Assembly (NCBI GenBank): GCA_903918755.1
Contig: CAIXFN010000066.1
Location: forward strand, 1-42,019
Source: an uncultured Pedosphaera sp.
Lineage (GTDB): Bacteria > Verrucomicrobiota > Verrucomicrobiia > Limisphaerales > Pedosphaeraceae
DNA length: 42,019 bases
Direction: 5' to 3'
Below are positions 1 through 42,019 of the stretch, in pieces; positions within the stretch are counted from its first letter, which is position 1; each line of letters starts with the position of its first letter. The translations under genes were made by a program, and so were the position numbers. Below the pieces are notes generated by a model. That model saw only the letters and a program-made list of their open reading frames with translations, was not told the origin of the DNA and ran no database searches.

Positions 1-2560
1 GCGCACGGTGCCGTTATAGGTGACCGAACCGCCGGGCAGGAGCGGGGCGGTGGGGCAAATGGCGGTGACGGCGATTTGGGGGACGGTCAGCACGGTGCAG
101 GTGCTGGTGACGGTGTTGGTGACCGGGATGCCGCAGGTGCTTTGGGCGATGGCGGTGGCGGTGCTGGTGGTGGCGCAGTTGGTCGGGGCGACAAAGCTGC
201 CGGTGAAGTTGGCGGTGACGCCGGGGGCCAAAATGGCGGCGGTGAAGACCGGGTTGGTGCCGCTGAGACTATTCACCACGACCACATTGGTCAGGGAGAT
301 GTTGCCGGCATTCTTGACGGTGCCGGTGTAGGTGAGGAGGGCGCCGGGCAGGACGGGGCTGTCGGGGCAGGCCTGGGTGACGACGAGCAGGGGCGTGGTG
401 GCCAGGGCGCAGGTGGCGGTGGCGGAGTTGGTCACGGCCAGGCTGGTGCAGTTGTCGATGCCGGTGGCCCGGACGGTGCTGCTGACGGAACAGGCATCCA
501 GCGGGGCGGTGAAGGTGGTGGTGAAGTTGGCGCTGGCCCCGGGGGCGAGCGTCAGCGGCCCGGTAACCGGGGTGTTGGCGGCGGGTTGATTGTTCACCAC
601 GAACACATTGTTAAGGGTCACGTTGCCGCTGTTGCGGACCGTGCCGGTGTAGGTGATCGAACCGCCCGGGGCGGCGGCGGTGACGGGGCAGAGCAGGGAG
701 ACGGCGATGGCTGGAGCCGTGGTGACCGTGCAGGTGGTGGTCACGGTGGTGGTCACCGGGGTCAGCGCGCAGATTTCGACGCTGGAGCCGGAGAACACGG
801 TGGTGACGGCGCAGGCGTTGGTGGGCACCAGGACCGTGCTGGTGAAGTTGGCGGTGGCGCCGGGGGCCAGGAGGGACTGGGTGAACACGGGGGTGTTGGG
901 GGCGGGTTGGTTGGCCAGCACCACGACATTGGTCAGGGTGATGTTGCCGGAGTTGCGCACGGTGCCGTTATAGGTGACCGAACCGCCGGGGACGACCGGG
1001 GCGGTGGGGCAAACGGCGGTGAGGGCGATCCCGGGGGCCAGGGTGACGGTGCAGGTCGTGGCGACACTATTGGTCAGGGGCAGGAGCGTGCAACTGTCCT
1101 GGGCGGTGCCGCTGAAGGCGGTGGTGACGGCGCAGGTGTTGAGGGGCACGGTCAGGGTGGCGGTGAACGGGAGGGTGGCGCCGGGGGCCAGGGTGGGGAC
1201 CGTGAACACGGGGGTGTTGGGGGCGGGTTGATTGGCGACCACCAGGACGTTGGTCAGGGTGATGTTGCCGGTGTTGCGCACGGTGCCGTTATAAATGAGG
1301 GAACCGCCGGGCAGGATCGGGGCGACCGGGCAGACCACATTCACGGCGAGCATGGGTACGGTCAGGATGCCGCAGGTGGTGGTGGTGGCGTTGGTGACAC
1401 TGACGCCGCAGGTGCTCTGGGCGGTGGCGGTGGCGGTGCTGACCGAGAGGCAGTTGGTCGGGGCGAGGTAACTGCCGGAGAAGTTGGTGGTGGCGCCGGG
1501 GGCCAGGAGGGCGGCGGTGAAGACCGGGGTGGGGCCGCTGAGACTATTGATCACCGCGACATTGGTGAGCGAGATGTTGCCGGTATTCTTGATGGTGCCG
1601 GTGTAGATCAGGGGCGTGCCGGGCAGCCCGGTGGTCACCGGACAGACCTGGGTGACCAGGAGGCCGGGGGTGGTGGCCAGGGTGCAGGTGGTGGTGGCGG
1701 AGTTGGTCACCGCGAGGGTGGTGCAACTATCCAGCGCCGTGGCGGTGACCTGGCTGGCGACGGAGCAGGCATCCAGCGGGGCGTTAAAGGTCGTGGTGAA
1801 GTTGGCGCTGGCCCCGGGGGCGAGCGACAGCGGCCCGATCACCGGGGTGTTGGCGGCGGGTTGGTTGTTGACCACGAACACATTGTTGAGGGTCACGTTG
1901 CCGCTGTTGCGGACGGTGCCGGAGAAGGTGATCGCGCCGCCCGGGATGGCGGGGGTGGCGGGACAGGCCAGCGAGACGGCCACGCCGGGGGCGGTGGTGA
2001 CGGTGCAGGTGGCGGCGGCGGAGTTGGTCACCGCGTTGAGGGAGCAGGCATCCTGGCCGCTGCCGCTGAAGGTGGTGGTGACGGCGCAGGCGCCGGCGGG
2101 CACGGTGTAGGTGCCGGAAAAGTTGGCCGTCGCTCCCGGAGCCAGGCTGGCCGCGGTGAAGACAATGGTGTTGGGGGCGGGGTGGTCGCTGACGACGCTG
2201 ACATTGAGGAGCGTATTATTGCCGGTGTTGCGCACGGTGCCGTTGTAGGTGGCCGCGCCGCCGGGGAGGATGGGGCCGGTGGCGCAGGTGGCGGTGACGG
2301 CGATCCGGGGCGTGGTGAGAATGGGGCAAGTGACGGTGGCGGTGGCGGAGACGGGGGCGCCGCAGCGGCTGGCGGCGGTGACGTTGAGGGTGTCGGTGAC
2401 GGAGCAGTTGGTGGGGGCCAGGTAGCTGTTGGTGAAATAGGCCACGGCGCCGGGGAGCAGGGTGGCCTGGACAAAGGCCACGGTGTTGGGCACCGGCTGG
2501 TTATCCAGCACGACAATATTGGTCAAAGTGACGTTGCCGGAGTTGCTGACGCTGCCGGAG
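1..2560 (-). repeat. In-gene tandem repeat, about 319 bp unit with 4-unit super-period
   Basis: Units of about 318-321 bp encode the repeated domains of the giant secreted protein. Similarity is highest between units four apart: the stretch starting near 251 is closely matched near 1527, and that near 571 is matched near 1849, an offset of about 1276-1278 bp. Neighbouring units are less alike. This indicates duplication of a four-domain block rather than only single-unit expansion. Confidence 0.75.
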
Positions 2561-3564
2561 TATTGGAACAACTGGCCGGGGGCGACGGGTTGCGCGGGGC
2601 ATGCCTTGGTGAGGACAATGCCGGGGGTCAGGACCTCGGAGCAGGTCATGGTGGAGGAACTGGTGACGGCGCGGGGATGGGTGGTGAACTGGTCGATGCC
2701 CGTGGCGGTGATGATGGCGGTGCTGGGATTACAGGGATCGGCGGGGACCCAACTGCCGGAAAACGTGGCGCTCTGGTGGGCGAGCAAATTGGTGATGAAG
2801 GCGACCTGGTAAAAGCCGCCATTGACGAAGTTGGTGACGGTGACGCCGACGAGGGTGACGGCGTTACAGTTGCTGACGGTGCCGGTGAAGGTGATGGGAC
2901 CGGTCTGGCCCACGCCGCCCAAGCAGGTGGAGGTGACGAAGATGCAGGGGCTGCTGACCTGGGTGTTGACGCCCTGGTTGCCGCCGCCCTGGCTGGGGGT
3001 GTCGTTCTGGAGGATCGCGCCGGTGTCGGCGGCGGTGGCGCGGACGGAGCCATCGGGCAGGATATCCTGGGCGCGGACGACGTAGGCGACCACGTTTTGA
3101 TAATAATCGGACTGGCCGTTGGTCAGGGTGGTGCGGACCAGGGTGACGGTGTGGGAAACGCCGTCGGGAGTGACGATGAAGGCCTGGATATTGGTAGCGT
3201 TACAGACCACCGGGCCGTTGCCGGTGCCGTTGAAGACGGTGACGCTGTAGGTCAGGGTGTCGCCGACATGCACATCCGGGGCATCGGTGAAGAGCAAAAT
3301 GCCCAACCCGCTGCCGGTGCAACCCGTGGGCGTGCCTTGCGCGCGACTGGACACACTGCTGCCCATCAGAAATAGCAGCGAAGCCAGCAGCGCCAGCCAG
3401 TGGAAGGAGCCCCAGGCGCGGTTGGCTGTCGAACAACATTCGAGGCAACCGGTCGCGGTGCTGCTTTTGGAATTCGAATCCGTTGCCGGGCGATGCCGGA
3501 GGCTGGGGATTGATAGTATCGGTTTAGTTCGTTTCACGGCAGGGGAATTATTTCGAGTAGTCAT
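1..3564 (-). CDS. Secreted giant DUF11/Ig-like repeat protein, C-terminus outside window
   Basis: An open frame of 1188 codons runs from an ATG at 3564 to the window edge without a stop, so this is the N-terminal part of a larger protein. A polar, Ser/Thr/Arg-rich stretch of about 45 residues precedes a hydrophobic segment (WLALLASLLFLMGSS) and a likely cleavage site near SRAQG, so it should be exported. From about residue 230 onward, roughly 107-residue units recur. Each holds a PG...Y.GTVRN(S/T)GN segment, a TLTNV.V....PAPNT segment, an LAPGA..NF segment and two cysteines that could pair. Eight clear copies plus one divergent first copy are present. This matches DUF11/CARDB-like extracellular repeats, which usually serve as stalks or adhesin-type surface proteins. 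The unusually long region before the signal sequence may mean that the true start lies further in. No catalytic domain is visible in the part available, and the function is unknown. Confidence 0.85.
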   Translation of the reverse strand, partial: MTTRNNSPAVKRTKPILSIPSLRHRPATDSNSKSSTATGCLECCSTANRAWGSFHWLALLASLLFLMGSSVSSRAQGTPTGCTGSGLGILLFTDAPDVHVGDTLTYSVTVFNGTGNGPVVCNATNIQAFIVTPDGVSHTVTLVRTTLTNGQSDYYQNVVAYVVRAQDILPDGSVRATAADTGAILQNDTPSQGGGNQGVNTQVSSPCIFVTSTCLGGVGQTGPITFTGTVSNCNAVTLVGVTVTNFVNGGFYQVAFITNLLAHQSATFSGSWVPADPCNPSTAIITATGIDQFTTHPRAVTSSSTMTCSEVLTPGIVLTKACPAQPVAPGQLFQYSGSVSNSGNVTLTNIVVLDNQPVPNTVAFVQATLLPGAVAYFTNSYLAPTNCSVTDTLNVTAASRCGAPVSATATVTCPILTTPRIAVTATCATGPILPGGAATYNGTVRNTGNNTLLNVSVVSDHPAPNTIVFTAASLAPGATANFSGTYTVPAGACAVTTTFSGSGQDACSLNAVTNSAAATCTVTTAPGVAVSLACPATPAIPGGAITFSGTVRNSGNVTLNNVFVVNNQPAANTPVIGPLSLAPGASANFTTTFNAPLDACSVASQVTATALDSCTTLAVTNSATTTCTLATTPGLLVTQVCPVTTGLPGTPLIYTGTIKNTGNISLTNVAVINSLSGPTPVFTAALLAPGATTNFSGSYLAPTNCLSVSTATATAQSTCGVSVTNATTTTCGILTVPMLAVNVVCPVAPILPGGSLIYNGTVRNTGNITLTNVLVVANQPAPNTPVFTVPTLAPGATLPFTATLTVPLNTCAVTTAFSGTAQDSCTLLPLTNSVATTCTVTLAPGIALTAVCPTAPVVPGGSVTYNGTVRNSGNITLTNVVVLANQPAPNTPVFTQSLLAPGATANFTSTVLVPTNACAVTTVFSGSSVEICALTPVTTTVTTTCTVTTAPAIAVSLLCPVTAAAPGGSITYTGTVRNSGNVTLNNVFVVNNQPAANTPVTGPLTLAPGASANFTTTFTAPLDACSVSSTVRATGIDNCTSLAVTNSATATCALATTPLLVVTQACPDSPVLPGALLTYTGTVKNAGNISLTNVVVVNSLSGTNPVFTAAILAPGVTANFTGSFVAPTNCATTSTATAIAQSTCGIPVTNTVTSTCTVLTVPQIAVTAICPTAPLLPGGSVTYNGTVR

Positions 3565-3942
3565 ATTACGGTTTTTTGGGCTGTTTTTGGTCTGGTCGAT
3601 GAGTTTTTTGGCTTCATTCTAAACGCTGGCGGCTAGGTTAAAGCTTCTGGTCGGCGCAGTATGCGGCTGGATTCATCGGTGTTTCACTTGGTCTGATTCG
3701 CTCGCAGTTCTTCACCCGGCGATCATTGGCCAAGGGTCGCGAATCCCCTAGAACGGGGATCACCGTGGGGATATTCCCCCATCAACGACTTTTGTCGTGA
3801 TCGGGGGTGGATGCCAAAATGGAGAGGTGATTCCGGCTGGGGGATTTCCCCCGCTGGCTAAACTCAGCCCCGTGAGTAAGCTCATCCAATGTTACAACCA
3901 AACTGCAAAACTAAAATTCCTATGCAAATTTCCGGTAAGGCG
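3565..3942. other. Intergenic region with several palindromes
   Basis: This region separates the divergent giant-repeat gene and the beta-barrel gene. No convincing coding frame is seen. It holds ATCCCC-TAGAAC-GGGGAT at 3743-3760, a GGGGATATTCCCC palindrome at 3766-3780, a GAC-TTTT-GTC hairpin near 3787-3797, and the GGGGGATTTCCCCC element listed separately. It is probably a divergent promoter and operator region. No confident -35/-10 pair was identified. Confidence 0.55.
3836..3862 (+). promoter_or_regulatory. Palindromic element GGGGGATTTCCCCC followed by GCTGGCTAAA
   Basis: A near-perfect palindrome followed by GCTGGCTAAA lies about 80 bp before the beta-barrel start. A matching GGGGGATTCCCC followed by GGCTGGCTGAA lies upstream of the BON-domain gene (5104-5126). 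The same palindrome followed by the same flank at both genes suggests a shared operator or transcription signal. The binding factor is unknown. Confidence 0.5.
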
Positions 3943-4470
3943 ATGAAATATTGCTTGAGTGGCGGATTGTTAGCTTTGATGGCCGGCGCCGCCCTGGCCG
4001 CGGAACCCATGACGTCCAATTCCGGTGAACTATACCGGGCGGGCGAATTGGATTTTGACGCCTTCGGTAGCGCTTCCCTGGGCAAGTATACATTGGATCA
4101 CATTTCGCAAGCCCGTGTGCGTCACAACGTCCGGCTCGGGGCGGGGCTTGGTTTGAGCTACTTCCTCACCCGCAACATTGGCATCGCGGCGGACGCTTAC
4201 TCGGAAAACACCACGGGAACCTTCGTGGACAGCGCCTCCCTGAACCTAACCGCGCGTTTCCCGCTGGGCGAAAGCGGTTTCGCCCCTTACATATTTGGCG
4301 GCGGGGGACACCAGTTTGACCTGGCGAAGGTCTGGTTTGGTCAGGTGGGTGCAGGGATGGAATACCGGTTTACTCCCAATGTGGGCGTGTTTGTGGATGC
4401 CCGGTGGGTAGAGCCCGAGCGGACTCGGTATTATGGTGTGGGCCGGTTGGGGATGCGGTTTGCCTTTTGA
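3943..4470 (+). CDS. Small outer-membrane beta-barrel protein
   Basis: The frame could open at 3889, but the methionine at 3943 directly starts a standard signal peptide (MKYCLSGGLLALMAGAALAA), so I take that start, giving 175 aa. The mature part has alternating aromatic/Gly-rich strands (LGAGLGLSYF, APYIFGGGGHQF, VGAGMEYRF, VGVFVDARWV) and ends in Phe (GMRFAF). This is the usual signature for insertion of an eight-stranded OmpA/OmpX-like barrel. No peptidoglycan-binding OmpA C-terminal domain is present. It is followed closely by a lipoprotein gene in the same direction and sits in a run of envelope/stress genes, so a structural or stress-related outer-membrane role is likely. The substrate, if it forms a pore, is unknown. 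Confidence 0.8.
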   Translation: MKYCLSGGLLALMAGAALAAEPMTSNSGELYRAGELDFDAFGSASLGKYTLDHISQARVRHNVRLGAGLGLSYFLTRNIGIAADAYSENTTGTFVDSASLNLTARFPLGESGFAPYIFGGGGHQFDLAKVWFGQVGAGMEYRFTPNVGVFVDARWVEPERTRYYGVGRLGMRFAF

Positions 4471-4505
4471 TTCGTCTCGATGGCGGCCCAACCCCAACTA
4501 AAATT

Positions 4506-4952
4506 ATGAAACCCAACATCCTCGTTGTCACCTTTTTTTCCGCTGTCGCCTTCACGGTGGGATGTAAAGAGGAGGAATCCACTTCCCAACAGATCGAAAA
4601 GGTCCAGACCGAATCCAAGCAGGCGGTGGCAGACATGAACGAATATACTTATGCCAGGAAGAGTGAGTTTGTCGAAAAAATGCAGGCCCAGTTGGCGGAA
4701 TTGAACCAGGATATCGACAAGCTCGCCGCCAAGGTGGAGAAGGCCAGCGACCAGGCCAAGGCCGAAGCCCAGCCGAAGCTGAAGGCCCTGCGGGAACAAG
4801 GGGCAAAGTTGGAACTGCAACTGGTCGAAGTCAAGAATGCGACCGAGTCCACCTGGGATGGCGTCAAAGCCAGCTCCCGAAAAGCCTATGGCGACTTCAA
4901 AGATGGAATCAATCAGGCCCGCCAGTGGATAAGCGATAAAATCGCGCCATGA
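4506..4952 (+). CDS. Coiled-coil lipoprotein, stress-type
   Basis: Translation most likely begins at ATG 4506, which gives an N-terminal hydrophobic stretch ending in a lipobox-like AFTVGC and then an acidic KEEES sequence. Earlier in-frame starts would lie inside the upstream barrel gene. The 148-residue product is a predicted lipoprotein whose remaining part is almost entirely charged and helical, with heptad-like segments such as MQAQLAELNQDIDKLAAKVE. The overall pattern resembles the apolipoprotein-like or Sll1863-type stress proteins seen in many environmental bacteria. It starts 35 bp after the barrel gene stop and is probably co-transcribed with it. An envelope-stress or stabilising role is inferred. 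No enzymatic motif is present. Confidence 0.75.
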   Translation: MKPNILVVTFFSAVAFTVGCKEEESTSQQIEKVQTESKQAVADMNEYTYARKSEFVEKMQAQLAELNQDIDKLAAKVEKASDQAKAEAQPKLKALREQGAKLELQLVEVKNATESTWDGVKASSRKAYGDFKDGINQARQWISDKIAP

Positions 4953-4969
4953 TGCAAGCCACAGGTGGC

Positions 4970-5060
4970 GGGTAGCGCGCTCCAGACCGCGCTTCCGCAG
5001 ACGGCGGACCGTTTCCTTGCGATGGGCCTGTGCCCGCCAGGTACAGTCCGCCGTTTAATG
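4970..5060. repeat. REP-like inverted-repeat element
   Basis: This intergenic stretch between the lipoprotein and BON genes contains AGCGCG-CTCCAGAC-CGCGCT (4974-4993) followed by a longer inverted repeat with arms ACGGCGGAC (5001-5009) and GTCCGCCGT (5046-5054). Nested small palindromes make it look like a dispersed REP-type element rather than a promoter. It could also act as a terminator for the upstream pair, but no T-tract follows. Confidence 0.5.
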
Positions 5061-5100
5061 TTTACAGACCTTGCAGCTCATTCTTCCCGCCCCATTGAAC

Positions 5101-5134
5101 CGGTGGGGGATTCCCCGGCTGGCTGAATATGGGG
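5101..5134 (+). promoter_or_regulatory. Second copy of the GGGGGATT-CCCC palindromic element
   Basis: GGGGGATTCCCC followed by GGCTGGCTGAA lies about 65-90 bp before the BON-domain gene, in the same arrangement as the copy before the beta-barrel gene. It is a candidate operator shared by the envelope genes. Confidence 0.5.
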
Positions 5135-5192
5135 AGCAGCCTATGCTGATTTTGGTAATTTAACTAATTGATAGCAAAGCAGAAAATCTAAT

Positions 5193-5978
5193 ATGAAAAG
5201 CAAATTGACAAACTCCTTTCACTGGTTCGGTCTTGGCGCTGGCATTCTTTTGGCCGGGGCCCCGTTGCACGCCTCCGATAACGACGACCGGATCGTGGCT
5301 TCCGCCAAGAAGTCCTATGTTTTCAAAACATATCTGGCCCATGACTCCATTAAAACGGTCGCGGAGGATGGCGTGGTCACCTTGACGGGAACGGTGGCTG
5401 ATGCCTCGCACAAATCGCTGGCCGAGGACACGGTGGAGGGATTGCCCGGGGTTACCCGCGTGGACAACCGCCTTACGGTGAAGGGGGAAGTCCCCTCCGA
5501 ACACTCCAATGGTTGGTTGATGCTGAAAGTCAAGACCGCCCTCCTGTTTCATCGCAATGTCAGTGCCAGCGGCACCGAAGTCATCGTGAATGATGGTGTC
5601 GTCACCCTCCGGGGTGAGGCGGGCAGCATGGCGCAGAAGGAATTGACAACGGAATATGCCAAGGATGTTGAAGGTGTTAGCGCGGTGAAGAACGAAATGA
5701 CGATCGGAAGCAAGGCCGCCCAGTCGGTGGAAACGGCGGGAGAAATGATCGACGACGCGTCCATCACAGCCCAGGTCAAGGCCTCCCTGCTGGCGCATCG
5801 TTCGACCAGCGCGCTAAAAACCCGGATCACCACGCGGAACGGAGTGGTTACAGCGACCGGCCAGGCGCGGAATGCGGCCGAAAAGAGCCTGGTTAGCAAG
5901 TTGATCAATGACATTTACGGCGTCAAGAGCGTGGACAATGAAATGACGGTCATCGTTCCGTCCGGTTCAAACAACTAG
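5193..5978 (+). CDS. Periplasmic triple-BON-domain protein (OsmY-like)
   Basis: The 261-aa product begins with a signal peptide (MKSKLTNSFHWFGLGAGILL, cleavage near LHAS). Three BON domains follow, at about residues 32-97, 108-170 and 188-255. Each is marked by a GVVT.TG core and a closing GV..VDN.(L/M)TV or equivalent. BON domains bind phospholipid surfaces, and OsmY-like proteins act as periplasmic chaperones induced by osmotic and envelope stress. Family members often have two domains, so three is at the longer end. The gene is preceded by a palindromic element also found before the beta-barrel gene and is followed by a strong hairpin. A role in envelope stress is well supported by family, not shown directly. 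Confidence 0.88.
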   Translation: MKSKLTNSFHWFGLGAGILLAGAPLHASDNDDRIVASAKKSYVFKTYLAHDSIKTVAEDGVVTLTGTVADASHKSLAEDTVEGLPGVTRVDNRLTVKGEVPSEHSNGWLMLKVKTALLFHRNVSASGTEVIVNDGVVTLRGEAGSMAQKELTTEYAKDVEGVSAVKNEMTIGSKAAQSVETAGEMIDDASITAQVKASLLAHRSTSALKTRITTRNGVVTATGQARNAAEKSLVSKLINDIYGVKSVDNEMTVIVPSGSNN

Positions 5979-5986
5979 ACAGGTCT

Positions 5987-6016
5987 GGTCCGCCGGCGGA
6001 ATCCCGCCGGCGGACC
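5987..6016 (+). terminator. 13-bp perfect hairpin after the BON gene
   Basis: GGTCCGCCGGCGG (5987-5999), loop AATC, then the exact reverse complement (6004-6016). The hairpin starts 9 bp after the BON stop codon. There is no run of T after it, so it may be a REP-like RNA stabiliser rather than a classical intrinsic terminator. The same 13-mer also occurs at 41914-41926. Confidence 0.55.
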
Positions 6017-6048
6017 TTGGCGGTAGTCGGGCCCAATTCTTCCATTTT

Positions 6049-6264
6049 ATGAACATCAAAACACTGACGGCAGTAATTCTTATCACCCTTGGCATCGTGG
6101 TGCTGGCCTATTCGGGCATCAGCTTTTCCACCCCGGGAAAGACCATCGAATTTTTGGGGATGCACCTGCAGACCACCGATAACCATTTCGTTCCGCCCGT
6201 GGCGGGAGCCATAGCCTTGGTCGGCGGCATTGTCCTGCTGCTGGTAAAACCGCGGGCCGTATGA
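6049..6264 (+). CDS. Small two-TM membrane protein, DUF3185-like
   Basis: The 71-residue product has two hydrophobic helices (about residues 7-26, TAVILITLGIVVLAYSGI, and 49-66, PPVAGAIALVGGIVLLLV) joined by a short polar loop containing TPGKTIEFLGMHL. This arrangement resembles the small DUF3185-type inner-membrane proteins of unknown function. It lies 32 bp after the hairpin that follows the BON gene. Neighbourhood suggests membership of the envelope/stress group, but the role is unknown. Confidence 0.7.
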   Translation: MNIKTLTAVILITLGIVVLAYSGISFSTPGKTIEFLGMHLQTTDNHFVPPVAGAIALVGGIVLLLVKPRAV

Positions 6265-6328
6265 TTATTCGCGAGACCGCAGGAAGGACACGGCTGGCGG
6301 GGAGAGGGATGCAGGAACTGGATTCACC

Positions 6329-6505
6329 ATGAATACCTGGTCCGCCTTTTTTCACCGCTGCCGCCGTGTTTTCGGCCGGTTGGCCCGGTTTCCAAACGCC
6401 ATCTTGGCCGCCTTGGAGCAGAAACGCCTGGAATTGGTCCGACGGGATTCAGAGGCGGAAAGGTTGGACCGGATCCGGAATCCCTCCAAGTATCGGGGCA
6501 AATAG
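6329..6505 (+). CDS. Small basic protein, 58 aa, hypothetical
   Basis: An ATG at 6329 opens a 58-codon frame ending in TAG at 6503-6505. The product starts MNTWSAFFHRCRRVFGRLAR and carries an amphipathic, highly charged helix (LEQKRLELVRRDSEAERLDR). It is in line with the preceding small membrane gene and ends 2 bp before the convergent ACP gene. The AGGA at 6312-6315 is rather far upstream for a ribosome site. No family is recognised. It may be a true small protein or a chance frame. Confidence 0.45.
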   Translation: MNTWSAFFHRCRRVFGRLARFPNAILAALEQKRLELVRRDSEAERLDRIRNPSKYRGK

Positions 6506-6507
6506 AA

Positions 6508-6783
6508 TCAGGTTGCGGGGGATGCCTCATGGGCGGCTACCGCGGCCGCAATAGCATTCACGTTCGCCAAAATGTCCTTGGCTTTGGCGGGGTCGGGAAT
6601 CTTGAGACCGTAGGTTTTTTCGAGGGCGACCACGATCTGAAGCGCATCGATCGAGTCCAAACCGAGACTTCCGGGTCCGAACAGCGGTTGATCATCCGGA
6701 ATGTCGGCGGGCGCAATTTTCAGCATGAGGTTTTCCACCAGCATACCCTTGATTGCCGCTTTGCGTTCCATTGTTTCGCTCAT
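6508..6783 (-). CDS. Acyl carrier protein of the aryl-polyene-like locus
   Basis: The start at 6783 gives a 91-residue protein, the usual ACP size. The frame is open further upstream, but that part overlaps the ketosynthase gene. The phosphopantetheine site is GLDSIDALQ with Ser44. It is followed by the helix-II/III pattern VVALEKTYGLKIPDP typical of type II ACPs. It lies 47 bp downstream of the chain-length-factor gene on the same strand, so it should be part of the KS-CLF-ACP operon and carry the growing polyketide or polyene chain. The Ala-rich tail is ordinary for the family. Classical aryl polyene loci carry two ACPs, and only this one is seen here. Confidence 0.9.
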   Translation of the reverse strand: MSETMERKAAIKGMLVENLMLKIAPADIPDDQPLFGPGSLGLDSIDALQIVVALEKTYGLKIPDPAKAKDILANVNAIAAAVAAHEASPAT

Positions 6784-6830
6784 CAGATTTGTCGGGGAAG
6801 CTTTGCGCAGAGCATTGCCGGACGCAAGCT

Positions 6831-7901
6831 TCAATTCCCGGTGGTGGAGCTTGCCTGGGGGATTTTTGCGGAAACGAGGGGCGCGGGGCCGAAGCGTGCC
6901 CCAATGGCCTGTTGACTCGACCCCACGACGCTGACATTGGCCGCCACCACGGTGTGATCTGCCAAGGCGCTGATGGCCAACACGCATTGCCACGCGGCGG
7001 CGGCCACGAAAGCTTCGCCTAAAATGGATTTTGGTGCGAGCACGCCGCCGCTCCAATCCGCCCAGGCCGAATTTTCTGCCGTATCGTAAGCGGTTTGCTG
7101 GCGAGTACTCAGGCAAAGAAGTTCCCCTGTGTGACTCGCCGGCAGTTGCGCCCGCATCCGCTGCGCCGCGCGGGCGCGAGGTTGGGATTTTGCCAGCGAA
7201 AAGGCGTCGGTGATGGCCAATAACTCAGCGATGGCTCCGTTGGGATTGCGATCCAGGTATACCGCCCCGGCGCCGCTGCCATGAATGGTCCCGCGACTCA
7301 GGATCTCCATGGCGTCCGGCACCAGCCAATCCAATTCCTCCGCCCCAACCACCACGCAGCCGTCCACCTGATCAGTCGCCAGCCATTGGGTCGCCAGAGC
7401 CAGTCCCTGCAGGAACGTGCCTTCATCCCCCACCAGCGTGTAATTTATGGTTTTGGCCTCCAGGTAGGCGGCCAGGTGGCTTGCCGGGGCATTGAAGACG
7501 GTTTCCGGAAACAGCACCGGACTGGCGGCCGCCGGATTGCGCAGCACTTCCTCGAAAAAGCGGCGGGAGTATCCCACCACTCCGGTCAAAAGGCAGACCA
7601 CGATCCCCAACCGCAGATTGCCTGCTTGGACCCGGGCGGCATCTCCGGCCAAAGCTTCGAGTGCGGCCGCGATTGCGTGTTGGCCCATTTCCCCCGTTCG
7701 GCGCAAGCGCGGATGCGCCAGAAAAGCAGGTGTGGTTGGTGGAGGCGGAACCGCCCGTACCGTCAGGCCCCGCTGCCAGCCCGGCCGGGTCAGGCTGCTG
7801 GTAGGAAGCGGCGTGTTTTGTTGCAGGGCTTGCCGCAGGGCCGCGCAGCCCCAGCCTGCCGGGGAAACGGCTCCGATGCCGCGGATGAAAACCGCGCTCA
7901 C
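6831..7901 (-). CDS. Ketosynthase-like chain length factor (active site lost)
   Basis: The best start is GTG 7901. It overlaps the stop of the upstream ketosynthase in a GTGA, and a GGAGG lies 5 nt before it. The frame is open further upstream but would then overlap the ketosynthase by hundreds of bases. The 356-aa product keeps the thiolase-fold landmarks of beta-ketoacyl synthases (IRGIGAVSPAGWG at the N-terminus, FNAPASHLA, GAEELD). At the nucleophile elbow it reads TLVGDEGTF, with Glu160 where Cys is expected. The HGT motif is absent and the usual K..GH motif reads PKSILGEAF. It should therefore be catalytically dead and pair with the neighbouring ketosynthase as a chain length factor, as ApeC does with ApeO in aryl polyene synthesis. 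The overlap implies translational coupling and roughly equal dosage. Confidence 0.85.
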   Translation of the reverse strand: MSAVFIRGIGAVSPAGWGCAALRQALQQNTPLPTSSLTRPGWQRGLTVRAVPPPPTTPAFLAHPRLRRTGEMGQHAIAAALEALAGDAARVQAGNLRLGIVVCLLTGVVGYSRRFFEEVLRNPAAASPVLFPETVFNAPASHLAAYLEAKTINYTLVGDEGTFLQGLALATQWLATDQVDGCVVVGAEELDWLVPDAMEILSRGTIHGSGAGAVYLDRNPNGAIAELLAITDAFSLAKSQPRARAAQRMRAQLPASHTGELLCLSTRQQTAYDTAENSAWADWSGGVLAPKSILGEAFVAAAAWQCVLAISALADHTVVAANVSVVGSSQQAIGARFGPAPLVSAKIPQASSTTGN

Positions 7902-9142
7902 AGCCACCTCCGGAAGATCAACGAAGCATTCGCACCGCCGAATCCGAACGAATTGGACAGTGCTGCCGCGACCCCGGTTTCGGATTTTTCCGTCACCAAT
8001 TTGAATTGGCAGGCCGGGTCGGGCGTCCGGAGACCGGCCTGAGGCGGCAACCATTGCTCGACCAGGGTCATGAGGCAGATCACCGCCTCGATGGCTCCCG
8101 CCGCGCCGAGGGTATGCCCGGTGTTGGCTTTGGTGGAACTCACCCGCAGTTGCGGGGCCGCAACTCCCGCCCACCGATTGATTGCGGCAGCCTCCGTGGC
8201 GTCGTTTTGCGGGGTGGCAGTTCCGTGGGCATTAATGTAATCAATTTGCTCCGGACGCAGCCCGGCTTGCTGGCATGCCATAGTCATGGCGGCGAGCGCC
8301 GCCTTGCCTTCCGGGTGTGGCTGGGTGAGATGATGAGTATCGGTGGCGGCACCGTAGCCGGCAATTTCACCCAATATCGTGGCTCCCCGGGCCTGGGCTT
8401 CTCCAAGGGTCTCCAAAGTCACCATGGCCGCGCCTTCCCCGAGCAGGACGCCGTCGCGACCCGCATCGAACGGCCGGCAGGCGGTTGGGGAAAGGGCCCG
8501 CAAGGCGTCAAAGCCGGCGAAAGTGAGCAGGGATAACGCGTCGTATCCCCCGGTGAAGGCCCGCGGGGCGCGGCCAGTTCGGACCAATTCGAAGGCGTGG
8601 CCGATGGCGTTGGATCCGGAGGCGCACGCATTGGCGATGATGGTCAAGGGGCCATAGGCACCGAAGGTCTCGCCGAGATCCAAGCCCTGGCGTTGGGCTT
8701 GGTAATGAATAACGCGCGTGGCCTGGTTGCGCCGGTCCGCGGGCGAGTTTACGGCCTGCCGGTAGTAATCCTCTCCCAGCGCCATCTCCCCGCTCGTGGT
8801 TCCCAAAACGATGGGGGTAGTTTCTCCGCCTTGCCAGCCGGATTGAGTCCAGGCTTCGCGAGCGGCAATTTGCAGCATCTGCGCGGCGCGTCCTCGACGC
8901 CGCTCGTTTTTTGCGTGCGGGCCCCCGGAGAAAACTTCGGCTGGCAGGGCGACTTCGCCGGCCAATTGGGCGCGCTGGCGTGAGATGTCGAACAAAGTCA
9001 CCGGGCGGAAGGCGGTCCGGCCGGACCGCAAGCTTTGCGAGTTGACCTGCCACCCACAACCCAGGGCCGTGACAATGCCCGCCCCGGTTACGACCACCCG
9101 GTGGGGCAGGGAATGAGCGGATTTGGGCAAAGGAAATTGCAC
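7898..9142 (-). CDS. Beta-ketoacyl-ACP synthase (FabF-type), aryl-polyene-like
   Basis: The 414-residue protein has the complete condensing-enzyme triad: Cys173 in NACASGSNA, His306 in NAHGTATPQND and His343 in KANTGHTLGAAG. The start (VVVTGAGIVTALG about 15 residues in) and length fit FabF/type II PKS ketosynthases. It would condense malonyl-ACP units on the growing chain as the active half of a KS/CLF pair with the next gene, which it overlaps by 4 bp. It reads away from the small membrane gene starting at 9351, leaving about 200 bp for a divergent promoter. Cluster context points to an aryl polyene pathway rather than housekeeping fatty acid synthesis. Sequence alone cannot settle the product. 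Confidence 0.93.
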   Translation of the reverse strand: MQFPLPKSAHSLPHRVVVTGAGIVTALGCGWQVNSQSLRSGRTAFRPVTLFDISRQRAQLAGEVALPAEVFSGGPHAKNERRRGRAAQMLQIAAREAWTQSGWQGGETTPIVLGTTSGEMALGEDYYRQAVNSPADRRNQATRVIHYQAQRQGLDLGETFGAYGPLTIIANACASGSNAIGHAFELVRTGRAPRAFTGGYDALSLLTFAGFDALRALSPTACRPFDAGRDGVLLGEGAAMVTLETLGEAQARGATILGEIAGYGAATDTHHLTQPHPEGKAALAAMTMACQQAGLRPEQIDYINAHGTATPQNDATEAAAINRWAGVAAPQLRVSSTKANTGHTLGAAGAIEAVICLMTLVEQWLPPQAGLRTPDPACQFKLVTEKSETGVAAALSNSFGFGGANASLIFRRWL

Positions 9143-9350
9143 AGGTGGTTTAGGCGCAGATACCGAATCTGCCGGGGAGTCTTTCGCGTTTATCCACGAG
9201 GGAGCCTTTTAACCGATTTCCGACCATGAAAATAAATCCCTGACCGTCTCGCAGATCGACCGGATTCAACATTGCCTTATTAAGGTTCATCGCGGATTTT
9301 AGTGCAATGCATTTCAACGTGACAGAATGTGCCCGGAGAAGCGAGTCGTC

Positions 9351-9731
9351 ATGAACGCCGACCCGGTCCCAAAATCGACCCTGCCGGACTGGTTGAAGCG
9401 GGGGGTGCGCAAATTCATTACCCTGGCGGTCACGACGTTGCTGTTTGGATATTTTTATGGCTGGGCTTCGCCTTGGGCTTTTCCGCGCACTTCCGTAGCC
9501 GGCTTTGGCCGGGGAGCTTTGCACGGTGCCTTGCTGCCCCTGGCCCTTCCCAGTCTGGTGTTGGGCAAGGACGTGCCGATTTACGCAGAACAAAATCTCG
9601 GCCGCAGCTATAAGATGGGATATATCGTCGGCATCAATCTCTGTGGGTTGGCCTTTTTTGGGCCGCTTTTCTGGAATCCCCGGCGTCCGGTCACGGGACC
9701 TAAAACCACCAACTCCGAAAAATCTCGATAA
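9351..9731 (+). CDS. Small membrane protein inside the polyketide locus
   Basis: The start at ATG 9351 gives 126 aa. GGAG occurs 13 nt upstream, and an earlier in-frame ATG at 9327 is possible. There is a hydrophobic segment at about residues 24-38 (ITLAVTTLLFGYFYG), a GRGALHGALLPLALPSLVLG stretch, and a second membrane segment near the end (IVGINLCGLAFFGPLFW). The middle contains KDVPIYAEQNLGRSYKMGY. It has the look of a conserved membrane protein, but I do not recognise a named family. It is divergent from the ketosynthase and converges with the 244-aa protein gene, overlapping it by 32 bp at the 3' ends. Its link to the pathway is by position only. Confidence 0.7.
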   Translation: MNADPVPKSTLPDWLKRGVRKFITLAVTTLLFGYFYGWASPWAFPRTSVAGFGRGALHGALLPLALPSLVLGKDVPIYAEQNLGRSYKMGYIVGINLCGLAFFGPLFWNPRRPVTGPKTTNSEKSR

Positions 9732-10434
9732 TTTCCAAAGGCCCCCCGGCCCAATAATTATTGGGAGGCAGGGAAAATGTGCCGCGGGCCCGGTCGAACC
9801 GCAGGGTGGTTGGTTGGAGGGGATCATTGGGATCATAAGCCATGAATTCCCATCCCTGCGGTTCCGCGCGGACGGCGAACAAAATCATTCCATGGTTGAT
9901 CGTCAGCGCTGGAAAGCGCACCAGGTGGACCAGGGGGGAATGGCCTTGGGCAATTGCCTCTGCGAGTCCGGTCGCGGTGAGGAATTGATGTTCCCGGGAG
10001 ATGGGAAGCACCATTCGCCAATGGCTCCGCAAAAAATACGATTGCCAAGCCCCTCCGCAGCACGCTTTCAGGACTGATTCCCGGTCCCGGCTGAATTCCC
10101 GCAAGCTGGCAAAGCCCGGGAAGACAATTTGCCGGGCCGGTTCGCAGGCCTGCCGGGGATTGCGCGCCATCGTTTGGCAGATTTGCCGGCGGTAGGTTTC
10201 GTCGTCCGCCGGTGCCAGTGCTGAGTCAAAGCGGGCATGGTAAAGGAACTGGCGGGCGGCGCGCGTCAGGACGAAGCAACGGTGCGCATAGAGTGGACGC
10301 GGTTGGCGCCGGGCGAAGGTCATCGTGCCCCGCGCCGGATCCGGGCGATACTCCCAGAGCAGTTCATTGGCAAACGCGAATGAGTCGCGGGCGAAATCAA
10401 AGCGCCGGGGAGCAAGAAAACGGACGTTGGCCAT
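9700..10434 (-). CDS. Uncharacterised 244-aa protein, possible papain-like fold
   Basis: The likely start is ATG 10434 (MANVRFLAPRRFDF), since longer versions would run through the oppositely oriented ligase gene. The product has no signal peptide or membrane segment. Conserved-looking blocks are GGAWQSYFLRSHWRM, LVHLVRFPALTINHGMILF, YDPNDP and YWAGGPLEIIEIFR. A His in NHG followed about 17 residues later by Asp/Asn in YDPND recalls papain-like/C39 or BtrH-type folds. Candidate nucleophile cysteines lie upstream in KACCGG or RQACEP, and none is certain. If that fold is right, acyl transfer from the ACP or processing of an intermediate is conceivable. This is inference. It is divergent from the ligase, with only 45 bp between the two starts. 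Confidence 0.7.
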   Translation of the reverse strand: MANVRFLAPRRFDFARDSFAFANELLWEYRPDPARGTMTFARRQPRPLYAHRCFVLTRAARQFLYHARFDSALAPADDETYRRQICQTMARNPRQACEPARQIVFPGFASLREFSRDRESVLKACCGGAWQSYFLRSHWRMVLPISREHQFLTATGLAEAIAQGHSPLVHLVRFPALTINHGMILFAVRAEPQGWEFMAYDPNDPLQPTTLRFDRARGTFSLPPNNYWAGGPLEIIEIFRSWWF

Positions 10435-10479
10435 AATTTGACTTGCCGCCCACGTTACGGCTGCGCTAACCAACTGACA
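10435..10479. promoter_or_regulatory. Compact 45-bp divergent start region
   Basis: Only 45 bp separate the ATG of the 244-aa protein (minus) from the ATG of the ligase (plus). Promoters for at least one must lie inside the other coding region. No clear boxes were identified. Confidence 0.4.
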
Positions 10480-11730
10480 ATGCTTTACGATCTTTGGCGG
10501 CAACTGGCTGCCAGCCGGAGCTCCGAACTGGCGTTGCGCGATTGCGCCTCCGGCCGGGAGTGGACCTTTGGCCAGTTGGCGGTGGCCGCCGAGGCCTGGC
10601 CGGCGGATGCCGGCTTGGTCTTTCCAGCCGGAAACTCTCCGGAATTTGTTCTGGCCGTGCTGGCCGCCTGGCGGATCGGTGGGGTCGTGTGTCCGTTGGA
10701 ATCGGATCAAACCGTGCCCGTGGTTCCCCGGCCGGGTGCGGCTTGTTGCCATCTTAAGAGCACCTCCGCCACTGGCGGGGTGGCGCGCTTCGTGGTGTTC
10801 ACCGCGCAGCAACTTGCCGCGGATGCGGCCAACATCGTCACCACAATGGGCTTGCGACCGGACTGGCCGAATCTCGGAGTAATTTCCCTCGCGCACTCCT
10901 ACGGATTTTCCAATTTGGTGCTGCCCCTGCTCCTGCACGGCGTGCCCTTACTCCTGGTTCATTCGCCGCTGCCGGAGCCGCTGCGAAGGGCCGCGGAAGG
11001 GGCAGGAGAGGTGGTGCTTCCGGCGGTTCCTGCCCTGTGGCGGGCCTGGCACACGGCCCGGGCTATTCCGCCTCATGTGCGCCTGGCCATCTCTGCCGGA
11101 GCTGCCTTGCCGCTGCCCTTGGAACAGGAGGTTTTTACCGCGACCGGTCTCAAGTTGCACAATTTTTACGGTTCTTCGGAATGCGGCGGGATCGCCTATG
11201 ACCGGGGGGAGGTTCCACGGGAGGACCCGGCCTTGGCGGGGACTTTGCTGACCGGGGTCACCGCGACGGTTTCTACGGCGGGTAGCCTGGTCGTGACCAG
11301 CTCGGCCGTAGGTGAATCTTATTGGCCCGACCGCCTGCCCGGATTGGGGACGGGCACATTCCTGACTTCTGACTTGGTAGAATTGCGCAAGGACCAAGTA
11401 TTTCTCCGGGGCCGGGTCGGGGACCAAATCAACATCGGTGGGCGTAAACTTTCGCCGGAAACGGTTGAGCAAGCCCTGCTTAACCATCCGCGCGTGCGGG
11501 AGTGTCTGGTGTTTGGTACTGCCAGTGGGCAGGCGGGGCGGGGGGAAGCCATGGTTGCCGTGGTGGTCGGCAATGCGGCGGCCGCGGAATTGCGGGAGTT
11601 TTTACTCAACACCTTGCCCGCCTGGCAGGTGCCCCGGGAATGGCGTTTCGTCAATGCCTTGGCACCAAATCAACGGGGCAAGCTCTCCCGCGCCGAGTGG
11701 CGCCGCCAATTCGAGAGCGGACGCTGGTAG
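10480..11730 (+). CDS. AMP-dependent aryl/acyl ligase (ApeH-like)
   Basis: Starting at ATG 10480 the protein has 416 residues, short for the adenylate-forming family and in the range of stand-alone aryl-CoA/ACP ligases. The usual P-loop motif is degenerate (STSATGGVAR). Later motifs are well kept: NFYGSSECGGI (A5), TSDLVEL (A7), RVGDQINIGGRKLSPETVE (A8) and PNQRGKLSRAE with the catalytic Lys near the C-terminus (A10). It should activate a carboxylic acid with ATP and load it on CoA or ACP. In aryl polyene loci this enzyme activates a 4-hydroxybenzoate or coumarate starter. The exact substrate cannot be read from the sequence. It converges with lolA, leaving 21 bp between the stops. Confidence 0.88.
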   Translation: MLYDLWRQLAASRSSELALRDCASGREWTFGQLAVAAEAWPADAGLVFPAGNSPEFVLAVLAAWRIGGVVCPLESDQTVPVVPRPGAACCHLKSTSATGGVARFVVFTAQQLAADAANIVTTMGLRPDWPNLGVISLAHSYGFSNLVLPLLLHGVPLLLVHSPLPEPLRRAAEGAGEVVLPAVPALWRAWHTARAIPPHVRLAISAGAALPLPLEQEVFTATGLKLHNFYGSSECGGIAYDRGEVPREDPALAGTLLTGVTATVSTAGSLVVTSSAVGESYWPDRLPGLGTGTFLTSDLVELRKDQVFLRGRVGDQINIGGRKLSPETVEQALLNHPRVRECLVFGTASGQAGRGEAMVAVVVGNAAAAELREFLLNTLPAWQVPREWRFVNALAPNQRGKLSRAEWRRQFESGRW

Positions 11731-11751
11731 CCTGGGGAGGGCACCTCGATC

Positions 11752-12474
11752 TTACTTTGCCAGCGGGGTGGTGACCTTGAAATCAGCCGGCGGTTCCCAC
11801 CGGAACAGGTTGGTATCCGGGAGCGGATTCATGACGGCGTTCGTGAATTCACTGCGCATCGAGGAACCATCCATGAACACCAGTTCCGTGCGCGTGAGGG
11901 CGTAATCGTTCGTCGCCAGGCCGAGTCCCAATTCGGGCATCCATTGGCGGGCGAATTTGCTGGTCGGCTCAAGGCGTAGTTGCCATTCGCGATTGGTCGC
12001 CACGAGGGACAAGACCTTGAACTGGGCGGTGAATTCCGTGCGGTTGCGGGGAAAACCCGCGTTCAACAAAGCCATTGCGTCGCGCCATTCCCGGGGGGCG
12101 CCGGAATCCAAAGCATAGTGTTCCGCCCGCTTCAGGCGGGGGTAGATCAAAAACATGTCACCATCCCGGCGCAAGGCGATGGTTTGGGCCGGTACGCCCA
12201 GTTCCCAACGGAAATTGGCCGGGGCCGCAAACCACAACCGTCCTGCCGTCAATAGCGGCTGGGTCAGGGTTTTGAAATGGCGGATCTGCGTGAAGTCCGC
12301 CGACCAGGTTTGGACATTTCTTTGGGCTGAGAACCAGGCGTCCAGCACTGCATTCGTGTCGGTTGCCGCCGCCCGATGCGTTCCCAAGGCAAATCCCACA
12401 ACCAAAGCCCAAGCCGCGAACAGCTTCAAAGCGGCGGCCTTTCGGTTGGCCAGATGGGAACGAAATGAAACCAT
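11752..12474 (-). CDS. lolA: LolA-like outer-membrane lipoprotein carrier
   Basis: This 240-residue protein has a signal peptide ending around HRAAA and a LolA-type pattern: VQTWSADFTQ, TAGRLWFAAPANFRWE, then FLIYP and a Pro-rich end. LolA-family periplasmic chaperones carry lipoproteins or lipids across the periplasm, and dedicated paralogues occur in aryl polyene loci. The ATG at 12474 gives a 49-bp overlap with the upstream exporter gene. A TTG at 12429 would overlap by only four bases (TTGA), is preceded by AAAGG eight bases upstream, and starts directly with a neat signal peptide (MKLFAAWALVVGFALG). That TTG may be the true start. Its place after the MMPL gene suggests service for the polyketide product rather than general lipoprotein sorting. 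Confidence 0.85.
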   Translation of the reverse strand: MVSFRSHLANRKAAALKLFAAWALVVGFALGTHRAAATDTNAVLDAWFSAQRNVQTWSADFTQIRHFKTLTQPLLTAGRLWFAAPANFRWELGVPAQTIALRRDGDMFLIYPRLKRAEHYALDSGAPREWRDAMALLNAGFPRNRTEFTAQFKVLSLVATNREWQLRLEPTSKFARQWMPELGLGLATNDYALTRTELVFMDGSSMRSEFTNAVMNPLPDTNLFRWEPPADFKVTTPLAK

Positions 12475-15400
12475 TGGGCGGGATCCTGCCGGATTGCCGG
12501 TTCAAAGACACGCACAATTTCCTGGGTCAATTGGATCCGGCTGGCCCGATTCCCAATTGCCGCGCGGTCATATTCCATTTCCGGATACACCCGCGCCGAA
12601 TATCCCCCGGCGCGGCGGACGATGACGACCGGCAGGATCGCGCAACCGGAAGCCCGGGCCAGTTCCGCGGCCGCCAGCGAGGCGGCGAAGGGTTGTCCAA
12701 ATAACTCCACCGTGACTCCGGTGGGCGCGGGCGGACGATCCATCAGCAACGCCACCGTGGCTCCGCTCTGGAGTCGCCGGATGATTTCCACGATGGCAAA
12801 AGGATTCTCCCCGATGACCAACGTTTCCACGCCCCAGCGGGCGCGCGACGCCTGGCGGAGGGCGGTCAGCTTTTCGTCCGGTTCCCGTTGCGTGAGTACC
12901 AACAATTGGAAGCCGCGTTCCGTCAAGAAGGCGCCGCCCAGTTCCCAATTGCCCAGATGGGGAGTGACGAGCAGCACGCCTTTGCCGCGGGCTTGCGCGG
13001 TCGTGAAATTTTCCCAGCCATTCCAGTCCACGAACCAACTTTTGCGGGCGATGCCGCTTTCATAGCGCCACAGGTCCGCCAGTTTGAGGGCAAATTCCGT
13101 GACCATCCGCCGGGCCAGGCTGCGCGCCGCCGCCGGATCCTGGCCGACGACCGGCAGCAGATTGGCCATCACCACGCGCCGCCGATGACCCGCGAGGGGC
13201 CAGTACAAGGCCGCTCCGGCCCGGGCGAGGACCGCGCAAACGGAGGGTGGCAAGCAGCGTGCCAGCCACAATCCCAGACGCCAGAATCGCTGGCCGTAGA
13301 ATTGCGAGGGGGACTGGCTGGCGGTCCGATCTCCCCGGGCTACCTGCCACCAGATGGGCAGGGCGAAAACCGAGAGCAGCACGTTGCCCGCTATCCCCAA
13401 CGCGCAGACCCGCCCGAGTCCCGCCATGCCGGCATTGCTCGAGAGCCCGAGGGAGCCGAATCCCGCCACTGCCGTGCCCCCGCAGAGCAGCAGCGCCCGA
13501 CCCACGCTGTGCCGCGCGGCCACCAAATCCCCATGATGACGGCGCAAGGCCAGTTGCATAAAAATGCTGTAATCCACCCCGGTGCCCAGGACCAGCGGTA
13601 AGGCCATCAAATTCAAAACGTTCCACGACCAACCCAGCAACTGCATCCCGGCGAGCAGACCCAGCCCGCTCAGGAGCAAGACCGCCAGGCTCAAGAGGAT
13701 TTCCGTGGGGCGGCGGAAGGCCAGCCCGAGGGACAGCAGGATCAGTCCGGCCATGGGGAGCAGGAGTTTCCAGAGATTGCGGGTGACGGCGTCGAGCACG
13801 GTCACCCCGAGCATTTCCCAACTGGAAAGCCAGACGCCTTCCTTGGGCAGTTCGTCAGTAAGGGTGGCAAATGAGCGTGCATCCGCTGCCGGATAAAGAA
13901 AGGCCGCGGCATAGACCTGGTTCGAGTCGCGGGCCGCGACCTTTTCGAAGATCCAATCGCACAAGCGATTGCTGGGCCAGTACACGCCCGGCTGATTCGC
14001 GGCGCGGCGCCAGGTCGCCATGACCTGGTCCATCAAGCCCAGCGCGTCGGTCGAAAACCCGTTGGTGAGTACGGCGGCCCGCAATTCCGCCTGCTCCGCC
14101 AGCAGGCGCTGGATTGCGGGCCGGTTGGTAGCCTGCTCCAACGGGCGGGGCCAGAGCATCGTCGGGCTGGTGAACCCATTCAGGCGGCCGTCTGTCACCG
14201 CGCGTTGCAGTACCGGTTCGATCAAGTCCAGTTTCTGCGCCACCTCCCCCTCGTCACGGCCGGCGGCCACCAGCCAAAAGGGTTCCCGCTGCTGGCCCAG
14301 GTTGGTCTTCAGCCCCTCGAGTGCCGCATAGGCGGCGCTACCCCGGGGTTCCAGCGCCCGCGTGCTCGAATCCATCCCGGGAACGCCCCGGGAGAGAATG
14401 GCGGCCGCCACAACCACTAACAACACCGTCATGGTCAGGACCAGTTTCGCGTGGAATGGATTCAAACGGCTGCTCACCGGTGCGGCCGCGCCGACCGGGG
14501 CAGTGGGGGGCAACATGACGCGCATCCGGTCGGGAAACAGCGGGGGTAGGAAAGCGAAAATCATGACGAAGGCCGCCAGAGCGACGCCGATGGCCACCAG
14601 CGATCCCAGTTGACCCAGGCCGGGCAACCCTCCGAAGTTGAGCACTGCGAACGCCGCGATCGTGGTGACCGCCGCCCAAAAAATACTGGGAGCGATGGCC
14701 CGGCGGATTTCGGGGATGGACAGTTGGGGTTGGGCCAGGGCTTCCTGGTAATGCACCACGGCGTAATCCACCGCCAGGCCGAGCAGGATGGCCGCAAACC
14801 CCATGCTGATGACGCTGACAGTTCCGAAAATCAAACCGCCCATGGCCAGAGTTGCGAGCAGGATCACCGCCAAGAGAGTGAGCAGCCACAGCATGGGTTT
14901 GATCCGCCGGTGGGCCAGCCAGAACAGGATGGCGATGATCACGGAAGTCCCCACTACGGATAAGGTGATATCCTGGCGCATGCCGGTGCTGATCTCCGCA
15001 ACGAACGCCGGCCGCCCGGTAAAACCGATGGCGCAGTCCATTGGCTCAGCCGCCGTCGGCCGGACGACGGCTTTCACCGCGGCCAGCCAGGCAATGCATT
15101 CCCGGTATCCGGCCAGGTCAACGCTCGCCTGGACGAAGATCACGCGGAAGGTGCCGTCCGCCGAGGCGAACATGGCCGATCCGCGGCCCATTTCCGGCAT
15201 GGCACTGCTTTGAGGCAACTGCGTGAAGCCCAGCGGATCATAGCCCCATTGCGCGATTTCGGTGGGGGAGAGGGTGGTGGCCAATCGTTCCCGGGTGGCA
15301 TTGAGAGTGGCATTCCGATTGGTGGCGGCCAGTTTTTGTTCTAGCTGGCGGAGGATCTCCGCCGGTTGGTTTAACCAGAGGAAGGCGATCAACTCCGGAG

Positions 15401-15707
15401 TCTGCTCGGGATGCTCCAACCACGGCGGCTGCCAATCCGCAGTGGCCACCAGATCGGGGCGGTTGGTGAGGCGATTGGCGATTGTCCGGGCGGCAGTTTC
15501 CGCCGATTCCGGGCTGGCTGACTTGATCGTTATGAGGAGTTCCCGGGCATTGGTGAAATGCCGTTGATAAGTTTTAAGACCGGCGACCGCAGCCACGTTG
15601 CCCGGCAGCAAGTCCAGCGGATCCACGTCGAAACGCAAGCGGACCAGCCCGCCGACGAGGGGGATCAGCAAGAGTAGCCACCAGCGCTTGAACCAACCGG
15701 ACTTCAC
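12426..15707 (-). CDS. MMPL-family exporter fused to LpxL/HtrB-like acyltransferase
   Basis: One uninterrupted 1093-residue frame. Residues 1 to about 785 form an RND/MMPL exporter with a first helix at about 9-21, a periplasmic domain, a helix cluster at about 245-395 and a second cluster at about 645-790 (LVLGTGVDYSIFMQLA). From about 805 to the end it continues as a lysophospholipid acyltransferase of the LpxL/HtrB type, with the HX4E motif HLGNWE (His at about 917) and MDRPPAPTGV. In aryl polyene loci the exporter and acyltransferase are normally separate genes, so the fusion is notable. It would couple acyl transfer to a lipid with export. Its start overlaps the upstream lipoprotein stop by 4 bp (ATGA), and lolA follows. 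A sequencing-induced fusion is unlikely because the frame is clean on both sides. Confidence 0.9.
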   Translation of the reverse strand: MKSGWFKRWWLLLLIPLVGGLVRLRFDVDPLDLLPGNVAAVAGLKTYQRHFTNARELLITIKSASPESAETAARTIANRLTNRPDLVATADWQPPWLEHPEQTPELIAFLWLNQPAEILRQLEQKLAATNRNATLNATRERLATTLSPTEIAQWGYDPLGFTQLPQSSAMPEMGRGSAMFASADGTFRVIFVQASVDLAGYRECIAWLAAVKAVVRPTAAEPMDCAIGFTGRPAFVAEISTGMRQDITLSVVGTSVIIAILFWLAHRRIKPMLWLLTLLAVILLATLAMGGLIFGTVSVISMGFAAILLGLAVDYAVVHYQEALAQPQLSIPEIRRAIAPSIFWAAVTTIAAFAVLNFGGLPGLGQLGSLVAIGVALAAFVMIFAFLPPLFPDRMRVMLPPTAPVGAAAPVSSRLNPFHAKLVLTMTVLLVVVAAAILSRGVPGMDSSTRALEPRGSAAYAALEGLKTNLGQQREPFWLVAAGRDEGEVAQKLDLIEPVLQRAVTDGRLNGFTSPTMLWPRPLEQATNRPAIQRLLAEQAELRAAVLTNGFSTDALGLMDQVMATWRRAANQPGVYWPSNRLCDWIFEKVAARDSNQVYAAAFLYPAADARSFATLTDELPKEGVWLSSWEMLGVTVLDAVTRNLWKLLLPMAGLILLSLGLAFRRPTEILLSLAVLLLSGLGLLAGMQLLGWSWNVLNLMALPLVLGTGVDYSIFMQLALRRHHGDLVAARHSVGRALLLCGGTAVAGFGSLGLSSNAGMAGLGRVCALGIAGNVLLSVFALPIWWQVARGDRTASQSPSQFYGQRFWRLGLWLARCLPPSVCAVLARAGAALYWPLAGHRRRVVMANLLPVVGQDPAAARSLARRMVTEFALKLADLWRYESGIARKSWFVDWNGWENFTTAQARGKGVLLVTPHLGNWELGGAFLTERGFQLLVLTQREPDEKLTALRQASRARWGVETLVIGENPFAIVEIIRRLQSGATVALLMDRPPAPTGVTVELFGQPFAASLAAAELARASGCAILPVVIVRRAGGYSARVYPEMEYDRAAIGNRASRIQLTQEIVRVFEPAIRQDPAQWFHFVPIWPTERPPL

Positions 15708-16177
15708 GGAAAAAAACCGCCTTCCAAAGCTTCGCCGGTCCGCGGATTGAAAATGCGCCAGCGGCCATCCGGAAGGGTTTCAAATTGCCAGGGAGCGGCG
15801 AGGGGAGCCTGCGCCAGGCCAGGCGGCAATTGGAACCACAACCAGCGGCGCGGGGGCGGGCCCGCCCCGGCCCAGGCGTGCTCCCCGGCGCCGAATTCAA
15901 TTTGCCAGCGGTTGCCCGTGGTTTGCGCGGTGACGATGGGGAAGGGGATTTTGGAAAACTGTACCAAAAAATCACCACTCCGGTTCGTGGCCAGGATTAA
16001 TTCTCCGGCGATTTCCGGCCGGTGCTGCGGGGGATGCCACTCCGCCTGACCGCGCAGCAGCGTCCATCCGGGAGCCGTCAAATCAACCGGCGGGGCGGGA
16101 GGCAAAGTGCGGCAACCCGGGCTGAGGACGAGCAGAGCCAAGCCCAGAAGACCCCGCACGCGAAGAGGGATTGCCAT
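15704..16177 (-). CDS. Lipoprotein of the polyketide export module
   Basis: Starting at ATG 16177 the product has 157 aa, with an Arg-containing N-terminus, a hydrophobic stretch (GLLGLALLVLSPGC) and a lipobox cysteine at about residue 23. The rest is Trp/Pro-rich (GWTLLRGQAEW, PPPRRWLWFQLP) and ends in FNPRTGEALEGGFFP. The overall layout fits the LolB-like/DUF3261-type lipoproteins of aryl polyene loci, but I cannot fix the family. It lies 10 bp after the halogenase-like gene stop and overlaps the start of the exporter gene by 4 bp. A role as outer-membrane partner of LolA for the product is inferred. Confidence 0.75.
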   Translation of the reverse strand: MAIPLRVRGLLGLALLVLSPGCRTLPPAPPVDLTAPGWTLLRGQAEWHPPQHRPEIAGELILATNRSGDFLVQFSKIPFPIVTAQTTGNRWQIEFGAGEHAWAGAGPPPRRWLWFQLPPGLAQAPLAAPWQFETLPDGRWRIFNPRTGEALEGGFFP

Positions 16178-16187
16178 GGCGACGGCG

Positions 16188-17504
16188 TCAGGTCTTGTTT
16201 GCCAGAGGCCGGCGGGCTCCGGCCTCGTGGCGCGGGACCGCCCGGAAAGAGAGGCGCGGGACCAACGGCCGCCGAGCCTGCATTTTGACCAGAAAGAAGA
16301 AATAAGCCAGTCGCCACCGCAGGTTCCATCCCCCCTCCAATTGGCCGGCCAGAACAGAAATAATCGCATCCGGCAGTTGCGCGTGATTGCGAGGTTGGAG
16401 GAATAGTTCGATAAAAGGGGTGGTGTAATAATTTTCCACCATTCGCCAATAAAACCGTAAGCCGGCGTGGACCCGCTTTTCAAATTTAGCCAGGGCGCGG
16501 GCGCCATCATTGCGTTGCGCAATCGCCTGATTCACCACTTCCGCCGCCAGTTTGCCCGACCACATGGCCAGATAAACCCCGGCCGAAAAAATCGGGTCCA
16601 TGAACCCTGCGGCATCCCCGATCCGCAAGGTTCTTTGGCTGACCAATTTGCGGTTGGAATAGCTGAAGTCGGTAGTGGTCCGGAAAGGACCGGCCGGGCG
16701 GGCGTCCCGCAAACGTTCCTGCACCGCGGCGCTGCTTTTGGCCCACCGCTGGAACACTTCCTCCGGGGCGACGCCCTCCGCCTGGTATTCCTCCCGGTCT
16801 ATTACCAGGCCCACGCTGGTTTTTTCCGCCGTGACCGGAATGATCCAAAACCACTTGTTTTCCAGCCGCACAATAATGGTGTCGCCATCCGCTTCACCGG
16901 GATCACGGACCACGCCGGTAAAATGATTGAAGACGGCTAATTTTTTGTGGCGGGGATGAATTTCGCGCACGCCTTCCTGGTTGCCCGTAAGATTGGTGCG
17001 GCCGGTGGCATCAATCAGGAAAGAGGCCTTGAAATTGTGGATTGTTCCCGCCGGGTCCCGGGCCGACACGGTGACTCCTTCCAAGTCGGCGGTGGTTTTG
17101 GTCACTGCCCAACCTTCCCGGATATCCGCGCCGCAACTGCGGGCATGCTTTAGCAGAATGTGGTCAAAAGTGGCGCGTTCCACGGAGAAAACACCGGGCT
17201 CATGGCAGAATTTGCCCGCGCCAAAAACGAAACGGGTGGAAGGCTGGCCATGGGTCAGGCAAAACCTAGCCGCCAATTTCCGAGGGAATCCCGCCGCTTC
17301 GATGGCGGGAAGCACGCCAAGTTCGCGGAAAATCGCCTGGTTGTAGGGCAGCAGGGACTCGCCGATGTGAAAGCGGGGGAAGACCTCCTGCTCCAATACC
17401 AGCACCCGCTTTCCGGCCTTGGCGAGAAAAGCCGCGGCGCTGCTACCTCCGGGCCCGCAGCCCGCCACCACGGCATCATAATTGATTTCCATACTCCGGA
17501 ACAT
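16188..17504 (-). CDS. FAD-dependent halogenase-like oxidoreductase
   Basis: From ATG 17504 the protein has 438 aa (ATG 17492 is the other candidate; a TTG start at 17552 would add 16 residues). The FAD-binding GCGPGGSSAA is near the N-terminus, followed by FPRFHIGESLLP. WFWIIP matches the WxWxIP signature of flavin-dependent halogenases. The Lys in AGFPRKLAARF is at the place of the conserved halogenase Lys. The second FAD motif is IGDAAGFMDPIFSAG. These features separate it from plain geranylgeranyl-reductase-type enzymes, though some WxWxIP proteins do not halogenate. As first gene of the exporter operon it could halogenate the aromatic head of the polyene, as proposed for brominated xanthomonadin. 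A free reduced flavin would be needed from elsewhere. Confidence 0.82.
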   Translation of the reverse strand: MFRSMEINYDAVVAGCGPGGSSAAAFLAKAGKRVLVLEQEVFPRFHIGESLLPYNQAIFRELGVLPAIEAAGFPRKLAARFCLTHGQPSTRFVFGAGKFCHEPGVFSVERATFDHILLKHARSCGADIREGWAVTKTTADLEGVTVSARDPAGTIHNFKASFLIDATGRTNLTGNQEGVREIHPRHKKLAVFNHFTGVVRDPGEADGDTIIVRLENKWFWIIPVTAEKTSVGLVIDREEYQAEGVAPEEVFQRWAKSSAAVQERLRDARPAGPFRTTTDFSYSNRKLVSQRTLRIGDAAGFMDPIFSAGVYLAMWSGKLAAEVVNQAIAQRNDGARALAKFEKRVHAGLRFYWRMVENYYTTPFIELFLQPRNHAQLPDAIISVLAGQLEGGWNLRWRLAYFFFLVKMQARRPLVPRLSFRAVPRHEAGARRPLANKT

Positions 17505-17627
17505 GGTGGGCCGGAACCGACTTTCGGGCAAGTCCAAGTTCAAAAAGCGCAACTTGGAACCCGGGGGGAAAGTCCTACTATTTGAGGCCGGACTTACCTG
17601 GCCGGCGCGGGTGCCGGGACGGCGAGT

Positions 17628-19637
17628 TTAATAACTTCCCGGCACATCCACAGGGAGGATTCGGTAGAAAACTCCGGGGGCTGTGTTCATCCCCGGCGGA
17701 TCCACAAACTGAGCGAAGCCCTTCACCACGGTGTTCGTGCAAATGGATTGCCAGGTCAACATGTTGGTGGAGATTTGCAGACAATAATTCATGCCATTCG
17801 TGGCGGGCAGCGAAATGAATCGCGAGGAGTCCAGCAGTTGGTGGATGTCCCGGGGCGAGGTTCCATGAAAAGACGGTTCAAGAATTACGGCGGCGGCCTT
17901 GCGGGGATTGCCGAGAGTGTACGTGGCGGGTGCGTTGCTCGCCGTGACGGGCGGGAGCAGGCCCAATACCACGGTGTCATAGGGTCGGTTAGTCGAATCC
18001 AAATCGTCGATTGGGATGATCGTGATCAGGCCGTAGGTTTTGCCAGCGGGAATCGTCACCGAATCCGGAATCTGCCGGTAATCGACTCCATTGGTGGCTG
18101 TGCCCCCAATCGAGAACGAAACCGTTACCGGGTTGTTCGTTGCCCCCTCCCGGTGGACCAAGAAAGTAGCGGTATTGGTGCCGCTAATGTAATTGGTGGC
18201 CGGTCCTTGCGGATTCGTCCAGGCGGGATAATTGGTGCCTTCAACCGCCACCGGATCAGGGGCGAACAGGGTGATCACCGGTGGGCGGCTCGTCACGACG
18301 CTGATGCTCACGGGCGCGGAAGTCGCAGTCAGACCCGCACTGTCCCGCGCGATTGCCAGCAAAGTGTAGTTGCCGGCCAAAACGTTGCTCCAGCCGAGAG
18401 CGAAGGGGCTTGCCTGGGTCGAATTTGTCAGCATTCCGCCACCCGAATTGGTGGTGAGGCCGATGCTGGAACCATTGGCAAAGAACTCCACTGTGCGGAT
18501 GATGTTGGAGTCCACCGCCACGGCACGGACGGCAAGGTTGGCGGGGGCCAGGAAAGTCTGTTTGGTGAGGGGAGACTGGAGAGCCACTTCGAAGGGGATC
18601 GGTGGGGGCGGGTGATGCACCACCGGGCTAACGGTGAGGGACACCGGGGCCGAGGTCGCAGCATGACCGGCCGAGTCGAGCGCCAAGGCCGTGACGGTAT
18701 ATGTACCGGCCAATACATTGCTCCAATTGAAAAAATAAGCGCTTCCGGGGGTGGGACCGGGCGGCATGCCACTGGTATTTGTGAGCGTGCCAATGAGGTT
18801 GCTATTGGCGAAGAACTGCATTGATTTCACAACATTCGAATCGGTGACCGTGGCGATCAAACCGATATTTGCCGGTTCAATAAAAGTATGACTGGTTCCC
18901 GCAGTCCAGAGTTGCAACGTAAACGGCACGGGTGGCGGGGTGATAATCCCGATGTTCACCACAGCGGAAGTGGCCGTGATGCCGTTGGTATCCGTCGCCA
19001 CGGCCTTCAAAGCGTAGGTTCCCGCCGGGGCATTCGACCAAATTAATTGGTATAACGGGGTTGCGCTGTTGCTGTGGGACAGAGCAGTGCCCAAACTGAC
19101 AGTGTTGGCGAAAAATTCCACTTTGGCGATGGCCCCATGAGCCTCCACGGCCCGGGCAGCCAGGGTTACGTCGGTTGGGGCACGAAAGGTTGCCCCATTC
19201 CCGGGCGCGGAGATTGCCACCTCCGGATGCGGAACGGGATTGGTTACTGTGATACTGATCGGCGCCGAAGTCACCGCTCCGTGACTGTCCTTCGCCACGG
19301 CGGTTAAAACGTAAGCTCCGGCGGCGACGTTGCTCCAACCAATGGAAAATGGATTGCCATAATTCGTGCTGGTCACCAGCAAATTCAATTTGTTGGTCAC
19401 CAAACCGATGCTGTGTCCATTGGCGTAATACTCGAGGGTTTGAATTGGGCGGGAATCCGTCACCCAGGCGTGCAAATAAATACTTGTCCCGGATCCGAAC
19501 ACTTCATGGTCGGCTGGATAATACCAACCCACGGCCAGCGGCGGCATGGATTGTCCCCGCGCCAGACCGAAAGGATGAACGGCGGCGAGCAGCAGAACCG
19601 CAGCGGACAATTGCGCCCGGCCAAAGAAGGTCTTCAT
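17628..19637 (-). CDS. Secreted Ig-like/Calx-beta protein
   Basis: A signal peptide (MKTFFGRAQLSAAVLLLAA, cleavage near ARGQS) is followed by four bacterial Ig-like domains between about residues 30 and 450. Each repeats VEFFAN...G, then WSNV.AG.Y.L.A.A.D, then ATSAPVSI. A Calx-beta module follows at about 460-570 (TATNGVDYRQIPDSVTIPAGK). The last 80 residues read YCLQISTNMLTWQ and FYRILPV, a C-terminal module I associate with Verrucomicrobia extracellular proteins. Total length is 669 aa. It has no enzymatic domain and is probably a surface or matrix protein. It ends 123 bp before the halogenase-like gene start on the same strand. Functional connection to the polyketide locus is not evident. 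Confidence 0.85.
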   Translation of the reverse strand: MKTFFGRAQLSAAVLLLAAVHPFGLARGQSMPPLAVGWYYPADHEVFGSGTSIYLHAWVTDSRPIQTLEYYANGHSIGLVTNKLNLLVTSTNYGNPFSIGWSNVAAGAYVLTAVAKDSHGAVTSAPISITVTNPVPHPEVAISAPGNGATFRAPTDVTLAARAVEAHGAIAKVEFFANTVSLGTALSHSNSATPLYQLIWSNAPAGTYALKAVATDTNGITATSAVVNIGIITPPPVPFTLQLWTAGTSHTFIEPANIGLIATVTDSNVVKSMQFFANSNLIGTLTNTSGMPPGPTPGSAYFFNWSNVLAGTYTVTALALDSAGHAATSAPVSLTVSPVVHHPPPPIPFEVALQSPLTKQTFLAPANLAVRAVAVDSNIIRTVEFFANGSSIGLTTNSGGGMLTNSTQASPFALGWSNVLAGNYTLLAIARDSAGLTATSAPVSISVVTSRPPVITLFAPDPVAVEGTNYPAWTNPQGPATNYISGTNTATFLVHREGATNNPVTVSFSIGGTATNGVDYRQIPDSVTIPAGKTYGLITIIPIDDLDSTNRPYDTVVLGLLPPVTASNAPATYTLGNPRKAAAVILEPSFHGTSPRDIHQLLDSSRFISLPATNGMNYCLQISTNMLTWQSICTNTVVKGFAQFVDPPGMNTAPGVFYRILPVDVPGSY

Positions 19638-19916
19638 ACGGCAAGATTTTCCCTAAGTGGTTTAGATTTTTACCGGTCAATTATAACTCCATGCGAACCA
19701 AAATGCAAGTCACCATTTTGGGGGTTTTTAGGGCAAGCTCCTCCGACGTAATCGTTCGCCCGTTGCCGAATCGACCCCATCCGCCCGGTCGGTTGATCGG
19801 AGGCGAACCGCGGAGGCAATTCGCCTGATTTTGGTCCCTACAATCCCGGAACTAAATTGTACTGTGCCCGGTTCCCGGGGGATGGTAAACAGCGTGGTGA
19901 GAACTGGCCCCTACCT

Positions 19917-20192
19917 ATGAATGCAGAACAAAACAAATGTCTCGGAATTTTCGGTGCTTTGTTTGGTCATCGGTTTATTCCGCGTTATGATACGGAGGAA
20001 AAACTTGCCGGCTGCGCGGAAGCCATCCTTGCCACCGCCCCACAGAAAACCAATGTCGGATTGGTGGTGGGCGCCCTGACCGGCAGTGAGGGGTTGCAGA
20101 ACATTCTCGAAGAACTGAAGGAAAACAAGACTACTTACGTTTGCGATGTCTGCGCGCGCTGTGGGGCCACGCGGCAGCGCGCTGGTGGCTGA
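19917..20192 (+). CDS. Small Cys-rich protein, hypothetical
   Basis: ATG 19917 gives 91 aa (MNAEQNKCLGIFGALFGHRF). An earlier in-frame start is possible but lacks support. The product has LFGHRFIPRYD, a Gly-rich GLVVGALTG stretch, and a CDVCARCG motif near the C-terminus with CxxCxxC spacing, plus Cys8 and Cys32. Metal binding is plausible. It stands alone between a divergent secreted-protein gene and a convergent efflux gene. No family is recognised. Confidence 0.6.
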   Translation: MNAEQNKCLGIFGALFGHRFIPRYDTEEKLAGCAEAILATAPQKTNVGLVVGALTGSEGLQNILEELKENKTTYVCDVCARCGATRQRAGG

Positions 20193-20238
20193 AGCGCAAT
20201 GACTTTTGTCCTTCCGTCGTCTTCCCAAGCCGCCCCGA

Positions 20239-23200
20239 TCAACATTGCAAGACGGGGATGGGCGGCGGGGAGACGGGTTTCCGGCGCAGGCCCATCCAGA
20301 TGCGTAAATTTTCAAAGGCCAGGTAAACCACCGGAGTGGTGTACAGGGTGAGAATTTGGGAAAGCAGCAATCCGCCGACGACCGCGATGCCGAGGGGACG
20401 GCGCAATTCCGAACCGGTCCCCAATCCGATCGCCAGGGGTACGGCTCCCAGCATCGCGCACATGGTGGTCATCATGATCGGCCGGAAACGGATGATGCAG
20501 GCCTTGTAAATCGCCTCCTCGGGAGTCAGTTTTTCGTGGCGTTCCGCGTCCAAGGCAAAATCAATCATCATGATGGCATTCTTTTTTACAATTCCCATCA
20601 GGAGAATGATGCCGATGAACGAGACCAGGGAAAGATCCGCCCCGCAAATCATCAGTGCGAGCAGGGCGCCGACGCCGGCGGAGGGCAGGGTGGAGAGGAT
20701 GGTGAGTGGATGGATCAGGCTCTCGTACAACATTCCAAGCACCACATACACGGTGATCAAGGCGGCCGCCAACAGGATGGGGGTGGAGGAGAGGGAGGCT
20801 TGAAATACCTGGGCGGTTCCCTGAAAGCTGCCCTGAACGCTGGATGGCATGTGCAGTTCCTCGGTGATTTTGTCCACAATTTCCGTCGCTTCTCCCAGCG
20901 ATACTCCGGGGGCCAGGTTGAACGATAGCGTCACGGCGGGGAATTGCCCCTGGTGATTGACCGAGAGGAAGGAATTGCCCGTTACAAATTTGGCGACGCT
21001 CGCCAATGGCACCTGCTGTCCGTTGGTGGAGGCTACGTAAATCTTTTGGAGGGAGCTGGGGTCGAGCCGGAATCGGGGGTCCACTTCCAGGATAATGTGA
21101 TGCTGGTTGTAGCGTTTGTAAACGGTGGAGACCTGTCGCTGGCCGAAAGCATCATAGAGCGTGTTGTCGATGATCGCCGGGGAAAGGCCCAGGCGGGCCG
21201 CTGCGTCCCGGTCCACCACCACATTGGATTGCAGGCCCCGGGTCTGCTGGTCGGTGTTGGCATCGCGCAGTCGCGGGTCAGCCCGGAGCTTCGCCAGCAT
21301 CTGGGCGGACCATTGATTGAGGTCATCCAGATCGGCGGCCTGCAGGGCGTATTGGAACTGGGCCTTCGTCGGCCTCCCGCCGACCCGGACATCCTGGGCG
21401 GGCTGCAGAATCAAAGAAACCCCTGATACTTTGCCAAGCTTCGGGCGCAGGCGGGCGATGATTTGCTCGGCGCTGGCTTTGCGTTGCGAATGCGGCTTGA
21501 GGGTGATGAACATGCGGCCATTATTGACCGTGGTTCCGCCTGGGCCGCTGCCAATGAACGAACCGAGGGTTTCCACGTCGGGATCGTCCAGGACGATGGC
21601 GGCCATTTTGGATTGCAACTCCGCCATCGCGGGAAAGGAAATGTCCTGGGCGGCTTCGCTGGTGCCCGAGATCACCCCAGTGTCCTGCATGGGGAGGAAT
21701 CCCTTGGGCACGATCGTGTAGAGCCAAATCGTCGCCGCGAAGGTCAGCAGGGCCACGAAAAGCATCAGGCCTTGGTGGCGCAGGACCCACTTGAGACCCA
21801 GTTCATAGACAGTCAGCATCAGGTTAAAACCCCGCTCGCTGGTGCGGTAGATCCATCCCGGCGGTCCGTAAGCGGTTTCGCTCTTGAGAAAGCGGGAGCA
21901 CAACATGGGCGTCAAGGTCAGCGAAATCACGCCGGAGACCAGCACCGCGATGCTGAGGGTGACGGCGAATTCATGGAAAATCCGCCCCACCAACCCGCCC
22001 ATGAACAGGAGGGGGATAAAGACAGCCACCAGTGACAGACTCATCGAAACCACGGTGAAGCCAATTTGCCGCGCCCCCTTCAAACCCGCCACCATCGCTG
22101 AATCCCCATGCTCCATGAACCGGAACACGTTCTCAATGACGACAATCGCGTCATCGACTACAAACCCGACGGAGATCGTCAACGCCATCAGGGAAAGATT
22201 ATCCAGGCTGTACCCAAACAAACGCATGAAAGCGAAGGTTCCCGCGAGGGCCAGCGGCACCGTGACGCTGGCGATGAAGGTGGGCCAGAAGCGGCGCAGG
22301 AAGAGGAAGATCACCATGATGACCAGCGCGATGCTGAGGGCCAGCGAAAATTGCACATCATCCACGGAGGCGCGGATGGTTTGCGTGCGGTCACTCACCA
22401 AGGAGAATTTGATCGCGGGCGGCAGCCAGCGTTCCACTTCGGGCATGGCTTTTTTGATCCGGTCAACCGTCTCGATCACGTTGGCCCCCGATTGCTTGAA
22501 AATGATCACCAGGACCGCGCGCTGGGTGTTGAACCAGCCGCCCGAGCGTTCATTTTCCACCCCCAAAATGGCGTGTCCCAGGGCGTCGAGCCGCAGCGGT
22601 ACCCCTTTGCGCTGGGTGAGGATGAGCCGTTCATAGTCCTGAGCCTCCATCAGTTGATCGTTGCTCGTGATGGTATAGGAGGAATGGGCATCATCGAAAC
22701 TGCCTTTGGGTTCATCGATATTCACCTGGGTCATGAGAGAGCGCACCTGCTCGAGGCTCATTCCCGTGGCGGCCACGGCGGCGGGGTTGAGTTGCACCCG
22801 CACGGCGGACTTGTCCGCGCCCGCAATGAGCGCCTGGCTTACTCCTTCCACCTGGCTGAGCTTCTGGCCGACAATATTATTGCCGTATTCAAATATATCC
22901 ATGGCCGACATGGTGTCCGAGGTCATGGCCAGGATCATCACCGGGGAATCCGCCGGATTGACTTTCCGGTAAGTGGGCGGACCCGGGAGGTTGATCGGCA
23001 GGTCGGCGGTGGCCGCGTTGATGGCGGCCTGCACATCCCGGGCGGCGCTATCGGGTTTGCGGTTCAGATCGAATTGCAGCGTGATATTGCAACTCCCCGG
23101 CGTGCTCACGGAGGTCATTTCCGTGACCCCGGCGATCTGGCCCAGGCGGCGCTCCAAGGGGGCGGCGAGGGAGGACGCGACCGTGGCGGGATCCGCGCCG

Positions 23201-23355
23201 GGCAGACTGGCGGAGACACTGACCATCGGCATATCCACCCGGGGCATGGGCGCCACCGGCAGCGTGCCGTAAGCAAACACGCCGAGCACAAAAAGTCCGA
23301 TGGCCAGCAACGTGGTGGCCACGGGACGTCGAATGAAAGGCTCGGAGATGCTCAT
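20239..23355 (-). CDS. mdtC: RND multidrug efflux permease, MdtC-like
   Basis: The 1038-residue protein opens with MSISEPFIRRPVATTLLAIG, a typical HAE-1 RND N-terminus. It has the expected twelve-helix plan with two large periplasmic loops, the GFVVDDAIVVIENV motif in the proton-relay region, and a second helix bundle after about residue 850. It should pump hydrophobic compounds, or bile-salt-like and novobiocin-like substrates, out through the periplasm using the proton gradient, together with the adaptor and the companion permease encoded just upstream. It starts 4 bp after the mdtB stop, so it is the last gene of the operon. No TolC-like outer-membrane gene is adjacent. Confidence 0.9.
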   Translation of the reverse strand: MSISEPFIRRPVATTLLAIGLFVLGVFAYGTLPVAPMPRVDMPMVSVSASLPGADPATVASSLAAPLERRLGQIAGVTEMTSVSTPGSCNITLQFDLNRKPDSAARDVQAAINAATADLPINLPGPPTYRKVNPADSPVMILAMTSDTMSAMDIFEYGNNIVGQKLSQVEGVSQALIAGADKSAVRVQLNPAAVAATGMSLEQVRSLMTQVNIDEPKGSFDDAHSSYTITSNDQLMEAQDYERLILTQRKGVPLRLDALGHAILGVENERSGGWFNTQRAVLVIIFKQSGANVIETVDRIKKAMPEVERWLPPAIKFSLVSDRTQTIRASVDDVQFSLALSIALVIMVIFLFLRRFWPTFIASVTVPLALAGTFAFMRLFGYSLDNLSLMALTISVGFVVDDAIVVIENVFRFMEHGDSAMVAGLKGARQIGFTVVSMSLSLVAVFIPLLFMGGLVGRIFHEFAVTLSIAVLVSGVISLTLTPMLCSRFLKSETAYGPPGWIYRTSERGFNLMLTVYELGLKWVLRHQGLMLFVALLTFAATIWLYTIVPKGFLPMQDTGVISGTSEAAQDISFPAMAELQSKMAAIVLDDPDVETLGSFIGSGPGGTTVNNGRMFITLKPHSQRKASAEQIIARLRPKLGKVSGVSLILQPAQDVRVGGRPTKAQFQYALQAADLDDLNQWSAQMLAKLRADPRLRDANTDQQTRGLQSNVVVDRDAAARLGLSPAIIDNTLYDAFGQRQVSTVYKRYNQHHIILEVDPRFRLDPSSLQKIYVASTNGQQVPLASVAKFVTGNSFLSVNHQGQFPAVTLSFNLAPGVSLGEATEIVDKITEELHMPSSVQGSFQGTAQVFQASLSSTPILLAAALITVYVVLGMLYESLIHPLTILSTLPSAGVGALLALMICGADLSLVSFIGIILLMGIVKKNAIMMIDFALDAERHEKLTPEEAIYKACIIRFRPIMMTTMCAMLGAVPLAIGLGTGSELRRPLGIAVVGGLLLSQILTLYTTPVVYLAFENLRIWMGLRRKPVSPPPIPVLQC

Positions 23356-23359
23356 GATC

Positions 23360-26300
23360 TCAGGCCCGCGTGGCCGCGGGGGCCGGGGCGGGCAACTGCT
23401 CCGGCCGCAAACCCCGCGCTGAGCGCCATTGATTGACCCGGTTACCCAAGCGATCCAGGTAGAGGTAGATCACCGGGGTCGTGTAGAGCGTGAGGAATTG
23501 GGAAACCAGCAAGCCGCCGACAATGGAAATTCCCAACGGACGGCGGAGTTCGGAGCCGGTGCCATTTTCTAATGCCAGGGGCAGCGCGCCCAGCAGGGCC
23601 GCCATGGTCGTCATCATGATGGGGCGGAAACGCAGCACGCAGGCTTGATAAATGGATTCCTCCGGCGGCAAACCTTCGTTGCGTTCGGCTTCGAGGGCAA
23701 AGTCGATCATCATGATCGCGTTTTTCTTGACGATGCCGATGAGCAGGATGATGCCGATGAGCGCGATCAGCGACAATTCGGTGTGGCAGAGGAGGAGGGC
23801 GAGCAGGGCGCCCACTCCGGCCGAAGGCAGGCTCGAGAGAATCGTGATGGGATGAATGTAGCTCTCGTAGAGCACTCCCAGCACAATGTAGATCACCACG
23901 ATGGCCGCCAGGATCAGCAGGGGTTCGCTTTGGAGGGAGGCCCGGAATTCTGCCGCGCTGCCCGAGAAACTGGTGACCACGGTTTCGGGCAGTTTGATGG
24001 CTTTTTGGGCGGCCTGGATGGCTTCCACCGCCTCGCCCAGAGAAACGCCCGGCCGAAGGTTGAAGGACAAGGTTACCGCCGGAAACTGGCTTTCGTGACT
24101 GATCGCCAGCGAGGCCGTGCCGATTTTGACTTTAGCAAACGTGTTCAATGGCACCATTTGCCCAGTGGTGGATTTGACGTAAATCTTGTCCAGCGACTCG
24201 GGGGTAAGTTGGTACTGGGGTTGAGCTTCCAGAATGACACGATACTGGTTTAGTTGGGTAAAAATGGTGGAGACCTGGCGTTGCCCGAACGCATCGTAGA
24301 GCGTGTCATCGACGGCCTGGGGCAGCACGTTCAAACGCGCCGCCGCCATGCGGTCCACCTCGATGTTCAACTGCAACCCGCCGGATTGCTGATCGCTGGC
24401 CACGTCCGTCAATTGGGGTAGGGTAGCCAACTGGGCGAGCAGTCGCGGCGCCTCGCTGGCTAATTCCGCTTCGTCGGCGTCTTGAAGGGTATATTGGTAT
24501 TGGGTGCGGCTGACGCGACTGTCGATCTGCACGTCCTGCACCGCCTGCATCAGCAAGGAAATCCCTTCCGTATTCAAGGTGGCTTCGCGGAGCCGGGCGA
24601 TGATTTCGCTGGCGCTGGCCCGTCGTTGATCACGGGGCTTGAGGTTGATGTACAATTTTCCGGTGTTGATGGTGGCATTGACCGTGCCTGCGCCCACGAA
24701 GGAAGCCACGCTGGCCACGTCTGGATCCTGGCGCACGATTTCTGCCACGAGACGCTGGCGTTCTACCATCGCCAGAAAGGAAATCGATTGCGCGGCGTCC
24801 GTGACCCCGATGATGAGACCCGTATCCTGCTGAGGCAGTAATCCCTTGGGCACGATGATATAGAGCCAGATCGTGGCCACCAAAGTCGCGAAGGCGACGC
24901 CCAGGGTGAACAGTTGATGGCGCAAGACCCACTTCAGCCCGTGTTCATACCAAGCGAGCAAACCCTGGAACATGCCTTCGGTCACCCGGTGGAACCGGCC
25001 ATGCTTGCTCTTGTCTTCCGCCTGCAGAAACCGCGCGCACATCATGGGAGTCAGCGTCAGGGAGACGACCGCCGAAACCGCCACCGCGATACTGAGGGTG
25101 ATGGCAAATTCGCGAAACAGCCGACCCACAATGCCGGTCATGAACAGCAGCGGAATGAAAACGGCGATCAGGGAAACGCTCAACGAGATCACGGTGAAGC
25201 CGATTTGGCGCGCGCCTTTGATTGCCGCCTCCAGGGGCGGCTCACCGAGTTCAATGAAGCGCACGATGTTTTCGATCATCACGATGGCGTCATCCACGAC
25301 GAATCCCGTGGCGATGGTCAGGGCCATCAGGGAGAGGTTGTCGAGACTGAACCCGATCAGTTTCATGACGCCGAACGTGCCCACGATGGCGAGCGGCAGG
25401 GCCACGCTGGGGATGACGGTGGCCCAGAACTTCCGCAGAAAAACAAAAATGACCATCACGACGAGCGCCACGGTCAGCAAGAGGGTAAACTGCACGTCCT
25501 TGATCGAGGCGCGGATTGTTTCGGTGCGGTCCGTCAGGATGGCGATTTTGACCGAGGGCGGAATGGAATTGCGCAACCGCGGGAGCAAGGCCTTCACCCG
25601 GTCGGCGGTCTGAATGATGTTGGCTCCCGGCTGGCGTTGGATGTCCAGAATGACCGCCGGTTTGGCCCCCACCCAGCCAGCGAGGCGCGTGTTTTCCACA
25701 TTGTCAATGACCTGGCCGATGTCGCTCAAACGGACGGGCGAACCATTCTTGTATGCCACCACGACTTTGCCGTAATCCAGAGCTGAGAAAATCTGGTCGT
25801 TGGCGGCGATGGAATAAGATTGCCGGGCGCCATCAAAACTCCCCTTGGGTTGGTTGATGTTGTTCACCAGCAAGGCGGTGCGGATGTCCTCCATGCTCAG
25901 TCCGAGATTGGCGATGGCGGCCGGGTCCACGCGCACCCGCACGGCGGGCTTCTGATTTCCCTCGATCGTGACGAGACCCACTCCGGTGATTTCACTGAGT
26001 TTTTGCGCCAGCACCGTATCGGCCAGGTCGTTCACTTTCTCCAACGGCAGCGAGTCGGAGGTGATTTGGAGGGTGATGATCGGGGTGTCGGCCGGGTTGA
26101 CTTTGTTGTAGGTCGGCGGACTGGGCATTTTGGGCAGCACGCCACTGGCCGCATTGATGGCGGCCTGCACATCCTGCGCGGCGGCGTCGATATCCCGGTC
26201 GAGGACGAATTGCAGGGTGATGTTGGCGTTGCCGAAGGCGCTGACGGAAGTCATTTGGGCCAGGCCGCTGATCTGGCCAAATTGCCGTTCCAGCGGGGTG

Positions 26301-26491
26301 GTGACCGAGGAGGTCATCACCTCGGGGCTGGCGCCGGGAAACTGGGCAGTGACCTGAATGGTCGGGAAATCCACCGGGGGCAGGGCGGAGATGGGCAGGA
26401 GGAAGTAACCCAGCATGCCCATCATGACCACCCCCGCCATCAGGAGCGAGGTGGCGATGGGGCGATGGATGAACGGCTCGGAGATATTCAC
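23360..26491 (-). CDS. mdtB: RND multidrug efflux permease, MdtB-like
   Basis: This 1043-residue permease starts MNISEPFIHRPIATSLLMAG and shares the RND plan with its downstream neighbour, including GFVVDDAIVMIENI and the paired periplasmic loops. MdtB and MdtC form a mixed trimer in enterobacteria, and two consecutive, similar but non-identical permeases behind one adaptor fit that arrangement. It begins 9 bp after the stop of the adaptor gene. The C-terminal tail is Pro/Ala-rich. Its substrates are not predictable here. Confidence 0.9.
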   Translation of the reverse strand: MNISEPFIHRPIATSLLMAGVVMMGMLGYFLLPISALPPVDFPTIQVTAQFPGASPEVMTSSVTTPLERQFGQISGLAQMTSVSAFGNANITLQFVLDRDIDAAAQDVQAAINAASGVLPKMPSPPTYNKVNPADTPIITLQITSDSLPLEKVNDLADTVLAQKLSEITGVGLVTIEGNQKPAVRVRVDPAAIANLGLSMEDIRTALLVNNINQPKGSFDGARQSYSIAANDQIFSALDYGKVVVAYKNGSPVRLSDIGQVIDNVENTRLAGWVGAKPAVILDIQRQPGANIIQTADRVKALLPRLRNSIPPSVKIAILTDRTETIRASIKDVQFTLLLTVALVVMVIFVFLRKFWATVIPSVALPLAIVGTFGVMKLIGFSLDNLSLMALTIATGFVVDDAIVMIENIVRFIELGEPPLEAAIKGARQIGFTVISLSVSLIAVFIPLLFMTGIVGRLFREFAITLSIAVAVSAVVSLTLTPMMCARFLQAEDKSKHGRFHRVTEGMFQGLLAWYEHGLKWVLRHQLFTLGVAFATLVATIWLYIIVPKGLLPQQDTGLIIGVTDAAQSISFLAMVERQRLVAEIVRQDPDVASVASFVGAGTVNATINTGKLYINLKPRDQRRASASEIIARLREATLNTEGISLLMQAVQDVQIDSRVSRTQYQYTLQDADEAELASEAPRLLAQLATLPQLTDVASDQQSGGLQLNIEVDRMAAARLNVLPQAVDDTLYDAFGQRQVSTIFTQLNQYRVILEAQPQYQLTPESLDKIYVKSTTGQMVPLNTFAKVKIGTASLAISHESQFPAVTLSFNLRPGVSLGEAVEAIQAAQKAIKLPETVVTSFSGSAAEFRASLQSEPLLILAAIVVIYIVLGVLYESYIHPITILSSLPSAGVGALLALLLCHTELSLIALIGIILLIGIVKKNAIMMIDFALEAERNEGLPPEESIYQACVLRFRPIMMTTMAALLGALPLALENGTGSELRRPLGISIVGGLLVSQFLTLYTTPVIYLYLDRLGNRVNQWRSARGLRPEQLPAPAPAATRA

Positions 26492-26500
26492 GGGATGGGC

Positions 26501-27733
26501 TTATTGCTCCTGATCCGCCGACCGGGGCTTGCCGCCCGCCGCGGGACGGACCTTGGAGCCGTTTTGCAACTTGTACTGGCCATCCACCACTACTTTGTCA
26601 CCGGCGGAGAGCCCGGCATCAATCAACGCTTCCGTGCCGGAGACTTGCGCCACCCTAATGGGAACCAGTTTGACACTCATGCTGTTCGTGTCGCCGGTGA
26701 CCACAAAAGCGTAGGAACCGTCCGGTCCGCGTTGGACCACTGTGGAAGGCACCACCAGGCCGCCTTTGCGGGTCGTCAGAAGCAGGCGGGCATTGACAAA
26801 CTGCCCTGGCCACAGCCGCAGTTTTTCGTTCGGGAAGGTGGCTTTGATCTTGATGGTTGCGGTAGTGGTATCGATCTGGTTGTCGATGACGGCCAATTTG
26901 CCTTCCGCCAGGATATTGGTGTTGTCGCCATCCACGGCCAGCACGGTGAGGGGGGTGGCGGTGGTTTGCCGCTGAATCTCGGCCAGATTCTGGGCGGGCA
27001 GGGTGAAGACCACGGAGATGGGCTTCAATTGGGTGATGACCACGAGGCCGTTCGCATCCGTGGCATGGACGATGTTTCCCTGATCCACCTGACGAATGCC
27101 CGTGCGACCGTCAATAGGGGAGGTCACGGTGGTATAGTCCAATTGCACCTGAGCACTGTCGATCGCCGCCTGGTCGGCACCGACGGTTGCCTCCAGTTGA
27201 TGCACCAGATTGAGTTGGGTGTCGTACAATTGCTGGGAGTCGATCTTGGCGGCGAGGAGCTTTTCCTCGCGTTGCAGGTCGAGCTTGGCATTGGCCAATT
27301 GGGCCTCATCCTGCAGTTTTTTGGCCTTGTTCTGCTCCAACTGCGCCTTGAATGGCGCCGGATCGATTTGGGCCAGCACCTCGCCGGCGTGCACCTCCTG
27401 TCCTTCCGTGAAGGCCACTTTTTGCAATTGGCCATCCACCCGCACATGCACGGTGACGGTATTGAAAGCTTGTACGGTGCCGATGCCGTCCAGATAGATG
27501 GGCACATCCTTTTTGACGACCGGGCCCATGATCACCGGTACCGGTGGCAAGGCGATCTTCACCCCTGCCGCTTGTTTGGCGGTCGCGCTTTTGTTACGGA
27601 GGTAAAACCACACGGCACCACCCAGGATGGCCAGCAATACCAAGCCAAGGATCGCCTGGCTGAGCGCCGAGGCTCGGGGGCCGGAGGCCGGGACTCCGCC
27701 GGGCCGCTTCATTTCAAGATTGTCTCGCTGCAT
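26501..27733 (-). CDS. mdtA: RND efflux periplasmic adaptor, MdtA-like
   Basis: With ATG 27733 the protein has 410 aa. The frame can also start at a TTG (27751) or a later ATG (27712). A membrane helix (AILGLVLLAILGGAVWFYL) anchors it. Then come the beta-barrel and lipoyl parts (PVVKKDVPIYLDGIGTV, RVDGQLQKVAF.EGQEV), a coiled-coil hairpin (NKAKKLQDEAQLANAKLDLQ), the second lipoyl half (TSPIDGRTGIRQVDQGNIV) and a beta-barrel with LRLWPGQFVNARL. It would bridge the MdtBC permeases to an outer-membrane channel. First gene of the operon, divergent from the FAH-family gene. Confidence 0.9.
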   Translation of the reverse strand: MQRDNLEMKRPGGVPASGPRASALSQAILGLVLLAILGGAVWFYLRNKSATAKQAAGVKIALPPVPVIMGPVVKKDVPIYLDGIGTVQAFNTVTVHVRVDGQLQKVAFTEGQEVHAGEVLAQIDPAPFKAQLEQNKAKKLQDEAQLANAKLDLQREEKLLAAKIDSQQLYDTQLNLVHQLEATVGADQAAIDSAQVQLDYTTVTSPIDGRTGIRQVDQGNIVHATDANGLVVITQLKPISVVFTLPAQNLAEIQRQTTATPLTVLAVDGDNTNILAEGKLAVIDNQIDTTTATIKIKATFPNEKLRLWPGQFVNARLLLTTRKGGLVVPSTVVQRGPDGSYAFVVTGDTNSMSVKLVPIRVAQVSGTEALIDAGLSAGDKVVVDGQYKLQNGSKVRPAAGGKPRSADQEQ

Positions 27734-28027
27734 AATTCCGCATACTGGCAACCGTTGGCTGCGCTATCATTGGAGATACCGGCCAACGAAAATGGTTACA
27801 GACTTTGCGCATTATTCTCCCGGTCAATGTTTCGCGCCGGCAGTGGATAATTCATTGGCAGTATTGGCTACCGACGAACTCAGCGCGAGCATTTTGTCGG
27901 GCTCGAGTCGGCGCGGGCGGAGGGGTGCCGCTCCCATTTCCCCACCGCCCGGGCGGCCGGCACGGATTTCGGGGAGCAGATTCGGCTTGCGAGCGTTCCC
28001 GGGTTTTGGCATGGTTAGGTTCAATTT
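27734..28027. promoter_or_regulatory. Divergent promoter region, mdtA and FAH-family gene
   Basis: About 294 bp separate the two divergent starts. The region is GC-rich in its right half with several small inverted repeats, but I can assign no specific promoter or operator. Confidence 0.35.
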
Positions 28028-28783
28028 ATGGCAGCCATTGGCCGATTTCAGAAAGGCGAAGACATTTTCCATGCCAAGATCGTGGATGGTGAATTGTTCC
28101 GCTTGCATGGGGACGTCTTTGGTTCCCCGACTTTTGACAAGAAGCCGACGCCTTTCAAGGGCCTGCGCACGTTGACCCCGGTGGCGCCTTCGAAGGTGAT
28201 CGCGGTGGGGCTGAATTATGCGGACCATGCCCGGGAAAGCGGAAAACCGCTGCCCAAGGAGCCGTTAATCTGGTTCAAAGCACCCACCTCATTGATCCCG
28301 GATGGCGCCAAAATTGAAATCCCCTTTCCGGATCATCGGACCGACTTCGAAGCGGAGTTGACCATTGTCATTGGCCGCCGGGCGCGGAATGTGACACCGG
28401 CCGCGGCCGCCCGTTACATCTTTGGCTACACGGCGGCGCAAGATATCAGCGACCGCACGATTCAGAATGCCGAAAGCCAATGGGCGCGGGCGAAGTCCTT
28501 CGACACGTTCACCCCGCTGGGGCCGTACGTGGAGACGAAGATTGACCCGCATAATCTTTCGATCCAGCTCTTCCAAAACGGGCAATTGCGGCAGAACTCC
28601 AACACCAACCAGTTGATTTTCAACTGCCATCAGTTGGTCAGCTTTATATCCACGAACCTGACGCTGCTCCCGGGAGATATCATTCTCACCGGCACGCCGA
28701 GCGGGGTGGGGCCGATTGTTTCCGGTGACCGCATGGAAGTCCGGATTCAGGGCCTGGCGCCGTTGGTCAACGCAGTGAAGTGA
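28028..28783 (+). CDS. Fumarylacetoacetate hydrolase family protein
   Basis: This 251-aa protein has the single-domain FAH fold. VIAVGLNYADHARE and DFEAELTIVIGR supply the acidic metal ligands, followed by GYTAAQDISDRTIQ, KSFDTFTPLGP and DIILTGTPSGVGP. The family hydrolyses or decarboxylates beta-diketo acids such as acylpyruvates and 2-oxo-hept-ene dioates, using Mg2+/Mn2+. An acylpyruvase/oxaloacetate decarboxylase-type role or a homoprotocatechuate-type isomerase role are both possible. No catabolic neighbours narrow it down. It precedes proS in the same direction. Confidence 0.88.
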   Translation: MAAIGRFQKGEDIFHAKIVDGELFRLHGDVFGSPTFDKKPTPFKGLRTLTPVAPSKVIAVGLNYADHARESGKPLPKEPLIWFKAPTSLIPDGAKIEIPFPDHRTDFEAELTIVIGRRARNVTPAAAARYIFGYTAAQDISDRTIQNAESQWARAKSFDTFTPLGPYVETKIDPHNLSIQLFQNGQLRQNSNTNQLIFNCHQLVSFISTNLTLLPGDIILTGTPSGVGPIVSGDRMEVRIQGLAPLVNAVK

Positions 28784-28808
28784 CTTGCTGCCGCTGGCGG
28801 GGCGTGCG

Positions 28809-28828
28809 GGCCGGTTATTTTACCGGCG
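28809..28828 (+). terminator. Weak hairpin after FAH-family gene
   Basis: GCCGGT-TATTTT-ACCGGC at 28810-28827 can form a 6-bp stem, 26 bp after the FAH-family stop. The following sequence is pyrimidine-rich rather than a T-run, so termination is uncertain. Confidence 0.35.
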
Positions 28829-28880
28829 GCGGCCTCCTTCTATTCTCGACATTTAACCTCTCAAATTCCACATTGCCATC

Positions 28881-30599
28881 ATGCTCTGGACCCATACGTT
28901 CATTCCGACCTTGAAAGAAACGCCGGCGGAAGCCGAAATCGCGTCGCATAAATTGCTGCTGCGCGCCGGCCTCATTCGCAAACTCACCGGCGGCCTCTAC
29001 ACCTTTTTGCCGCTCGGAGTCCGCGCCTTGCGCAAGGTCGAGAAAATCGTCCGCGAGGAAATGAACCGGGCGGGGGCCCTGGAGGTTTTGATGCCGGCTT
29101 TGCAACCGCCGGAAATCTGGGAAAAAAGCGGCCGACTGGTGACCGCCAGCGACGTCCTTTTCAAACTCCGCGATCGCGCCAAAAAGGAATGGCTGCTGGG
29201 CCCCACGCACGAGGAAGTGATCACCACCCTGGTCGCCGGCGAGATCAATTCTTACCGGCAATTGCCGCGCAATTTTTACCAGATCCAGACCAAATTCCGG
29301 GATGAAATCCGGCCGCGCTTCGGCTTGATGCGCGCCAAGGAATTCATCATGAAGGACGCGTACAGCTTTGATGCCACCGATGAACTGGCCCAGGTCAGTT
29401 ACCAGAAAATGTACGACGCCTACACCCGGATTTTCGCGCGCTGTGGTCTCAAGGCCCTGCCCGTGGAAGCGGATACCGGGGTGATGGGCGGCAAATTCTC
29501 CCATGAATTCATGGTCCCGGCGGAGACCGGCGAGAACGAGGTCGTTTATTGCGATGGCTGCCGTTACGCCGCCAATTTGGAAAAAGCCGTGAGCGCGGGT
29601 CCCGCAGTGGCCACCTCGACGGCGCCGGCTACGGCCGAACTGGAGAAGTTCCCCACTCCAGGGGTCGTCACCATCGATGCCCTGGCGGCGGCACCCTACC
29701 TGGTTCCCGCCGAGCGCCAGATCAAGACGCTGGTTTACCTGGCGGACAGCAAACTGGTCCTGATTCTTTTGCGCGGTGACGATCAATTGAACGAGGCCAA
29801 GTTGGTGGCCACGCTCGGGACCCCGCACGTGCGCCCGGCCTCGGCCGAGGAAATTTTTGGCGCGCTTTCCGCCCATCCCGGCAGCCTGGGGGCAGTCGGT
29901 GTCACCACCTTGCCGGTCTATGCCGATACGGTGCTTACCAACGCCACCGAGATGACGACTGGCGCCAATGAAGACGGTTTCCATTTCCGGAATGTTTCGG
30001 CCGCGCGCGACCTCAAGGTGACCCATTGGGCGGATTTTCGTTCCGTCAAAGTCGGGGAAGCCTGCGCGAAGTGCGGTCAACCGCTCAAGATCCAGCGCGC
30101 CATTGAAGTGGGCCATGTGTTCAAGCTGGGCACCAAGTACAGCGAGAAGCTCAGCGCCTATTTCCTCGATGAGAACGGGAAGCAGCAACCGGCGGTCATG
30201 GGTTGCTACGGCATCGGGGTCACGCGCACCATGCAGGCGGTCATTGAGCAATCGCATGACAAGGACGGCGTCATCTGGCCCATCAGCGTCGCTCCCTACA
30301 CGGTGTGTCTCACGCCTTTGAGTGTCACGCCCGGCGGACCCGTCATGGCGCTGGCCGAAAAACTTCATGCTGAATTGGAAGCCGCCGGAGTGGATGTCAT
30401 CCTGGACGACCGCGATGAGCGTCCCGGGGTCAAATTCAAGGATTCCGAACTGGTCGGTTTTCCAATCCGGGTGGGCATCGGCGAGAAATCACTGGCCAAA
30501 GGCGAGGTGGAATTGAAGACCCGGGGTGGTCAATTGGTGCCCGTGCCGGTCGGCGAAATTGTTGCGCGCGTCATGGGTTTGATCGCCGCGGCCCAATGA
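28881..30599 (+). CDS. proS: Prolyl-tRNA synthetase
   Basis: This 572-residue protein has the bacterial class II ProRS layout. Motif 1 is PLGVRALRKVEKIVREEM. Motif 2 is FRDEIRPRFGLMRAKEF. An insertion/editing domain covers about residues 225-395. Motif 3 is GCYGIGVTRTMQAVIEQ, and a C-terminal anticodon-binding domain contains DVILDDRDERPGVKFKD. Length matches the E. coli-type enzyme. It charges tRNA-Pro and can remove mischarged alanine through the insertion domain. Confidence 0.97.
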   Translation: MLWTHTFIPTLKETPAEAEIASHKLLLRAGLIRKLTGGLYTFLPLGVRALRKVEKIVREEMNRAGALEVLMPALQPPEIWEKSGRLVTASDVLFKLRDRAKKEWLLGPTHEEVITTLVAGEINSYRQLPRNFYQIQTKFRDEIRPRFGLMRAKEFIMKDAYSFDATDELAQVSYQKMYDAYTRIFARCGLKALPVEADTGVMGGKFSHEFMVPAETGENEVVYCDGCRYAANLEKAVSAGPAVATSTAPATAELEKFPTPGVVTIDALAAAPYLVPAERQIKTLVYLADSKLVLILLRGDDQLNEAKLVATLGTPHVRPASAEEIFGALSAHPGSLGAVGVTTLPVYADTVLTNATEMTTGANEDGFHFRNVSAARDLKVTHWADFRSVKVGEACAKCGQPLKIQRAIEVGHVFKLGTKYSEKLSAYFLDENGKQQPAVMGCYGIGVTRTMQAVIEQSHDKDGVIWPISVAPYTVCLTPLSVTPGGPVMALAEKLHAELEAAGVDVILDDRDERPGVKFKDSELVGFPIRVGIGEKSLAKGEVELKTRGGQLVPVPVGEIVARVMGLIAAAQ

Positions 30600-30685
30600 A
30601 CCACCGCTGGCGGGAGATGGTCCGTGCCGGGCTGGGTGCCCGGTGAACCAGCGATCCTTCCGGGTGGCAATTTTGGCTGACCTAT

Positions 30686-31207
30686 ATGAACATTCGTAAC
30701 TTGTCGGCGTTGCTCACTCTGGGGGCGATGTTGAGTTTTTCCGCGGCGGCGCAAACCACGAACCTGGCGCCCAAACCGCCAGGAGCGGCGGTGGGCACCA
30801 ATTCCGGGCGGGCGTCCGCCCCGGTCGCGCCCTCGCAACGCGAGTTGGCCTCCACCAACGCGGTCTTTGCCGCGGTGGAACCTACCGCGGCGGCGCTCAA
30901 GACCGCTTTGGATGCGCATGACCTGGCCGGCGGTCTCAAGCAGGTGGACCGCGCTGGTGGCTTCAAAGGCAAGGTTTCCGCGGTATTTGAACCGCGCGGT
31001 GGCGCCATGGCGATTCTGAATTTTGACCCGGAATATCGCACGGCGATGACCGCGGTCGTGAAGAAGGATGATTTTGGCAAATTCCCGGACCTTAAAAAAC
31101 TGATCGGCAAGGAAGTCCTGGTGACCGGAAAGTTTATCAATTACCAAGGGCGGGCGGAATTGATCCTCACGAACCTCGCCCAAGTAGAGGTGATCGGGGT
31201 CAAGTAG
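30686..31207 (+). CDS. Secreted OB-fold-like protein, hypothetical
   Basis: A 173-residue product with a clear signal peptide (MNIRNLSALLTLGAMLSFSA, cleavage after AAAQ) and a low-complexity Pro/Gly/Ala linker. A C-terminal part reads GGFKGKVSAVFE, LIGKEVLVTGKFI and YQGRAELILTNLAQVEVI, a strand pattern of small OB-fold domains. Such domains occur in periplasmic ligand-binding proteins. No ligand or catalytic residue can be named. It follows proS by 86 bp but is unlikely to share its role. Confidence 0.65.
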   Translation: MNIRNLSALLTLGAMLSFSAAAQTTNLAPKPPGAAVGTNSGRASAPVAPSQRELASTNAVFAAVEPTAAALKTALDAHDLAGGLKQVDRAGGFKGKVSAVFEPRGGAMAILNFDPEYRTAMTAVVKKDDFGKFPDLKKLIGKEVLVTGKFINYQGRAELILTNLAQVEVIGVK

Positions 31208-31209
31208 GC

Positions 31210-32724
31210 TTAGGGTGCCGGGGGGTGAGTCTTCCGCCGGCGGAAGAACCAATATAGCGGCGTTCCGATCAGGACCAGCGCGGTGCCGAAGGCGGAGTTA
31301 ATCAAGGCCGGTTTTCCCGCTGCGACGGCCTCGCGGTAGCCGATGACGTCGTTGTAAACCGTGAAGACCAGGTACACGGAGGCAAAGGCGATAAACATCA
31401 GCGGGACGTACGGGTAACCCGGTACGCGGTAGGGGCGGTGCGTGTCCGGTTCCTTGCGACGCAGCACGAAGATGCCGGCGGCGCCCGCGGCATAAAATCC
31501 CCAACTAACGAAGATCAGGGTGTCCGTGAGCATGTCAAAGGTGCCGGTGAAGAGCAGGAGGGCGCTCCAGATTCCCTGCACCACCAGGGCCGCCGCCGGG
31601 GTGTGGAAACGAGGATGCACGCGGCCCAGAAACCGGGGAAAGACTTCCTCCCGCGCCATCGCGAAATAGACCCGCGCGCTGGCCAGGATGATGGCGTTGG
31701 CGGTGCCAAAAGTGGAGATCATCACTGCCACCGCGATCCAGCGTCCGCCTCCCGCAAAGCATTTTTCCGCCACGTCCGCCGCCACGAGTTTGGAGCGCGC
31801 CATGACGTCCACTGGCAGGACGTAGGCATACGCCAGGTTCATCAATAAATAAATGCCCATGACGCTGAACATGCCGATGACCAGGGAGCGGGGGATGTTG
31901 CGTTGGGGATCCTTCACCTCGCCGGCGATGTAGGGAATTTTGTTCCAGCCGTCGTAGGCCCAAAAGGCACCCTGCATGGCGGCGATGATAGCGGCGAACA
32001 AGGCGAAGCCGGTCGGGTGGATGACGGTGCTGGGCGCCGCGAGATTGCCCCATTGCCCGCCCGTGGGGAGCAGGAAGGCCCCGAGGACGAGCAAGCCCAT
32101 TGCCGCCACCTTGGCGATGGTGAAGACATTTTGCACCGCCCCGCCGAAACGCACTCCGAGGTAGTTCACCGCGGTCAATCCCACAATTAACAATGCCGCC
32201 AAACCCTTGGTGCCGATTTCCTCCAGCGGTTTGATGTCGCCGATAAACGGAACGTGGAAGGCGAAGGCGGCCACCGCCGGGGCGAAGCCCGGGGAATGGT
32301 AAAACTGCCCGGCGTATTCCGCGAAAACATACGCCACCGCTGAGATGGATCCGGTCTGAATCACGGCAAAAACGGCCCAACCATAGAGATACGCGAAGAA
32401 CGGTCCGAACATGCGCTGGAAGAAGACGTATTGGCCGCCCGTTTCGGGAATCATGCCGGCAATCTCGGCATTGGTCAGGGCGCCGAACAGGGTCAGGGTT
32501 CCCGCGAGGAACCAGACGAGCATGAGCCAGCCCGGCGAGCCGACCGCGGCCGCCATTACGCCGGCTTTGCGGAAAATACCGGATCCGATCACGCCGCCGA
32601 TGACGAGCATCACGCTGGAGAAAAGGCCGAGCGTGGGGATAAGCCGGGGTTGCGCCTTCTGGTTGGGGACCGGGCGTTCCGACTGGCGTGCAGGATGGGG
32701 GGCGGCGTCCGCGATGGGCGGCAT
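31210..32724 (-). CDS. APC-family amino acid permease (LAT-like)
   Basis: From ATG 32724 the protein has 504 residues. An earlier in-frame start at 32808 would overlap the divergent ThuA-like gene. About twelve helices are seen. The first contains the substrate-binding GGVIGSGIFRKAG, helix 6 has FWAYDGWNKIPYIAGEVKDPQRNIPRS, and later blocks include NAIILASARVYFAMAREEVFP and RRKEPDTHRPYRVPGYP. This fits L-type/SLC7-like amino acid transporters or exchangers. It converges with the OB-fold gene (2 bp between stops). Confidence 0.9.
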   Translation of the reverse strand: MPPIADAAPHPARQSERPVPNQKAQPRLIPTLGLFSSVMLVIGGVIGSGIFRKAGVMAAAVGSPGWLMLVWFLAGTLTLFGALTNAEIAGMIPETGGQYVFFQRMFGPFFAYLYGWAVFAVIQTGSISAVAYVFAEYAGQFYHSPGFAPAVAAFAFHVPFIGDIKPLEEIGTKGLAALLIVGLTAVNYLGVRFGGAVQNVFTIAKVAAMGLLVLGAFLLPTGGQWGNLAAPSTVIHPTGFALFAAIIAAMQGAFWAYDGWNKIPYIAGEVKDPQRNIPRSLVIGMFSVMGIYLLMNLAYAYVLPVDVMARSKLVAADVAEKCFAGGGRWIAVAVMISTFGTANAIILASARVYFAMAREEVFPRFLGRVHPRFHTPAAALVVQGIWSALLLFTGTFDMLTDTLIFVSWGFYAAGAAGIFVLRRKEPDTHRPYRVPGYPYVPLMFIAFASVYLVFTVYNDVIGYREAVAAGKPALINSAFGTALVLIGTPLYWFFRRRKTHPPAP

Positions 32725-32806
32725 CTTAGCGGTGCCCTGTCGGAGTGACAAGCGTGGCGTTGGTTTTGCGCTCGCGATGCAGACGCCGGAGTGGTAGGAA
32801 TCCTGC

Positions 32807-33580
32807 ATGATGCGCACCTCCATGTTTTGGATCGAAAGCCGGCTTTGCTGGCTTTGGTCCGTGGTCCTGGTGGGGCTGCTGGCGAGTGGAGGGCGGGCCG
32901 ATGCGGCTCTCGAGGTGCCGCCCATGCGGGTGCTCTGGCTGACTGACCGTGGTTTTCATGATTACACGCCGCTCGCGCCGGGGCTGGCAGCCCGCCTGGG
33001 CGAAATGACCGGGGCCAATGTCGTGATCAACACCAACCGCGCGGTGATGACGAATAGCCAATTCGCGGAGGGTTATGATGTGGTGGTGTATGACCTCTGT
33101 TTTGATGACACGGATGCGCCGGCTTTGAAGAATGCGCTCGGATTGATCCGGGCCGGAAAACCCGCCGTGTTGCTGCATTGTTCCGTTCATGCGTTGCGCC
33201 GGTTCGATCATACTCCGGAGGAATGCTGCGGCGCGCCGCCGGGAGAGCCGATTCACTACCCGGCCCTCGCGGTGGAGCGGACGGGGGAAGCGAGCCCCAT
33301 CCTCCGCGGATTCCCGAAACAATGGACCACCCCCGGCGGCGAAATGGACCGGCGGATTGAGATCGTGGCCGGGGCGCACGCCTTGCTGATCGCGCCGCAT
33401 CCGCGGGATGGCAATCTTCAAGTCGTTTGCTGGTCACAAGACTATGGCCGGGGGCGCATTTTTGGCCTTTCGCTGGGGCATGATCCGGTGACCGTTGCCG
33501 CGCCCGAGTTTCGGCGGTTGCTGGCCAACGGGCTGCTCTGGGCTACCAGGCGGTTGGCGGACGAGACCAACAGCCGCTGA
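32807..33580 (+). CDS. Secreted ThuA-like domain protein
   Basis: The start at 32807 is supported by AGGA six bases upstream. The 257-aa product begins with a signal peptide (WSVVLVGLLASGGRADA). The rest is a class I glutamine-amidotransferase-like ThuA domain: MRVLWLTDRGFHDYTP, YDVVVYDLCFD, GKPAVLLHCSVHALR, a Pro-rich loop, and GRGRIFGLSLGHDP. ThuA-like proteins are abundant in Verrucomicrobia and Planctomycetes and are often near sugar metabolism. Their catalytic role is unsettled, and no sugar genes are adjacent here. Confidence 0.88.
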   Translation: MMRTSMFWIESRLCWLWSVVLVGLLASGGRADAALEVPPMRVLWLTDRGFHDYTPLAPGLAARLGEMTGANVVINTNRAVMTNSQFAEGYDVVVYDLCFDDTDAPALKNALGLIRAGKPAVLLHCSVHALRRFDHTPEECCGAPPGEPIHYPALAVERTGEASPILRGFPKQWTTPGGEMDRRIEIVAGAHALLIAPHPRDGNLQVVCWSQDYGRGRIFGLSLGHDPVTVAAPEFRRLLANGLLWATRRLADETNSR

Positions 33581-33587
33581 AGGCTGG

Positions 33588-35501
33588 TTAGGCTGCTCCG
33601 CCGCGATTGATCAGTTCCAACTCCTCCCAGCGCGCGTAGAGGCCGGCGAGGTTGGTTTTGGCGGTGGCCACTTGGGCCAGCAAGTCCTCGGTTTGCCGGC
33701 CGTATTCCTGGTGGAAGTTAGGTTGTGTAAACAAGGCTTCCACGCGGCTGATTTCCTCCTCCACGGCGAGGATTTTTGCCTCCATGCCTTCCAGCTCGCG
33801 GGTTTCCTTGAAATTCAGTTTGCGGGCTTTCGCCGGGGGAGGGGTGGTCGCGGTCTTGGGGCGGGGGGCATTGTTGTTGCCGGAACTTGCCGGCGCGGGC
33901 GCGGCAGCCTCACTTTGGCGGCGGCGCTTTTCGAGATAGTAATCGTAATTGCCGACGCTGTAGCTGATCCGGCCATCGTCTTCGAACGCCAGGATGCCGG
34001 TGCAGACCCGGTTCAGAAAATAGCGGTCATGGCTCACCACCACCACGCAACCGGTAAAGGCGACCAGAGCTTCCTCCAGGATGCGGAGGGTGGGCAGGTC
34101 GAGGTCGTTGGTAGGTTCGTCCAAGACAAGGAAGTTGCCGCCGTCCTTCAAAATCCGCGCGAGGAGCAACCGGCTCCGCTCGCCGCCGGAAAGGTATTTG
34201 ACCTGGGTATTGATCCGGTCGTCCGTGAATAGGAAACGGCGCAGATAAGCCCGCAAGGAAATCCGGCCTTCGCCGAAAATGACGAACTCGGTGCCGGAGC
34301 TGACCTCCTCCATCACCGTGCGGTCCTCGCGCAAGCGCAGGCGCGATTGGTCCACATAATTGAACTTGGTGAGCGGGCCGGTCTTGACGGTGCCCGAAGT
34401 GGGCGCGAGGTCGCCGATGATGATTTTGATGAGCGTGGTTTTGCCCACGCCGTTACGGCCGGCGATGCCGATGCGCATGCCGTTTTCAAACGTGAAATCC
34501 AGCCCGTTGAACAACTGGCGCGCCCCGATGGCCATGCCCACACTGGTCAATTCCACCACCCGGTTGCCGAGGGCGGGGGGCGGGGGAATGATCAATTCGA
34601 CGTCGCGCTCAATCTCCACCGGGGCCTGGGAGGCAATGATTTCGTAGTTTTCCAGGCGGCTCTTGGATTTGGTGCGGCGGGCCTGAACGCCGCGGCGGAC
34701 CCATTCCAACTCACGGCGCAGGAACATCTGCCGTTTGTGTTCGACGGTTTCCTCGGTGGCCTGGCGTTCGGCTTTGGACACGAGGTAATCCGTGTAGTCG
34801 CCTTCGTAGCGATAGAAGATGCCGTTCGAGAGTTCGACGATACTTGAAGTCACCTGGTCGAGGAAATGGCGGTCATGCGTGACCACCAGAAACGCGCCGG
34901 GGTAGCCGCAGAGGAATTCCGCGACCCATTCGATGGACTCCGGATCGAGATGGTTCGTGGGCTCGTCGAGGATCAGCAGTTCGGGGCGGGAAATGATGGC
35001 CCGACACATGGCCACGCGGCGCTTTTCCCCGCCGGAAAGGGCGGACACGGCGCGGTCACCGGCCGGCGTGTTCAGGTGGGCCATCGCGGACTTGATGCGG
35101 TGTTCCAGTTCCCAGCCGTCCAGGGCGACAATCCGTTCTTCCAGATCCGCATGCCGTTTGGATTCCACCGGCAGGGATTCAAATTCATGGATCAAATCCA
35201 GGACATAGCGGGCGCCTTCCCGGATGTTTTCGTAAACGGTCCGGGTTTCGTCCAGAGTGAAATCCTGGGACAGGTAGCCGACCATCAGATCGCGCTTGCT
35301 GGTGACCGTGCCGCCGTCCGCGTGTTGCTGCCCGGCGAGGATGCGAAGAAAGGTGGATTTGCCGGAACCGTTGCGTCCCACCATGCCGATGCGATCGCGG
35401 GCGCAGATGGTGAGGGAAGCCCCTTTGAGGACCACCTGCTGGTTGTAACTGACCTCCAATTCGGTGGCCGTGAGGATCGCCGGCAAGACTTCGTTGGCCA
35501 T
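33588..35501 (-). CDS. uup: ABC-F ATPase, Uup-like
   Basis: The 637-aa protein carries two ABC domains in one chain without membrane segments. The first has GRNGSGKST, LSGGEKRRVAMCRAI and LLILDEPTNHLDP. The second has GRNGVGKTT, LSGGERSRLLLARIL and LVLDEPTNDLDLP. The interdomain linker contains REL.WVRRGVQARRTKSKSR, close to the Uup pattern. The last 80 residues are a coiled coil. ABC-F proteins act on ribosomes, and Uup also affects transposon excision and DNA replication forks. A GAGG overlapping the end of prfC lies before its ATG, only 3 bp downstream of the prfC stop, so the two are probably co-translated. Confidence 0.92.
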   Translation of the reverse strand: MANEVLPAILTATELEVSYNQQVVLKGASLTICARDRIGMVGRNGSGKSTFLRILAGQQHADGGTVTSKRDLMVGYLSQDFTLDETRTVYENIREGARYVLDLIHEFESLPVESKRHADLEERIVALDGWELEHRIKSAMAHLNTPAGDRAVSALSGGEKRRVAMCRAIISRPELLILDEPTNHLDPESIEWVAEFLCGYPGAFLVVTHDRHFLDQVTSSIVELSNGIFYRYEGDYTDYLVSKAERQATEETVEHKRQMFLRRELEWVRRGVQARRTKSKSRLENYEIIASQAPVEIERDVELIIPPPPALGNRVVELTSVGMAIGARQLFNGLDFTFENGMRIGIAGRNGVGKTTLIKIIIGDLAPTSGTVKTGPLTKFNYVDQSRLRLREDRTVMEEVSSGTEFVIFGEGRISLRAYLRRFLFTDDRINTQVKYLSGGERSRLLLARILKDGGNFLVLDEPTNDLDLPTLRILEEALVAFTGCVVVVSHDRYFLNRVCTGILAFEDDGRISYSVGNYDYYLEKRRRQSEAAAPAPASSGNNNAPRPKTATTPPPAKARKLNFKETRELEGMEAKILAVEEEISRVEALFTQPNFHQEYGRQTEDLLAQVATAKTNLAGLYARWEELELINRGGAA

Positions 35502-35504
35502 GGC

Positions 35505-37130
35505 TTAAGCCTCGCCCCGGGGCGCGGCGTTTTCCCGGCGGCTCGCCGGGGGGAGCGCCGAGAGAGGCACTTTGGGGTTGGTCTGGCCGAAATAATTCAT
35601 GGACCACTCGTTGGCGAACAGGGCCAGCGGGTTATTGTCCGCGTCAAAGGCCAGTTTGGCACCGGTGGGTAATTGCAGGAGGTCCAGTTCCTCCTCCTTC
35701 ATCTCGGTTGGCAGCCAGCGGACGACCGTCCACGGGGCGGCTTCGAGACGCGAGACAGCGCCGTATTCACTTTCCAGACGGTACTGCACGACTTCGAATT
35801 GCAGGGGACCGACCGCGGCCAGCAGAGGGACCTTGGCGGCGGAATCCTTCAGGTGCAGAATCTGGATGACGCCTTCCTGGGACAACTGGTCGAGGCCCTG
35901 GCGGAATTGCTTGTACTTGGCGGTGTTCGGATTGTGCAGGAACGAGAAACTTTCCGGAGTAAACCGGGGGATTTCCTGGTAAACGACGCCCGGCTCGGTG
36001 GTCAGGGTATCGCCGATGCCGAAGTCCGAAAGCCCGACCAGGCCGATGATGTCGCCGGCGAAGGCTTCATCCACGGTTTCGCGTTCGTTCGCAAACAATT
36101 TGTGGGAGCTGGAGAGGCGCACCTTTTTGCCCGAGCGGGGATGAATTACCTGCATGTCGCGCTCGAATTTGCCGGAACACACCCGCATAAAGGCGATGCG
36201 GTCGCGATGGCGGGGGTCCATGTTCGCCTGGATTTTGAAAATGAATCCGGAGAACAGCGCATCATCCGGCGGCACATCGCGGCCGGGGACATGATGGGCC
36301 TTGGGCGGCGGCGAATGCTTCAAGAAGCCGTCCAGCATCAGCTTCACACCGAAGTTGTTGCCGGCGCTCCCGAAGAACACCGGGGTAGTCTTCCCGGCGA
36401 GCACGGCTTGCTCGTCAAAGGCTTCCCCGGCGTGCTCCAGCATGCCGAGTTCCTCGGTAACTTTGTGGAAAGTGGCCTCGTCCAGGCGGTCCCGAATCAC
36501 GGGATCCGTCAAGTCGCCGATGGACACGGGCGCGCGATAGGCCCCGCCGACGGTGCGCTCAAACAGATGCACCTGGCGTTCATGCCGGTCATAGACGCCG
36601 CGGAACTCGGGTCCGTTGCCAATCGGCCAGTTGACAGGGAAGGCACCGATCTTGAGGACACTTTCCAGTTCATCGAGCAGGGCGAGCGGCTCCAGCGTGG
36701 GCCGGTCGCATTTGTTCATGAACGTGAAAATCGGGCAACCGCGCTGGCGGCAGACATCGAACAACTTGCGGGTCTGGGTTTCGATACCTTTACCGGCATC
36801 GATCACCATCACCACGGCATCCACCGCGGTGAGCACGCGGTAAGTGTCCTCGGAAAAGTCCTTGTGACCGGGAGTGTCGAGCAGGTTGATCCGGTAGCCG
36901 TCGTAATCAAATTGGAGAACGGTCGAGCTGATGGAGATACCGCGTTTGCGCTCTAGTTCCATCCAGTCCGAGGTTGAGGCGCGTTGATTCTTCCGCGCGG
37001 TGACTGAACCGGCGAGTTGTACGGCTCCGCCATACAGCAGCAACTTTTCCGTCAAAGTCGTCTTGCCGGCGTCCGGGTGCGAAATGATGGCAAACGTCCG
37101 CCGCTTCGCGATTTCACTCTTTATATCCAC
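35505..37130 (-). CDS. prfC: Peptide chain release factor 3
   Basis: Translation starts at a GTG (37130). The product has 541 residues. The G domain begins at RRTFAIISHPDAGKTTLTE (P-loop), followed by the switch region RKNQRASTSDWMELERKRGI, DTPGHKDFSEDTYR and NKCDRP. Later RF3-specific parts include MQVIHPRSGKKVRL and the C-terminal VVRWLPTEMKEEEL. RF3 is a GTPase that removes RF1/RF2 from the ribosome after termination. It sits between tex and the ABC-F gene. No good ribosome-binding sequence is visible before the GTG. Confidence 0.97.
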   Translation of the reverse strand: MDIKSEIAKRRTFAIISHPDAGKTTLTEKLLLYGGAVQLAGSVTARKNQRASTSDWMELERKRGISISSTVLQFDYDGYRINLLDTPGHKDFSEDTYRVLTAVDAVVMVIDAGKGIETQTRKLFDVCRQRGCPIFTFMNKCDRPTLEPLALLDELESVLKIGAFPVNWPIGNGPEFRGVYDRHERQVHLFERTVGGAYRAPVSIGDLTDPVIRDRLDEATFHKVTEELGMLEHAGEAFDEQAVLAGKTTPVFFGSAGNNFGVKLMLDGFLKHSPPPKAHHVPGRDVPPDDALFSGFIFKIQANMDPRHRDRIAFMRVCSGKFERDMQVIHPRSGKKVRLSSSHKLFANERETVDEAFAGDIIGLVGLSDFGIGDTLTTEPGVVYQEIPRFTPESFSFLHNPNTAKYKQFRQGLDQLSQEGVIQILHLKDSAAKVPLLAAVGPLQFEVVQYRLESEYGAVSRLEAAPWTVVRWLPTEMKEEELDLLQLPTGAKLAFDADNNPLALFANEWSMNYFGQTNPKVPLSALPPASRRENAAPRGEA

Positions 37131-37213
37131 AAGGGCGGGGAATCTAACACGGCTCTCCCCGGTAACAAGCAGGAATCCGCCCCTGCGCGGGCGGCCGGGG
37201 CCGGGTTGAGTGT

Positions 37214-39499
37214 CTAATTATTGGAGCGGTCCCACTTTTTCATCGCTTCGGTGAACCAATCGTCGGGTTTGGGCGCCGCGGGTTTGGCCGGGGGCCGGGG
37301 CGCGGCAGGGCGGGCGCCGCCGCCGGGCGAGGTCCGGTCGCGATTGGCAGGACCGAGCTCTGGTTTGGCCTTCATGGACAGGGCGATCCGTTTGCGCGGC
37401 AGGTCCACTTCCGTGACGGTGACCATGACCCGTTGCTGGACTTTCACGATTTCGGAGGCGTCCTTGACGAAGCGGTCGGCCAGCTGGCTCACGTGAATGA
37501 GTCCGTCCTGATGGACGCCGATGTCCACGAACGCGCCAAAAGCGGTCACGTTGGTGACAATCCCCGGAAGCTTCATGCCGGGTTGGAGATCCTCCATTTT
37601 CGAGATGCCGTCCTTGAACGCGAACGCCTCGAACTGCTGGCGGGGGTCGCGTCCGGGTTTGGCGAGTTCCGCCAGGATGTCGGTAAGGGTGGGCAAACCG
37701 ACGGATTCGCTGAGGTAACGTTGCGGCTGGATTTTCTGGCGCAAGCCGGCGTCCTTGAGTAAATCGCCGACGCGGCAGCCGAGGTCCTTGGCCATGGATT
37801 CGACCAGCCGATAACTTTCCGGGTGGACGGCGCTGGCGTCGAGGGGGTTTTCGCCGTCGCGCAGGCGCAGGAAGCCGGCGGCTTGTTCGAAAGCCTTGGC
37901 GCCGAGTCGGGGCACCTGGAGCAACTCCGCCCGGGTCTTGAATGGGCCATTGGCATTCCGATAATCCACGATGTTGCCCGCCAGGGTCGGCCCGAGACCG
38001 GAAACGTAGCTGAGCAATTGTTTGCTCGCGGTGTTCAATTCCACGCCGACGCCGTTCACGCAGCTCAGGACCACGTCGTCGAGGCTCGTTTTCAGCGCGC
38101 GCTGATCCACATCGTGCTGGTATTGGCCCACACCGATGGATTTAGGGTCCAGTTTCACCAGTTCCGCCAGCGGGTCCATCAACCGGCGGCCGATGGAGAC
38201 CGACCCGCGGACCGTGAGGTCCTGATCGGGGAATTCCTCGCGGGCCACTTCGGAAGCGGAGTAAATAGAGGCGCCGCTTTCGTTCACCATTACCACCGGG
38301 ATGGAAGCGGGGAGTTTGAGGGTCCGGATAAACGTTTCCGTTTCCCGGCCGGCAGTGCCGTTCCCGATGGCGATGGCCTCGATGTGGAGCTTCTGACAAA
38401 GCAGGCGGAGCGTTTCGCCGGCTTCGCGGATCTGGTGTTCCGATTGGCTGGGGTAGATGACCGTGTGATGCAGCAATTTGCCCTGGCGATCCAGGCAGAC
38501 CACCTTGCAACCAGTGCGGAAACCGGGGTCCACGGCGAGGACGTTTTTGGGTCCCAGGGGAGGGGAAAGGAGCAGTTCGCGAAGGTTTGCGGCGAACACC
38601 CGGATGGCCTCCTCGTCGGCATTCTTTTTGGATTCCAGGCGCATTTCGGTTTCGATGGCCGGGCCGAGCAGGCGTTTGTACGAATCCTGCACCGCCAGGC
38701 GCACCTGCTCGCCGCCGGGGCGACCCAGGGCCTGGACGAACATGGGTTCAAGGGTGCCGACGGCCTCGTCCTCGGGCGGGTTGATGCGCATCATCAAGAA
38801 GCCCTCTTCCTCGCCGCGGCGGATGGCCAGCAACCGGTGACTGGGGATCCGGGAGAGCGGTTCGCTCCAATCAAAGTAATCCTTGAACTTCGCGCCCGCC
38901 ACCTCCTTCTCGAACATGATCTTGGACCGGACCACGGCTTTGCTCACATACAGCTGGCGGAGCGCGGCCCGGGCGCGGGCGTCGTCGCTGATTCGTTCCG
39001 CCAGGATGTCGCGAGCGCCGGCGAGGGCGGCGTCCACCGATTCCACGCCCTTGGCGGCATCGACGAAGGCGGCGGCGGCTTTCAGCGGGTCGATGGTGGC
39101 CTGGCCGGCGGAGATCTGGTCGGCGAGGGGCTCCAAGCCTAGTTCCTTGGCGATCATGGCCCGGGTGCGCCGTTTGGGGCGGTAGGGTTGAAAGATGTCC
39201 TCCAGGGCATTGAGGGTTTCCGCCTTGGCGATCGCGACTTTCAGGGCGTCGGTCAGCAGTTTGCGTTCTTCCAGGGATTTCAGGATGGCTTCCCGGCGCT
39301 GGTCAAATTCCGCCATCGCGAGCATCCGCTCGCGGATTGAGGTGATGGCCACTTCATCCAGTGAACCGGTGGCTTCCTTGCGATACCGGGCGATGAAGGG
39401 GACGGTGGCGCCTTCGGCGAAAAGTTTGGCGGTGGCCGCCACCTGGCGGGGCTGGACCTGCAGCTCGGTGGCGATACGGGCAAAATAAAGTTCGTTCAT
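37214..39499 (-). CDS. tex: Transcription accessory protein Tex
   Basis: The 761-aa protein shows the whole Tex plan. There is an N-terminal helical part (VPFIARYRKEATGSLDEVAI). A YqgF-like domain carries NVLAVDPGFRTGCKVVCLD. Helix-hairpin-helix elements follow (LAGNIVDYRNANGPFKTRAEL). An S1 RNA-binding domain reads GIVTNVTAFGAFVDIGVHQ. A Pro/Ala-rich tail follows. Tex is a nucleic-acid-binding protein that influences transcription and translation. First gene of the tex-prfC-uup run, 83 bp before prfC. Confidence 0.96.
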   Translation of the reverse strand: MNELYFARIATELQVQPRQVAATAKLFAEGATVPFIARYRKEATGSLDEVAITSIRERMLAMAEFDQRREAILKSLEERKLLTDALKVAIAKAETLNALEDIFQPYRPKRRTRAMIAKELGLEPLADQISAGQATIDPLKAAAAFVDAAKGVESVDAALAGARDILAERISDDARARAALRQLYVSKAVVRSKIMFEKEVAGAKFKDYFDWSEPLSRIPSHRLLAIRRGEEEGFLMMRINPPEDEAVGTLEPMFVQALGRPGGEQVRLAVQDSYKRLLGPAIETEMRLESKKNADEEAIRVFAANLRELLLSPPLGPKNVLAVDPGFRTGCKVVCLDRQGKLLHHTVIYPSQSEHQIREAGETLRLLCQKLHIEAIAIGNGTAGRETETFIRTLKLPASIPVVMVNESGASIYSASEVAREEFPDQDLTVRGSVSIGRRLMDPLAELVKLDPKSIGVGQYQHDVDQRALKTSLDDVVLSCVNGVGVELNTASKQLLSYVSGLGPTLAGNIVDYRNANGPFKTRAELLQVPRLGAKAFEQAAGFLRLRDGENPLDASAVHPESYRLVESMAKDLGCRVGDLLKDAGLRQKIQPQRYLSESVGLPTLTDILAELAKPGRDPRQQFEAFAFKDGISKMEDLQPGMKLPGIVTNVTAFGAFVDIGVHQDGLIHVSQLADRFVKDASEIVKVQQRVMVTVTEVDLPRKRIALSMKAKPELGPANRDRTSPGGGARPAAPRPPAKPAAPKPDDWFTEAMKKWDRSNN

Positions 39500-39666
39500 T
39501 GATTAACGGACCGGTGATGTAACGCAGTCCGGGGGTTCTGTAAAACGGATTGTGGAGGGGCATTTTTGCGGGGGCGGCAGCGGTGTCAGCCCGGGCGGTT
39601 TGGGCATGCGGTTGGGGGAGGACTTTCGCCGGCGGACCGAAGCCGCCCTTGGGATGGAGAAACAAC

Positions 39667-40447
39667 GGGAAACTGGACCCGACTTCGCTGGGAGCTACGC
39701 CGGGCAGGTTTAAGTGTCCGGAACCTGGACTCGGGGGGGGGGAACCCGGAGATTGATTGGCCGCACCCGTGCTACGCTCAGAAGCTTCGCAGGGCGAGAA
39801 ACTCGCAAAATTCGCAAAAAGGAACCAATACAGAGGGCATCGAAACGGTGCGAGACGACTCCAGTTGGCCGGAGCTCTAAACTGGACTAAGTGTCCGGAA
39901 GCTGGACTTGCGGGGAAACCGGGAGATTGATTGGCCGCACCCGTGCTACGCTCAGAAGCTTCGCAGGGCGAGAAACTCGCAAAATTCGCAAAAATTGAAC
40001 CAATTCAGCGGGCAGCGAAACAGGGCGAGGCAACTGCCGCTGACCGGAGCTCGAAACTGGATTAAGTGTCCGGAAGCTGGACTTGGGCGAAAAACCGGGA
40101 GGATTAGCCGCAACCCGTGCTACGCTCAGAAGCTTCGCAGGGCTGGAAAAGCGCAAAAAGCGCAGACCAAGGAATTTTTCAAACGCGGATCGTGGCGAAT
40201 CAAGTCTCAGCTGGCTTGCTGGGCTGTGAAGTTGGATTAAGTGTCCGCAAGGGCGACTCTGATGAATCAGCCACAAAAGGACACAAAGGGCACAAAAGGG
40301 GGGCGGATTCGGAGGCCGCAAGGGCGGCTTTGCCTCTTTCGTGGCAGTTGCCGGGGTTGCAGCGAGGTTTTGGCGTTTTCGGGAAACTGGACCCGACTAC
40401 GCTGGGAGCTACGCCGGGCAGGCTTAAGTGTCCGGAACCTGGACTCG
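39667..40447. repeat. Tandem array, 175-187 bp units, four units plus terminal box
   Basis: The box TAAGTGTCCGG (fourth copy TAAGTGTCCGC) occurs at 39711, 39888, 40063, 40238 and 40425, with spacings of 177, 175, 175 and 187 bp. Units 1-3 share a core containing CCCGTGCTACGCTCAGAAGC and TTCGCAGGG, followed by a GCAAAA-rich segment. Units 1 and 2 are identical over 73 bp (39748-39820 and 39922-39994). The array is bounded by two 67-bp copies, 39667-39733 and 40381-40447, that differ at only two positions. No protein-coding periodicity is seen. Confidence 0.75.
40268..40303 (+). repeat. CACAAA-type short direct repeat in array unit 4
   Basis: CCACAAAAGGACACAAAGG and GCACAAAAGG follow each other at the position where the other units carry GCAAAA motifs. 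This resembles CACAAA-rich dispersed elements I know from environmental bacterial genomes. Origin and function are unknown. Confidence 0.4.
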
Positions 40448-40963
40448 ACGCATTTTGGCCGGATGGTTGGACCGAAATTCCCACCGATAGGCGGTTGATT
40501 AAACTTGACTGAATTAATCGGGATTTGGGGCGTGATCGGCAGTCCGGAAGGTTTTGCGAAATTCGGGACCGCCCCGGGGTTGGGACGGCGGAGCCCCGCG
40601 CGGGGCCGATGGGGTTCATGACTCGCGCAGGGGACCGCCATCCCTTTAGGCGGGCGGATCCCCGGCTGGATGGTCAGAAAGCAGCAATATGTCAAAGAGC
40701 GGGTCCGCCTGGGCGGGGGTGCCGACTCCCGTGGCGGGCGAAATCGTGGCCGGTTGAAGTCACCGGGCCAAGGGCAAACGGCGGTCAACCCGGCCCCGGA
40801 TTCACGGTAGCACAGGTTGCGGGGAGGCGAATTCCTCTGGTAGGAATTTAGCGGGTATTTTTGGAATGTCGGATTAGGAGAATGAAACCGGAACTGCCAC
40901 GGAAATGATGGTAATGAAGGAGTGAAGGCCGCAAGAGATAGGGGAACCTTCAAAAAGGAGATT

Positions 40964-41028
40964 TGGCCGCGACCCGTGCTACGCCCAGAAGCTTCGCAGG
41001 GCGGGAGAGGCGCAAAAAACGCAAAACC
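40964..41028. repeat. Detached copy of the array core
   Basis: A single copy of the core (CCCGTGCTACGCCCAGAAGC and TTCGCAGGG, then GCGCAAAAAACGCAAAA) lies about 520 bp right of the array. It lacks the TAAGTGTCC box, which suggests that the core is itself a mobile or dispersed element. Confidence 0.6.
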
Positions 41029-41053
41029 GGGAGAGGCAACGGGTCAGTGATGC

Positions 41054-41350
41054 TTAGACTGGGGGCGTATTTTGAACTGAAGCACGCGCCGAGTGCAGGG
41101 ACCATACTTTCCGATAAAACCAGGTGGTGAGCCACGTCAAGAATGAAATTAATGTCAAAATTACCAGGCTGGCGCCGATGATTATCGGATTCACATTCGG
41201 CGAGAAATCGGGCGACGCTTGCAAAGCCAAGCCGTGAGCTGCACTTATAACTTTCGATGCCCCCCAGATTAACGGAATGCAAAAAGTCCAGGTTAAAACG
41301 AAAAGGATGAGTTTGAGTGCGAAGCCAAGGGTGCTTTGGTTGGAAGGCAA
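41054..41350 (-). CDS. Small two-TM membrane protein, hypothetical
   Basis: A TTG at 41350 opens a 98-codon frame. Two hydrophobic segments are visible, at about residues 9-30 (GFALKLILFVLTWTFCIPL) and 55-78 (IIIGASLVILTLISFLTWL), with a short Ser/Gln-rich tail. The non-ATG start and the lack of a clear ribosome site lower confidence. No family recognised. Confidence 0.5.
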   Translation of the reverse strand: MPSNQSTLGFALKLILFVLTWTFCIPLIWGASKVISAAHGLALQASPDFSPNVNPIIIGASLVILTLISFLTWLTTWFYRKVWSLHSARASVQNTPPV

Positions 41351-41410
41351 TTCCGCAACACCGGGATTTTTATTGTCCTCTTTTTTATTCGAATTTATCA
41401 GGAAGACAAA

Positions 41411-41641
41411 TTATCCACGTGGAATGCGATCATCTTTGGCCGGCATATCGGTTTGAGGGCCTAATCTCGAGGCGCGGTGTCGGAAAAACCAGGCGGCACC
41501 CAACGCAAAGGGAAAATCAAGTAGACACTTTTTATTGATGGCGGCGGCGGGAAACTGTTTGTCCTCAAAATTGGTTCGGAAAATCAGGTCCATTGCCAAG
41601 ACGTTCAAGGTGATGCAAACGGCGAGTGCGATGGTTTTCAT
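41411..41641 (-). CDS. Small membrane protein, hypothetical
   Basis: ATG 41641 gives a 76-residue product beginning with a hydrophobic segment (MKTIALAVCITLNVLAMDLI). A polar middle follows (FRTNFEDKQFPAAAINKK), then a second weak hydrophobic stretch (LLDFPFALGAAWFF) and a basic tail. It reads toward the other small membrane gene, 60 bp downstream, and could be co-transcribed with it. No family recognised. Confidence 0.45.
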   Translation of the reverse strand: MKTIALAVCITLNVLAMDLIFRTNFEDKQFPAAAINKKCLLDFPFALGAAWFFRHRASRLGPQTDMPAKDDRIPRG

Positions 41642-41936
41642 ATTACGAAGTTCAATAGATACGCGGGTGCTGGGCAACGGGTGGAGGTGATCTTAGCTGG
41701 GGAGAATTAGGTGGCGCGGGGTTTGCGGGTGGTACAGGGGCAATAATTCACTTTGTCTTTTTTCAAGTGGGTTGGGTTTGTTTTGTCGATAAATCCCGTT
41801 TTTTGGTAACGTAAACCGAGTTGCGCACGTAGTCAATTCGTATCAGGGGCGCGGGCGAGTTTGGCGCAACCCACTTCGGCAGAGATTTATTAGGGGCAGA
41901 TAATTAGACAGCCGGTCCGCCGGCGGCCAGGGATTT
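41642..41936. other. Intergenic region, 295 bp
   Basis: No gene seen. The right end has GGTCCGCCGGCGG (41914-41926), the same 13-mer as in the hairpin after the BON gene. On the minus strand it folds as GCCGG-CGGA-CCGGC, just after the stop of the next gene, so it may serve as its terminator. Confidence 0.4.
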
Positions 41937-42019
41937 TCATTTGAAGCGGAAATCCAGTTGGAAGTTGTAAAGCCAGGGGATCTGCGGATTGACATTCTGT
42001 TGGCGTAATTTGTCCGGCA
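41937..42019 (-). CDS. C-terminal end of a further protein, partial
   Basis: A minus-strand frame enters from the right edge and ends at TGA (41939-41937), giving 26-27 residues with QIPWLYNFQLDFRFK at the end. Alternating aromatic and polar residues near the C-terminus are compatible with the last strand of an outer-membrane barrel. The fragment is too short for assignment. Confidence 0.5.
   Translation of the reverse strand, partial: PDKLRQQNVNPQIPWLYNFQLDFRFK

Follow-up and report, generated by a model that had tools for sequence, protein, structure and literature searches.

We analyzed a window of 42,019 nt, which is contig C66 in full from a genome of 7.19 Mb (118 contigs), and find at 6508-17552 a set of genes encoding an ACP, a CLF, a ketosynthase (KS), a papain-like protein, an AMP-ligase, a LolA-like carrier, an MMPL/LpxL-type acyltransferase fusion, a lipoprotein, and a flavoenzyme (Table 1). 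All ten reading frames of the locus are open. The CLF start overlaps the KS stop (7898-7901), and only 51 bp separate the CLF and ACP genes. The contig contains no N at all; thus, the gene junctions are real sequence and not gaps. Together with the tight junctions, this rules out an assembly gap behind the genes that are missing here. The initial annotation had named the KS, CLF, ACP, ligase, LolA, MMPL, acyltransferase, lipoprotein, and flavoenzyme, and we recovered every one of them with limits within a few bases. It listed the MMPL exporter and the acyltransferase separately; both domains are indeed present, but in a single chain. The small conserved cluster protein and the papain-like protein were absent from that annotation.

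Table 1 Features of the locus in the 42,019-nt window
Feature	Position	Strand	Basis
ACP, ApeE-like	6508..6783	-	PF00550; family profile against reference ACPs
CLF, degenerate full-length KS-like protein	6831..~7901	-	kept in relatives; Cys replaced
Ketosynthase (KS)	7898..9142	-	PF00109/PF02801; catalytic Cys and two His
Small conserved cluster protein	9327..9731	+	same place in relatives; membrane protein by eye only
Papain-like protein	9700..10434	-	AlphaFold model and weak papain-fold matches
AMP-dependent acyl ligase, ApeH-like	~10480..11730	+	PF00501 and PF13193; ORF opens at 10438
LolA-like periplasmic carrier, ApeL-like	11752..12474	-	PF03548
MMPL exporter (ApeM-like) and LpxL-type acyltransferase fusion, 1093 aa	12426..15707	-	PF03176 and PF03279, one chain
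Lipoprotein, lipobox by eye, in the ApeN (DUF3261/LolB-like) place	15704..~16177	-	translation; start approximate
Halogenase-type flavoenzyme	16188..17552	-	PF04820; true start perhaps nearer 17490

Aligning the KS with its homologues, we find Cys173, His306, and His343 in invariant columns (20 sequences). In the CLF, the KS active-site Cys is replaced in 16/16 aligned proteins, with a GDxGTFLQG-like stretch at that site; of 20 CLFs fetched, 16 are in the alignment, L055 (stop), L051, L052, and L054 being left out. An active KS, a degenerate CLF, and an ACP are therefore encoded side by side, the arrangement of a type II PKS (KS-CLF-ACP). The sole CLF match in the PDB is entry 9s5h. In our trees, the CLFs form one clade (support 99/99), and the cluster KS forms its own clade (100/100), separate from the genome's FabF on contig C104. 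Neither protein groups with FabF or FabB, a placement that the initial annotation had named as refuting, and an AU test rejected the grouping of the KS with FabF (p 0.017). A housekeeping FabF/FabB or FAS locus is ruled out by these separate clades and the AU test.

The initial annotation had called the gene set characteristic of aryl polyene and xanthomonadin loci (ApeO/ApeC/ApeE/ApeH). The locus is not a standard one of this kind, as the CLF is full length, there is no ApeR-type KS in the window, and the KS family profile scores FabF (313-328 bits), a Streptomyces type II KS (304), and ApeR (264-271) above ApeO (220-223). A KS-only tree placed the cluster KS on the ApeO side of a 99/98 branch; with the CLFs added, the KS-ApeO placement was not supported. 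At p 0.07 for ApeR and p 0.08 for the Streptomyces KS, AU tests did not reject these groupings. The value for ApeO (p 0.002) is not meaningful because the Variovorax KS, which groups with ApeO, was left out. By sequence, the KS is not clearly an ApeO and the CLF not clearly an ApeC, so the locus is best described as aryl polyene (APE)-like rather than as a standard APE cluster. The genome has three KS domains: FabF, the cluster KS, and one on contig C11. On a long branch, the last pairs with FabB, and ApeR forms a separate pair beside the two; the C11 KS may be a distant ApeR counterpart. Contig C11 carries a KS/ACP/B12-radical-SAM locus, and we saw no link between it and the present pathway.

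The APE likeness claimed at first is supported by the other genes: family profiles of the ACP, LolA, MMPL, ligase, GT2 (from relatives), and flavoenzyme match proteins of E. coli CFT073 and/or Pseudoalteromonas. Both counterparts of the ApeE/ApeH loading pair are present by profile. The ACP profile gave 64.6 bits with the ApeE-type ACP of Pseudoalteromonas, 49.7 with E. coli ApeE, and 31.4 with AcpP. The ligase profile matched the Pseudoalteromonas APE ligase at E 5e-21, E. coli ApeH at E 6e-9, and a second ligase, on contig C22 of the same genome, at E 3e-30. A LolA/MMPL/LolB-like export module with an acyltransferase is likewise present. The LolA profile matched E. coli ApeL (E 5e-12) and the MMPL profile ApeM (E 2e-19), while the best NCBIfam model for the LolA was flexirubin LolA2 at 48.6 bits against a cut-off of 125. 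The MMPL/acyltransferase fusion aligns over 1084 residues at 59% in relative locus L042. The lipoprotein matched nothing in Pfam, NCBIfam, or APE-family profile searches, and a 43% homologue adjoins the MMPL gene in relative locus L045. The flavoenzyme profile found the Pseudoalteromonas APE FAD enzyme (E 2e-61), and its PDB matches include ChlB4 (E 1e-58) and PltA (E 9e-54). Its motifs, GFPRK and WFWIIP, are alike in 12 relatives and the Pseudoalteromonas enzyme; it thus keeps the catalytic Lys and the WxWxIP motif, which we take to be the hallmarks of flavin-dependent halogenases. Close flavoenzymes without halogenase activity exist.

The two proteins added here recur in relatives. Homologues of the small cluster protein lie at the same place in 27 of the 91 unique CLF loci, and the papain-like protein is kept in 24 of them, both counts being lower bounds because many loci are cut by contig ends. 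Neither matched a Pfam or NCBIfam family. In 18 sequences of the papain-like protein, C53 (at a helix start), H181, and D201 are invariant; its AlphaFold model has a pLDDT of 85, and the papain-fold matches are weak (best Z 7.7, no Foldseek E < 0.001). The protein is a candidate release or acyl-transfer enzyme.

Searching 146 genomes, we find a strong CLF match in 61, the own genome included (74 matches less the 13 whose E is worse than 1e-50). From 296 relatives in the genome collection we retained 80 (72 with titles naming Verrucomicrobiota or a subgroup, 7 titled only 'bacterium', and 1 Betaproteobacteria); the carriers found in this Verrucomicrobiota order are almost only metagenome-assembled genomes. 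The lack of co-conservation that would have refuted the initial annotation was not seen: the cluster genes co-occur in relatives, where the cluster also includes a HydE-like radical SAM gene, a ketoreductase (KR), a FabZ-like dehydratase, and a GT2, the last a putative sugar-transfer gene. The cluster dehydratase occurs in 49/61 CLF-positive against 7/85 other genomes (Fisher p 8e-20), and the cluster KR in 43/61 against 1/85 (p 2e-21), values that are a guide only because the genomes are related. The resulting KR-less count of 18/61 is too high, since KRs that are partial or broken, including at least those of G028 (L047) and G081 (L057), escape the threshold (E 1e-75). At the level of loci, the KR is absent in 19/75, that is, in 18 besides our own, with CLF and ACP kept; one comparison took 67 loci with 15/19 of the KR-less ones, the rest being removed by a length and stop filter. 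The cluster is conserved across the order, and we read the pathway as lineage-specific.

Here, the cluster lacks all four of these genes, which would sit at three different sites in it. Searching the window with cluster-type queries for KR, dehydratase, GT2, and HydE gave no match, and the ORFs and family matches of the window include no hot-dog dehydratase, KR, or second ACP, in agreement with the initial annotation. Cluster-type KR, HydE, and dehydratase were not found elsewhere in the genome either. The locus could be a decaying remnant that has lost these genes, is losing the rest, and makes no product. In favor of this, the same-genus genome G001 lacks only the KR of the four, and dedicated KRs are needed in two systems: a Lysobacter KR deletion strain is described as white (PMC3691225), and the A. 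baumannii work reports that FabG does not substitute for ApeQ in vitro (PMC8041823). However, the ten remaining frames are open, the KS catalytic residues and flavoenzyme motifs are kept, the junctions are tight, and 18 other loci also have no KR between CLF and ACP. We consider decay unlikely.

The lack of a cluster-type KR or dehydratase in the genome also speaks for a non-polyene product, in which an unreduced or partly reduced chain would fold to an aromatic or pyrone head and leave by the LolA/MMPL route. The near equality of the KS scores with FabF and the Streptomyces type II KS, and the AU value for the latter grouping, point the same way. On the other hand, the family matches of the locus genes scanned include neither a cyclase nor an aromatase, most CLF-bearing relatives have the dehydratase and KR, and APE loci have the same families of ACP, export proteins, and flavoenzyme. 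Such a product appears improbable.

A specialised fatty-acid or lipid synthase, in which KS/CLF would make an unusual, non-aryl acyl chain for an outer-membrane lipid, appears similarly improbable. Consistent with it, FAS-like scores were obtained for the KS and for the KR and dehydratase of relatives, and a search of the genome for an aromatic ammonia lyase found none (the control matched in 5/14 genomes); no precursor enzyme was identified in the genome. It is opposed by the ApeH-like ligase, the ApeE-like ACP, and the APE flavoenzyme of the halogenase family (PltA, ChlB4).

We favor another reading: the locus is probably the core of an order-typical APE-like type II PKS pathway for a membrane-bound, probably halogenated polyene lipid, similar to the pathways that produce yellow membrane pigments. 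The ligase would activate an aromatic acid and load the ACP, and KS/CLF would extend it with malonyl units. Ketoreduction would fall to a KR encoded elsewhere (FabG or another SDR) and dehydration to an ApeI/ApeP pair on contig C22 or to FabZ, KR and dehydratases together making a double bond per unit. The flavoenzyme may halogenate or oxidise the ring, and the papain-like protein may release or transfer the chain. The MMPL-fused acyltransferase would attach it to a lipid carrier and pass it to the pump, from where LolA and the lipoprotein would bring the product to the outer membrane. Several observations run against this APE-like reading: the KS scores FabF, the Streptomyces KS, and ApeR above ApeO; its kinship with ApeO finds no support once CLFs are in the tree; no cluster-type KR was found in the genome, despite the need for a KR in the Lysobacter and A. 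baumannii systems; no ammonia lyase or other precursor enzyme was found; and none of the three KS domains is clearly an ApeR.

The initial suggestion that the missing steps may be encoded elsewhere was partly borne out. Contig C22 carries a block of ~4.4-4.5 kb that may serve this locus: it encodes dehydratases of the ApeI/ApeP type along with a GT2, an FAD oxidoreductase, and a second copy each of ACP and ligase; a cluster-type KR was not found in the genome. The ApeI and ApeP homologues (C22:9116-9993) both match E. coli and Pseudoalteromonas proteins by profile. The ApeI-like protein is above the Pfam cut-off, and ApeP was identified by reading frames and then by profile, its Pfam search being silent even in controls. 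The block resembles a second APE-like system that we traced in 5/146 genomes. None of the three KS domains in the whole genome is the KS of that system, and the 112-kb contig has none of the system's KS-CLF, ApeE-type ACP, LolA, MMPL, and acyltransferase genes (genes other than the KS were searched on C22, the window, and two further pieces). Contig C22 is not a contaminant, as judged by tetranucleotide distances of 20-kb pieces: five C22 pieces gave 1.03-1.18 and two window pieces 1.10-1.26, within the range of 20 own-genome pieces, each left out in turn (0.77-1.33), and below 11 pieces of nine other genomes (1.50-4.19). Shorter pieces give higher distances (1.95 for the 4.5-kb C22 block, 2.06 for its 9-kb neighbour, and 1.49 for the 11-kb cluster).

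The two halves look complementary, each having most of what the other lacks. The APE-like pathway could then be a chimera, with synthase, loading, and export from C66 and dehydratases, GT2, ACP, ligase, and oxidoreductase from C22. This is a tentative proposal: the combination is seen in one genome, and for the sole carrier of both systems to lack the dehydratase has a chance of ~12/61. Alternatively, and with a comparable, overlapping chance as a variant of the favored reading, FabZ and FabG of primary metabolism would process the chain and C22 would be unrelated. FabG, which adjoins FabF on C104, is the top one of 17 SDR matches in the genome (42% to the cluster KR of relatives), and a FabZ-like domain lies on C17. 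Moreover, a C22-type ApeP is also lacking in 11/12 of the CLF-positive genomes that have no cluster dehydratase; therefore, loss of this dehydratase needs no C22 genes. Against this variant, the C22 block could hardly function alone, because its KS is absent from the genome and its other synthase and export genes from C22, and keeping of the dehydratase in 49/61 CLF-positive genomes suggests that FabZ is usually insufficient.

In summary, this Verrucomicrobiota order appears to have its own APE-like version, with a full-length CLF, a pump-acyltransferase fusion, and a papain-like gene, to which relatives add a HydE-like radical SAM gene. The loci without a KR, set against the need for a KR in PMC3691225 and PMC8041823, raise a testable question of whether housekeeping FabG can feed an APE synthase. 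A further one is whether dehydratases of one APE system can serve another.

In surveys of the same phylum, arylpolyenes are among the verrucomicrobial BGCs of Antarctic soil, with Pedosphaerales among the most prolific orders (PMC8692599); in this survey and the Oceaniferula study (PMC9865893), we found cluster counts or types and no gene-level account of this locus. With a Streptomyces plasmid type II PKS locus, ours has the KS, full-length CLF, and stand-alone ACP in common; that cluster bears an aromatase, whereas we found none here and a membrane export module instead. By family matches and descriptions, a halogenase-type flavoenzyme at the locus is shared with xanthomonadin and flexirubin systems, and xanthomonadin clusters are reported to contain halogenase genes (PMC3691225). 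To flexirubin, the LolA is further linked by LolA2, far under cut-off, and the relatives' KR by FlxB, also under cut-off. The closest comparison is with the APE clusters of E. coli CFT073 (apeA-R; gene letters after PMC8253772) and Pseudoalteromonas plasmid p1. They share the ApeE-type ACP, ApeH-type ligase, ApeL, ApeM, a lipoprotein adjoining the MMPL gene, and an LpxL-type acyltransferase; the Pseudoalteromonas cluster adds an FAD enzyme of the same family as our flavoenzyme, and relatives of the locus share the GT2, KR, and hot-dog dehydratase. There are also differences. ApeC is described as half size and ApeR as a second, FabB-like KS (PMC8358021), whereas the CLF here is full length and ApeR is not in this locus. 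The papain-like and small cluster genes and the relatives' HydE-like gene had no match in the two reference clusters. An ApeI/ApeP pair stands against the relatives' single FabZ-like dehydratase bearing both motifs, and Leu185 of ApeQ against Tyr or Phe in the relatives' KR (site mapped by eye). Finally, the MMPL and acyltransferase are fused in this locus.

Contig C66, 42,019 bases long, makes up the whole window; it comes from a genome of 7.19 Mb in 118 contigs, which is 96.9% complete and 2.55% contaminated. Using reading frames and family searches, we found a cluster of ten genes. Three encode an acyl carrier protein (ACP), a chain length factor (CLF), and a ketosynthase (KS); the others encode a papain-like and a small unknown protein, an AMP-ligase, LolA, a lipoprotein, a flavoenzyme, and a fusion of MMPL exporter and LpxL-type acyltransferase. 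The genes listed in the initial annotation are thus present, except that the MMPL exporter and the acyltransferase, entered there as two, form a single 1093-aa protein. In alignments, the window KS retains Cys173, His306, and His343, and the active-site Cys is missing from the CLF in 16 of 16 sequences. The papain-like protein is a predicted assignment: its model (pLDDT 85) places the invariant Cys, His, and Asp as in papain, with weak fold matches.

Coordinates of the cluster, its surroundings, and related features in other contigs and fetched loci (L numbers)
Feature	Place	Strand	Basis
Ten-gene cluster	window 6508-17552		reading frames, family searches
Predicted papain-like protein	window 9700-10434		structure model
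Flanking large proteins, Big_7 (bacterial Ig) and DUF7507 repeats	window 17628-19637; 1-3564	-	
RND efflux operon	window 20239-27751	-	
AcrB-type pump	window 23360-26491	-	family search
HlyD-type adaptor	window 26501-27751	-	family search
Second pump by look	window 20239-23355	-	by eye only
In order: ApeP-like and ApeI-like dehydratases facing GT2, FAD oxidoreductase, ACP, ligase	C22:9116-13556 (same genome)		
Grouped KS (FabB-like), 132-aa ACP-like protein, B12-binding radical SAM gene	L007:12809-16197 (C11, same genome)		trees (KS); by eye (ACP)
HydE/PylB-like radical SAM gene	L042:7623-8717		
Second halogenase-like flavoenzyme	L041:6352-7932		
Conserved protein without family match	L045:8037-8717		
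KS fused to degenerate KS-like domain, 733-aa frame (second system)	L197:4165-6366		
MMPL, PlsC-type acyltransferase, and methyltransferase domains fused, 1310-aa frame (second system)	L081:15611-19543		

A CLF query matched 74 of 146 genomes at E 1e-3 (own genome counted), and 61 of these matches were strong, including the one genus mate and all six members of the family from other genera. Scanning the named genome collection, we retrieved 296 relatives and kept 80. By title, 72 are Verrucomicrobiota (among them Limisphaerales, Pedosphaera, 'Verrucomicrobia subdivision 3', and three with an odd Akkermansia label), seven are 'bacterium' only, and one is Betaproteobacteria. The window locus is a real, order-wide type II PKS system that is aryl polyene (APE)-like and of variant form. 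We found no gene-level account of this cluster in the literature searched, where most subscription papers fell outside. In PMC8692599, arylpolyenes are listed among verrucomicrobial clusters, with Pedosphaerales among the most prolific orders; the word Verrucomicro- is absent from the main text of a type II PKS catalogue (PMC10132072).

The KS proteins of this window-type cluster form one clade (100/100), as do the CLFs (99/99). Could the KS be a housekeeping FabF? Raw scores of the window KS favour FabF, but the AU test rejected a grouping with FabF (p 0.017); groupings with ApeR (p 0.07) or a Streptomyces KS (p 0.08) were not rejected. In a KS-only tree, a branch with 99/98 support puts the window KS on the same side as ApeO, a placement lost once CLFs were added. 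Given this ambiguity and the raw scores, we did not class the pair as ApeO/ApeC.

The fullest layout among relatives (L042) runs MMPL/acyltransferase, LolA, FabZ-like dehydratase, ligase (reverse), papain-like protein, small protein (reverse), GT2 glycosyltransferase (reverse), HydE-like radical SAM, KS, CLF, ketoreductase (KR), ACP. The flavoenzyme adjoins the ACP in several family members (L041, L043-L045). Across 91 unique CLF loci, many of which end at contig edges, the genes seen are KS (89), ACP (75), KR (58), GT2 (37), the HydE-like gene (33), ligase (27), small protein (27), papain-like protein (24), MMPL fusion (17), LolA (15), dehydratase (14), and flavoenzyme (13). Restricting the count to the 36 loci flanked by 8 kb or more on each side gave KS 36, ACP 32, KR 25, HydE-like 17, GT2 17, ligase 16, small protein 14, papain-like 13, MMPL fusion 10, LolA 9, dehydratase 9, and flavoenzyme 7. 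These counts indicate that the 10 kb around the KS often do not include the export and loading part. The HydE/PylB-like gene, found near the KS in many relatives and absent in our genome, has HydE as its best model (179 bits versus a cut-off of 255). Upstream of the KS, one group of relatives carries a second halogenase-like flavoenzyme (15/91 loci) and a conserved protein that matched no family (22/91).

CLF and ACP share a strand in 75 loci; of these, 55 have a KR between the two, 19 have none, and one is odd. With 67 loci in the KS tree, parsimony required ten KR-state changes versus 13.7 with shuffled labels, and at least three when well-supported branches alone were counted; KR absence is thus recurrent. 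Genome-wide searches of four genomes with KR-less loci (G001, G061, G094, G111) found no KR at E 1e-75, in agreement with the locus view. Evidence against working without a dedicated KR comes from two reports: in vitro, FabG of A. baumannii yielded hardly any APE (PMC8041823), and Lysobacter turned white after KR deletion (PMC3691225). However, the order's cluster KR lacks the ApeQ-type residue at the Leu185 site, where 12 aligned KRs have Tyr or Phe, and FabG has Phe (site mapped by eye). Our guess from these residues is that FabG might replace the cluster KR more easily in this order.

With relatives' proteins as queries, the window yielded no KR, dehydratase, GT2, or HydE-like gene of the cluster type. 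Genome-wide, the best matches were FabG, beside FabF on C104 (42%), for the KR; a protein on C35 (30%) for the HydE-like protein; and a FabZ-like domain on C17 and a C22 protein (32% each) for the dehydratase. One GT2 is located on C22. The genus mate (G001) lacks only the KR and keeps the other three. The usual processing genes are thus missing from the cluster in our genome, and a second half-cluster on C22 could supply most of them.

Profiles built from the C22 dehydratases and their relatives matched, in the reference set, only the C22 protein itself and ApeP (E. coli, E 2e-6; Pseudoalteromonas, E 3e-7) or ApeI (E 1e-12 and E 8e-10, respectively). By eye, ApeI has the GHF-type motif and lacks E-x-x-AQ, ApeP shows the opposite, and the single dehydratase of relatives has both. 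We infer from this split that one system probably uses a paired dehydratase and the other a single one.

The C22 ligase (at least 60%) and ApeP co-occur in the identical five of 146 genomes. Three of the remaining four (G120, G024, G133) have a second APE-like system, to which these two genes belong, laid out in two blocks: ligase, ACP, FAD oxidoreductase, GT2, and MMPL protein, with further genes interspersed; and ApeI, LolA, KS, ApeE-like ACP (53-59% against ApeE of E. coli), a KS whose nearest group is ApeO/Variovorax, ApeP, and acyltransferase. For G097 just some of these genes are visible, on short stretches. In the CLF search, no strong window-type CLF turned up in any of the four. Our genome holds only three KS domains (FabF, the window KS, and the C11 KS), which leaves it without the second system's synthase. 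Homologues of the C11 radical SAM gene also lie near some window-type clusters (L049, L054). Searching all 112,285 bases of C22 with 14 second-system proteins of G120, we found ligase, ApeI, ApeP, FAD oxidoreductase, and GT2 (47-67%); the second ACP, outside this query set, was located there separately. The search did not find KS-CLF, ApeE-type ACP, ApeO-like KS, acyltransferase, LolA, MMPL, deacetylase, the set's second ligase, or an unknown 418-aa protein. For five of the kinds not found on C22 (KS, ACP, acyltransferase, LolA, MMPL), the window holds a distant counterpart. G017, G090, and G102 have weaker homologues of the C22 ligase (37-44%) next to genes of window-type clusters, which hints that C22-type genes can serve the window-type system.

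LolA and the MMPL/acyltransferase may form the export part of the proposed pathway, judging from ApeL/ApeM homology and the pump-acyltransferase fusion. The window flavoenzyme, which retains the Lys and the WxWxIP motif, belongs to the family of a Pseudoalteromonas APE flavoenzyme (203 bits); among proteins of solved structure, ChlB4 and PltA are its closest relatives.
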